Assembly (NCBI GenBank): GCA_945901045.1
Contig: CAMDKK010000034.1
Coordinates: forward strand, 1-41,719
DNA: 41,719 nucleotides
Origin: Limnohabitans sp. Rim8
GTDB taxonomy: Bacteria > Pseudomonadota > Gammaproteobacteria > Burkholderiales > Burkholderiaceae_C
Reading direction: 5' to 3'
Position 1 is the first letter of the stretch. Every line of letters starts with the position of its first letter. The translations under genes were made by a program, and so were the position numbers. Shown one piece after another: positions 1 to 41,719 of this stretch. The notes under the pieces were generated by a model. That model did no database searches and was not told the DNA's origin. It was given only the letters and a program-made list of their open reading frames with translations.

Positions 1-437
1 GCGGTGGTTTGGGATTCAATCTCTTGGGCATTGGCCAATAACGAAAAATCAAGCAAGCGCTGGGTGTAGTCGTAGGTGGGCCCGAGCACCTGCCCGCCAG
101 GCAAGTCTTTGAAGGTGGCTGAAATGCGGCGGTCCAACTGCATGCGCGTTGTGTCCAGAGCGCAGGTATTGCCCAGTCGCGGCAAAGTGGCACGGTAAGC
201 ACGCAACAAAAAGATGGCTTCGACCAAGTCACCACTGGCTTGCTTGATGGCCAAGGCGGCCAACTCGGGGTCATACACCGAGCCCTCGGTCATGACACGG
301 TCCACTGACAACTTGAGTTGTTGGCGGATTTGATCGATGGTCAACTCGGCATGCGCTGTGTCACCTCGTCTTTGCTCGGCCAGCAGTTTGTAACTGTTGA
401 GAATGGCGGTTTCTCCGCCTTTGACGGCCACGTACAT
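1..437 (-). CDS. phnI: C-P lyase core subunit PhnI (partial, N-terminal part)
   Basis: The first 145 codons of PhnI are present; the gene runs off the left edge of the window. PhnI is a subunit of the C-P lyase core complex (PhnGHIJ) and has the nucleosidase activity that starts coupling of phosphonate to the ribose of ATP. The start MYVAVKGGETAI and the following stretch through LAEQRRGD and FLLRAYRATLPRL are typical of the family. The ATG lies 1 bp after the phnH stop, and a GAGGAG-type ribosome site sits in the phnH end, so it is translated as part of phnGHI. The remaining phn genes should lie to the left. Confidence 0.93.
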   Translation of the reverse strand, partial: MYVAVKGGETAILNSYKLLAEQRRGDTAHAELTIDQIRQQLKLSVDRVMTEGSVYDPELAALAIKQASGDLVEAIFLLRAYRATLPRLGNTCALDTTRMQLDRRISATFKDLPGGQVLGPTYDYTQRLLDFSLLANAQEIESQTT

Positions 438-438
438 G

Positions 439-1047
439 TCAGCTCTCCTCTGAAATGATTCGGGTCGTGCGGGGCAAGCCCACAATGTGTGTGGCTGTGA
501 CCAAAAACACATCCACCCCACAAGGAAAACCAGCGTGATTGCGCGACCATTGGTTTGGAAATTCAGCCGCAAGACCTTGCACCCGCAACGTCCGTTCGCC
601 CAAAATGCCAGGGCCTTGCAAACGCCAGCCTGCCTCATCGGCGTGCAGATTCTGGACTTCGATCACGCAAGTGGCCGATTGATCCGGATAGGCATCGCTG
701 CCTTGCCGCAAGTTGTGCAAGAGGGGCAAAGCATCGCCTTGCCCGACCCAAATGAATTGCGCTTGGGCGACATCGGCCACTTCACTGCAACCCGTGTGAA
801 AGCGCAGCCAAGCTGCAGCGTCGCTGCCCACCAAGCCGGGCGACAAGCACACGGGCGTGTCAGCATCCAAAAGGCCCAACAGCAAGGCTGCAGCTGCGCC
901 GTGACCTTGACGCGGCAAACGCATGTTCAAAGGCATTTCCAAAGGGCGCCCCGGATGGGACAGGGCTTGCAGCGCGGTGCGAAACACCGCTTGGCTGCCA
1001 AAGGCCTCATGGTCGAATCCGGCCACCATGTTCTGCAAAGCATTCAT
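439..1047 (-). CDS. phnH: C-P lyase core subunit PhnH
   Basis: This 202-residue protein matches PhnH (about 194 residues in E. coli), the PLP-transferase-fold subunit of the PhnGHIJ phosphonate-degrading complex. Family hallmarks seen are the N-terminal GF...SQAVFRTALQALSHPGRP segment and a C-terminal FPCGVDVFLV followed by the GLPRTT motif. Its start overlaps the phnG stop by 4 bp (ATGA) and its stop is 1 bp from the phnI start, so the three genes are one translationally coupled operon. It acts in the cytoplasm, only in complex with the other core subunits. Confidence 0.93.
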   Translation of the reverse strand: MNALQNMVAGFDHEAFGSQAVFRTALQALSHPGRPLEMPLNMRLPRQGHGAAAALLLGLLDADTPVCLSPGLVGSDAAAWLRFHTGCSEVADVAQAQFIWVGQGDALPLLHNLRQGSDAYPDQSATCVIEVQNLHADEAGWRLQGPGILGERTLRVQGLAAEFPNQWSRNHAGFPCGVDVFLVTATHIVGLPRTTRIISEES

Positions 1048-1547
1048 TCGGCATCCTCGTCTTGTGGGCCTGCGGCTTCTCGCGCCACGGTCATAAAGTC
1101 CACCTTGGTGGTCTGGGCACGTTGGTGGCGCTGGGCTTGCATGTGTTGCAGGTGCTGGCGCAAGGGGGCCAGCAAGCTCACCGCCAAGTTATCGCGCTGC
1201 GTGGGGTCTTGCAGCAAAGCATCGGCCACAGCAGCCAATTGGGCTTGACGGTGATTGCGACCCAGGACATAAGCAACCCCCACTGGGGCGTTCAGATGGA
1301 GGGAGTTCAAACGCAAAGCACAACGGGTGACCGTGATCTCACCCAAGTTAAATCGCTCGCCAGTGCCACCCGCTCTGCCCTGCACCATCATCAAGCCGGT
1401 CTCGGGCTGACGCAGCCACTGCGGGGTAGCCTGATGATCAGCCAAGGCCTCGTCCAGCAAGCGCATGGGCGCTCTGGCCAACAAGGCCATCCAAGCCTGT
1501 CTGTCGGCAATCGGCGTTCCCGGATCATGGTCATATGTTTGAAACAT
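1044..1547 (-). CDS. phnG: C-P lyase core subunit PhnG
   Basis: The 167-residue product matches PhnG (about 150 residues in E. coli), a core subunit of the C-P lyase complex. Recognisable parts are RQAWMALLARAP near residues 17-28, the TGLMMVQGRAGGTGERFNLGE block with the GEITVTRC strand, and YVLGRNHRQAQLAAVADALLQD toward the C-terminus. It is first in the leftward phn operon and is transcribed divergently from phnF, so the 86-bp gap between them carries both promoters and the likely PhnF operator. The ribosome site before the ATG is weak, and the exact start is the least certain point. Confidence 0.92.
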   Translation of the reverse strand: MFQTYDHDPGTPIADRQAWMALLARAPMRLLDEALADHQATPQWLRQPETGLMMVQGRAGGTGERFNLGEITVTRCALRLNSLHLNAPVGVAYVLGRNHRQAQLAAVADALLQDPTQRDNLAVSLLAPLRQHLQHMQAQRHQRAQTTKVDFMTVAREAAGPQDEDAE

Positions 1548-1566
1548 CTCTGTGGCAACCTTCTAC

Positions 1567-1578
1567 TTGTCTATACAA
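1567..1578. promoter_or_regulatory. Candidate PhnF operator (TTGTCTATACAA)
   Basis: A 12-bp near-palindrome, TTGTCTATACAA, lies in the phnG-phnF divergent gap. Its half-sites TTGT/ACAA around a TA-rich centre resemble operators of GntR/UTRA regulators such as PhnF, for example the TGGTATAGACCA type. The position, 20 bp upstream of the phnG start and 55 bp upstream of phnF, suits repression of phnG and autoregulation. The assignment rests on position and symmetry only. Confidence 0.45.
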
Positions 1579-1603
1579 CTGTGCAACAGCTTAGGCAAAC
1601 CTT

Positions 1604-1621
1604 GTGTAATTTTCATGACAA
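1604..1621 (-). promoter_or_regulatory. Candidate Pho box upstream of phnG
   Basis: On the minus strand the sequence reads TTGTCAT-GAAA-ATTACAC, which matches the PhoB box (CTGTCAT-N4-CTGTCA[CT]) at 6/7 and 4/7 positions. It lies 57 bp upstream of the phnG start codon. The second half is weak, so this is the least certain of the five candidate Pho boxes in the window. Confidence 0.35.
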
Positions 1622-1633
1622 AGGAGATTTTTT

Positions 1634-2374
1634 TTGAATACCTTGTTGCCCGAATGGATTGAAGGTGGACCCCTGTGGTCGCGTATCGCACAAGAGCTGG
1701 CTGCCGCCATAGGAAAAGGAGAATACGCGCCAGGGGTCCAACTGCCTTCTGAACATCAACTCGCCGCAGATTTCGGCGTCAATCGGCACACCATCCGGCG
1801 TGCCCTGTCTCATTTGTGCCAAAACGGTTTGCTGCGCACCACCCAAGGCAGCGGCACCTTTGTCGAAAATTTGGCGGTCGACCTGGTGCTCGGCAAGCGC
1901 ACACGCCACCGTCACATCTTGGCACAAGCGGGCTTGCGTGGCAACTTGCTGGTCATTCGCAGCCAAGCTGTTTTGGCGAACCCCGAGCAAGCCGAGGCCT
2001 TGCAATGCCCCATTGGCAGTGCCATTTTGCACATGCACATCATGGGCGAAGGTGCGGGACAAGCCTTGCATGTGAGCGAGCGGTATTTCCCATTGCCGCG
2101 ATTCGCGCAGATGGAGAGCATCGTGCAAAGCACAGGCTCGATCACAGAAGGCTTTAAACAACACGGGGTCAACGATTACACGCGACAAGTCAGCCACATC
2201 TCTGCGCGCTTGCCCAGCAAAGCAGTGGCACTTGGGCTGGGGCAATCGGCCACACGGCCTGTTCTGCTCGTCAAAAGCATCAACGTTGACGTGAATCAGT
2301 TGCCCATAGAATTTGCTTGTGCGTGGTTTGCCGGCGACCGCGTCTCCCTCACGGTCCAACACGATGAACACTGA
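1634..2374 (+). CDS. phnF: GntR/UTRA-family transcriptional regulator PhnF
   Basis: This 246-residue regulator has an N-terminal GntR winged helix-turn-helix (roughly residues 12-78, with LPSEHQLAADFGVNRHTIRR and TTQGSGTFV) and a C-terminal UTRA ligand-binding domain (about 95-235, including LHVSERYFPLPRF). It is the usual repressor of the C-P lyase operon and lies divergent to phnG. The start is TTG, chosen because a strong AAAGGAG lies 7 bp upstream and the protein begins right before the conserved domain. The gene ends 11 bp inside the next gene, so it forms an operon with the DUF1045 gene and phnN. Confidence 0.93.
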   Translation: MNTLLPEWIEGGPLWSRIAQELAAAIGKGEYAPGVQLPSEHQLAADFGVNRHTIRRALSHLCQNGLLRTTQGSGTFVENLAVDLVLGKRTRHRHILAQAGLRGNLLVIRSQAVLANPEQAEALQCPIGSAILHMHIMGEGAGQALHVSERYFPLPRFAQMESIVQSTGSITEGFKQHGVNDYTRQVSHISARLPSKAVALGLGQSATRPVLLVKSINVDVNQLPIEFACAWFAGDRVSLTVQHDEH

Positions 2375-3071
2375 AAACGCTTACCGCTACGCCATTTACT
2401 ATGCCCCTGAAGCCAGCAGTGAATGGTGGGCAGCGGGCAGCCATTGGCTGGGGCGGTGTGCCCTCACTGGCCGACAGTTGGCGCAAGCTGTGATCGAGGG
2501 TGTTGCCCCTGAGCGCTTTCACAGGTGCACCCAAGACCCCCGTCGTTATGGATGGCACGCCACGCTCAAGGCGCCTTTTGTGCTGGCTCGCGAAGAGAGC
2601 CTGGCTTCATTGATCGCAGGTTTGCGCCGCATCGCAAATCAACACTCGGCCTTTGCTATGCCTCGCCTGCAGGTCAGCACCGATGGCGGCTTTCTGGCTT
2701 TAAGGCCCACAGTGCGTCACCCGTGCATCCACAGCACAGCAGATGCCTGCGTGACCGGCTTGCAAGCGTTGACGCAAGCCTTGACGGCTGAAGACTTAAC
2801 CCGGCGCAGACAAAAAAGACTGACCGCCCGGCAAGAGCGTTATTTGCAAGCCTGGTCTTACCCATGGGTGTTGGATGAATTTCAGTTTCACATGTCCTTG
2901 ACGGGGCCCTTGCGAAATATTCCAACTGCAGAGCTGACCGCTTTGGTGTCTGCTGCCCAAGAACGGTTTGATGCATTGCCAGCTTGTCGGTTCACGCACT
3001 TGTCGGTCTTTGCTGAGCCTCAAGTGGGCGCCAATTTTGTATGGATTGACAACGTGGCTTTGCGCACATGA
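2364..3071 (+). CDS. DUF1045 (2H phosphoesterase superfamily) phosphonate-metabolism protein
   Basis: This 235-residue protein belongs to DUF1045, a family found almost only in phosphonate operons and related to the 2H (two-histidine) RNA ligase/cyclic phosphodiesterase superfamily. Both signature H-x-[ST] motifs are visible: WHATLK in YGWHATLKAPF (about residue 60) and HMSL in FQFHMSLTG (about residue 175). The ATG at 2364 is preferred over an upstream in-frame start because the conserved YRYAIYYAP segment follows at once. It overlaps phnF by 11 bp and phnN by 4 bp. By family logic it may open a cyclic phosphate intermediate or a nucleotide by-product of C-P lyase, but its reaction is not established from sequence. 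Confidence 0.85.
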   Translation: MNTENAYRYAIYYAPEASSEWWAAGSHWLGRCALTGRQLAQAVIEGVAPERFHRCTQDPRRYGWHATLKAPFVLAREESLASLIAGLRRIANQHSAFAMPRLQVSTDGGFLALRPTVRHPCIHSTADACVTGLQALTQALTAEDLTRRRQKRLTARQERYLQAWSYPWVLDEFQFHMSLTGPLRNIPTAELTALVSAAQERFDALPACRFTHLSVFAEPQVGANFVWIDNVALRT

Positions 3072-3628
3072 ACGCCGCTTTGATTTATGTGGTCGGCCCA
3101 TCGGGTGTGGGTAAAGACAGCTTATTGGCTTGGTTGCGTTGCAACTTGCCTGAGCACCTGCCCGCGCATTGGGCGCAGCGCACGATTGACCGACCCCGAG
3201 TGCCGGATGGCGAGGCCCATGAGAGTATTACGCCAGCAGAGTTCAAGCGCCTGTTGGCTGCACACTCTTTTGCCATGCATTGGCAAGCCAACGGGCATCA
3301 GTACGGGATTCGGCATGCGGAAATAACCTCTTTGGCCCAGCAGCAAGTCTTTGTGAACGGCTCACGCGAACATCTGCCCAATGCGGCTCGGGCTTTTCCG
3401 GGCATGGGTATCTTGCACATCACCGCCAACAAAGAAGTGCTCAGACGTCGCTTGCTGCTCAGAAACCGTGAGTCAATTGCCGAGATTGAACAGCGCTTGA
3501 ACCGGCTGATTGCCATCGAGCCGCCAGCGGGCTGCGCATTCTTTGAAATTCAAAACAACGACAGCCTGGAGGCGTCTGGGCAGCAATTGCTTCAGGCGGT
3601 GATTTCGCTCAAGACAGGCATCAGATAG
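3068..3628 (+). CDS. phnN: Ribose 1,5-bisphosphate phosphokinase PhnN
   Basis: PhnN phosphorylates ribose 1,5-bisphosphate, an end product of C-P lyase, to PRPP, returning the ribose to nucleotide synthesis. The 186-residue protein starts with a P-loop (GPSGVGKDS, residues 10-18) in a guanylate-kinase-like fold and has the usual length. The ATG overlaps the stop of the DUF1045 gene (ATGA). The last 37 bp overlap the 3' end of the convergent phoR gene, so there is no room for a terminator between the two operons. Confidence 0.93.
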   Translation: MNAALIYVVGPSGVGKDSLLAWLRCNLPEHLPAHWAQRTIDRPRVPDGEAHESITPAEFKRLLAAHSFAMHWQANGHQYGIRHAEITSLAQQQVFVNGSREHLPNAARAFPGMGILHITANKEVLRRRLLLRNRESIAEIEQRLNRLIAIEPPAGCAFFEIQNNDSLEASGQQLLQAVISLKTGIR

Positions 3629-4959
3629 GCCTCTTGCGTTTCGAATTTGACCCTGGACGGCGGAAACAACAAGGAAAAGCAAGAGCCCACGCCGACTTCA
3701 CTTTGCACCTGAAAACTGCCGCCGTGACGCAGCACAATGTGTTTGGTGATGGCCAGGCCCAAGCCGGTGCCACCTGATTCACGCGAACGGCTGCGGTCCA
3801 CACGGTAAAAACGTTCTGACAGACGCGGCAAATGTTCTGCGCCAATGCCCATGCCATTGTCAGTGACTGAAAACAAAGCTTGTCCTTCAGGACTGATTTT
3901 CCAAAGCACATCGATCGTGCCGCCCACAGGGGTGTAACGCACGGCATTGTTGACCAAATTGGAAACAGCGCTGTGAATTTCTGCACGCGAGCCACAAATG
4001 AGCAAGGGCTCAGGCCAAGCAAAACTCAAGGCATGCACAGCTTGACCATCACTGCCTTGTAAGGCAGAAAGTGCCATCGCATCTGATTTGACTTGGGACA
4101 TGAGAGCTTTCAGGTCAAACGCCTCGGTCACGGGCGGGGGTGGACTGCCCTCCAATTGAGACAGGGTCAGCAAATCGCTGACCAAGCCTTGCATGCGGGT
4201 GGCTTGAACCGCCATGAGATCCAAATACTTTTCCCTCTCGACCCGTTTCAATGGCAAGGATTGCAAGGTCTCAACAAACCCGGCCAAAACAGTCAATGGG
4301 GTTCTGATTTCGTGTGAAACATTGGCGACAAAATCACGCCGCATTTGATCAGCTTGCGCCCGGGCTGTGACATCGCTCGTCAGCACCAGTTTTTTGTTGT
4401 CGCCATAAGGATGCAGTTGCACCTGCAGCTTGCGAAGTTGCGACAAAGAATTGGATCGCCCCTCCATGAAGACTTCATTTTTAAAATCCCCTTGCGCCAT
4501 GTAACGTGTGAAAACAGGGTCACGCACCAAGTTCACGATATGCTGACCTGCATCTCTTTTGTCATCCAAGCCCAAATGGACAGCCGCTGTTTGGTTGCAC
4601 CATTCAATGCGGCCCTCATCGTCAAGCAAGAGCACCCCATTCGGTGATGCCTGAATGGAAGACATGAACTCTTTCAAACGACTTTGGTGTTGCTCGGCCA
4701 ACAGGGTTCGGCTCTTGAAACCACGTCGAACGCGGTCGACCAACTCCCCCCAAAAACCGCTCAATTCGATCACAGCCAAAGGCTCACCTTTGCGCAGCCA
4801 CACCTCCAATTTGTGGCCCCAAAAGTAATCCCGGACCAACAAAGCCAACAACGCGGTGTTCGTGGCCCATAAGATGCCCGACATGCCAAACAACCAGTAG
4901 CCCCCCGCAGCAGCAACCAACAGGACAAACAGGGCAAAAAATAAGCGCGTCATCATCAC
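3592..4959 (-). CDS. phoR: Phosphate regulon sensor histidine kinase PhoR
   Basis: This 455-residue membrane kinase senses phosphate status through the Pst/PhoU complex and phosphorylates PhoB. It has two hydrophobic helices (about residues 5-42), no large periplasmic domain, a PAS domain (about 95-195, NGVLLLDDEGRIEWCN), a HisKA domain with the phospho-acceptor His at about 216 (VSHEIRTPL), and a HATPase domain with N box (NLVNNAVRYTP), G1 (DNGMGIG) and G2 (GTGLGLAI). It lies 38 bp downstream of phoB and is the last gene of the pst-pho operon. Its final 12 codons overlap phnN on the other strand. Confidence 0.96.
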   Translation of the reverse strand: MMMTRLFFALFVLLVAAAGGYWLFGMSGILWATNTALLALLVRDYFWGHKLEVWLRKGEPLAVIELSGFWGELVDRVRRGFKSRTLLAEQHQSRLKEFMSSIQASPNGVLLLDDEGRIEWCNQTAAVHLGLDDKRDAGQHIVNLVRDPVFTRYMAQGDFKNEVFMEGRSNSLSQLRKLQVQLHPYGDNKKLVLTSDVTARAQADQMRRDFVANVSHEIRTPLTVLAGFVETLQSLPLKRVEREKYLDLMAVQATRMQGLVSDLLTLSQLEGSPPPPVTEAFDLKALMSQVKSDAMALSALQGSDGQAVHALSFAWPEPLLICGSRAEIHSAVSNLVNNAVRYTPVGGTIDVLWKISPEGQALFSVTDNGMGIGAEHLPRLSERFYRVDRSRSRESGGTGLGLAITKHIVLRHGGSFQVQSEVGVGSCFSLLFPPSRVKFETQEAYLMPVLSEITA

Positions 4960-4997
4960 CGAAGACTGTCCGAATTCGAGCTGAAGATGAGATTCAT

Positions 4998-5714
4998 TCA
5001 GGCAGATTTTAATTGAGCAGGCGTCAAGGGCGCGTTGGTCACTCGGTATCCGGCACCACGCACGGTTTCCACCATATTGCTGGCCTCGCCCAATGACTCG
5101 CGCAGGCGCTTGACATGGACATCTACCGTGCGTTCTTCAATGAAGACATGGTCACCCCACACCCGATCGAGCAACTGACCACGGCTGTGGACGCGCTCGG
5201 AATGGCTCATCATGTACTGCAACAATTTAAATTCCGTGGGGCCGATTTTGAGCAACTGATTCTGGTAACTGACGCGGTGTGTGTCCGCGTCCAAGACCAA
5301 ATCCCCCAAGCGCACGGCACCACCGGCTTGCTCAGGCGCGCGGCGGCGCAGCACCGCTCGGATACGGGCCAACAACTCCTTGGTCGAGAACGGTTTGACA
5401 ATGTAATCGTCCGCACCCGCATCCAGACCCGCCACGCGGTCAGGTTCATCGCCTCGCGCCGTGAGCATCAAAATAGGAATGACTTTCAAGCGCGAAGAAG
5501 CTCGCCACTTGCGCGCCAGTGTCAAGCCACTCTCGCCGGGCAACATCCAGTCCAGCAAGATCACATCCGGCATCACATCGTCCAACTCGCGTTGGGCTGT
5601 TTCACCGTCCATGGCCCAGATTGGCTGGAATCCGTTGTGCCGGAGATTGACCGCGATCAGCTCGGCAATCGCCGGTTCATCTTCCACAATCAAAACGCGG
5701 GGCAGTGTTTTCAT
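4998..5714 (-). CDS. phoB: Phosphate regulon response regulator PhoB
   Basis: PhoB is the OmpR-type response regulator that binds Pho boxes under phosphate limitation. The 238-residue protein has a receiver domain with acidic pocket ED at about 11-12, phospho-acceptor Asp55 (ILLDWMLPG), Thr85 and Lys107 (IVKPFS), followed by a winged-helix DNA-binding domain (LGDLVLDADTHRVS ... RTVDVHVKRLRESL ... VRGAGYR). It overlaps phoU by 4 bp. Its likely targets in this window are the candidate Pho boxes described at phnG, pstS, ppk1, the olsB-like gene and ppk2. Confidence 0.97.
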   Translation of the reverse strand: MKTLPRVLIVEDEPAIAELIAVNLRHNGFQPIWAMDGETAQRELDDVMPDVILLDWMLPGESGLTLARKWRASSRLKVIPILMLTARGDEPDRVAGLDAGADDYIVKPFSTKELLARIRAVLRRRAPEQAGGAVRLGDLVLDADTHRVSYQNQLLKIGPTEFKLLQYMMSHSERVHSRGQLLDRVWGDHVFIEERTVDVHVKRLRESLGEASNMVETVRGAGYRVTNAPLTPAQLKSA

Positions 5715-6409
5715 TTGACGACAGACTCGATTTCAGACAAAGAGGTGTGGCGAACGTCAGCCCCTTTGACCACGTAAATGATGAACTCGGCAATGTTTTT
5801 GGAGTGGTCACCAATGCGCTCAATGGCTTTGGCAATGAACAGCAAATCCAAACTGGCCGAAATAGTCCGGGGGTCTTCCATCATGTACGTCACCAGCTTG
5901 CGCACAAAGCCATCAAACTCGGCATCAATCAGATCGTCTTCTTTCAAGATGCTGATGGCCGCTTTGACGTCCAACCTTGCAAATGCGTCCAGCGCTTTGC
6001 GCAAAAGTCCAGAGGCCAAATCTGCGGCCACCCGCAACTCGGAGGCGGGCACAGAGCGGGCTGCACCACTGGCCACAATCGCTTTGACCATGCGGGCGAT
6101 CTTTTCTGACTCGTCACCCGCGCGCTCGAGATTGGCCGTTGTTTTGGAGATGGCAATCAACAAGCGCAGGTCAATCGCGGTGGGCTGGCGCCTGGCAATA
6201 ATGGAGGACAAATCGCGGTCGATTTCCACTTCCATGGCATTGACTTGGGCTTCTGTGGCAATGACTTGCTCGGCCACTTCCAAACTGAATTGAGACAAAG
6301 CATAGACAGCATTGCGGATTTGCGATTCAACCAAACCGCCAAGCTCCAATACCCGGCTGGAGACACTGGTCAACTCCACGTCAAACTGGCTAGAAATGTG
6401 TTTATCCAT
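5711..6409 (-). CDS. phoU: Phosphate signalling protein PhoU
   Basis: PhoU is a cytoplasmic two-repeat helical bundle that couples the PstSCAB transporter to PhoR and keeps the Pho regulon off when phosphate is plentiful. The 232-residue protein begins MDKHISSQFDVEL and carries the two PhoU repeats with the metal-cluster-type E/D-rich motifs (e.g. EVEIDRDLSSIIARRQP, NLERAGDESEKIAR and, in repeat 2, ERIGDHSKNIAEFIIY). It is 14 bp downstream of pstB and overlaps phoB by 4 bp, in the standard operon position. Confidence 0.97.
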   Translation of the reverse strand: MDKHISSQFDVELTSVSSRVLELGGLVESQIRNAVYALSQFSLEVAEQVIATEAQVNAMEVEIDRDLSSIIARRQPTAIDLRLLIAISKTTANLERAGDESEKIARMVKAIVASGAARSVPASELRVAADLASGLLRKALDAFARLDVKAAISILKEDDLIDAEFDGFVRKLVTYMMEDPRTISASLDLLFIAKAIERIGDHSKNIAEFIIYVVKGADVRHTSLSEIESVVK

Positions 6410-6423
6410 AGGGCTCTTTCTGT

Positions 6424-7206
6424 TCAGCCGAAGCGGCCGGTGATGTAGTCTTCAGTTTCTTGGCGGGTGGGCTTCATGAAGATCGCTTCCGTCTGGCCGT
6501 ATTCGATCAATTCACCTAAATACATGTACGCGGTAAAGTCGGATACACGGGCAGCTTGCTGCATGTTGTGCGTCACAATCACCACCGTGTACTCGCTTTT
6601 GAGCGTGTGCACCAACTCTTCTACTTTGCCGGTAGAAATCGGGTCCAGCGCAGAGGTAGGTTCATCCAGCAACAACACCGAAGGCTTGACCGCAATGCCA
6701 CGGGCAATGCACAAGCGCTGCTGCTGGCCGCCGGACAAAGACAAGCCGCTTTGATTCAGCTTGGACTTGACTTCATTCCAGATGGCGGCTTTTTGCAAGG
6801 CCCACTCGACGCGGTCATCCATGTCACTGCTGGAGAGGTTTTCATACAAGCGCACACCAAAGGCGATGTTGTCATAAATCGACATCGGGAAGGGCGTGGG
6901 CTTTTGAAACACCATGCCAATGCGCGAGCGCAGCAGGTTCAAATCTTGCTTAGGGTTGAGGATGTTCTCGCCGTTGAAATTGATCTCACCTTCGGCACGC
7001 TGACCCGGGTACAGGTCGTACATGCGGTTCAGGGTGCGCAGCAAGGTGGATTTGCCGCACCCGGAGGGGCCAATGAAGGCGGTCACGGTGTTGGCTTTGA
7101 TGTCTAAATTGACATTTTTCAAACCCTGAAAGGCACCGTAGTAGAAATTCAGATTGCGAATTTCCAAAACGGTTTTGGCTTCAGCCAAGGGGGGTATGGT
7201 TTTCAT
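6424..7206 (-). CDS. pstB: Phosphate ABC transporter ATP-binding protein PstB
   Basis: PstB is the ATPase of the high-affinity phosphate importer. With the ATG at 7206 the protein has 260 residues, the normal family length. Seen are Walker [10 protein letters not shown] (about 46-54), the phosphate-family [13 protein letters not shown] segment (101-113), the ABC signature LSGGQQQRL (157-165), Walker B VLLLDEP (177-183) and the H-loop [10 protein letters not shown]. An open frame continues upstream to 7518 but lies inside pstA and has no family similarity, so it was excluded. The gap to pstA is 2 bp. Confidence 0.97.
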
Positions 7207-7208
7207 GT

Positions 7209-8075
7209 TCAGACTGCAACTTTCTCTTTGAAGACGACGCGTGCCAAAATGTTCAGGCCCAGCACAGTCAAGGTAATCAGAAGGGCGCCGCCCCAGGCCA
7301 GATTGACCCAGTTCTCGTAAGGGCTCATGGCAAATTGGTAAATCACCACCGGCAAATTGGCCATAGGTGCATTCATATTGGTCGAGTAGAACTGGTTGTT
7401 CAAGGCGGTGAACAGCAAGGGTGCGGTTTCGCCGCTCACGCGTGCCAATGACAAAAGCAAACCGGTCATCACGCCGCTTTTGGCTGCTTTGAGGACGACA
7501 GTTGTAGAGACTTTCCATTTCGGCGCACCCAAAGCAAAGGCGGCTTCACGCAAAGTCACAGGGACGAGTTTGAGCATGTTCTCTGTGTTGCGCACAACCA
7601 CAGGAATCGCAATCAAAGCCAAGGCCAAGGTACCGGCCCAGCCCGAGAAATGCTTGGCATTGACGACCACAATGGCATAGATGAACAGCCCCACCACAAT
7701 GGACGGCGCTGACAACATGATGTCGTTGATGAAACGGGTCACAGCTGCAATTTTGCTGCGGTCGCCATACTCCGACAAATAAATGGCCGCCATCACACCC
7801 ACCGGGGTGCTGATCAAAGTGCAACTGCCCACAATCATCAAACTGCCCACAATGGCGTTCAGCAATCCGCCACCTTCAGAACCTGGCGCAGGTGTACTTT
7901 GAGTGAACATGGCCAGATTCAAAGCCGAGAATCCTTTGAACATCAGTATGCTCAAAATCCACAACAAGAAAGCAAGCCCGATGGCCATGGCCAACATGGA
8001 CAGAAAAATACCTATATTGCTTTTGATTTTGCGACTGCGGTAAATACTCACATCAGAATGTGTTGGCGTACTCAT
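7209..8075 (-). CDS. pstA: Phosphate ABC transporter permease PstA
   Basis: PstA is one of the two inner-membrane channel subunits of the Pst phosphate importer. The 288-residue protein (start [16 protein letters not shown]) has about six membrane segments and the binding-protein-dependent permease EAA region near [23 protein letters not shown]. The ATG at 8075 is chosen because it overlaps the pstC stop in an ATGA arrangement; a longer frame to 8117 starts inside pstC. The neighbours on both sides are pst genes with near-zero spacing. Confidence 0.96.
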
Positions 8076-9058
8076 GATTTCATCCCCTTCTTGGCTTCCG
8101 CACGCAGCAACATCCACTTGGCCAGAGACAAAACAATCAAGGTGATGAGGAACAAGGCCAGACCCAATGCAAACAAAGAGGAGTAGTGCAAACCAGGCTC
8201 CGCTTCACCAAATTCGTTGGCCAAGGTCGATGCAATCGAGTTGCCAGGCGAAAACAAGGAGGGCGACAATTTATGAGCGTTGCCAATGACAAAAGTCACC
8301 GCCATGGTCTCGCCCAAGGCACGGCCCAAGCCCAGCATCACGCCGCCGACCACGCCGGTTTTGGTGTAGGGCAGCACAATGTTGGTCACCACCTCCCACG
8401 TGGTGCATCCCAAGGCATAAGCTGACTCTTTGAGAATAGGCGGCACAATTTCAAACACATCGCGCATAACCGAGGCAATGAAAGGCAAAATCATCATGGC
8501 CAAAATCAAACCGGCAGCCAAAATGCCGATGCCATTGAATGCGCCTGTGAACAAAAACCCCAAGCCTGGAATTTGACCTACACTGCCCGCAATCGCAGGC
8601 TGAACATAGTCCGCAAACAAGGGGGCAAATACAAACAAACCGAACATGCCATAAATAATGGAGGGCACAGCGGCCAGCAATTCAATGGCCGTGCCCAAGG
8701 GTCGGCGCAAAGGCATCGGGCAAGTTTCGGTTAAAAAGACGGCAATGCCAAAGCTCAAAGGCAAGGCAATCACGATCGCAATCGTGGCGGTCACCACCGT
8801 ACCGAATATGGCAATCAAGCCGCCAAACTTGGAGTTGATGATGTCCCACTCGATGGTGTAGAAAAATGGCAAACCAAATTCAGCCAACGCAGGCCAAGCA
8901 CTGATGACCAAGGAGCCAATGATCCCCAGCAACACCACCAAGGTGGTCATTGCAAAGGTCATGGATGTTTTTTCGAAAACAAAGTCTTGAATACGCTGAA
9001 TGCGTATCACCTTTTGGCGGTGTGATGCCAGTGCATCGGTCTGATCAAACGTAGCCAT
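8072..9058 (-). CDS. pstC: Phosphate ABC transporter permease PstC
   Basis: PstC is the partner permease of PstA in the inner membrane. The 328-residue protein has a cytoplasmic N-terminus followed by about six membrane helices and the permease motif around [26 protein letters not shown]. Family blocks such as [13 protein letters not shown] and [19 protein letters not shown] are clear. It follows pstS after 61 bp that form a strong hairpin, which may set PstS expression above that of the membrane subunits. Confidence 0.96.
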
Positions 9059-9074
9059 GTTTATCCTGATTTTT

Positions 9075-9108
9075 CAAGCCCTTCAGACCGGCGGGTCTGA
9101 GGGGCTTG
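9075..9108 (-). promoter_or_regulatory. Intercistronic hairpin between pstS and pstC
   Basis: A 15-bp stem (CAAGCCC..TCAGACC pairing with GGTCTGA..GGGCTTG, one weak pair) with a 4-base loop fills most of the 61-bp pstS-pstC gap. In the direction of the operon it is followed by GAAAAATC, not a T tract, so it is not a standard terminator. It more likely protects the upstream pstS message or attenuates read-through into pstCAB, as expected where a binding protein is needed in excess. Confidence 0.7.
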
Positions 9109-9119
9109 GGTGTCAACAA

Positions 9120-10142
9120 TTATTTGACGTTGACTTTATTCCACACGCTCTTGCGGATGAAATCGGTTGTGGCATCAGGCATTGGAACGTATTCCAAATC
9201 AAGTGCCATTTTTTTGCCTTCTTTGAAAGCAAAATCAAAGAACTTCATCACTTCTGCTGCGTTGGCTTTGTTGGTAGGGTCTTTGTAGACCACAATGAAA
9301 GAAGCCGCTGAAATAGGCCATGATTTGGCACCAGCTGCATTGGTCAAAAAGGTGCCCATGCCAGGGATTTTTGACCAATCTGTGCCTGCCGAAGCGGCCG
9401 CAAAGGTTTCGTCATCGGGCTGAACGTACTGACCTGCCGCATTGCGCAAGCTGATGTGGGTCATGTTGTTTTTCTTGGCGTAAGCGTATTCCACGTAACC
9501 AATCGAGTTTTTAACGCGAGACACGTTGGCCGAAACGCCTTCATTGCCCTTGCCGCCCACAGATGAAGGAGCAGGCCACTTTACGGCAGCACCCGCACCC
9601 ACGGTTTGCTTCCAGTTGGCATTGACTTTGGCCAAGTAGTCGGTGAAGACAGCGGTAGTACCAGAACCATCAGCGCGGTGCACCACAGTGATAGCCGCAT
9701 CGGGCATTTTGACGCCAGGATTCAGATCGGCAATGCGCTTGTCATTCCAATTGGCAATGCCGCCAGAGAACAACTCGGCCAACAGCTCACCTGTCATTTT
9801 CAACTGACCGGGCTTGACACCGTCCACGTTGATGACAGCCACAACACCACCAATGATGGCGGGGAACTGAACCATGCCGTCTTTTTCAAGATCTTCAAAG
9901 CTCACGGGGTTGTCGGTTGCACCGAAATCAACTGTTTTGGCTTTGATTTGCTTGATGCCACCCGAAGAACCAATGGACTGGTAGTTCATGCTCACACCCG
10001 ACTTGGCTTTGTAGGCTTCTGCCCACTTGGCGTAAATCGGATAAGGAAAGGTCGCGCCGGCGCCGGTGATTTCAGAGGCAAAGCTGCTGGCAGCCAAGAC
10101 TGACAATCCCAAAGCCGCTACCCAGGATTTGATCTTCAACAT
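9120..10142 (-). CDS. pstS: Periplasmic phosphate-binding protein PstS
   Basis: PstS binds phosphate in the periplasm and delivers it to PstCAB. The 340-residue protein starts with a signal peptide (MLKIKSWVAALGLSVLAASSFA, predicted cleavage before SEITG) followed by the phosphate-binding GAGATFPYPIYAKW and, later, the YQSIGSSGGIKQI and VHRADGSGTTAVFTDYL loops. ATG 10142 is chosen because AAGGA lies upstream and it begins the signal peptide; the frame extends further upstream without family similarity. It is the first gene of the operon and has a candidate Pho box 75 bp upstream. Confidence 0.97.
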   Translation of the reverse strand: MLKIKSWVAALGLSVLAASSFASEITGAGATFPYPIYAKWAEAYKAKSGVSMNYQSIGSSGGIKQIKAKTVDFGATDNPVSFEDLEKDGMVQFPAIIGGVVAVINVDGVKPGQLKMTGELLAELFSGGIANWNDKRIADLNPGVKMPDAAITVVHRADGSGTTAVFTDYLAKVNANWKQTVGAGAAVKWPAPSSVGGKGNEGVSANVSRVKNSIGYVEYAYAKKNNMTHISLRNAAGQYVQPDDETFAAASAGTDWSKIPGMGTFLTNAAGAKSWPISAASFIVVYKDPTNKANAAEVMKFFDFAFKEGKKMALDLEYVPMPDATTDFIRKSVWNKVNVK

Positions 10143-10216
10143 AGAGAGTCCTTGATGAGGTTGGTAAAAAATGTTCAAACTATTTTCGAACATGTGAACC
10201 ACTTTACCCGCCAATT

Positions 10217-10234
10217 ATGACAATTTGATGTCAT
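10217..10234 (-). promoter_or_regulatory. Candidate Pho box of the pst-pho operon
   Basis: The minus strand reads ATGACAT-CAAA-TTGTCAT, matching the Pho box at 5/7 and 6/7. Ten bases downstream lies TAAAGT (10206 down to 10201), a plausible -10. The element is close to palindromic, so a weaker box also faces the divergent ppx gene (ATGACAA-TTTG-ATGTCAT, 4/7 and 6/7). It lies in the 216-bp gap between pstS and ppx. Confidence 0.6.
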
Positions 10235-10358
10235 ATTTAAGAAGCGCCATGCATTGCAAACTGGCAGGTATTTTTTTGAAGCGTCATCAAAATGCAAAGA
10301 AAAAGTCACAAAATCGCACGTTACAAAGAGAAAACCACCTGAGGCTTGACACATTTTC

Positions 10359-11873
10359 ATGAAAAACGGACAACTATTGGCTGCAGTGGACCTCGGCTCC
10401 AACAGCTTTCGCCTTGAAATAGGTCATTTGGACCACGGTCAAATTCGGCGTGCGGAGTACCTGAAAGAAACCGTCCGGCAAGGCAGCGGCCTGGACGGCG
10501 AGCGCAATTTATCCCCTGTTGCCATGCAAAGAGGCTGGGATTGTTTGGCGCGATTTGCAGAAAGAATTGCCGGATTCAAACCCGGTCAGGTGCGCGCCGT
10601 CGCCACACAAACCCTGCGCGAAGCCCGCAACCGCGACTTTTTTCTGGACAAAGCCCAACAGATTCTGGGTTTTCCGATTGAGGTCATTTCAGGACGTGAG
10701 GAAGCTCGTTTGATTTATGCGGGCGTCTCCCACTTGCTGGCGCAATCCAACGAACGCCGCTTGGTGGTTGACATCGGTGGGCGTTCAACCGAGTTGATTT
10801 TGGGACAAGGCTACCAAGCCCACATGCTGGAGTCTTACCGGGTGGGCAGCGTCGCCTGGTCCATGAAGTATTTTCCAGAGGGGCAATTCACCGCGGCGGC
10901 TTTCGAAATGGCCGAAGTCGCCGCCAAAGCCATTTTGGACGAAGTACTCAATACCTATCGACGCAAAGACTGGGATGTCGCTTATGGCTCCTCCGGCACC
11001 ATCGGCGCCGTGGTCGATATTCTGGAAGCGGCCGGTTGGCCGTCCGGCTTGGTTCGCAAAGATGGGCTCCAATGGCTCAAGGACAAGCTCATCAAAGCCG
11101 GCAACGCAGAGAGTCTCAAACTGGACGGCATCAAGGAAGACCGCCGACCGGTAATAGGGGGGGGACTGGCCATTTTGTGCGCCTTGTTTGAGCTGCTTGA
11201 AATCGATGAATTGCATGCTGCACAAGGTGCGCTCAGGCAAGGTGCGCTGTATGATTTACTGGACCGAGACGAACACGCAGACATCCGTGAGTCCATGGTG
11301 GATTGGTTGTCCAAGCAATTTGGCATTGACGCGACACAAGCGCAACGGGTCAGCCAAACCGCAACGGAGTTATTTGAAAAAATCCCTCCCCGGCAGTTAA
11401 AACCATCTTCTGAAAACGATTTCGACATCGAGCGTTTGGAACGCAAACTGGCCTGGGCGGCCCGCCTGCATGAGGTAGGAAAGCATATTTCACACGCCGA
11501 CTACCACAAGCACGGTGCCTACATTCTGGACAATGCCGACCTGCCCGGATTCTCGATGCCGGAGTTACATCGTTTAAGCCAATTGGTCCTGGGCCATCGC
11601 GGCAAACTGCGTAAATTAGAAACCCATCTGAATGAACCCAGTTTTGTGCATCAGTTGTTTGCATTGCGCTTGGCGGTAATTTTGTGTCACGCCCGCGTAG
11701 ACCCTGATTTGAAGGGTTTTGAATTGGGTGACCACGAAGGCACAGTCACGGGGTTCACGATCACAACCCGAAAGGGTTGGGCCAAGCAATGGCCACAATC
11801 GGCACACTTGCTGCGAGAAGAATGCATTGCCTGGCAAAAAACGACCTGGTCTGTCGCCTACAACTGCCAATGA
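10359..11873 (+). CDS. ppx: Exopolyphosphatase (Ppx/GppA family)
   Basis: Ppx removes phosphate from the ends of inorganic polyphosphate; the family also includes pppGpp phosphohydrolases. The 504-residue protein has the actin-like ATPase fold: AAVDLGSNSFRLEIG (about residues 8-22), the acidic SGREEARLIYAGV segment (about 110-122), VVDIGGRSTELI (about 134-145), GSSGTIGAV, and a C-terminal HD-like helical domain (AARLHEVGKHISHADYHKHGAYI). It is divergent from pstS, in the same neighbourhood as ppk1 and ppk2. The ribosome site is weak. GppA-like activity cannot be excluded, but gene context favours Ppx. Confidence 0.94.
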   Translation: MKNGQLLAAVDLGSNSFRLEIGHLDHGQIRRAEYLKETVRQGSGLDGERNLSPVAMQRGWDCLARFAERIAGFKPGQVRAVATQTLREARNRDFFLDKAQQILGFPIEVISGREEARLIYAGVSHLLAQSNERRLVVDIGGRSTELILGQGYQAHMLESYRVGSVAWSMKYFPEGQFTAAAFEMAEVAAKAILDEVLNTYRRKDWDVAYGSSGTIGAVVDILEAAGWPSGLVRKDGLQWLKDKLIKAGNAESLKLDGIKEDRRPVIGGGLAILCALFELLEIDELHAAQGALRQGALYDLLDRDEHADIRESMVDWLSKQFGIDATQAQRVSQTATELFEKIPPRQLKPSSENDFDIERLERKLAWAARLHEVGKHISHADYHKHGAYILDNADLPGFSMPELHRLSQLVLGHRGKLRKLETHLNEPSFVHQLFALRLAVILCHARVDPDLKGFELGDHEGTVTGFTITTRKGWAKQWPQSAHLLREECIAWQKTTWSVAYNCQ

Positions 11874-11920
11874 ACAACTGACACAGCTTGCAGCTTTTGC
11901 TTGCATGCACTTTTAAAACG

Positions 11921-11936
11921 GTATAAACTGTATACA
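11921..11936. promoter_or_regulatory. Inverted repeat GTATA-AACTG-TATAC in the promoter of the H1-like gene
   Basis: Arms GTATA and TATAC are separated by 5 bp, ending 20 bp before the start codon of the H1-like gene; the right part contains the palindrome TGTATACA. The AT-rich sequence could be the -10 region, an operator, or both. The same octamer TGTATACA occurs at 33935-33942 upstream of the CBS-domain gene. Confidence 0.35.
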
Positions 11937-11956
11937 CCATTAATCAGGAGCACTGC

Positions 11957-12382
11957 ATGCCCACCACCGTCACCCCCCAATCCACCGCTAAAACAACCCG
12001 CACAGTGGCCAAGGCGGCAGCGCCTTTGACCTCCACTGCGCGCAAAATGCCAGCCCAAAAAGCCGCAGCAAAAAAAGCACCCGCTGCAAAAAAACCGGCC
12101 ATGAAACCAGCCGTCACCAAAGCCGCCAAAGCTGCAGCGCCTGAAAAAATAAAAACCACCAAGAAACCCAAACTGGTGCGCGACAGTTTCACCATGCCCA
12201 AAGACGAGTACCAGGCCATTGAAACCCTGAAACAACGTGCCACCGGACTTCAGCGGATCGCGAAAAAAAGTGAGTTGTTGCGCGCTGGCATCATGGCTTT
12301 AAGCGCCATGGACGATAAAGACTTGTTGGCTATCCTGGCCAAGGTCCCGGCCTTGAAAACCGGACGTCCCATGAAAGCCTGA
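11957..12382 (+). CDS. Small histone-H1-tailed protein with ribbon-helix-helix-like C-terminus
   Basis: The 141-residue, strongly basic protein has a disordered Lys/Ala/Pro/Thr-rich N-terminus (about residues 1-72, with repeated AAKKAPAAKKPA-like units) and a compact C-terminal part. The latter looks like a strand (VRDSFTM, about 74-80) followed by two helices (YQAIETLKQRA and KSELLRAGIMAL), the order of a ribbon-helix-helix DNA-binding fold. GGAG lies 8 bp upstream of the ATG. It sits between ppx and the convergent sixA-ppk1 genes. Lys-rich H1-like proteins bind DNA and in some bacteria (AlgP-type) associate with polyphosphate; a nucleoid or polyphosphate-granule role is inference from composition and place. 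I do not recognise a named family. Confidence 0.85.
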   Translation: MPTTVTPQSTAKTTRTVAKAAAPLTSTARKMPAQKAAAKKAPAAKKPAMKPAVTKAAKAAAPEKIKTTKKPKLVRDSFTMPKDEYQAIETLKQRATGLQRIAKKSELLRAGIMALSAMDDKDLLAILAKVPALKTGRPMKA

Positions 12383-12394
12383 TCGGTCTTGGCG

Positions 12395-12856
12395 CTAAAG
12401 CAAATCGGGGTTTTGTACCGTCACGACCACGGTTTGGCGTACGCCATCGCGCAAGCGACTGCGCAGCCACCAGACGGCGCCTTTGCGCACGGTACAGTCC
12501 TGCACCGACAAACCCATCAAGGCCGCAATGATTTGTCCCAGCGTTGGCTGGTGCCCCACAATCAGGATCGGCATTTTGGCATCAGGCCAGCCTGCGGCAA
12601 GCAGCACCTGGTCCGGCTCCGCATTCGGTGCCAACTCTTCCCGAACTTTGTATTTACGGTCCAGCGCCATGGCCGTCTGAAGGGTTCTTTGGGCTGGACT
12701 GACCAGCACCTTGACGCCTTCAGGCAACTGCCGATCCAACCATTCGGCCATACGCTTGGCCTGTTTTTCCCCTCGGGGCGTCAAAGCCCTGCTCAAGTCA
12801 TCTTGGCCCTCCAAGGGCTCAAATGCCTCGGCATGTCGCCAAAAGATAAGGTCCAT
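12395..12856 (-). CDS. sixA: SixA-type phosphohistidine phosphatase
   Basis: The 153-residue protein is a small histidine-phosphatase-superfamily enzyme with the catalytic RHAEA (residues 7-11) and a second His in VGHQPTLGQ. SixA in E. coli dephosphorylates phosphohistidine in phosphotransfer proteins. AGGAG lies 8 bp upstream of the ATG. It lies 18 bp downstream of ppk1, so the two are co-transcribed; PPK1 itself forms a phosphohistidine intermediate, which makes the pairing suggestive. It converges on the H1-like gene with only 12 bp between stops. Confidence 0.88.
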   Translation of the reverse strand: MDLIFWRHAEAFEPLEGQDDLSRALTPRGEKQAKRMAEWLDRQLPEGVKVLVSPAQRTLQTAMALDRKYKVREELAPNAEPDQVLLAAGWPDAKMPILIVGHQPTLGQIIAALMGLSVQDCTVRKGAVWWLRSRLRDGVRQTVVVTVQNPDLL

Positions 12857-12874
12857 GTCGGTCTCCTGTTGGGG

Positions 12875-14980
12875 CTACTTTTTATTTTTTACCGATGCTG
12901 AATAACGCTGCATCAGAATGGCTTGGGCACTGCGAATATGGCGCCCTTTCTTTTCAATTTTCTCGTAATGGCCCTCAGGTGCTAAGCGCCACGCATTGCG
13001 CCCGTCCTGCATATAAACACTGAGGCATTCATCGATGACCCGTTGACGCAAAACGGGATCGTCCACTGGCCAAGCCAATTCGATGCGGCGCAGCATGTTG
13101 CGGTTCATCCAGTCTGCACTCGACAAATACAAGCTTTCTTTCTCTCCGCTTAAAAAATAGAAGACCCGGGTGTGCTCCAAAAATCGGCCCACCACCGAAC
13201 GAACCCGTATGTTGTCGGTGAAATTTTCGACTTCTGCAGGCAGCATGCACGCGCCGCGAATGATCAAGTCAATTTGAGCGCCTGATTGCCCCGCGCGGAT
13301 GAGCGCATCAATCAGATCCAAGTCGGTCAAAGCATTCATTTTGACCATGATTTTTGCAGCCTGACCCTTTAATGCAGCGGCGCCAACAGCCTCAATTTGG
13401 GCAATGATTTTGCGATGCAAATAAAACGGCGCCACCCACAGTTTGTTCATGCGGCTTAATCGGCTTTGGCTGGCCAAATGCATGAAAACATGGTCCATAT
13501 CCGCCGTCAACTGAGGGTCACAAGTCAGATAACTGATGTCGGTGTAAAGGCGTGCTGTTCGGGGGTTGTAATTGCCTGTAGAAAGATGACCATATTTTTT
13601 GAGAGATTTGCCTTCACGGCGCGTGACCAGTAACATTTTGGCGTGGGTTTTCAAGCCCACAACGCCATAGACCACTTGGGCACCCACAGACTCCAATTGC
13701 TCGGCCACGTTGATGTTGGCTTCTTCATCAAAACGTGCTTTGAGTTCAACCACCGCCGTGACTTCTTTGCCGCGCCTGACGGCCTCGCGCAACAAATCCA
13801 ACATCACGGTGTCGTTGCCAATGCGGTAAATCGTTTGCTTGATTGCCAGAACCTGCGGGTCGTAAACCGCCTCGCGCAGAAAGTCCAATACGCCTTCAAA
13901 ACTCTCATATGGCTGGTGAATCAGTACATCCCCCTTTTGTATGCGCGCAAAAACAGAAGCACCACGTTCCAATTGTTTGGGATAGCTCGCTTGGTAGCCA
14001 GGAAAAAGCAACTCCGGCTCATTGACCAGATCGATCAGTTGGCTCAAGCGCACCAAATTCACAGGCCCTGCCACGCGAAACAAGGCAGGCTTTGGAAGCT
14101 TGAACTGCTTGAGCAAAAAATCGCTCAAATGCTCGGAACAACTGTCAGAAACTTCCAGTCGAACGGCTTGCCCATATTGGCGGTGTTGAAGTCCCTGCCT
14201 GAGTGCGGTTCTTAAATTTTCAACATCATCTTCGTCCACCGACAGCTCTGAATTCCTTGTCACGCGAAACTGCGAGAACTGCCCCACCTCACGCCCCACA
14301 AACAAATCGGCCAAGTGCGCTCGTATCACACTTGAGAGCAACACAAAGCAGCTGCCTCGGCCGGCAACTTTGTCAGGCAAACGAATCAGGCGCGGCAAAA
14401 TGCGCGGCACCTTGACAATGGCAATGTCGTTTTGTCGCCCGTAAACGTCTTTTCCACTCAATTGGACAATGAAATTAAGCGACTTGTTGGCGACTTGGGG
14501 AAAGGGGTGCGCAGGATCCAAGCCCACGGGTACCAACAAGGGCTTGACTTCCCTTACAAAATAGTCGTGAACCCACTTCTTCTGAACGGGGTTGCGAACA
14601 CCATGCGTCAAAATATGAATGGACTCCTTCTCCAGTGCTGGCAGCAAGGTCTCGTTGTAAAGGCTGTATTGCTCCTCCACCAATTGCGCGGCTTTCTTGT
14701 AATTGGATTTGAAGGACTCACTGGTGTAAGCACCGCTTTTGTCTTTTTGCGTATGAGCGGTCAGATGCAGCATGGCCCTGACTTCAAAAAACTCATCCAA
14801 ATTGGAGGAAACAATACACAGGTACCTCAAACGCTCCAGCAATGGCACTTCAGTGCGTTTGGCCCAATCCAAGACGCGAGAGTTGAAGTCCAAGATGCTG
14901 GCATCACGGTCCAAAAGAGAGCCCTCCGAAGCGACTCGGACAGGGTCTGCGGACAGGTTGGAAGTTGGCGAAGATGTCAT
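12875..14980 (-). CDS. ppk1: Polyphosphate kinase 1
   Basis: PPK1 reversibly transfers the gamma phosphate of ATP to a growing polyphosphate chain. With the ATG at 14980 it has 701 residues, close to the usual 690. It has the N and head domains (LLDRDASILDFNSRVL; LRYLCIVSSNLDEFFEVR) and two phospholipase-D-like C domains with KTHAKMLLV, the autophosphorylated-His region YGHLSTGNYNPRTARLYTD and the acidic VELKARFDEEANI. An in-frame TTG at 15019 has a GGAG 8 bp upstream, but the candidate Pho box plus extended -10 (TGTGACAAT, 15027-15019) would put transcription start downstream of it, so ATG 14980 is preferred. The start remains uncertain. Confidence 0.95.
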   Translation of the reverse strand: MTSSPTSNLSADPVRVASEGSLLDRDASILDFNSRVLDWAKRTEVPLLERLRYLCIVSSNLDEFFEVRAMLHLTAHTQKDKSGAYTSESFKSNYKKAAQLVEEQYSLYNETLLPALEKESIHILTHGVRNPVQKKWVHDYFVREVKPLLVPVGLDPAHPFPQVANKSLNFIVQLSGKDVYGRQNDIAIVKVPRILPRLIRLPDKVAGRGSCFVLLSSVIRAHLADLFVGREVGQFSQFRVTRNSELSVDEDDVENLRTALRQGLQHRQYGQAVRLEVSDSCSEHLSDFLLKQFKLPKPALFRVAGPVNLVRLSQLIDLVNEPELLFPGYQASYPKQLERGASVFARIQKGDVLIHQPYESFEGVLDFLREAVYDPQVLAIKQTIYRIGNDTVMLDLLREAVRRGKEVTAVVELKARFDEEANINVAEQLESVGAQVVYGVVGLKTHAKMLLVTRREGKSLKKYGHLSTGNYNPRTARLYTDISYLTCDPQLTADMDHVFMHLASQSRLSRMNKLWVAPFYLHRKIIAQIEAVGAAALKGQAAKIMVKMNALTDLDLIDALIRAGQSGAQIDLIIRGACMLPAEVENFTDNIRVRSVVGRFLEHTRVFYFLSGEKESLYLSSADWMNRNMLRRIELAWPVDDPVLRQRVIDECLSVYMQDGRNAWRLAPEGHYEKIEKKGRHIRSAQAILMQRYSASVKNKK

Positions 14981-15037
14981 CGGCGTTTCGTGTTTGAAGT
15001 TCAATTGCTGAACGGGCAATTGTCACACTCCAATTTA

Positions 15038-15055
15038 ATGACATTAATATGACAA
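15038..15055 (-). promoter_or_regulatory. Candidate Pho box of ppk1
   Basis: The minus strand reads TTGTCAT-ATTA-ATGTCAT, two direct repeats with the correct 4-bp AT-rich spacer, matching the Pho box at 6/7 and 6/7. Thirteen bases downstream is GACAAT preceded by TG (extended -10). This is one of the clearest PhoB sites in the window. Confidence 0.72.
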
Positions 15056-15089
15056 ATTGATGAAATTAAAGTAATTCCTTAGCGCAACA

Positions 15090-15989
15090 TCAAGCAAGCA
15101 CTGTTTCGGCTTTATGGGTACTCAGTCGTATTTGATTCACCTCGTCAAAGCTCAGAATTTCCATTCGGCCGTCAGGGTGCTCGACCAAGGTCGTCAGACT
15201 TTCGACCCAATCGCCATCGTTGCAGTACAAAATGCCGTTGATATCGCGAATTTCGGCGTGGTGAATATGTCCGCACACCACGCCATTGAATCCGTGTTTG
15301 GCCGCTTGCGTGGCCACGGCCACTTCAAAGTCATTGATGAAACTGACGGCCTTTTTGACTTTGAGCTTGAGGTAGGCCGACAAAGACCAATAGGGCAAAC
15401 CAAATTTGGCACGTAAATGGTTGAGGTAACGGTTGAGTTTGAGCGTCAATTCATACAGGTTGTCACCCAAATAGGCCAACCATTTGGCCAACTGAATGAT
15501 GCCGTCAAAATAATCCCCGTGGATGACCCACAGTTTTTTCCCTGTGGCCGTGGTGTGCACCGCTTCTTTCAACACTTGAATGCCGCCAAAAGAATGGCCA
15601 ATGAAAGCACGCGCAAATTCGTCGTGGTTGCCCGGTATAAACACCACCTTGCAACCCTTGCGCGCGCGGCGCAGTAGTTTCTGCACCACATCGTTGTGCG
15701 CTTGCGGCCAATACCAACGCCGGCGCAGTTGCCACCCATCGATGATGTCCCCGACCAGGTACAGGGTGTCGCAGGTGTGGGTTCTTAAAAATTCAAGCAG
15801 AGCCTCAGCCTGACAACCTGGCGTGCCCAGATGCAGGTCAGAAATAAAAATGGCCCGGAAATGCCGGGCACCTTCTTCATCGTGCTGCTCATCCTTAGGC
15901 TCATGCGATGCATGTTGTAAAACTTGGGCATAAGTGCCTGCAACCGAGGGCTTGTCTTGATTGCCGTCTGCATAAAAACTACTGCGCAT
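15090..15989 (-). CDS. PlcP/LpxH-like calcineurin-type metallophosphoesterase
   Basis: The 299-residue enzyme has the full dinuclear metallophosphoesterase signature: SDLHLG (50-55), GDIIDGW (80-86), GNHDE (120-124), a HGDYFD block, and GHIHHAEI near the C-terminus. Such proteins are often annotated UDP-2,3-diacylglucosamine hydrolase, but the same subfamily includes PlcP, the PhoB-controlled phospholipase C that strips head groups from membrane phospholipids under phosphate starvation. GGAG lies 7 bp before ATG 15989, which decides this start over an overlapping GTG at 15995. It is 2 bp downstream of the OlsB-like gene and shares its Pho box, which favours a PlcP-like role. Substrate is inferred, not shown. 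Confidence 0.85.
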   Translation of the reverse strand: MRSSFYADGNQDKPSVAGTYAQVLQHASHEPKDEQHDEEGARHFRAIFISDLHLGTPGCQAEALLEFLRTHTCDTLYLVGDIIDGWQLRRRWYWPQAHNDVVQKLLRRARKGCKVVFIPGNHDEFARAFIGHSFGGIQVLKEAVHTTATGKKLWVIHGDYFDGIIQLAKWLAYLGDNLYELTLKLNRYLNHLRAKFGLPYWSLSAYLKLKVKKAVSFINDFEVAVATQAAKHGFNGVVCGHIHHAEIRDINGILYCNDGDWVESLTTLVEHPDGRMEILSFDEVNQIRLSTHKAETVLA

Positions 15990-15991
15990 GT

Positions 15992-16831
15992 TCACACTCC
16001 GTTGAAGTGTTTGCGATAACGCGCGGGCATGTCAGCGACACGCATCATCATGGGCAAATCGGCCGAGTTGAAATCAGGGTCCCACGCCGGGGCGCCCAGT
16101 ACTTTGGCGCCCAATCGCAGGTAGCCTTTGATCAGTGCAGGGGGCTCCACGGGCAAGTTGCTGTCCAGCTGATCGACAGGCAAGGGCAATCTGGGCTTGA
16201 CGTGGTAGGCGACCGATGCCATGTGTGAACGACTGACTTGCGACCAAATACTGGCCGCTACATCACCTGAAACAATGCCGTTGTGCTGCATCGGAATGCT
16301 GGCACAACCGATCATGGTGTCCAGTTGGTTCCGCGTCATGAACTCAAATAAAGCCCCCCACAAGGCCAAAACCACGCCGCCATGGCGATGATCGGGATGC
16401 ACGCAACTGCGCCCCAACTCCACCATCCGTGAACGAATTTCCCGCAGCCGCGTGAGATCGAATTCTGTATCACTGTAGGTGCCTCCGGCGCGTTGGGCTT
16501 GGGCGGGTGTGAGCACACGGTAGGTGCCGATGACCTGCTGGGTCAGTTCATCGCGCACCAACAAATGTTCGCAATAGTCATCGAATAAGTCCATGTCATG
16601 ACCGGGCAATGGGGCAGAGAGGTGTGCGCCCATTTCTCCAGCAAAGACATTGAACCTCAGCTTTTGAGCTTCCCGAACTTCATCTTGATGTTGCGCCCAT
16701 GAAACCCTGATACCACCCCTTACATTTTTTGAAGCCTGAGGAGAAACTGTTGCCAGGCCGTCTGTGAGCAACGCGCTCCCAGGCAGCATGGCAGGCGATA
16801 TCAATGGGGTGTGTGTCGCAAGTTCTTTCAT
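15992..16831 (-). CDS. OlsB-like GNAT acyltransferase (ornithine-lipid synthesis type)
   Basis: The 279-residue protein matches the acyltransferase family (PF13444) typified by OlsB, which moves a 3-hydroxyacyl group from acyl-carrier protein to the alpha-amino group of ornithine, the first step to ornithine lipid. Typical segments are EAQKLRFNVFAGEMGAH, DLFDDYCEHLLV, GTYRVLTPAQA and VELGRSCVHPDHRHGGVV. AAGGAG lies 6 bp before ATG 16831 (a second ATG at 16834 has only 3 bp). No OlsA-like second acyltransferase is in this window. It is first in a two-gene operon with the PlcP-like enzyme, downstream of a good Pho box. Confidence 0.84.
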   Translation of the reverse strand: MKELATHTPLISPAMLPGSALLTDGLATVSPQASKNVRGGIRVSWAQHQDEVREAQKLRFNVFAGEMGAHLSAPLPGHDMDLFDDYCEHLLVRDELTQQVIGTYRVLTPAQAQRAGGTYSDTEFDLTRLREIRSRMVELGRSCVHPDHRHGGVVLALWGALFEFMTRNQLDTMIGCASIPMQHNGIVSGDVAASIWSQVSRSHMASVAYHVKPRLPLPVDQLDSNLPVEPPALIKGYLRLGAKVLGAPAWDPDFNSADLPMMMRVADMPARYRKHFNGV

Positions 16832-16928
16832 CATGTGCTCCTTCAGTTTTCGATGGATTAATGGTTTGAAACTTTGTGTGAATGAGTTCAATGATGTCGA
16901 TTGACCGTGACGCCATCGCGGCATATTG

Positions 16929-16946
16929 ATGACAGTAAAGTGAAAT
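16929..16946 (-). promoter_or_regulatory. Candidate Pho box of the olsB-like/plcP-like operon
   Basis: The minus strand reads ATTTCAC-TTTA-CTGTCAT, matching the Pho box at 5/7 and a perfect 7/7 with correct spacing. It lies 98 bp upstream of the olsB-like start, in the divergent gap shared with ppk2. Confidence 0.62.
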
Positions 16947-16972
16947 ATCACTATTTTCAAAAAGCAATATTT

Positions 16973-16990
16973 CCTTCACGAATTTGTCAC
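16973..16990 (+). promoter_or_regulatory. Candidate Pho box of ppk2
   Basis: The plus strand reads CCTTCAC-GAAT-TTGTCAC, matching at 5/7 and 6/7, 35 bp upstream of the ppk2 start codon. The -10 region downstream (AAGATT at 17002-17007) is a poor match. It is back-to-back with the box that faces the olsB-like gene. Confidence 0.5.
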
Positions 16991-17025
16991 ACACCAAAGT
17001 GAAGATTCCCCACTGGAGAAATGCC

Positions 17026-17943
17026 ATGACTGACTTGAACAAACAAAACTTGGATGAAGACCAAATTCGCCGACTGCGAGAAGACTTGCTCGACACGTTG
17101 GATGAAGAGTTTGAGATGGAAATTGACGACCGGCTGTCCGATGTCGGGGCGGAATTCAAAAGTTCCAATGCGGCAGCGCGTGCGCATTACTTTCGCGAAT
17201 TGCTGCGCCTGCAGGGCGAACTGGTCAAGTTGCAAGACTGGGTGGTGGCCACCAAGCAGCGGGTGGTTATTTTGTTTGAAGGCCGTGATGCCGCCGGCAA
17301 AGGCGGCGTGATCAAACGCATCACGCAACGCCTCAACCCCCGCGTATGCCGTGTCGCCGCACTGCCCGCGCCGAACGACCGTGAGCGTACGCAGTGGTAT
17401 TTTCAACGCTACATTGCGCACCTGCCAGCCGCTGGCGAGATCGTCTTGTTTGACCGCAGTTGGTACAACCGCGCTGGCGTCGAACGCGTCATGGGCTTTT
17501 GCAATGACGAGGAGTACGAAGAGTTCTTCCGCTCGGTACCTGAGTTTGAAAAGATGCTGGTCCGCAGTGGACTGACCTTGATCAAGTACTGGTTCTCGAT
17601 CACCGATGACGAGCAGCACGCGCGCTTTTTAGGCCGCATTCACGACCCCTTGAAGCAGTGGAAACTCAGCCCCATGGATCTGGAAAGTCGACGCCGCTGG
17701 GAAGACTACACCCGTGCCAAAGAGACCATGATCGAGAGAACGCATATCCCCGAAGCACCTTGGTGGGTGGTGCAGGCGGTTGACAAAAAAATTGCCCGAC
17801 TCAATTGCATCGACCATCTACTGCAACACTTTGACTACCACGAGATCACGCATGAAGGCGTTCAATTGCCTGCCCGTGTGCGCAATCCAGACTACATTCG
17901 CAATCCAGTCCCTGACAGCATGGTGGTGCCCGAAAAATATTGA
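17026..17943 (+). CDS. ppk2: Polyphosphate kinase 2 (class I PPK2)
   Basis: PPK2 enzymes transfer phosphate between polyphosphate and nucleoside di/monophosphates. The 305-residue single-domain protein has Walker A EGRDAAGKGG (85-94), lid residues after NDRERTQWYFQRYI, and Walker B FDRSWYNRAGVERVMGFC (142-159), typical of the GDP/ADP-phosphorylating class I group. GGAGA upstream fixes the ATG at 17026; an ATG 5 bp earlier is out of frame and an in-frame TTG at 16984 lies inside the Pho box. Together with ppk1 and ppx it gives the cell both synthesis and use of polyphosphate. Confidence 0.95.
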   Translation: MTDLNKQNLDEDQIRRLREDLLDTLDEEFEMEIDDRLSDVGAEFKSSNAAARAHYFRELLRLQGELVKLQDWVVATKQRVVILFEGRDAAGKGGVIKRITQRLNPRVCRVAALPAPNDRERTQWYFQRYIAHLPAAGEIVLFDRSWYNRAGVERVMGFCNDEEYEEFFRSVPEFEKMLVRSGLTLIKYWFSITDDEQHARFLGRIHDPLKQWKLSPMDLESRRRWEDYTRAKETMIERTHIPEAPWWVVQAVDKKIARLNCIDHLLQHFDYHEITHEGVQLPARVRNPDYIRNPVPDSMVVPEKY

Positions 17944-17998
17944 GCGTACAAGCTGCCTTTCAGAGATGACATAAACTTCTTATTTTTGAGGTGAAAGC

Positions 17999-18301
17999 AT
18001 GATTCTCGAACTTGCAGACATTCGCATTGCAACCGGCCAGCAAGCCGCCTTTGAAGAAGCCATTGCACGCGGCCTCAATACTGTGGCCTGCAAAGCACAC
18101 GGCTTCCAAGGGGCCAAGGTCAACCGGGGCATTGAAAGCCCTGAACGTTACGTGTTGCAGATTTTTTGGGACACGCTTGAAGACCACACTGTCGGTTTTC
18201 GGCAATCCCCGTTGTTCACAGAGTGGCGTGCGATTGTGGGTCCTTTTTTCGCAGCCCCACCCGTGGTGGAACATTTTGAGTTGGCCCTCAAATCCGAATG
18301 A
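17999..18301 (+). CDS. Antibiotic biosynthesis monooxygenase (ABM) domain protein
   Basis: The 100-residue protein is a single ABM/dimeric alpha-beta barrel domain (MILELADIRIATGQQAAFEEAIARG ... YVLQIFWDTLEDH ... FRQSPLFTEWRAIVGPFF ... VEHFEL). Such domains form dimers and act on quinols, haem or small aromatics, but many have no known substrate. GAGG 8 bp upstream of the ATG supports the start. It follows ppk2 by 55 bp in the same direction and may be co-transcribed. The function here is unknown. Confidence 0.82.
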   Translation: MILELADIRIATGQQAAFEEAIARGLNTVACKAHGFQGAKVNRGIESPERYVLQIFWDTLEDHTVGFRQSPLFTEWRAIVGPFFAAPPVVEHFELALKSE

Positions 18302-18324
18302 GCGCCAGCCAGCACCAATGACAT

Positions 18325-18776
18325 CAGGGTTTGGTTCACCGCGTCATTGCCCGTGCTGTCTGTGTGATCCACAATGCGGACTTCGCTGTTGGGCTGCCTG
18401 TTCAGGCCTTGCGCAAACTGGTCAGGTACAGGTTGTAAGTTAGGTTTGATGTTGTAGCGCCCGCTGTCGAAAGACATACCGCTCGGTACATACTGTTTGA
18501 ATTGCTTGATTTGTATTTGCGTCACCAGCAGCCCGGTTTAGGCGGTGGCTTTTCCGCTGGCTTGCTTTTTAAGTTCCATATTTTGGACCCGGCATAACCG
18601 CCCAAAGCGCCAAGGGCAACACCCATTGCGGCAGACTGTCTGCTGTCTCCCAACAAAACTCCGGTCAATGCGCCCATACCCGCTCCCATGGCGGTCTCTT
18701 GCTGCTCTTTGGTGGCGCTGGCACACGCTGTGATCAGGGTCGTCGCGACACAGCACAAGGCTACTAAAAAGGGCAA
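18325..18776 (-). pseudogene. Degraded OmpA-family (YiaD-like) lipoprotein pseudogene
   Basis: Two overlapping frames carry parts of one protein. The 5' part has a lipoprotein signal (LITAC lipobox) and a glycine-zipper segment (AMGAGMGALTGVLLGD ... ALGALGGYAGSKIW), and stops at 18522. The 3' part, shifted by one base, carries the beginning of an OmpA-like peptidoglycan-binding domain (VPSGMSFDSGRYNIKP ... VRIVDHTDSTGNDAVNQTL). Intact family members join these with roughly 15-20 further residues and continue about 50 residues after NQTL; both are missing here. The only usable start is TTG with no ribosome site, just after an in-frame stop. So the gene has an internal frameshift/deletion, a lost 3' end and probably a lost start. 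Confidence 0.82.
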
Positions 18777-18914
18777 ATTAGATTTTTATGTTGTATCCAA
18801 GTTGATTGAACAAGTGGATGAACTGATTCGGTCTGAAAGCAACTTCACTTCATCTCAAATTGAACTTTCGTTCTTCTGTACAAGCTCATCAATTGAAACA
18901 AATTATGCAGAGAT

Positions 18915-19361
18915 TCAATTGCTGCTTTGGGCCTTCACCAGTTTAAGGAGCAACTCCATCAGCCGTTTTTGTTCATCGGCATCCAAGGGATCCAGAATTT
19001 GAGTTTGAACCAGAGTGACCTCGGGTTTCATTTTCAAGGTTGCACGTTCACCCTGTCGTGTTAACCACAACAATTTTCGGCGCCGGTCTTTGGCGTCCGC
19101 TTCTCGTCTGATCCACCCTTTGCTCTCTAACCGGCCAATCACAGACCCTGATGTTGCGGCATCGAAAGCGACTTGACCAGACAAGGTGACTTGGTCAATG
19201 CCGGGGGTGTCCATCAAGGCATTCAACACAGCAAATTGAACCGGTGTGACGCCGAAGCTCGACATCCTCTCGGCAAAAACAGACACCGCAATTTGTTGCG
19301 CCCGGCGGATTAAATGGCCGGGGGCATGGGCAAAATCAAAACTTTGAGACATTCGAGGCAT
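18915..19361 (-). CDS. MarR-family transcriptional regulator
   Basis: The 148-residue protein has the MarR winged helix-turn-helix arrangement: an N-terminal dimerisation helix (APGHLIRRAQQIAVSVFAE), the HTH around TPGIDQVTLSGQVAFDAATSGSVIGRLESKGWI and the wing RREADAKDRRRKLLWLT. MarR proteins usually repress a neighbouring gene and release DNA on binding aromatic ligands. It is divergent from the fumarylacetoacetate-hydrolase-family gene and TRAP transporter (225-bp gap), so control of that operon is plausible but unproven. Confidence 0.9.
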   Translation of the reverse strand: MPRMSQSFDFAHAPGHLIRRAQQIAVSVFAERMSSFGVTPVQFAVLNALMDTPGIDQVTLSGQVAFDAATSGSVIGRLESKGWIRREADAKDRRRKLLWLTRQGERATLKMKPEVTLVQTQILDPLDADEQKRLMELLLKLVKAQSSN

Positions 19362-19456
19362 TTACAGCAGCTTGCTTGAAATAAGTGCATTCATGATACG
19401 GCTAATCAATTCGGCCCTGATAAATCTGCAGATGTCGAGTTGAACCTGACATTTCT

Positions 19457-19483
19457 GTCATCCCGGACTCGATCCGGGACGAC
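19457..19483. repeat. REP-like palindrome (TCCCGGA-N5-TCCGGGA)
   Basis: A 7-bp perfect inverted repeat TCCCGGA/TCCGGGA with 5-bp loop is extended outward by GTC/GAC after one unpaired base on each side. It lies in the gap between the MarR gene and the FAH-family gene. This GTCATCCCGGA...TCCGGGA pattern is like the short intergenic palindromes dispersed in many proteobacterial genomes. No second copy was noticed in this window. Confidence 0.6.
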
Positions 19484-19586
19484 ACAAACAGAGGCTGCTT
19501 TGAAATTTCAACATCCATCGGACTGAATCCCTGATACCGTGACAAAACTGCCCTCTAAAATTGCCACCACTTTCTGAAAGATTGAC

Positions 19587-20282
19587 ATGAGCTATTTGTT
19601 CACCCCTCCTGCAACCGTTTCCGTCCCCGTTTTGGGACTGCCTGCGCGTTTTCCAGTGCATCGGATTTATTGCGTCGGACGCAACTATGAAGAGCATGCC
19701 AAAGAGATGGGCTTCACTGGGCGTGAGCCTCCCTTCTTCTTTTTAAAGCCCGCAGACGCGCTGATTGTGGTCGATGAAGGCCAAACCGGTGTTCAACCCT
19801 ACCCCACCCTGACGAACAACCTCCACCATGAAATTGAATTGGTCGTGGCCATCGGCACAGGCGGCAAGAACATCCCAGCGGCAGAGGCTTTCAAACACAT
19901 ATATGGCTACGCCGTTGGCTTGGACATGACCCGCCGCGATTTGCAAAATGAAATGAAAAAGCAAGGCAGACCTTGGTGCATAGGCAAAGCTTTTGACCAC
20001 TCGGCCCCGATTGGAGCCATCACTCCCTTAGCGCAAGCAGGCGACATTGCGAACGCAGAAATTTCTTTGCAGGTCAATGGCGCAGACCGCCAGCGCAGCC
20101 ACATTTCCAAATTGATCTGGAACATTGCTGAAACCATTGAGCACTTGTCAATGGCCTGGGAATTACAAGCAGGCGACCTGATTTACACCGGAACGCCTGA
20201 AGGCGTGGCCGCAGTGGTAGCCGGTGACACCTTGGTCGGGCACGTTGCGGGACTGGGTTCGCTGACCGTTCAAGTCCGCTGA
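19587..20282 (+). CDS. Fumarylacetoacetate hydrolase (FAH)-family protein
   Basis: The 231-residue protein has the FAH-family catalytic fold: RIYCVGRNYEEHAKEMG (about 26-42), PFFFLKPADALI, HHEIELVVAIG with the metal-binding Glu residues, YAVGLDMTRRDLQ, KAFDHSAPIGAI and GDLIYTGTPEGVA. Members hydrolyse acylpyruvates such as fumarylpyruvate or decarboxylate oxaloacetate. It precedes dctQ by 63 bp in the same direction, so it may act on a compound brought in by the TRAP transporter. The exact substrate cannot be read from the sequence. Confidence 0.92.
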   Translation: MSYLFTPPATVSVPVLGLPARFPVHRIYCVGRNYEEHAKEMGFTGREPPFFFLKPADALIVVDEGQTGVQPYPTLTNNLHHEIELVVAIGTGGKNIPAAEAFKHIYGYAVGLDMTRRDLQNEMKKQGRPWCIGKAFDHSAPIGAITPLAQAGDIANAEISLQVNGADRQRSHISKLIWNIAETIEHLSMAWELQAGDLIYTGTPEGVAAVVAGDTLVGHVAGLGSLTVQVR

Positions 20283-20345
20283 CAGGCCCTGTATTGCTCA
20301 GGGCGGTAGTATCATCGGCCATCTTTTACTTGACGAGTTCCTGCT

Positions 20346-20828
20346 TTGAAGATCCTTACCACCTTGTCCAGGCTGTGTGCCATTTTGGCGGGCATGCTGC
20401 TGACAGGCATCACGCTGATGACTTGTTACAGCCTGATTGGCCGCAACACCACGGGCGTCACAATCTCTGGAGATTTTGAGCTGACCGGTGTCGCAACTGG
20501 CGCAGCCATTGCCCTGTTCATGCCTTTGTGCCAGCTCAAGCGTGGCAACATCATTGTTGACTTTTTCACAGCCAAAGTCAGCGATCGTACCAATGCGCAA
20601 CTCGACCGATTTGGCGCACTCATGTTGTCAACCACCTTCGCCTTGTTGTCTTGGCGCACCAGCTTGGGGGGGCTGAGCGCTTACGAAACGCAATCCGGCA
20701 CCATGATGCTGGGCTTTCCAGAATGGATAGTCTATGTGGCCATGGTTCCTCCCTTTATTTTGACCGCCGTGATCGCGCTGGCACAAGCCATTCGCAGTGA
20801 AACCGATGCGCAAGGAGCATCCGCATGA
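20346..20828 (+). CDS. dctQ: TRAP transporter small permease DctQ
   Basis: The 160-residue protein has four predicted membrane helices and the DctQ segment around CYSLIGRNTTGVTISGDFELTG. It is the small membrane subunit of a tripartite ATP-independent periplasmic transporter. The start is TTG at 20346 (MKILTTLSRL), chosen because the first membrane helix follows directly; the ribosome site is weak. It overlaps dctM by 4 bp. Confidence 0.9.
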   Translation: MKILTTLSRLCAILAGMLLTGITLMTCYSLIGRNTTGVTISGDFELTGVATGAAIALFMPLCQLKRGNIIVDFFTAKVSDRTNAQLDRFGALMLSTTFALLSWRTSLGGLSAYETQSGTMMLGFPEWIVYVAMVPPFILTAVIALAQAIRSETDAQGASA

Positions 20829-22144
20829 CCGCCATCACCATGGCCTTGTCAATTTTTGGCGTGATGCTGGTCTTAATGGCCATTCGTATCCCCATCGCCG
20901 TGGCCATGTTTGGCGCGGGCACTGCGGGCTATTTGATGCAAACCGGCTGGGGAGCGTATTCGAATTTTCTCAACACGCAGGCTTTTGCGCGATTTGCAAG
21001 CTACGACTTGTCGGTCATTCCGCTGTTCATTTTGATGGGCCACTTTGCCACGCAAGGGGGCATCAGCAAATCTTTGTTCCAGTTTGCGGCCAGTGTGATG
21101 GGTGGATTCAAAGGCGGTTTGGCCATGGCGGCTGTCTTGGCCAGTGCCGCTTTTGGAGCGATTTGCGGTTCATCGGTGGCCACTGCGGCCACCATCACGG
21201 GCGTTGCCCTGCCTGAAATGAAACGCCATGGTTATTCTGGGCGTTTATCGACGGGGACTTTGGCAGCGGGCGGCACCTTGGGGATTTTGATCCCTCCCTC
21301 CGTGCCCTTGGTGATTTACGCCATTTTGGCCGAGCAAAACATTGCCAAATTGTTTGCTGCGGCAATGGTGCCCGGCATCATTGCCATGTGTGGCTACATG
21401 ATTGCCATAGCCATTTATGTCCGCGTTGTGCCCGGACAAGCCCCAGAAGTGGACGCACATCGCGAAAAGATGAGCCTGAATGACATGATGGGTATTGTGC
21501 CTATCGCCGTCATTTTCATGCTTGTCTTTGGTGGTATCTATGGCGGCTATTTCACTCCCACCGAAGGTGCGGGTGTCGGCGCCGCTTCCACTTTTGTGGC
21601 CGCATTGCTCAAGCGCGAAATCACTTGGCCCAAATTCAAGGAATGCTTTTACGCCACCGCCGAAAGCTCGGCCATGATCTTCTTGATCTTTATCGGCGCT
21701 GACGTGATGAATTCATCGCTTGCCCTGACCCAAGTGCCCAACCAATTGGCTGCGGTGGTTGCAAGCTGGGGGCTCTCTCCGCTGATGGTGGTCACGGCCA
21801 TCTTGCTTTTCTATGTGGTGCTCGGCGCTGTGATGGACGAACTCAGCATGATCTTGCTGACCATTCCGATCTTCTTCCCCATGATCATGGGCTTGGACTT
21901 TGGCATGCCCAAAGAGTCCGTGGCCATTTGGTTTGGCATCATGGTGTTGATGACCGTCGGCTTTGGCATGCTGGCACCGCCTGTGGGTTTGAACGTCTAT
22001 GTGGTCAACACCATGGCCAAAGACGTGCCCATTTCTGAGAGTTACAAAGGCGTGATGCCTTTCCTGATCAGCGACACCATCCGCACGACCTTGCTGCTGT
22101 TTTTCCCCGGTATTGCTTTGTGGCTGATCCAGTATGTTGCATAG
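20825..22144 (+). CDS. dctM: TRAP transporter large permease DctM
   Basis: The 439-residue protein is the DctM channel subunit with about 12 membrane segments. Family motifs include IPLFILMGHFATQGGISKSLF, AFGAICGSSVATAATI, GTLGILIPPSVPLVIYAI, YFTPTEGAGVGA and MLAPPVGLNVYVVN. It uses an ion gradient to move substrate delivered by the DctP protein. The ATG overlaps the dctQ stop (ATGA). Confidence 0.95.
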   Translation: MTAITMALSIFGVMLVLMAIRIPIAVAMFGAGTAGYLMQTGWGAYSNFLNTQAFARFASYDLSVIPLFILMGHFATQGGISKSLFQFAASVMGGFKGGLAMAAVLASAAFGAICGSSVATAATITGVALPEMKRHGYSGRLSTGTLAAGGTLGILIPPSVPLVIYAILAEQNIAKLFAAAMVPGIIAMCGYMIAIAIYVRVVPGQAPEVDAHREKMSLNDMMGIVPIAVIFMLVFGGIYGGYFTPTEGAGVGAASTFVAALLKREITWPKFKECFYATAESSAMIFLIFIGADVMNSSLALTQVPNQLAAVVASWGLSPLMVVTAILLFYVVLGAVMDELSMILLTIPIFFPMIMGLDFGMPKESVAIWFGIMVLMTVGFGMLAPPVGLNVYVVNTMAKDVPISESYKGVMPFLISDTIRTTLLLFFPGIALWLIQYVA

Positions 22145-22207
22145 TTACCCTGATATGAATTTCGCTGAAATGGCGTACTATTCCTCTCATCTTTTGGAGA
22201 CCCTCAC

Positions 22208-23287
22208 ATGATTCAACGTCGCAAATTACTCAAAACAGGCGCTGCTGTTGCCTTGGCCGCACCGGTTCTGAACAGCCAAGCCCAACAAACCGTCACCCTG
22301 AAGTTTCACACCTTCATGGCTCCAATGTCCAATGTGTGGCTGAACATGCACAAAGCATGGATGAACAAGGTCGAAAAAGACTCTGGTGGTCGCATCAAGT
22401 TCGAAGCCTATCCCGCCATGCAGTTGGGCGGCACACCTGTGCAGTTGTACGACCAGGTGCGCGATGGTGTGGTCGATGTCGTTTGGACCTTGCCGGGCAG
22501 CACTGCAGGACGTTTTCCGCGCGTTGAAGTGTTTGAGCTGCCTTTCATGATGACCAATGCCGAAGCCACTTCCAAGGCTTACTGGGAATACATCCAGACC
22601 ATGGCCGCTGACGAATTCAAGGACACCCAAGTCATTGCCTTGCAAGTCCATGGTCCTGGCGTGATTCACACCACTGACAAACCCGTCAAGAACACAGCCG
22701 ACATGAAGGGCCTGAAGGTGCGCGCGCCCACACGCCAGATTACCAAGCTTTTGGGTACTTTGGGTGCGATTCCCGTCGGAATGCCTTTGCCTGGGATTCC
22801 AGACGCGCTTTCCAAAGGCACCATCAACGGTGCTGTGGTCCCTTGGGAAGTCGTTCCCTCGGTCAAGGTAAATGAATTGACCAAATACCACGCCGAGTTC
22901 GACCCTGCAGGTGGCTCTTTGTACACCACCACCTTTGTGATGGCCATGAACAAGGCCAAGTACAACGCATTGCCCGCTGACTTGAAGAAAGTCATTGATG
23001 ACAACAGTGGCATCGAAACCTCCGGCTGGTTAGGCAAAGTTCAGCAAGAAGGTGATGTAGCCGGTCGCAAGTCGGCCTCGGACCGCAACAACACCATCTT
23101 TACCATCAGTGCAGAAGAAGCACAGGACTTCCGCCGTAAATCCCGCTCTTTGGAAATTGAGTGGATTGAAGACATGAACAAACGTGGCTTTGATGGTCGC
23201 AAACTCATTGATACCGCGCGTGCTTTGATTGAAAAACACACCAAGGCACAAGAGACATCAGCAAAGAAACCCGCCAAAAAGGCTTAA
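22208..23287 (+). CDS. dctP: TRAP transporter substrate-binding protein DctP (Tat-type signal)
   Basis: The 359-residue protein begins with a twin-arginine signal (MIQRRKLLKTGAAVALAAPVLNSQAQ) and has the DctP fold, including the conserved LKVRAPTRQITKLLGTLGAIPVGMPLPGI and TINGAVVPWEVVPS segments, where the invariant Arg binds the carboxylate of the ligand. GGAG lies 8 bp before the ATG. The C-terminus ends in a short Lys/Ala tail (SAKKPAKKA). It lies 63 bp after dctM and is followed by an intrinsic terminator, which closes the fah-dctQMP operon. The ligand is an organic acid of unknown identity. Confidence 0.94.
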   Translation: MIQRRKLLKTGAAVALAAPVLNSQAQQTVTLKFHTFMAPMSNVWLNMHKAWMNKVEKDSGGRIKFEAYPAMQLGGTPVQLYDQVRDGVVDVVWTLPGSTAGRFPRVEVFELPFMMTNAEATSKAYWEYIQTMAADEFKDTQVIALQVHGPGVIHTTDKPVKNTADMKGLKVRAPTRQITKLLGTLGAIPVGMPLPGIPDALSKGTINGAVVPWEVVPSVKVNELTKYHAEFDPAGGSLYTTTFVMAMNKAKYNALPADLKKVIDDNSGIETSGWLGKVQQEGDVAGRKSASDRNNTIFTISAEEAQDFRRKSRSLEIEWIEDMNKRGFDGRKLIDTARALIEKHTKAQETSAKKPAKKA

Positions 23288-23307
23288 CTTGAGACGGTCA
23301 GGTTCAA

Positions 23308-23332
23308 AGGGCTCCTGATGGAGCCCTTTTTT
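23308..23332 (+). terminator. Rho-independent terminator after dctP
   Basis: A perfect 8-bp stem AGGGCTCC/GGAGCCCT with TGAT loop is followed by a run of six T (the first pairs in the stem). It lies 21 bp after the dctP stop and ends the fah-dctQMP transcript. Confidence 0.93.
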
Positions 23333-23368
23333 ATACCTCATGGATTGAATCCCTTTAAACTGCACACC

Positions 23369-23914
23369 ATGCACCGCAGCCCTATTCAATTTTGTAAAAC
23401 ATGCGCCGCTCCTGTGGCTTATCGACTTCCAGACGATGGCGATACCCGAGAACGCGCCATTTGTACCGCCTGCCATGTGGTGCATTACGAGAACCCTTTG
23501 AATGTGGTGGGCACCGTGCCTGTTTGGGGTGATCAGGTTCTTTTGTGCAAAAGAAACATTGAACCCCGAAAAGGCAAATGGACACTGCCCGCCGGTTTCA
23601 TGGAACTGGGCGAAACGACCGAACAAGGCGCTGCGCGCGAAACACGCGAAGAAGCCGGGGCTGAATTCAAGGTTCAGGCCTTGTTCACAGTCATGAGTGT
23701 GCCGCGCGTGGGGCAAGTGCATCTGTACTACCTCGCACAACTGAGCCATGACCGGTTTGACCCGGGTCACGAAACCCAAGAGGCCAGACTCTTCAGCGAA
23801 GCAGAAATTCCTTGGAGCGAATTGGCCTTTCGCACGGTCAAAGAGACGCTGGAACACTACTTTGCTGACCGCGCATCGGGCCAATTCAAAGTGCACGCTT
23901 TTGACATCGAATAA
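23369..23914 (+). CDS. Nudix hydrolase with N-terminal zinc ribbon
   Basis: The 181-residue protein has an N-terminal zinc-ribbon (CKTC at about 10-13 and CTAC at about 36-39) followed by a Nudix domain with a complete Nudix box (GFMELGETTEQGAARETREEAG). Nudix enzymes hydrolyse nucleoside diphosphate derivatives; zinc-ribbon members include NADH pyrophosphatase-like and ADP-ribose enzymes. The ATG at 23369 is chosen because the upstream in-frame region lies inside the terminator. Substrate is unknown. It converges on the acyl-CoA synthetase gene. Confidence 0.9.
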   Translation: MHRSPIQFCKTCAAPVAYRLPDDGDTRERAICTACHVVHYENPLNVVGTVPVWGDQVLLCKRNIEPRKGKWTLPAGFMELGETTEQGAARETREEAGAEFKVQALFTVMSVPRVGQVHLYYLAQLSHDRFDPGHETQEARLFSEAEIPWSELAFRTVKETLEHYFADRASGQFKVHAFDIE

Positions 23915-23953
23915 TCGCTGACCCCAAAGGCATGTGTTGCAGGGGTCTGCGCT

Positions 23954-25612
23954 TCAAACATCGATCGCCACGGCAGAACCTGCCAATTTGCGCAATTCAA
24001 ATTTTTGAATCTTTCCGGTACTGGTTTTCGGCAGTTCGCCAAACACAATCGCGCGGGGCACTTTAAAGCCCGCCAAATGCTGTTTGCAATGTGCCACCAT
24101 GGCTTGGGCGGTGGTGGTCGCGCCGGCTTTGAGTTCCACAAAAGCACAGGGCGTCTCGCCCCAACGCGCATCGGGCTTGGCAACGACTGCGGCGGCCAGT
24201 ACATCGGGGTGGCGGTACAAAACATCTTCGACCTCGATCGACGAAATGTTTTCGCCGCCCGAGATGATGATGTCTTTGCTGCGGTCCTTGATTTTGATGT
24301 AGCCATCGGGGTACTGCACAGCCAAATCGCCACTGTGGAACCAACCGCCAGCAAACGCTTCTTGCGTTGCTTTGGGGTTTTTCAAATAACCCTTCATGGC
24401 GATGTTGCCTTTGAACATGATTTCGCCCATCGTCTCGCCGTCATGGGGAACAGGCTTGAGGGTTTCCGGGTCCAGCACACACACTTCGCGCTCGAGGTGA
24501 TAGCGCACACCTTGGCGCGCATTCAAACGGGCTCGGTCACCGATCGGCAATTTTTGCCACTCCTCGTGTTTGGCGCATACCGTGGCAGGGCCATAGACTT
24601 CGGTTAACCCATAGACATGGGTCAAGTCAAAACCCATTTGCTCCATGCCTTCAATCATCGAGGCCGGTGGGGCAGCGCCCGCCACCATGGCTTTGATGCC
24701 TGATGGCAATCCCCGTTTCATTTCATCCGGCGCGTTGACCAGCAAGCCATGAACGATGGGTGCGCCGCAGTAATGCGTCACGCCATGCTCACGCATCATG
24801 TCAAAAATGCTTTGTGCGTCCACTTTGCGTAAACACACATTCACGGCGGCACGGGCGGCCAAGGTCCAAGGAAAGCACCAACCATTGCAATGAAACATGG
24901 GCAGCGACCACAGGTACGCGGCATGTTTGGGCATGTCCCATTCCAAAATATTGGAAATCGCATTGGTGGCCGCACCGCGGTGGTGGTAGACCACGCCTTT
25001 GGGGTTGCCAGTGGTGCCGCTGGTGTAGTTCAAGGCGATGGCATCCCATTCGTTGTCCGGCAACTGCCAGGCAAAATGAGGATCGCCCTTGGCCAAGAAG
25101 GCTTCGTAGTCGATCTGCCCCTGACCTCCTGACGGCCCACTGTAAAGGGGATCAATCACATCGATCACCAGCAAGGGCCGGGTCGATTGACGCAGCGCTA
25201 AAGCTTTGTGAAGGATGCCTGAAAATTCCGGGTCCACGATCACCACTTTGGCCTCCCCGTGGTCCAGCATGAAAGCCACGGTCTCGGGGTCCAACCGGGT
25301 GTTCAAGGCGTTCAACACAGCGCCAGCCATAGGGATACCAAAATGGGCCTCCACCATCGGGGGCGTGTTGGGCAGCATCACGGCGACAGTGTCGTTCTTC
25401 CCAACACCCGCTAAAACCAGTGCACTTGCGAGTTGACGACAACGGTCATAGGTCACACCCCAAGTCTGACGAACGGCCTGAGGGCCCAAGCCATGCACAA
25501 CGGCGAGCCGATCCGGGTAGACCTGGGCCGTGCGCTCAATAAAGGTCAGCGGTGACATGGCTGCAAAATTAGCAGCCGTTTGGGGTAAGTCCAGATCGAA
25601 CATCGAAGTCAT
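23954..25612 (-). CDS. Acyl-CoA synthetase (AMP-forming, ANL superfamily)
   Basis: The 552-residue protein is a two-domain AMP-forming acid:CoA ligase. Seen are the P-loop LNYTSGTTGNPKGVVYHHRG, the A5 motif HVYGLTEVYGPATVC, WFHSGDLAVQYPDGYIKIKDRSKDIIISGGENIS (A7-A8, with hinge), and the catalytic Lys near the C-terminus in PKTSTGKIQKFELR. It resembles the medium-chain/methylmercaptopropionyl-CoA ligase-like group. AAGGAG lies 7 bp before ATG 25612; the upstream in-frame extension to 25663 lacks similarity. The preferred acid cannot be told from sequence. Confidence 0.93.
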   Translation of the reverse strand: MTSMFDLDLPQTAANFAAMSPLTFIERTAQVYPDRLAVVHGLGPQAVRQTWGVTYDRCRQLASALVLAGVGKNDTVAVMLPNTPPMVEAHFGIPMAGAVLNALNTRLDPETVAFMLDHGEAKVVIVDPEFSGILHKALALRQSTRPLLVIDVIDPLYSGPSGGQGQIDYEAFLAKGDPHFAWQLPDNEWDAIALNYTSGTTGNPKGVVYHHRGAATNAISNILEWDMPKHAAYLWSLPMFHCNGWCFPWTLAARAAVNVCLRKVDAQSIFDMMREHGVTHYCGAPIVHGLLVNAPDEMKRGLPSGIKAMVAGAAPPASMIEGMEQMGFDLTHVYGLTEVYGPATVCAKHEEWQKLPIGDRARLNARQGVRYHLEREVCVLDPETLKPVPHDGETMGEIMFKGNIAMKGYLKNPKATQEAFAGGWFHSGDLAVQYPDGYIKIKDRSKDIIISGGENISSIEVEDVLYRHPDVLAAAVVAKPDARWGETPCAFVELKAGATTTAQAMVAHCKQHLAGFKVPRAIVFGELPKTSTGKIQKFELRKLAGSAVAIDV

Positions 25613-25704
25613 TGCGGTCTCCTTTTGAGCGTGATTGTCCCTTGAAACCGAAGCAGCTGACAATGCAGTGAGCCGCTCAGCGCCGGATCGGTGAAAATAA
25701 GCGC

Positions 25705-27690
25705 GTGGCCATCCCTCAATCCTTTTTGCAAGAGTTGCTTTCCCGCATCGATGTGGTCGAGGTGGTGGGTCGCTACGTTCAACTGAAGAAGGGCGGGGCT
25801 AACTTCATGGGGCTGTGCCCTTTTCATGGCGAAAAGTCCCCCAGTTTCAGCGTCAGCCCCACCAAGCAATTTTTTCATTGTTTCGGCTGCGGAAAAAGCG
25901 GCGATGCCCTGGGCTTCTTGATGGAGCACGCGGGCATGACTTTCATTGAAGCCGTCAAGGATTTGGCCCAGCAAGTCGGCATGGTAGTGCCCGAAGAAGA
26001 CCAATCTCCCGCCGAACGCGCGCGTGCGGCTGAACAACGCGAAAAACAAAACTCATTGTCCGAGGTGCTTGAAAAAGCGGGCGAATCCTACCGCCAGCAT
26101 CTCAAAACAGCGCCTAAAGCAGTGGCCTACCTGAAAGGACGTGGTTTGTCGGGCCACATTGCCAAGCGCTTTGGCCTGGGCTATGCGCCTGAAGGCTGGC
26201 GCAGCTTGGCCAGCGTCTTTCCGAACTATGACGACCCGCTGTTGTTTGAAAGCGGTCTGGTGATCGTCAATGAAGAAGACAGCAAGCGCTACGACCGCTT
26301 TCGTGATCGCGTCATGTTCCCGATCCGCAACATCAAAGGCGAATGCATCGGCTTTGGTGGACGCGTCATGGGCGACGGAACGCCCAAATACTTGAACTCA
26401 CCGGAAACGCCAGTGTTTCATAAAGGCCGCGAACTTTATGGTCTGTTCGAAGCCCGCGAAGCCCTCCATGCAGCGGGCTTTGTGCTGGTCACCGAAGGCT
26501 ACATGGATGTGGTGGCCTTGGCGCAAATGGGGTTCCCCAATGCGGTCGCCACCTTAGGGACCGCCTGCACACCAGACCATGTCCAAAAGTTGTTCCGTTT
26601 TACAGATGCGGTGGTGTTCGGTTTTGATGGCGACGCTGCAGGTCGGCGTGCTGCCCGCAAAGCGCTGGATGGCGCCCTGCCCTACGCCACGGATGTGCGC
26701 AGTATCAAGTTTTTGTTTTTGCCAGCCGAACACGACCCTGACAGCTACATCCGCGAATTTGGCCGTGAAGGATTTGCCCAATGTGTGACGCAAGCCACCC
26801 CTTTATCGCGCTTTTTGATCGAGGTCGCCAAAGAGGGCTGCGATCTGGACAACACCGAAGGTCGGGCGCACATGTCCAGCAATGCCGCCCCGCTTTGGCG
26901 GGCGCTTCCCGATGGTGCCCTGAAGCGGCAACTGCTCAGCGAACTGGCCTCGCTGATCCAACTCGATGCCGCTGAGTTAGGCAGTCTGTGGCAATCGCAA
27001 GCTGAAAAAGCCTTGTTGCGCAGCACAACTCGTCTGGCTGTAGCCCCCTCGGGCAGGCTTTCCGAGCATGCGCTCACCGATGCGGATCTGTCCGCGCAGG
27101 CCGCAGATATCTACAGCAGCGCCACGGAATTTGCCCACTTCAAGCCCGCCCAGCGCGCGCCATCCCCTTGGAAGAAAGACGCTAACGGAAAATGGCGAAA
27201 AGAAGACAGTCCGCCCCCCTCCATGGGGCCACGCAGCCTGCCAGCCAGCCGCGCCGATCATGCCTGCCGCTTGGTGCTGGGCAATATGGCACTGTGGGAC
27301 AGCATGACAGGAGAAGACCACGCCATGCTGTGCGCATTGCCTGCACCCCATGGTGGCTTGTTTGCCTGGCTGGAAAGCCAGTTCCATGGCCACGGACCTT
27401 TGGCGTGGAGCACCCTGGAAGTCGACATCAACGGGCAAATTTTTGCACCGCTGGCCCACAAGCTCATGGCCACCCACCTGCCCGTGGACCCGACCACGGA
27501 CACGAGCGTTTCCCCTGAAGAGGCGAAATTAGAACTGAGGCAATTGCTCAATTTGATGCTGGTCGATCGCCTCAAAATGTTGCAAACCGAGGCCCTGGCC
27601 GATGTAGAAAAGCAGCAAGATCCACTGGCTTTGGAGCGATGGCGCAGTTTAGACAAACGCCGTAAAGAGCTCATGGCTTCTGGGGTCTGA
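25705..27690 (+). CDS. dnaG: DNA primase DnaG
   Basis: DnaG makes RNA primers at the replication fork. The 661-residue protein has the CHC2 zinc finger (CPFHGEKSPSFSVSPTKQFF then HCFGC, about residues 38-63), the catalytic core GFGGRVMGDGTPKYLNSPET, TOPRIM motifs (VTEGYMDVVALAQMG and FGFDGDAAGRRAARKALD) and a C-terminal helicase-binding helical domain. The start is GTG at 25705 (MAIPQSFLQELLSRIDVVEVV), matching the usual family N-terminus. It precedes rpoD in the common dnaG-rpoD order and is divergent from the acyl-CoA synthetase gene. Confidence 0.97.
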   Translation: MAIPQSFLQELLSRIDVVEVVGRYVQLKKGGANFMGLCPFHGEKSPSFSVSPTKQFFHCFGCGKSGDALGFLMEHAGMTFIEAVKDLAQQVGMVVPEEDQSPAERARAAEQREKQNSLSEVLEKAGESYRQHLKTAPKAVAYLKGRGLSGHIAKRFGLGYAPEGWRSLASVFPNYDDPLLFESGLVIVNEEDSKRYDRFRDRVMFPIRNIKGECIGFGGRVMGDGTPKYLNSPETPVFHKGRELYGLFEAREALHAAGFVLVTEGYMDVVALAQMGFPNAVATLGTACTPDHVQKLFRFTDAVVFGFDGDAAGRRAARKALDGALPYATDVRSIKFLFLPAEHDPDSYIREFGREGFAQCVTQATPLSRFLIEVAKEGCDLDNTEGRAHMSSNAAPLWRALPDGALKRQLLSELASLIQLDAAELGSLWQSQAEKALLRSTTRLAVAPSGRLSEHALTDADLSAQAADIYSSATEFAHFKPAQRAPSPWKKDANGKWRKEDSPPPSMGPRSLPASRADHACRLVLGNMALWDSMTGEDHAMLCALPAPHGGLFAWLESQFHGHGPLAWSTLEVDINGQIFAPLAHKLMATHLPVDPTTDTSVSPEEAKLELRQLLNLMLVDRLKMLQTEALADVEKQQDPLALERWRSLDKRRKELMASGV

Positions 27691-27702
27691 GCGTTCTTCG
27701 GG

Positions 27703-27708
27703 TATAAT
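27703..27708 (+). promoter_or_regulatory. rpoD: Consensus -10 element (TATAAT) of a putative rpoD promoter
   Basis: A perfect TATAAT begins 12 bp after the dnaG stop codon. No good -35 (TTGACA-like) is visible 17 bp upstream. If used, it would give rpoD a leader of roughly 215 bases (27715-27930) in which I see no gene, tRNA or clear hairpin with known function. It would allow sigma-70 expression independent of dnaG. Confidence 0.5.
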
Positions 27709-27930
27709 CCACTTTTCTCGGCAAGAGCGACAGCAAAACCTCCGGTCCGACCAATGCCTTTTGCGCACCCTCAACGGGATGGTCAACTCACCGCAAGGAC
27801 TGCATACCAAATGTTCGCCCCTCCATCTTGCCTCCAACAAAAGTTCCATTTGTAGCCGTTACCCGCGCCAGGAGTTTGTGGCGCAGTTCGTGTTTTTCCT
27901 TGTCAGTTTTGATGTCCTGAGGTCCTGTCC

Positions 27931-30516
27931 ATGCCTGCTCAAAAGTCGAAGAAGCCCGTTCCCGTCGCCAAAAAGGCCATTTCTGCAAAAGCCCCAAGCA
28001 AAACCACGGCTATTGCAAAAGCGCCTCCGGCCAAAGTAAGCAAGACCCCCGCCAAGCCTGTGGCTAAAAAAGTTGCGGCCAAGCCGGTTGCAAAAGTCAA
28101 AGCGGTAACCAAAGCGGTAACCAAAGTGGTGACCAAAGTCAATGTGGTTGCCAAAGTGGTTGCCAAGGTCTTGCCCAAGGCGAAAGCCCAAACACCTGTC
28201 CCAAAAAAGGTGCTCCCAACTGCCAAAAAAGCAGCCCCTCCCGTCAAGAAAGCCCCCGCAGTGCCCGCATCGAAAACCGTCTCACAATCAGCCCCCAAAG
28301 CTGCAGCCAAGCCAGCAGTCACAGCGACCAAAACCAAAAAAGTAAGTCCCGCAGTCAGTCAAGTTGAGTTGAAAAAAACAGCCCCTGCCAAAGCAGCCAC
28401 AAAGACACCCCCGTCCAAAGCACCGGCAGCAGCGGCAGCCGCTGCGAAACCCGGCGCCAAGTCGAAAAAAATCCCAGCACCGAGCAGCATTGATGACGCC
28501 GACTTGAGTGACCTTGAAGCGGATTTGGTTGGGGAAGAACCGGCGACAGAGCCGACCGAAAAAGTCAAACCACTGCGCATGAAAATCAGCAAGGCCAAAG
28601 AGCGCGCCTTGATGAAAGAATTCGGCCTTGACGAGACAGTTTTGTCTGAAGAAGACATGGCCAAACGCCGCCAGCGTCTGAAAACCCTGATCAAACTGGG
28701 CAAGACACGTGGTTACCTGACGCATGGCGAAATTTCGGATCACTTGCCGGACAAATTGATCGACGCCGAAACCCTCGAAGTGGTGATCGCCACATTGAAC
28801 GATTTGGGCGTGGCGGTGTATGAACAAATGCCTGATGCCGAGAGCCTGATCATCACCGATAACGCGCCCACCGGCTCGACCGAAGAAGAAGCCGAAGAAG
28901 CCGCCGAAGCCGCCCTGTCCACAGTGGACAGCGAATTTGGTCGCACCACGGACCCGGTCCGCATGTACATGCGTGAGATGGGCACCGTGGAGTTGCTGAC
29001 GCGCGAAGGCGAGATTGAGATTGCCAAGCGCATCGAAGGCGGCTTGATGGCCATGATGCTGGCCATCAGCGCCTCACCAGCCACTATTTCCGAAATCTTG
29101 CGTCTGGCGAATGAAATTCGCGAAGGCAAAGTGGTCATCTCCACCGTGGTTGATGGCTTCTCCAACCTGAACGAGGCCGATGACTATGTGGCCGAAGAAG
29201 ACTTTGACGAATTCGATGAGGCTGATGACGACGATGGCAAAGGCGGCTCCAAAGCACTGACCAAAAAACTCGAAGAGTTGAAGAATCAAGCCCTGGAGCG
29301 ATTCGAACGTATCACCGAAATGTTCGAAAAAATCCATAAAATTTACAACAAAGAAGGCTGGGGAACGCCTGCTTATGTCAAGGCACAAAGCACCGTTTCA
29401 GAAGAGCTGATGACCATCCGCTTCACCGCCAAAACGATTGAAAAGCTGTGCGACATGGTCCGCGGTCAGGTGAACGATGTGCGCATGAAAGAGCGCGAAC
29501 TGCGCCGCATCATTGTCGACAAATGCGGCTACCCACAAGAGATGTTCATTGCCGACTTCAGTGGTCGCGACAAAAGCAACCAGCGCGTGGCTTCTCAATT
29601 ACTGAACCTCAAATGGATTGAAAAACAAGCCGCATCAGACAAAAAATGGGCTGCTGTGATGGGCCGAAATATTCCGCCCGTGCAAGATTTACAGCAAAAA
29701 TTGACCGACCTTCAAGCCAGGGTTGTGGTGCCGTTGGACGAACTCAAAGACATCAACAAGCGCATGAACGAAGGCGAGCGCAATTCACGCAGCGCCAAGC
29801 GCGAAATGATCGAAGCCAACTTGCGCCTGGTGATCTCGATCGCCAAAAAATACACCAACCGCGGCCTTCAGTTCCTGGACTTGATCCAAGAAGGCAACAT
29901 CGGTTTGATGAAAGCTGTGGACAAGTTCGAATACCGCCGCGGCTACAAGGTCTCGACCTACGCCACCTGGTGGATTCGTCAGGCCATCACCCGCTCGATT
30001 GCAGACCAAGCCCGCACCATCCGTATTCCTGTGCACATGATCGAGACCATCAACAAGATGAACCGCATCTCGCGCCAACACTTGCAAGAGTTTGGCTTCG
30101 AGCCTGATGCGTCTGTGCTGGCTGAGAAGATGGAGATTCCGGAAGACAAGATCCGCAAGATCATGAAGATCGCCAAAGAGCCGATCTCCATGGAAACACC
30201 CATCGGTGACGATGACGACAGCCACTTGGGCGACTTCATTGAAGACGGTGCCAACACCGCGCCGATCGAAGCGGCCATGCAAGCGGGGCTGCGCGATGTG
30301 GTGAAAGATATTTTGGACAGCCTCACGCCTCGCGAAGCCAAAGTGCTACGCATGCGTTTTGGCATTGAGATGTCTACCGACCACACGCTGGAAGAAGTGG
30401 GCAAACAGTTTGACGTGACGCGGGAACGGATTCGCCAGATCGAAGCCAAGGCGCTGCGCAAACTCAAGCACCCCAGTCGCAGCGACAAACTGCGCAGCTT
30501 CATCGACACGATGTAA
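27931..30516 (+). CDS. rpoD: RNA polymerase primary sigma factor RpoD with H1-like N-terminal tail
   Basis: This is the housekeeping sigma-70 factor. The 861-residue product is about 250 longer than E. coli RpoD, mainly because of a Lys/Ala/Pro/Val-rich tail (about residues 1-185) like histone H1 tails. Then come region 1.1 (about 210-300), region 1.2 (about 341-370, [16 protein letters not shown]), an acidic linker (about 415-440), region 2 (about 627-700, [19 protein letters not shown] and [10 protein letters not shown]), region 3, and region 4 with the -35-binding HTH ([22 protein letters not shown]). The ATG at 27931 is preceded by GAGG. The tail appears shared by related Burkholderiales; its role is unknown. 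Confidence 0.96.
28099..28164 (+). repeat. 12-bp tandem repeats within the rpoD N-terminal tail
   Basis: Units of the form AAAGCGGTAACC (28099-28110 and 28111-28122, identical) followed by AAAGTGGTGACC and later AAAGTGGTTGCC (28153-28164) encode the [12 protein letters not shown] peptide repeats of the H1-like tail. Near-identical units could allow in-frame length change by slippage. Confidence 0.7.
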
Positions 30517-30539
30517 TCACGGCGCACCTCGCAAAAAAG

Positions 30540-30570
30540 CCGCCTCGTTGCAAAACGGAGCGGTTTTTTT
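30540..30570 (+). terminator. Bidirectional terminator between rpoD and the ykgJ-like gene
   Basis: A stem of CCGC..CGTT with AACG..GCGG (two mismatched pairs in the middle, GCAA loop) is followed by seven T on the plus strand and, read from the minus strand, by six T. It lies between the convergent rpoD and ykgJ-like genes and can serve both. Confidence 0.65.
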
Positions 30571-30577
30571 CATTCGG

Positions 30578-30982
30578 TCAGCCCGACTGGGCTTTGTTGC
30601 CGTAAGGGCAGAAGTTGGGTCGTGGTCCCACCTGCGGATGCAAGCGGCAGGTGTTGGGTCGCTTGTCATACACCGTGCAACGGCGGGTCTTGGCGTCAAG
30701 CAAGTGGCAATCGCCGCTGGCCCTTCGGGCGAGACTGAAGATACTGTTCTTGAAGTTGAAGTGCTCGATCTGCCCGGCCTTGGTCAAGCGCTTGGCGATT
30801 TGCTTGGGGTCGTCGTGCTCAGCCTCAAAAGGGTCGACCAGACCCAGTCGCACCAAATCGGCGATCTTGACCTCCACCGGCATGGTGCAGCAATTGGCCG
30901 CACAGGTGTCGCACAATCCGTTTTTGTAACGGGTCCAGGTCTCGCAACGGTCAACGTCAACAACGGCAATGGGGGATCTCAT
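30578..30982 (-). CDS. YkgJ-family cysteine-cluster protein
   Basis: The 134-residue protein has the zinc/iron-chelating YkgJ-type pattern: CDTCAANCC (about 24-32), then DCHLLDAKTRRCTVYDKRPNTCRLHP and a last Cys in NFCPYG. The eight or so cysteines suggest a bound metal or Fe-S cluster. The function of the family is unknown; some members sit with RNA or metal genes. It converges on rpoD and follows the methyltransferase gene by 39 bp in the same direction. Confidence 0.85.
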   Translation of the reverse strand: MRSPIAVVDVDRCETWTRYKNGLCDTCAANCCTMPVEVKIADLVRLGLVDPFEAEHDDPKQIAKRLTKAGQIEHFNFKNSIFSLARRASGDCHLLDAKTRRCTVYDKRPNTCRLHPQVGPRPNFCPYGNKAQSG

Positions 30983-31021
30983 GCAGGGATTATCTTCGCA
31001 TGTGCTGGCACAGGCTCGGAA

Positions 31022-31636
31022 TCACGCCGCTTGTGCCTCACCCCAGTAATGGAAAGTCATGGGGCGCGGACCGGCCAGGTAGGCCGCTTGCGTGGTGGCC
31101 GTGAAGCCTGCAGCATCCAGCAAGCCAGGAATGTCACGCCCCAACTGACAACCACCCACCAGCGGCCCCCAAAGCGGCTGCAATCGGTCTTGCCAGCGGC
31201 GAACGTTCTCGTCGGGCGCACGACCATGTTCGCAAAAAAGCAGCTTGCCGCCCGGCACCAATACACGCCGCATTTCGCGCAGCGCCTGCGCGGCATCAGG
31301 AATGGTGCACAGGGTGTAGGTGCAGACCACCGTGTCAAAACTGGCCTCAGCGGTGGGCAACTGCTCGGCCGACAAGCCCATCAATTCGACCTCAATGCCC
31401 GCCGCACGACTGCGTTGCTGGGCCAGGCGGTGCATCTGCAGCGCAGGATCAACGCCCACGAGGCGGCTGATGCGGCTGCGGTCGTAAAAAGGCAGATTGC
31501 GGCCGGTGCCCATGCCCACTTCCAGCACGCGGCCACGGGCTTGTGGAATCAACTTTTGGCGCTGCGCCTGCACCATCGGCAGACCGCAAGCGAAGTCGAT
31601 CAAGTAGGGTAAGACGCAGCGGTCATAGAGTCCCAT
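31022..31636 (-). CDS. Class I SAM-dependent methyltransferase (UbiE/type 11-like)
   Basis: The 204-residue protein has the SAM-binding motif I VLEVGMGTGRNLPFY (about 37-51), the acidic VGVDPALQMHRLA, motif II FDTVVCTYTLCTIPD and post-motif LREMRRVLVPGGKLLFCEHG. This is the pattern of methyltransferases related to UbiE and phospholipid/arsenite methyltransferase families. The substrate is not predictable. It lies between paaZ and the YkgJ-like gene, all leftward. Confidence 0.87.
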   Translation of the reverse strand: MGLYDRCVLPYLIDFACGLPMVQAQRQKLIPQARGRVLEVGMGTGRNLPFYDRSRISRLVGVDPALQMHRLAQQRSRAAGIEVELMGLSAEQLPTAEASFDTVVCTYTLCTIPDAAQALREMRRVLVPGGKLLFCEHGRAPDENVRRWQDRLQPLWGPLVGGCQLGRDIPGLLDAAGFTATTQAAYLAGPRPMTFHYWGEAQAA

Positions 31637-31678
31637 GGCGTGCCCTTCAGTTGATTCGTTCAGCGCCCCAAGCGCAAG

Positions 31679-33724
31679 TCAAAGCTTCTTCGACACCAAG
31701 GTCAGAATGTCATAACTGGCCACCACCTCACCGTCTTGGTTGGTGACTTCCACGTCCCAAGCCACCACGCCCTGGCCTTGGCCGTTGGCGTCTTTTTTGT
31801 TGCGGTCGATTTTGCGTTTGCAAGTCAGGCGCACCTGGATGCTGTCGCCAATGCCCACGGGTTTGACAAAACGCAGCATGTCCAGACCGTAATTGGCCAG
31901 CACCGGGCCGGGTTCAGCCACGACAAACAAACCGGCCGCGTCTGACAAGACCAAATAACCGTGGGCAATGCGCTTGCCAAAGGGCGAGGCCTTGGCGGCT
32001 TCTTCGTCAAAGTGCATGTAGAACATGTCGCCCGTCAGGTTGCCAAAGGCGTGCACATCGGCATCGGTGATCTGGCGGGTCGGCGTGAGCAGCGACTCGC
32101 CAATTTGCAGCTCTTCAAAGTAATGGCGGAAGGGGTGCGTGCCGGTCTCGATCAGCTTGGCACCGCGCACATGCTCGCGCGTGATGGCCGCCAGCATGGT
32201 GGGCGAGCCCTGCACTGCAGCGCGTTGCAACAGGTGCTTAACAGCGCGCAAGCCGCCCAGCTCTTCGCCGCCACCCGCACGGCCCGGGCCGCCGTGCTTG
32301 AGCATGGGCAGGGGCGAACCGTGACCGGTGGATTCGCCGGCCGATTCGCGGTCAAGCACATGCAAGCGGCCATGGTAAGCCGCAACCACGGGCACCAACT
32401 GCGCGGCCACCGCCGGGGTTTTGGTGATCAGGGAGCCCACCAGGCTGCCTTTGCCGCGCTGGGCCAGCGCCAAGGCTTGGTCCAGGCTGTCGTAAGGCAT
32501 CAAGGTGCTGACGGGGCCAAAGGCTTCGACGTCGTGCACGCTGTCGGTGGTCATGGGGTTCTGGCACAGCAGCAAGGTGGGCTGGAAGAAAGCGCCATGC
32601 GCCACGCCCTCGCCTACCGGCGCAAAGTCTGCGCTGCCGCCAAATACCAGCTCGGCGCTTTGGCGCAGCAGGGCCACGCGCTCGGCCACATCGGCTTGTT
32701 GCGACTTGGACGCCAAGGCGCCCATCTTCACGCCCTCGACCGAAGGATCACCCACCACCACTTTGGCCAGGCGGGCTTTGATTTTTTCGGCCACCGCGTC
32801 CAGGTGCTGACGCGGTACGATGGCGCGGCGAATCGCGGTGCATTTCTGCCCGGCTTTTACCGTCATCTCACGCACAACTTCTTTGACGAACAGATCAAAC
32901 TCTTCGTCGTCCGGTGTCACGTCGGGCGCCAAAATCGCGCAGTTGAGCGAGTCGGCTTCGGCGTTGAAAGGGATGCTGTTTTTCACCAGGTTGGCGTTGA
33001 CCCGCAGCTTGGCCGCAGTGTCGGCCGAGCCGGTGAAAGTCACCACATCGGTCACTTCCAAACGGTCCAGCAAGTCCCCCGTGCCGCCAACGATCAACTG
33101 CAAAGCGCCCTTGGGCAAGATGCCCGACGCGTCAATCATGCGCACCAGCGCCTCGGTCAGATAACTGGTGGACGTGGCGGGCTTACCAATACAAGGCATG
33201 CCAGCCAAAAAGGTGGGCGCAAATTTTTCGAGCAGGCCCCAGACCGGGAAGTTGAAGGCGTTGATGTGCACCGCCACACCACGGCGTGGCACCAAAATGT
33301 GCGTGCCGGCAAAGGTGTTTTTCTTGCCCAGTGACGTCACCGGGCCTTCGTGAATCAGGTTGCCGCTGGGCAGTTCGCTCGTCGCCATGCCGGCGTAAGC
33401 AAACAGGGTGCCAGTGCCGCCTTCGATATCGACCCAGCTGTCCACGCGGGTCGCGCCGGTGTGGGCCGAGATGGCGTACAACTCTTCTTTGCGCTCACCC
33501 AGGTATTTGGCCAGTGCCTTGAGGGCGTTGGCGCGCTGCTGAAAATCCAGGGCCAACATGCCGGTCAAGCCGGTGGCGCGGGCAAAGTGCAAGGCCTCGG
33601 CAAAGTCCAGACTGTCTGCATGGGCGTGGGCCACCACGGTGCCGTTGATGGCGCTGTGCAACGGCGCTGCGGCTTGGCTGCCGATCCAGCGGCCGCCAAT
33701 GAAACTTTGGAGTACTTGAGTCAT
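31679..33724 (-). CDS. paaZ: Bifunctional aldehyde dehydrogenase/enoyl-CoA hydratase PaaZ
   Basis: PaaZ opens the oxepin-CoA ring in phenylacetate degradation and oxidises the resulting aldehyde. The 681-residue protein equals E. coli PaaZ in length: N-terminal ALDH domain with Glu about 256 (EADSLNC) and catalytic Cys about 295 (KAGQKCTAIRR), and a C-terminal MaoC-type (R)-hydratase with GDMFYMHFDEEAA at about 560-570 and RIAHGYLVLS. ATG 33724 is chosen; the upstream extension is unrelated. No other paa gene (paaABCDE, paaK, paaG) is in the window, so the rest of the pathway must lie elsewhere. Confidence 0.95.
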   Translation of the reverse strand: MTQVLQSFIGGRWIGSQAAAPLHSAINGTVVAHAHADSLDFAEALHFARATGLTGMLALDFQQRANALKALAKYLGERKEELYAISAHTGATRVDSWVDIEGGTGTLFAYAGMATSELPSGNLIHEGPVTSLGKKNTFAGTHILVPRRGVAVHINAFNFPVWGLLEKFAPTFLAGMPCIGKPATSTSYLTEALVRMIDASGILPKGALQLIVGGTGDLLDRLEVTDVVTFTGSADTAAKLRVNANLVKNSIPFNAEADSLNCAILAPDVTPDDEEFDLFVKEVVREMTVKAGQKCTAIRRAIVPRQHLDAVAEKIKARLAKVVVGDPSVEGVKMGALASKSQQADVAERVALLRQSAELVFGGSADFAPVGEGVAHGAFFQPTLLLCQNPMTTDSVHDVEAFGPVSTLMPYDSLDQALALAQRGKGSLVGSLITKTPAVAAQLVPVVAAYHGRLHVLDRESAGESTGHGSPLPMLKHGGPGRAGGGEELGGLRAVKHLLQRAAVQGSPTMLAAITREHVRGAKLIETGTHPFRHYFEELQIGESLLTPTRQITDADVHAFGNLTGDMFYMHFDEEAAKASPFGKRIAHGYLVLSDAAGLFVVAEPGPVLANYGLDMLRFVKPVGIGDSIQVRLTCKRKIDRNKKDANGQGQGVVAWDVEVTNQDGEVVASYDILTLVSKKL

Positions 33725-33770
33725 GATGAGTTGGGCTGTAAAAATAGAGAAAGAACGCACTCGGAATAAT

Positions 33771-33788
33771 TAACCGACCGAACGGACT
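33771..33788. promoter_or_regulatory. Candidate TetR-type (PaaR-like) operator upstream of paaZ
   Basis: The sequence TAACCGACCGAACGGACT lies 47 bp upstream of the paaZ start. Its core CCG-AA-CGG is symmetric, and the left flank ACCGA fits operators of TetR regulators of acyl-CoA catabolism, while the right flank is imperfect. The assignment rests on pattern and position only. Confidence 0.35.
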
Positions 33789-33860
33789 GGAAATATTATG
33801 CATGTTTCAGCCTGTATTGCCCATGTTTTCGTACTTATTTAACTCTCATTTCTGTGCAGT

Positions 33861-33888
33861 GCATTGAGAGTTCGATCCATCTCAATGC
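33861..33888. promoter_or_regulatory. Spaced inverted repeat GCATTGAGA-N10-TCTCAATGC
   Basis: Two perfect 9-bp arms separated by 10 bp lie in the 254-bp divergent gap between paaZ and the CBS-domain gene. It could be an operator for a dimeric regulator or form an RNA hairpin; there is no T tract. Which gene it serves is unknown. Confidence 0.5.
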
Positions 33889-33916
33889 TGACATCGCACC
33901 AAGGGAATTCCCATGC

Positions 33917-33930
33917 TTGATTAAATTCAA
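33917..33930 (+). promoter_or_regulatory. Candidate FNR/ANR box upstream of the CBS-uspA pair
   Basis: TTGAT-TAAA-TTCAA matches the FNR/ANR consensus TTGAT-N4-ATCAA at 9 of 10 positions. It is 49 bp before the start codon of the CBS-domain gene. Oxygen-responsive control of universal stress proteins and CBS proteins by FNR/ANR is known in several proteobacteria. It is centred too close to the visible TGTATACA (33935-33942) to be a classic class II activator site if that is the -10. Confidence 0.45.
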
Positions 33931-33978
33931 AATCTGTATACATTGGTTTGAGGTCAACCACATGCAAAGGATGTCGCC

Positions 33979-34407
33979 ATGAAAACCATCAGCCAATTCC
34001 TAGACCAAAGCAAAGGGCCAATTTATTCTGTCGGTCCGGGCGCGACTGTCAGAGAAGCCCTGGAGAGCATGGCGCAGCACAACATAGGTGCGCTATTGGT
34101 TTTAGATGGCCAGTCCTTGGCGGGAATATTTTCAGAGCGTGACTACGCCCGTAAAGTAGTCCTCAAAGGCAAGAGCAGCAGCGATGCCTTGGTCCAAGAA
34201 ATCATGACAACCAAGGTCATCACCATCGATACGCGCCACACGATTGATCAGTGCATGCAAATCATGACGGACAACCACATCAGGCACTTGCCTATCGTCA
34301 ACGGCCACATCGTGCTGGGTTTGATTTCCATCGGTGATGTGGTTCGCGAAATGATTGCGTATCAAAAAACCATGATCGAACAATTACAAAGCTATATTGC
34401 GGGCTGA
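33979..34407 (+). CDS. Tandem CBS-domain protein
   Basis: The 142-residue protein consists of two CBS motifs (about 10-65: GPGATVREALESMAQHNIGALLVLDG, and about 72-130: VITIDTRHTIDQCMQIMTDNHIRHLPIVNGHIVLGLISIGDVV) and nothing else. CBS pairs bind adenosine nucleotides and act as energy or stress sensors. It is followed 79 bp later by a UspA gene in the same direction, a common stress pairing. The partner it regulates is unknown. Confidence 0.92.
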   Translation: MKTISQFLDQSKGPIYSVGPGATVREALESMAQHNIGALLVLDGQSLAGIFSERDYARKVVLKGKSSSDALVQEIMTTKVITIDTRHTIDQCMQIMTDNHIRHLPIVNGHIVLGLISIGDVVREMIAYQKTMIEQLQSYIAG

Positions 34408-34486
34408 AAATTCAACTGCGCAATGCGCGCCGTCTACTTCCGATTGAAACATTCAAAATTTCGCACACTGATCAAGGGGACATGAG

Positions 34487-34924
34487 ATGTATCAAAAAAT
34501 CATTTTGGCCTACGATGGATCAATTGAAAGCCAACAAGCGCTGCTCAATTGCAAAGATCTTTCTCAATGGGAGCATGCCAAGGTTCATTTGCTCTCCGTG
34601 GTTCCTTACGAATCCATTGCCATTGTTTATGAATCCTCGTACTACAACGAGCAACAAGAAAAAATCGAAGAAAGTCGCTACCTCAAAACTCTCACCGAAG
34701 GTGTTGAGCAATTGAATATGGCCGGCATTGATGCCAAAGGCAGTTTGCTCAAAGGTGATCCAGTTGATCAACTCGTTGAATACGCGCACAGCGTTAGCGC
34801 AGACCTGATCATGCTGGGCCACAAGCACCGTGACAATTGGCTGGAGCGTTGGTGGAGTGGATCAATCCCTAAGGCCTTGATTGAGCACTCGCCATGCAGT
34901 GTTTTGGTGGTCATCATCAAATAA
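34487..34924 (+). CDS. Universal stress protein (UspA family)
   Basis: The 145-residue single Usp domain starts MYQKIILAYDGSIESQQALLN and ends with HSPCSVLVVIIK. The usual ATP-binding GSRG-x9-GS motif is here LGHKHRDNWLERWWSGSIP, so the first glycines are changed while the GS is kept; nucleotide binding is uncertain. AGGGGAC precedes the ATG at good distance. With the CBS gene it forms a likely stress operon behind a candidate FNR box. Confidence 0.9.
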   Translation: MYQKIILAYDGSIESQQALLNCKDLSQWEHAKVHLLSVVPYESIAIVYESSYYNEQQEKIEESRYLKTLTEGVEQLNMAGIDAKGSLLKGDPVDQLVEYAHSVSADLIMLGHKHRDNWLERWWSGSIPKALIEHSPCSVLVVIIK

Positions 34925-34976
34925 ATTGGATGCAGTAGTTCAAGAACTTTTGGACTAGTGTGTGGGTCGGTGGTGT

Positions 34977-35429
34977 TCATGCTGAAGGTTTGAGAAGGTC
35001 TGGGGGGTTCGCATGAAGCCAATAGCGGGTTTGGCTGAGCAATTGCTGAGCATGCTTGATGCAGGTGCGCACAACCGCCGGTTCAATCAAATCGCCAGAG
35101 TAATCGTTGAGATTTCTTTTTTTTCGCAGCGAATCTAGCACCACCCAAACGGCTTGCTCGACCCCCAAAGTCAGGCACAGCGTCTGAATCATGGTTTGGT
35201 GATGCCCTGGGGATGTAGTGGAAGGCCTTTAACCATGGGCCATCAAACCCAACATGGCACATTGCATGATGACTTTATAGGCGGCAACAAAGCGGGTTTC
35301 ATCGCTCAAGCCAGGCACCGCGCTGTCGGCTAAATTGCGTTCTGCTGCGGCCAGTAAACGCTGGACTTCTTCTGCTTTGGCCGTATGGCGCTGCAGCTGA
35401 TTGATTTTGAGTAAATTCTCAAGACTCAT
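34977..35429 (-). pseudogene. HEPN-domain partner of the MNT gene, broken by an in-frame TAA
   Basis: One reading frame of 150 codons is interrupted at codon 67 by TAA (35231-35229); the frame on both sides is the same. Before the stop is MSLENLLKINQLQRHTAKAEEV ... YKVIMQCAMLGLMAHG, after it comes RPSTTSPGHHQTMIQTLCL ... LDSLRKKRNLNDYSGDLI, a helical HEPN-like protein with the RNxxxY-type motif (RKKRNLNDY). The ATG overlaps the nucleotidyltransferase stop by 4 bp, as in MNT-HEPN toxin-antitoxin pairs. A single base change (e.g. TAC/TAT to TAA) explains it; 13 codons later an ATG (35192) could restart the C-terminal half. Confidence 0.8.
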
Positions 35430-35995
35430 ACTGGCCCCACCAACCAGAGCTTATTGCCCTGCCAGACTTGAGCCACAAAACCGTCTGCTTGCGCCAGTTT
35501 GTGGTCCCACTCTGCGCGTGACAGCAGGATGGGATTGATCTCGCGCCTCAGAAATTTCTGGGCGCCCGACAAAGCCAAAACCACCTCCGCAAAGTCCAAA
35601 TCGCCCACCAACATGACATCCACATCGCTGTGTGCATGCTCCTCACCACGGGCCATGGAGCCGTAAACAAAAGCCATCTCAAGCTTGTCAGCCAGAGGCA
35701 CCAGTGCCTGACGCAGCACATCCACCAAGCCCGCCGTTTTGCGCAGCAAGCCAGCCAGCTCTTCAAAAATGGGGCATTTCAAATTAGCCCTGTAGAAAAC
35801 CTGCCGGCCAGTCTCTTGGCGCAATAGCAATCCCATGTCCGCCAAGTTGCGTAGCTCTCGGTGTAGCGAGCCCGGCGATACGTTGGTCAGCCTAGCCAGC
35901 TCACGCACATGCAGGGCCGCCTCGGGCCTTAGCAGCAAAGCGCTGAGCACCGCCGAGCGAGACTGCCCCAAAAGAAAATGTGCCAAACTGGTCAT
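35426..35995 (-). CDS. Winged-helix/MNT nucleotidyltransferase fusion (antitoxin-like)
   Basis: The 189-residue protein has an N-terminal winged helix-turn-helix (about 10-75: LHVRELARLTNVSPGSLHRELRNLADMGLLLRQETGRQVFYRAN) and a minimal nucleotidyltransferase domain (about 100-180) with the catalytic GSMARGEEHAHSDVDVMLVG (GS-x9-DxD). MNT proteins of MNT-HEPN systems silence the HEPN RNase by AMPylation. The fused DNA-binding domain suggests autoregulation, and repeated GAAGC half-sites lie directly upstream of its start. Its HEPN partner overlaps by 4 bp and is broken. Confidence 0.88.
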   Translation of the reverse strand: MTSLAHFLLGQSRSAVLSALLLRPEAALHVRELARLTNVSPGSLHRELRNLADMGLLLRQETGRQVFYRANLKCPIFEELAGLLRKTAGLVDVLRQALVPLADKLEMAFVYGSMARGEEHAHSDVDVMLVGDLDFAEVVLALSGAQKFLRREINPILLSRAEWDHKLAQADGFVAQVWQGNKLWLVGPV

Positions 35996-36023
35996 GAAGC
36001 AATTTTAGCTTCAATTGAAGCAA
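35995..36023. promoter_or_regulatory. Candidate operator of the wHTH-MNT gene
   Basis: The octamer TGAAGCAA occurs at 35995-36002 and 36016-36023, exactly 21 bp (two helix turns) apart. The second copy is part of the perfect 14-bp palindrome GCTTCAATTGAAGC (36008-36021). The cluster abuts the start codon at 35995, which suits self-repression by the wHTH domain. Confidence 0.6.
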
Positions 36024-36062
36024 AATAAAGAACACTCATTGAAGACACCTTTGAACGTGGCC

Positions 36063-36096
36063 GATGTATTCACTATTCGCGAATAGCGAATACATC
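36063..36096. repeat. 34-bp near-perfect palindrome at the end of the PIN gene
   Basis: Positions 36063-36096 form an inverted repeat with no spacer and one mismatched pair (36072/36087). The core is CTATTCGCGAATAG, flanked by GTATTC/GAATAC arms. It covers the last codons and stop of the PIN gene. There is no T tract, so it is not a typical terminator. A related site lies at 36940-36959 on the other side of the PIN/AbrB pair. Confidence 0.8.
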
Positions 36097-36522
36097 CATC
36101 TTGCAAAACGCATCCGAGGTCAAGATGGGGCACAAACTGGCCCGCTCAAACTCAGCCGCAATGGCCAGCAAATCGCGGTCGCCAGATACCAACACCTGCG
36201 CTTTGCCTGCCACCACCAGGTGCATGAGCGGCAAATCCAATACATCGCGGCAGTCGGGCACCGTGGGTAGCGGCTGCGCAATCCGCACGGTTTCGGCATA
36301 CGGCAAGTAGTCGGCCAGCAACTCGTCCTGTTCAGCTTGCGACAAACGGAACTTGGGATAGGCCAAAACGCGCACCAACTCTTGCACCGCGACTGCACTT
36401 GCAAGGGGCAAAAGCAAGCCGCGCTGCCAGGCCAAGCGCACCTGTCCGGCTGCGCCGCCGCGAAACACCAGCGCAGACAAGATCACATTGGTGTCCAGTA
36501 CCACGCGAACAGCGGCGCTCAT
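36073..36522 (-). CDS. PIN-domain toxin (VapC-like RNase)
   Basis: The 149-residue protein is a PIN-domain nuclease of the PF13470 type, with the first acidic residue in VVLDTNVILSALV, a central Glu (VAVQELVRVLAYPKF), and the later acidic pair in VPDCRDVLDLPLMHLVV and SGDRDLLAI. Such proteins are metal-dependent RNases acting as toxins. Its ATG overlaps the upstream AbrB gene by 4 bp. The gene ends inside the 34-bp palindrome. Confidence 0.92.
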   Translation of the reverse strand: MSAAVRVVLDTNVILSALVFRGGAAGQVRLAWQRGLLLPLASAVAVQELVRVLAYPKFRLSQAEQDELLADYLPYAETVRIAQPLPTVPDCRDVLDLPLMHLVVAGKAQVLVSGDRDLLAIAAEFERASLCPILTSDAFCKMDVFAIRE

Positions 36523-36851
36523 GCCTTGTGCTTGGCCTTTTTGGCAGCCGCCTTCTTGGGCTTGACAGGCATCACGTCATAAGCGGCAGCAGGCTCATTG
36601 ACCATGGCGGATGATGATTCAGAATTTGGCGCAGGCGTTCTGGCCCATGCCACAGCCGCAGCCATATCGTCTTGGGTGAGGTCCAGCTCAGCCAGTTTGG
36701 CGCGAACCGCATCACCACGCTGAATGCGCACGGGCGTCAGGATGAGCTGCCCACCACGGGCCTCCACATCAAAGTATTCAGTCGCCCCCACGGCCTGGGT
36801 CAGGCTCTTGGGCAGGGTGAGCTGGTTTTTAGCGGTGATTTTGGCAAGCAT
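36519..36851 (-). CDS. AbrB/SpoVT-type antitoxin with basic C-terminal tail
   Basis: The 110-residue protein has the swapped-hairpin AbrB fold (MLAKITAKNQLTLPKSLTQAVGATEYFDVEARGGQLILTPV split over residues 1-41), a helical middle and a C-terminus ending in a Lys/Ala tail (KPKKAAAKKAKHKA). ATG 36851 matches the usual family start; a TTG 12 bp upstream is possible. It pairs with the PIN toxin by a 4-bp overlap and probably represses its own promoter through the inverted repeat at 36863-36883. Confidence 0.9.
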   Translation of the reverse strand: MLAKITAKNQLTLPKSLTQAVGATEYFDVEARGGQLILTPVRIQRGDAVRAKLAELDLTQDDMAAAVAWARTPAPNSESSSAMVNEPAAAYDVMPVKPKKAAAKKAKHKA

Positions 36852-36862
36852 GCTTTCATCCA

Positions 36863-36883
36863 AAAGTAAGGAATCATTACTTT
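36863..36883. promoter_or_regulatory. AbrB-module operator: AAAGTAA-N7-TTACTTT
   Basis: A perfect 7-bp inverted repeat with 7-bp spacer lies 12-32 bp upstream of the antitoxin start codon and overlaps the likely -10 (GATAAA/TAAAGT on the minus strand). This is the expected place for an autoregulatory operator of a toxin-antitoxin pair. Confidence 0.6.
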
Positions 36884-36939
36884 ATCGCAAATCGAGAGAT
36901 GACCCAACTGAAATTTGTCGGTACGACGGGGGCAATTGA

Positions 36940-36959
36940 TATTCGCGAAAAGTGAATTC
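36940..36959. repeat. Second copy of the TATTCGCGAA site, upstream of the AbrB/PIN pair
   Basis: TATTCGCGAAAAGTGAATTC matches the minus-strand reading of the palindrome at 36067-36086 (TATTCGCGAATAGTGAATAC) in 18 of 20 positions. The two copies bracket the AbrB/PIN pair (about 870 bp apart) as inverted repeats. Confidence 0.65.
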
Positions 36960-37076
36960 AGTCAGCTGGCCTTCACCGCAAATGGGGCAATTCGGCTGGT
37001 CTTTGTACCTGCTCGTTCTCCTGCAACGCCTTGAGTGACCGGCCCTGCTCGTCCTTTCACTCCAAGCGCAACCGAA

Positions 37077-38081
37077 TCAGTCAAAGACCTCGGTATCCAC
37101 TTCGCTGATGGCCTGCGCGTTGTAGCGGTTGCCGCTGACTGTGCGCTCGTTGATCAGGTCTTCCAGCGCGGCCAGGGTCTCGGGGCTCAGGCTGATGTGG
37201 TCCGCCGCCACGTCGTCTAGCAAATGGGCCACGCTGGTGGTGCCCGGGATCGGAATGATGTGCGGCGCTTTGTGCAGCAACCAAGCCAGGGCCAGTTGCG
37301 CCGGTGTGCAACCGGCCTGATCGGCCAGCGCTTTGTAGGGTGCCAACAATTTTTGATTGGCCTCGTTGGTCGCCTGTGCAAAACGCGGCATGGCACGGCG
37401 AATGTCTTTGGCGTCCAGCGCGGACACATCAATGGGCGCGCCACACAAAAAGCCACGCCCGACTGGGCTGAAGGCGACGAAGGCGGCGCCAATGTCTTTA
37501 CAGGCTTCGAGAACGGCGATTTCAGGGTTGCGGGTCCACAGGGAGTATTCGGTTTGCACGGCGGCAATCGGGTGAACCGCGTGGGCTTTGCGGATGGTAG
37601 TGGCCGAGACTTCCGACAGGCCTATCGACTGGATCTTGCCTTGGCGCACCAGGTCGCTCAGAGCGCCTACGCTGTCCTCAATGGGGACTTTTTTATCCCA
37701 ACGGTGCAGGTAGTACAAATCGATCACGTCGGTTTGCAAGCGGCGCAGTGCGTCTTCGCAGGTCTGTTTGATTGTCTCGGGGCGGCCATCGATCACGCGC
37801 ATTGGTTTGCCATCCGCTTGGGTCACCCCTTGCATGCCGCATTTGCTGGCCAAGGTGAACTTGCGACGGTGCTGTTTGAGCACACGGCCCAGCAGGGTTT
37901 CGTTGGCTCCAAAGCCGTAAAGCGCGGCCGTGTCGAACAAGGTCACGCCGGCGTCAAGCGCGGTCAACAGCACTTTTTCAGCCTGCTCAGGGGAGACCGG
38001 TGGGCCATAAGCGTGGCTCAAGTTCATGCAGCCAAGGCCAATGGCTGAGACGGTGAAGGGGCCGAGTTGTCTTTGTTTCAT
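37077..38081 (-). CDS. Aldo/keto reductase
   Basis: The 334-residue NADPH-dependent oxidoreductase has the AKR barrel with the catalytic tetrad Asp (FDTAALYG), Tyr (ALYG), Lys (ASKCG) and His (YYLHRWD), plus the cofactor segment IPIPGTTSVAHLLDDV. It is of the YghZ/IolS-like group by length and motifs. It lies 33 bp downstream of the dehydratase-like gene and may be the last gene of the quinate/shikimate cluster, but its substrate is unknown. Confidence 0.92.
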   Translation of the reverse strand: MKQRQLGPFTVSAIGLGCMNLSHAYGPPVSPEQAEKVLLTALDAGVTLFDTAALYGFGANETLLGRVLKQHRRKFTLASKCGMQGVTQADGKPMRVIDGRPETIKQTCEDALRRLQTDVIDLYYLHRWDKKVPIEDSVGALSDLVRQGKIQSIGLSEVSATTIRKAHAVHPIAAVQTEYSLWTRNPEIAVLEACKDIGAAFVAFSPVGRGFLCGAPIDVSALDAKDIRRAMPRFAQATNEANQKLLAPYKALADQAGCTPAQLALAWLLHKAPHIIPIPGTTSVAHLLDDVAADHISLSPETLAALEDLINERTVSGNRYNAQAISEVDTEVFD

Positions 38082-38114
38082 GGCGCTATTTTGCGCGAAA
38101 ACTGAGCTGGAGTC

Positions 38115-39002
38115 TCAACTTGCTTTGCGCGTCCAGTCCGGCAAGGGCGCTGCGCGGTGCAACACATCGTCTTGCAGCCACAGGGCACTGCGCCTTGCGC
38201 GCGCGGCCACGGTCGCCAGCGGCAGTTGCTGGTAGTCGTCGTTGAAGACCTCAAAGCTGTAGTCGCCCCGGTAGCCGATGCGTTCCAGGCGCAACACCAG
38301 ATCGGCCAGTTGCGCGCTGTGCACGCCCTCGCCTGGGAATACGCGGAAGGTTCTGGCCGTGGTCATGCGGTCTTCAAAGGTGGGGGTTTCGTTCCACATG
38401 AAATCGGACAACTGCGTCAGAAAAATTTTCTTTGGATCCAACTCGTCAATTGAATCCAAGGGTGTTTTGCTTGCGAAGATGTGGAATGAATCCAAGCCAA
38501 TACCCAAATTGGGACAATCGGCAAGACACACCACGTCCCACGCCGTTGTGAATTCATTGATATTTCGGCCCCAAGACAAGCCCTCGTAGGCGATTTTGAT
38601 GCCCAGGGGTATCGCCAGCATGGCCAATTTTTTCAAATCACGGGCCAAAGCGTTGATGTCGTCAGTGGCATGGCGCGAAGTGGAGGAACACACCAACAGC
38701 ACTTTGCTGCCGGTGGCTGCACACATCTCCAGCATGGACTTGGCCATGTCCATTTTGTAGTCATGCAAATGGCCTGAAAGGCCTTCAAAATCGCGCAGCA
38801 CCTGAAACCCCGTGGGCCGAAGGCCACTGGCTTTAACGGCCGCCACCGCGCCTGCAACGCCAGCAGGATGGCTGACCAGGTCACGCGCCATCAGCATGAC
38901 TTGTGAAAAACCGGCACCTTTCATGGCTTCCAACTTGGCCTCTAGGGAGCCGGCCATGGTGATGGTGTCCATGCCGAAACCCGCAATCAATTGAGCGTTC
39001 AT
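38115..39002 (-). CDS. 3-Dehydroshikimate dehydratase-like TIM-barrel protein (QuiC N-half type)
   Basis: The 295-residue protein is an AP-endonuclease-2-type TIM barrel (sugar phosphate isomerase/epimerase family). Metal ligands in the order of AsbF/QuiC dehydratases are visible: Glu in KIAYEGLSWGR, Asp and His in GIGLDSFHIFA, Gln in LTQLSDFMWN and Glu in DYSFEVFND, plus the FPGEGVHSAQL segment. Such enzymes turn 3-dehydroshikimate into protocatechuate. ATG 39002 is preferred over an overlapping TTG at 39017. It lies 11 bp downstream of the VOC gene, with aroE-like and aroQ genes upstream, which supports the role. Confidence 0.83.
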   Translation of the reverse strand: MNAQLIAGFGMDTITMAGSLEAKLEAMKGAGFSQVMLMARDLVSHPAGVAGAVAAVKASGLRPTGFQVLRDFEGLSGHLHDYKMDMAKSMLEMCAATGSKVLLVCSSTSRHATDDINALARDLKKLAMLAIPLGIKIAYEGLSWGRNINEFTTAWDVVCLADCPNLGIGLDSFHIFASKTPLDSIDELDPKKIFLTQLSDFMWNETPTFEDRMTTARTFRVFPGEGVHSAQLADLVLRLERIGYRGDYSFEVFNDDYQQLPLATVAARARRSALWLQDDVLHRAAPLPDWTRKAS

Positions 39003-39013
39003 GCGCAGCGCTT

Positions 39014-39913
39014 TCAAGCTTGCGCCGTGGGTGCTGCTTTGTGCACCAGCTCAAACGACACCGAACCCAAGGCGGTTCGTGTCAGCGCACCTCGGTCTTC
39101 GGGGTGCAAGGCGGCAGATTCTACAAATTCAACGCCTCGGGCTTTCAACTCGGTCACAGACCAGGACACATTGGGTACGCCCAAACCCACACGTTGAAGG
39201 CATTCAGTGGATTCATCGGCTTCGTCCATCCAAGGATCAGGCTCAATGAGTTGCCATAAAAATTGACCGCAAGGACTTTTCATCAACTTGCCTTTGGGCA
39301 AAATTCCAAAACGCTTTTCGTCAGGTATGAACGTGAAGTCAAACATGTTTTCATAGTAGGCCAACCAGTCCGCACTGCGACTCGCGCCGATGTACTGCAC
39401 GACACCAAAGAAGCTCATCTCAGTCAAGGCGGGCGGGTGCTGATCGACAGTAGGAATAGGTTTGAAATCGATGTCGTAGATAGAAAACTCTTGCCAACGG
39501 TCCACAAAGTAAAAACGGCTGCCACCCGGGCCATGGATGGCCGGAATGTGCAGCTCCATGGCTTGGGCATGGCTGTCCACCGTCCAGGCACCCAAATCGA
39601 TACAGCGGGTGTGGGCCTTGAGGGCATCACGAACCCGAAAGGCCACCGCCGACATGACCGGTTGCCCGTCCACGGTGGCACTCACGCGGGCATCGTCAGG
39701 GTTGGCATTCACCACCAAGTTCATCGCGCCTTGGCGGTACAGCGTGACCTCACGTGAGCGGTGCCGCGCAACGGGCCTGAAACCCATGGACTCCAACACC
39801 TGGCACAGCGCCTGGGGGCGGCTGGTGGCGTACTCGATGAACTCAATACCATCAATGCCTAAACGGTTGGGCATTTCGGGAACGGCTTCGCGATGCGCAG
39901 CTTGCAGGGTCAT
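39014..39913 (-). CDS. HPPD-like two-VOC-domain protein (QuiC C-half type)
   Basis: The 299-residue protein has two vicinal-oxygen-chelate modules like 4-hydroxyphenylpyruvate dioxygenase (GIDGIEFIEYATSRPQALCQVLESMGF; ALTEMSFFGVVQYIG). In true HPPDs the metal is held by two His and one Glu. Here the first His position reads VVQYIG, the second QRVGLG, and only the Glu of SFELVHK is kept, so dioxygenase activity is doubtful. In pseudomonad QuiC1 such a domain is fused behind the 3-dehydroshikimate dehydratase barrel. AGGA 8 bp upstream supports ATG 39913. Confidence 0.82.
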   Translation of the reverse strand: MTLQAAHREAVPEMPNRLGIDGIEFIEYATSRPQALCQVLESMGFRPVARHRSREVTLYRQGAMNLVVNANPDDARVSATVDGQPVMSAVAFRVRDALKAHTRCIDLGAWTVDSHAQAMELHIPAIHGPGGSRFYFVDRWQEFSIYDIDFKPIPTVDQHPPALTEMSFFGVVQYIGASRSADWLAYYENMFDFTFIPDEKRFGILPKGKLMKSPCGQFLWQLIEPDPWMDEADESTECLQRVGLGVPNVSWSVTELKARGVEFVESAALHPEDRGALTRTALGSVSFELVHKAAPTAQA

Positions 39914-39945
39914 GGAAAAAATCCTGTTGAAAAGGAGGCTGTCGG

Positions 39946-40779
39946 TCAATAACTCAAATGGGCAAGGCTGCGAAGTCGGTCGGGCGTGGTGGTGGGCAAT
40001 CCGAAATACGCCAGATACGCGGGGATTTGCTCAAACAGCATGTCTGAGCCCACCTGCACGCGGCAACCACGGCTGCGCGCGGCTTGCAAAAAGGCGGTCA
40101 TCTCGGTCTTCATCACCACCTCGCCAACAAAAGCGTCAGGTGAAATGCGGCCGATGTCCATGGGCAAAGGGTCGCCCTCGTTCATGCCCATGGGCGTGGC
40201 ATTGACCACCAGACCATGCTCAGCCGGGTCGTTGGAGCCGGTGCTCACCTCGATCTGCGGGTAATGGGTCTTTAAACGCAGGGCCAGGGCATCGCAGCTT
40301 GCGGTGTTCACATCAAACAAGCTGATAGAGGCTATGCCTGCACCCGCCAACGAGGCGGCGATGGCGCAGCCCACGCCGCCCGTGCCCACCACCAGCACGC
40401 GCTGACCCGTCAAGTCAAGGCCTTTGCCTTGCACTCCGCGCACAAAACCCGCGCCATCAAACATGTCGCCCACCAAGCGGCCATCGGCCAGGCGCTTGAC
40501 CGCGTTGCACGCGCCAGCCACACGCACGGTGGCGGTCACTTCGTCGAGCAAGGCCACGGTGGCGACCTTGTGCGGCATGGTGATCAAGGCACCACAGATG
40601 TTGGTCAGGTTGAAAACTGATTTCAAAAAATCCGGATAGTGCACCGACTGGCAGCCCATGGGCACCACCACCGCATTGATGCCCGCATGTTCGAAATACG
40701 GGTTGTAAATCGTCGGTGCCTTGAAGCTGTGTGTAGGAAAACCGATATGCGCAATGAGCTGGGTGTTGCCGTTGATCAT
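39946..40779 (-). CDS. Shikimate/quinate dehydrogenase-like protein (AroE family)
   Basis: The 277-residue protein is an NAD(P)-dependent shikimate dehydrogenase homologue. It has the substrate domain with the catalytic Lys in ITMPHKVATVALLDEV, the Rossmann loop VLVVGTGGVGCAIAASLAGAG and VVNATPMGMNEGDPLP. Its place between type II dehydroquinase and dehydroshikimate-dehydratase-like genes, rather than with biosynthetic aro genes, suggests a catabolic role: oxidising quinate or shikimate. An acidic residue after the glycine loop (LFDVNTASCD) hints at NAD preference. ATG 40779 is chosen over the upstream frame, which overlaps aroQ. Confidence 0.9.
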   Translation of the reverse strand: MINGNTQLIAHIGFPTHSFKAPTIYNPYFEHAGINAVVVPMGCQSVHYPDFLKSVFNLTNICGALITMPHKVATVALLDEVTATVRVAGACNAVKRLADGRLVGDMFDGAGFVRGVQGKGLDLTGQRVLVVGTGGVGCAIAASLAGAGIASISLFDVNTASCDALALRLKTHYPQIEVSTGSNDPAEHGLVVNATPMGMNEGDPLPMDIGRISPDAFVGEVVMKTEMTAFLQAARSRGCRVQVGSDMLFEQIPAYLAYFGLPTTTPDRLRSLAHLSY

Positions 40780-40796
40780 TCTGGCCTGTGAAGGAA

Positions 40797-41237
40797 TCAA
40801 GCCGCTTTGGCGGCGGACACACCCGCGCGCAATGCGAGCACATAGCTTTCGGCGCCAAAGCCGCAAATCTGGCCTTGGACGATTTCGGCAAAGACAGACT
40901 TGTGGCGGAATTCTTCGCGCGCATGGATGTTGGACATGTGCACCTCCACAATCGGGCAGGTCAGCACCGCCAGCGCATCACGGATGGCATAGCTGTAATG
41001 GGTCCATGCACCCGCGTTGATCAACACCGCGTCGACCTTGTCGAAATACGCTTGGTGAATGCGCTCGCACATCGCACCTTCGTGGTTGGTCTGATAGCAG
41101 TCCACCGCAGCACCCAACTCTTTGCCCGCCGCTTGCAAGTTGGCATTGATCTCATCCAGGGTGATGGTGCCGTATTGCTTGGCGTCGCGTTTGCCAAACA
41201 TATTGTGGTTCACGCCGTGCAGCATCAAAACTTTCAT
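40797..41237 (-). CDS. aroQ: Type II 3-dehydroquinate dehydratase
   Basis: The 146-residue protein matches type II dehydroquinases, which interconvert 3-dehydroquinate and 3-dehydroshikimate. Motifs: LMLHGVNHNMFGKRD (active-site loop region), YQTNHEGAMCERI, INAGAWTHYSYAIRDAL (usual form INPGA, here INAGA) and EVHMSNIHAREEFRHKSV. In this cluster it would serve quinate breakdown (QuiB-type role) rather than aromatic amino acid synthesis. It precedes the aroE-like gene by 17 bp. Confidence 0.93.
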   Translation of the reverse strand: MKVLMLHGVNHNMFGKRDAKQYGTITLDEINANLQAAGKELGAAVDCYQTNHEGAMCERIHQAYFDKVDAVLINAGAWTHYSYAIRDALAVLTCPIVEVHMSNIHAREEFRHKSVFAEIVQGQICGFGAESYVLALRAGVSAAKAA

Positions 41238-41303
41238 GACTCATCCTTTAGAAAAAAAATCAGGCTCCGCCACACATGCGCGGCGAAGCTTCACGACGGG
41301 AAA

Positions 41304-41719
41304 TTACTTGCCCGATTTTTTAGCGGGTGCTGCCGCTGCTGTGCGAAATTTTTCGATCTCAGTTTGCAGTTCCTTCACCAGATCCTGGCCCACGGTCACG
41401 CCGTACTTGGCAGTTACCGGGCGCATCTTGTCGCGCAGTTTGGACATTTCAGCTTCGGGCAAAAGGGTCACTTGCATGCCGTTTTTCTTCAGGTTGTCCA
41501 AAATGCTGGACTCTAGAGCTCGGGCTTTTTCACGCTGGAATTTGGCCGACTCGATGGCAGCGTCGCCGACAATTTTTTTCTCTTCAACCGAGAGTTTTTC
41601 CCAAAATTTCTTGCTGATGATGACCGACTGCGGGTTGTACTGGTGACCCGTCAGGGCCAAGTGCTTTTGCACTTCGTACAACTTGGCGCCGTTGATGGTG
41701 GCCACAGGGTTTTCTTGGC
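41304..41719 (-). CDS. TRAP transporter substrate-binding protein DctP (partial, C-terminal part)
   Basis: Only the last 138 or so codons are inside the window; the 5' end is beyond the right edge. The stretch QENPVATI followed by YEVQKHLALTGHQYNP and SKKFWEKLSVEEKKIVGDAA is characteristic of DctP proteins. It ends in an Ala/Lys-rich tail (AAAAPAKKSGK). It lies 66 bp upstream of aroQ in the same direction and so probably supplies a substrate such as quinate, shikimate or a related acid to this cluster. Confidence 0.9.
   Translation of the reverse strand, partial: QENPVATINGAKLYEVQKHLALTGHQYNPQSVIISKKFWEKLSVEEKKIVGDAAIESAKFQREKARALESSILDNLKKNGMQVTLLPEAEMSKLRDKMRPVTAKYGVTVGQDLVKELQTEIEKFRTAAAAPAKKSGK

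Follow-up and report, generated by a model that had tools for sequence, protein, structure and literature searches.

Does a metallophosphoesterase gene that automatic annotation would assign to lipid A synthesis belong instead, together with the acyltransferase gene preceding it, to an operon that remodels membrane lipids when phosphate runs short? This question is raised by a 41,719-nucleotide stretch of DNA from Limnohabitans sp. Rim8 (hereafter the window), for which the original prediction proposed a PlcP-like phosphoesterase and an OlsB-like acyltransferase under PhoB control. Lipid remodelling by PlcP is established in rhizobia, marine alphaproteobacteria, pseudomonads, and methanotrophs, as illustrated by PlcP of Sinorhizobium meliloti and by the PlcP-Agt systems of Phaeobacter, SAR11, Pseudomonas aeruginosa, and Methylosinus (PMC4796936, PMC8528852, PMC9239053). 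PlcP, OlsA, and OlsB are described as PHO-dependent in Pseudomonas putida BIRD-1 (PMC5082522), while ornithine lipid is reported to be only loosely tied to phosphate in Burkholderia (PMC11631085) and constitutive in Burkholderia sensu stricto (PMC7814305).

Table 1. Genes and Pho-box-like sites of the window considered in this work.
Feature	Positions	Strand	Remarks
phoR sensor kinase	3592..4959	-	PF11808 PhoR 37.2 bits, HisKA, HATPase_c
Response regulator at phoB position	4998..5714	-	Response_reg and Trans_reg_C; adjoins PhoR-domain kinase
ppk1, polyphosphate kinase 1	12875..15019	-	Four PP_kinase domains (Pfam); next gene downstream of plcP
Pho box upstream of ppk1	15038..15055	-	12/14; in the gap occupied by agt in many relatives
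plcP-type metallophosphoesterase	15090..15989	-	299 aa from ATG (301 aa from GTG at 15995)
olsB-like N-acyltransferase	15992..16834	-	280 aa from first ATG (279 aa from 16831); PF13444
Second, overlapping Pho-box-like repeat upstream of olsB	16918..16935	-	10/14
Pho-box-like site upstream of olsB	16929..16946	-	11/14, ATTTCACTTTACTGTCAT
ppk2	17026..17943	+	Pfam PPK2 365.7 bits; divergent from olsB

Both genes are indeed present, 2 bp apart when the phosphoesterase is read from its ATG (start 15989, acyltransferase end 15992); its GTG would give a 4-bp overlap instead. The acyltransferase may start at either of two adjacent minus-strand ATGs, with an AAGGAG motif lying 3 bases ahead of the one at 16834 and 6 bases ahead of the one at 16831, a spacing that makes the latter, originally proposed start at least as good. 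The PP_kinase and PPK2 domains identified with Pfam likewise confirm that the pair sits between ppk1 and ppk2; ppx is a further neighbour. The genes phoR, phoB, phoU, pstB, pstA, pstC, and pstS are found at 3592-10214, where the PhoR-domain kinase, the response regulator, and a PstS-type binding protein are confirmed by Pfam and the other names come from the translations.

The phosphoesterase contains Metallophos domains (Pfam) and belongs, like LpxH, to the calcineurin-like superfamily. The D-x-H, GD, GN-D, HGD, and GHxH motifs, whose residues we take to be metal ligands, are retained in PlcP and LpxH sequences alike, and D53, H55, D83, N123, H124, H159, H243, and H245 are all present in the window protein. 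LpxH models are its best NCBIfam matches and LpxH structures its only solved-structure matches at E 0.001, which would suit an LpxH paralog of lipid A synthesis; yet the scores against these models (48.7 bits for a cut-off of 134 and 44.7 bits for a cut-off of 190.35) both fall short. We built a tree of 75 sequences, namely 46 PlcP and 27 LpxH loci plus the window PlcP and the genome's own LpxH; the input had been 47 PlcP and 30 LpxH loci, from which those with no match, an internal stop, or an LpxH match of at most 150 residues were dropped. A single branch (100/100), recovered in 100% of 200 bootstrap trees, parts the 47 PlcP rows from the 28 LpxH rows and leaves the window protein on the PlcP side, the PlcP class being made up entirely of genomic homologs. 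In this tree of PlcP and LpxH sequences, the phosphoesterase thus stands outside the LpxH group, as predicted. Residue 124 follows the same division, with H in 47/47 PlcP rows and R in 28/28 LpxH rows (GNHD versus GNRD); the window protein has GNHD and lacks the GNRD motif of LpxH. It is 51-52% identical to two homologs that have an Agt neighbour (L057 and L058). The search for a separate lpxH suggested by the original prediction was successful: a true LpxH is encoded on contig C41 of the same genome (218.6 bits, above the 134-bit cut-off), so the window gene is not the only LpxH-like gene of this genome. In 17 genomes of other classes, moreover, the matches to the LpxH model are all below cut-off and several lie at the location of the PlcP homolog. 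Model scores, tree, and residue 124 rule out an LpxH paralog, a reading to which we give practically no weight. One could also imagine a soluble phosphodiester as the substrate of the enzyme, whose place between the ppk genes would then point to polyphosphate or nucleotide metabolism and not to lipids: ppk1, ppk2, and ppx do adjoin it, and metallophosphoesterases have a broad substrate range. We find this very improbable, as the recurrent neighbours of PlcP in the loci read across the phylum are the lipid genes agt, olsB, olsA, and olsF, and ppk genes adjoin PlcP in just 1 of the 40 loci outside the family. The exclusion of LpxH and the separate gene on C41 support the lipid-remodelling interpretation, and correct an annotation that would label the phosphoesterase as a lipid A gene.

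In the window, the putative non-phosphorus lipid gene adjoining plcP is the olsB-like gene, and this pairing recurs in relatives. Among 80 named relatives' loci, including Limnohabitans, Rhodoferax, Curvibacter, and Polaromonas, OlsB is directly upstream of PlcP in 63 (and not so in 17), agt is directly downstream of PlcP in 52, and OlsB-PlcP-Agt are consecutive in 46. Across 200 genomes of the family, 137 have both OlsB and PlcP, 26 OlsB only, 10 PlcP only, and 27 neither (Fisher 3e-11, kinship ignored). Positions were listed for OlsB in 148 of the 163 positive genomes and for PlcP in 147/147; in 66 of the 128 genomes with both listed, the two genes lie more than 20 kb apart or on different contigs. 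Outside the family, the 40 PlcP loci have an Agt-type GT4 nearby in 18 cases, OlsB in 3, and OlsF in 5. As partners of plcP, the accessible text of PMC4796936 names btaBA, agt, and further glycosyltransferases, with olsB not among them, and full-text literature searches returned no title or abstract opening that has an olsB-plcP operon as its topic. The enzyme classes are known ones, and the locus would be a lipid-remodelling operon of the PhoB type whose gene arrangement itself is apparently undescribed. With the PlcP-Agt systems, as far as these are described in the texts cited above, it shares an upstream Pho box, the type of phosphoesterase as judged from tree and gene neighbours, and, in its relatives, the plcP-agt order; it differs in that the window operon begins with olsB and has no agt.

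Pho boxes were scored against CTGTCAT-N4-CTGTCAT, which we assume as the consensus. The 12/14 Pho box originally attributed to the olsB-plcP pair was only partly confirmed: there is a box upstream of olsB, but it scores 11/14, reaching 12/14 only if the first unit is allowed to end in C, and the sole strict 12/14 site of the window, downstream of plcP, is that of ppk1. A Markov-1 sequence as long as the window contains a mean of 3.2 sites scoring 11 and 0.15 scoring 12, compared with four and one in the window; because such sites are this frequent, a lone 11/14 site is weak evidence. What takes the olsB box beyond chance is its conservation upstream of OlsB in relatives, where the best score is at least 10 in 27/38 regions (26/37 distinct ones, L034 and L080 being one site counted twice), versus 68/760 shuffles (9%) and 59/760 random segments. 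The remaining 11 of the 38 regions score below 10, and at least 8 of the 38 Pho-box loci have OlsB without PlcP adjoining. The closest relative (L138) carries TTGTCATTTGACTGCCAC upstream of OlsB.

The acyltransferase is the sole match of the genome to Pfam Acetyltransf_5 (PF13444; 121 bits, cut-off 22.4). Its top NCBIfam models are two OlsB equivalogs, matched over nearly the full length at 151.9 and 147.5 bits; as their cut-offs (350 and 320) are not reached, we call the protein OlsB-like rather than OlsB. Another possibility is that lipids are remodelled without ornithine lipid being the aminolipid made: the substrate of this enzyme might instead be glutamine, lysine, or a non-standard amino acid, or its product might stay a lyso-lipid. 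The two missed ornithine-specific cut-offs, the counting of GluB among OlsB-type acyltransferases in a review (PMC11631085), the lack of an adjoining OlsA in the window, and an OlsA candidate that is not of the OlsB-adjacent type all speak in its favour. We nevertheless hold it to be unlikely, since both top models are ornithine-specific and score well above OlsF (43 bits) and GlsB (16 bits), and since gammaproteobacterial PlcP neighbourhoods hold the ornithine lipid synthase OlsF, which passed its cut-off in each of the two loci scored (L059 and L064). OlsF, a bifunctional enzyme, is near PlcP in five gammaproteobacterial loci, a parallel pairing; the window protein differs in being of the single-domain OlsB type. 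The suggestion that OlsA lies elsewhere in the genome was half borne out, as a candidate exists on contig C11 but scores 140 bits against NF052553, under the 300-bit cut-off. Its subfamily is sister to the OlsB-adjacent OlsA-like group, not within it, and the fork that joins the two is weak (83/73, long branches); the C11 type also occurs in 29/37 OlsB-negative genomes and may therefore serve another purpose. Two further PlsC-type proteins were rejected as OlsA, one on C27 that fits best as a 1-acylglycerol-3-phosphate acyltransferase (95 bits, versus 40 for OlsA) and one on C57 with no OlsA match at E 0.01. In relatives, an OlsA-like gene adjoins olsB in 6 of the 80 named loci and lies near olsB in two order-level relatives (L062 and L125). 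The locus thus resembles OlsB/OlsA synthesis in its nearly full-length OlsB-like protein, in the OlsA candidate of the genome, and in the OlsA-like genes beside OlsB in some relatives; it departs from it in the unmet OlsB cut-offs and in coupling olsB to plcP and not to olsA, the usual neighbour of olsB according to the review (PMC11631085).

No agt gene lies between plcP and ppk1 in the window, nor is there one at the closest relative's locus. In the whole genome (94% complete, so that an Agt copy in an assembly gap is possible), the best match to Agt is 38% identical over 246 residues, within a longer GT4. The genomes of the window and of its closest relative do have another lipid-type glycosyltransferase, GT4-B, away from the operon (on C49 in the window genome). 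This C49 protein was rejected as a true Agt: its identity is 31-38%, versus 45-54% among Agt-type PlcP neighbours outside the family, and it is a member of a longer class that coexists with Agt in some genomes. The absence of agt could mean that no glycolipid is made, a kinase recycling the diacylglycerol released by PlcP, the aminolipid alone replacing phospholipid, and GT4-B having an unrelated role (e.g., in a cell-surface sugar). Consistent with this are the poor Agt match of the genome and the GT4-B neighbours, among which UDP-glucose dehydrogenase (Ugd), phosphatidylserine decarboxylase, and a class III aminotransferase could be another pathway; in addition, 5 of the 17 named genomes with agt carry GT4-B as well, and neither glycosyltransferase occurs in 22 of the 75 PlcP genomes without agt. 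Against it, GT4-B-class matches track PlcP over 128 agt-less genomes, being found in 53/75 with PlcP versus 4/53 without (Fisher 2e-13, kinship ignored); in this survey, Agt was a match at E <1e-60, present in 72/200 genomes, all 72 with PlcP, and the GT4-B class was made of weaker matches down to 1e-20, assigned by score against Agt. Compared with the window genome's own GT4-B, the class matched at 50-59% in the loci of 17/17 genomes, picked for closeness of GT4-B and PlcP or for missing agt. Among named genomes, 7/9 agt-less ones have GT4-B, a difference from the agt-bearing ones (p 0.04) based on 26 of the 80 loci, the 9 being all those of the agt-less arrangement and the 17 hand-picked from 46. 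GT4-B is near PlcP in 28 of the 63 genomes with both listed and in 10 of the 80 named loci (in L125, PlcP, GT4-B, OlsB, and OlsA all lie within about 5 kb), and the NCBIfam models it matches best describe lipid glycosyltransferases, at 136.6 and 107 bits where 480 and 400 would be needed. We thus regard the loss of glycolipid as somewhat unlikely. A betaine lipid as the fate of diacylglycerol was rejected, as no BtaA match (PF11899) was found in the genome.

We therefore think that olsB-plcP is quite probably the core of a PhoB-driven, phosphate-starvation lipid-remodelling operon in which GT4-B may stand in for agt. This reading draws on family-level gene identities, synteny, the lack of agt next to plcP, conserved Pho boxes, and co-occurrence, from which we infer what the enzymes do, which amino acid is acylated, that PhoB binds, and what GT4-B contributes. 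At low phosphate, PhoB would bind the box upstream of olsB and olsB-plcP would be transcribed; PlcP would cleave membrane phospholipids, taking off their phosphorus-containing head group and leaving diacylglycerol. The OlsB-like enzyme would couple an amino acid, in all likelihood ornithine, with a 3-hydroxy fatty acid, and the phosphorus-free aminolipid would be finished by an O-acyltransferase whose gene lies elsewhere (the C11 candidate). In most of the relatives examined, Agt from the same operon would glycosylate the diacylglycerol; in this lineage, agt is gone from the operon and GT4-B probably takes over this step. More tentatively, these Burkholderiales may possess a modular Pho regulon, with an OlsB-PlcP core supplying aminolipid and diacylglycerol and an interchangeable glycosyltransferase slot, which Agt would have vacated in several lineages and which GT4-B, as an uncharacterised diacylglycerol glycosyltransferase, would fill. 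There is a possible parallel in P. aeruginosa, where PlcP-Agt produces glycolipids and two diacylglycerol glycosyltransferases, Agt1 and Agt2, serve one PlcP, one of them being encoded away from it (PMC8528852); Agt and GT4-B may likewise serve PlcP here, a likeness drawn from the published description. The conserved GT4-B cluster differs in its decarboxylase, aminotransferase, LplT, and Ugd genes, which the accessible account of P. aeruginosa does not describe, and it also encodes a 202-residue protein that could be assigned to no known family. If the modular reading is true, this cluster may make an undescribed lipid, for example an amino-sugar or glucuronosyl lipid.

Limnohabitans, Rhodoferax, Curvibacter, and Polaromonas are widespread lake bacteria, and growth in lakes is often limited by phosphorus. 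Lipid remodelling was apparently less pronounced in freshwater than elsewhere in a Baltic study (PMC13086504), and a widespread olsB-plcP-agt operon would warrant re-examining it; the operon offers a gene marker, and cultured strains such as Curvibacter delicatus NBRC 14919, Acidovorax radicis N35, and Limnohabitans strains have the potential for such a test. Of these, Curvibacter delicatus carries olsB-plcP-agt, and Limnohabitans sp. 15K (L166) is agt-less. As for ppk1, the same Pho response would drive it through its own box: a site of at least 10 lies upstream of ppk1 in 11 of 15 loci hand-picked from the 80 named ones, a count made without a control set.

The phosphoesterase had been predicted to be a PlcP-type enzyme for which an annotation as LpxH, the UDP-2,3-diacylglucosamine hydrolase, would be misleading, and our analyses bear this out. 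Its sole Pfam match is the calcineurin-like domain, and LpxH models score it weakly (48.7 bits of 134 needed and 44.7 of 190 needed). A 75-row maximum-likelihood tree has a single branch, with 100/100 support, parting 47 PlcP-type from 28 LpxH rows; superfamily motifs are common to both groups, and residue 124 is H in 47/47 PlcP rows versus R in 28/28 LpxH rows. Model scores, branch and residue together rule out LpxH as the identity of this protein. A genome search (4.01 Mb, 126 contigs, 94% complete; the window is contig C34) found a separate, true LpxH on contig C41, at 218.6 bits, adjoining two peptidyl-prolyl isomerase-like genes (as read). More widely, 102 of 299 genomes drawn from the phylum have a PlcP homolog at E 1e-15.

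Coordinates of the features discussed
Feature	Location	Strand	Remark
OlsB-like acyltransferase	15992-16834	minus	2 bp from PlcP-type gene
PlcP-type phosphoesterase	15090-15989	minus	2 bp from OlsB-like gene
phnH, phnG, phnF, phnN look-alikes	439-3628		left edge of window
141-aa protein	11957-12382	plus	Lys/Ala/Pro-rich N-terminal half
GT4-B cluster	L066:1538-8870 (contig C49)		aminotransferase of 561 aa

The predicted placement of the closely spaced pair between ppk1 and ppk2 also agrees with the gene positions: ppk2 lies upstream in divergent orientation, ppk1 downstream, its earliest potential start 70 bp away, and the left part of the window carries ppx, pst, pho and phn-like genes. Among 200 genomes of the family Burkholderiaceae_C, OlsB was found in 163 and PlcP in 147 (co-occurrence Fisher 3e-11, shared ancestry ignored), the two genes being neighbours in the order olsB-plcP in 58 of the 128 genomes with both listed. 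We also compared 80 named loci, nearly all from Burkholderiales and many from Comamonadaceae. PlcP has OlsB immediately upstream in 63 and Agt, the glycosyltransferase usual after plcP, immediately downstream in 52; olsB-plcP-agt occurs in 46, with ppk1 next in 36 (count from the rows listed), and olsB-plcP-ppk1 without agt in nine. One of these nine is L138, the window's closest relative at 82% identity, which shares its gene order. In eight PlcP-less loci (L016, L019, L020, L022, L026, L027, L035, L036) olsB directly precedes ppk1, so plcP-agt looks like a cassette placed between them. Outside the family, an Agt-type glycosyltransferase lies near the PlcP homolog in 18 of 40 neighbourhoods (38 genomes), and the accessible text of three papers presents plcP next to agt as common (PMC4796936, PMC8528852, PMC9239053). 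Of these 40 neighbourhoods beyond the family, 8 combine PlcP with aminolipid genes, so this pairing recurs without being universal. OlsF, a bifunctional ornithine lipid synthase, is near PlcP in five gammaproteobacterial loci (L059, L064, L122, L135, L136), and in L122 an Agt-type glycosyltransferase flanks PlcP opposite to it; gene ends overlap along olsB-plcP-agt in L061, ppk2, OlsA, PlcP, Agt and OlsB fall within about 5 kb in L062, and L125 unites GT4-B (described below), PlcP, OlsB and OlsA.

A genome search for PF13444 proteins found the acyltransferase, ACYLTRANSFERASE, and no other. Along almost its entire length it matches two NCBIfam ornithine acyltransferase models, scoring 152 and 147 bits, far above the 43 bits for OlsF and the 16 for the glycine enzyme GlsB; because these two scores fall below the models' own cut-offs, we call it OlsB-like. 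The search for olsA, the O-acyltransferase gene of the ornithine lipid pathway, yielded a candidate, judged from sequence, among three PlsC-type proteins. The one on contig C11, whose gene adjoins a pyrC-like gene (as read), has the best OlsA score, at 140 bits of the 300 required. In a 25-row tree it groups with OlsA-like proteins from near OlsB, apart from the other two, at a weak fork (83/73) with long branches; its subfamily is sister to that OlsB-near group. A query from this subfamily matched 188 of the 200 family genomes, a wider spread than that of OlsB. Of the 80 named loci, 6 have an OlsA-like gene next to olsB.

Within the window's genus, agt lies between plcP and ppk1 in genome G087 and right after plcP in G189; in its place the window has the 70-bp gap, which carries the ppk1 Pho box. 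The best Agt match in the 94% complete genome is a longer GT4 on contig C49, which we call GT4-B. Besides GT4-B itself, its cluster encodes phosphatidylserine decarboxylase, class III aminotransferase, LplT, UDP-glucose dehydrogenase and a 202-residue protein that matches nothing in Pfam or NCBIfam; it recurs in relatives, and in 15 loci selected for proximity PlcP lies beside or within it. Counting Agt below E 1e-60 and weaker matches down to 1e-20 as GT4-B class, the latter are found in 53 of the 75 agt-less genomes that have PlcP versus 4 of the 53 that lack it (shared ancestry ignored), and in all 17 genomes whose locus was compared the GT4-B-class protein is 50-59% identical to the C49 protein. 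Of the 63 genomes for which both GT4-B and PlcP are listed, 28 have the two within 12 kb of each other; among named genomes, GT4-B is present in 7 of 9 agt-less versus 5 of 17 agt-bearing ones (p 0.04), shared ancestry being ignored in both counts. Neither agt nor a GT4-B-class match is found in 22 of the 75. That GT4-B could take Agt's place as a replacement glycosyltransferase is, on these distributions, a tentative reading, possible rather than probable.

The original prediction gave the olsB-plcP pair a 12/14 Pho box; an olsB box is indeed present, at 11/14, and the strict 12/14 box belongs to ppk1. Across 38 upstream regions including the window's, the best score reaches 10 or more in 27, versus 68 of 760 shuffles. 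Among the eleven low scorers, six (L008, L012, L014, L018, L025, L030) resemble one another in a far-upstream stretch that may contain coding sequence. Separately, a Pho-box-like site (10 or more of 14) precedes ppk1 in 11 of 15 named loci (L138 and 14 others between L142 and L209), a count made without a control set, whether or not agt precedes ppk1. In Pseudomonas putida BIRD-1, PlcP, OlsA and OlsB are all PhoBR-dependent according to the accessible part of PMC5082522; against phosphate control, that of PMC11631085 says that ornithine lipid in Burkholderia is not tightly tied to phosphate. We consider PhoB-type lipid remodelling by PlcP and the OlsB-like enzyme quite probable, and ornithine as the acylated amino acid less so. 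PhoB would turn on the whole set, PlcP would strip phospholipids, OlsB would begin a phosphorus-free aminolipid completed by a second acyltransferase, and left-over diacylglycerol would pass to a glycolipid via a glycosyltransferase. The enzymes of the locus are of known kinds; the literature searched, with most subscription journals outside its coverage, yielded no description of the olsB-plcP(-agt)-ppk1 operon, agt loss or the GT4-B cluster.

Elsewhere in the window, the phnH, phnG, GntR-type phnF and phnN look-alikes resemble, from translations only, a C-P lyase (phosphonate) operon. The 141-aa protein, without a Pfam match at 1e-8, has a long N-terminal half of histone H1-like look, and its gene is flanked by a ppx-like gene and one for a histidine phosphatase.
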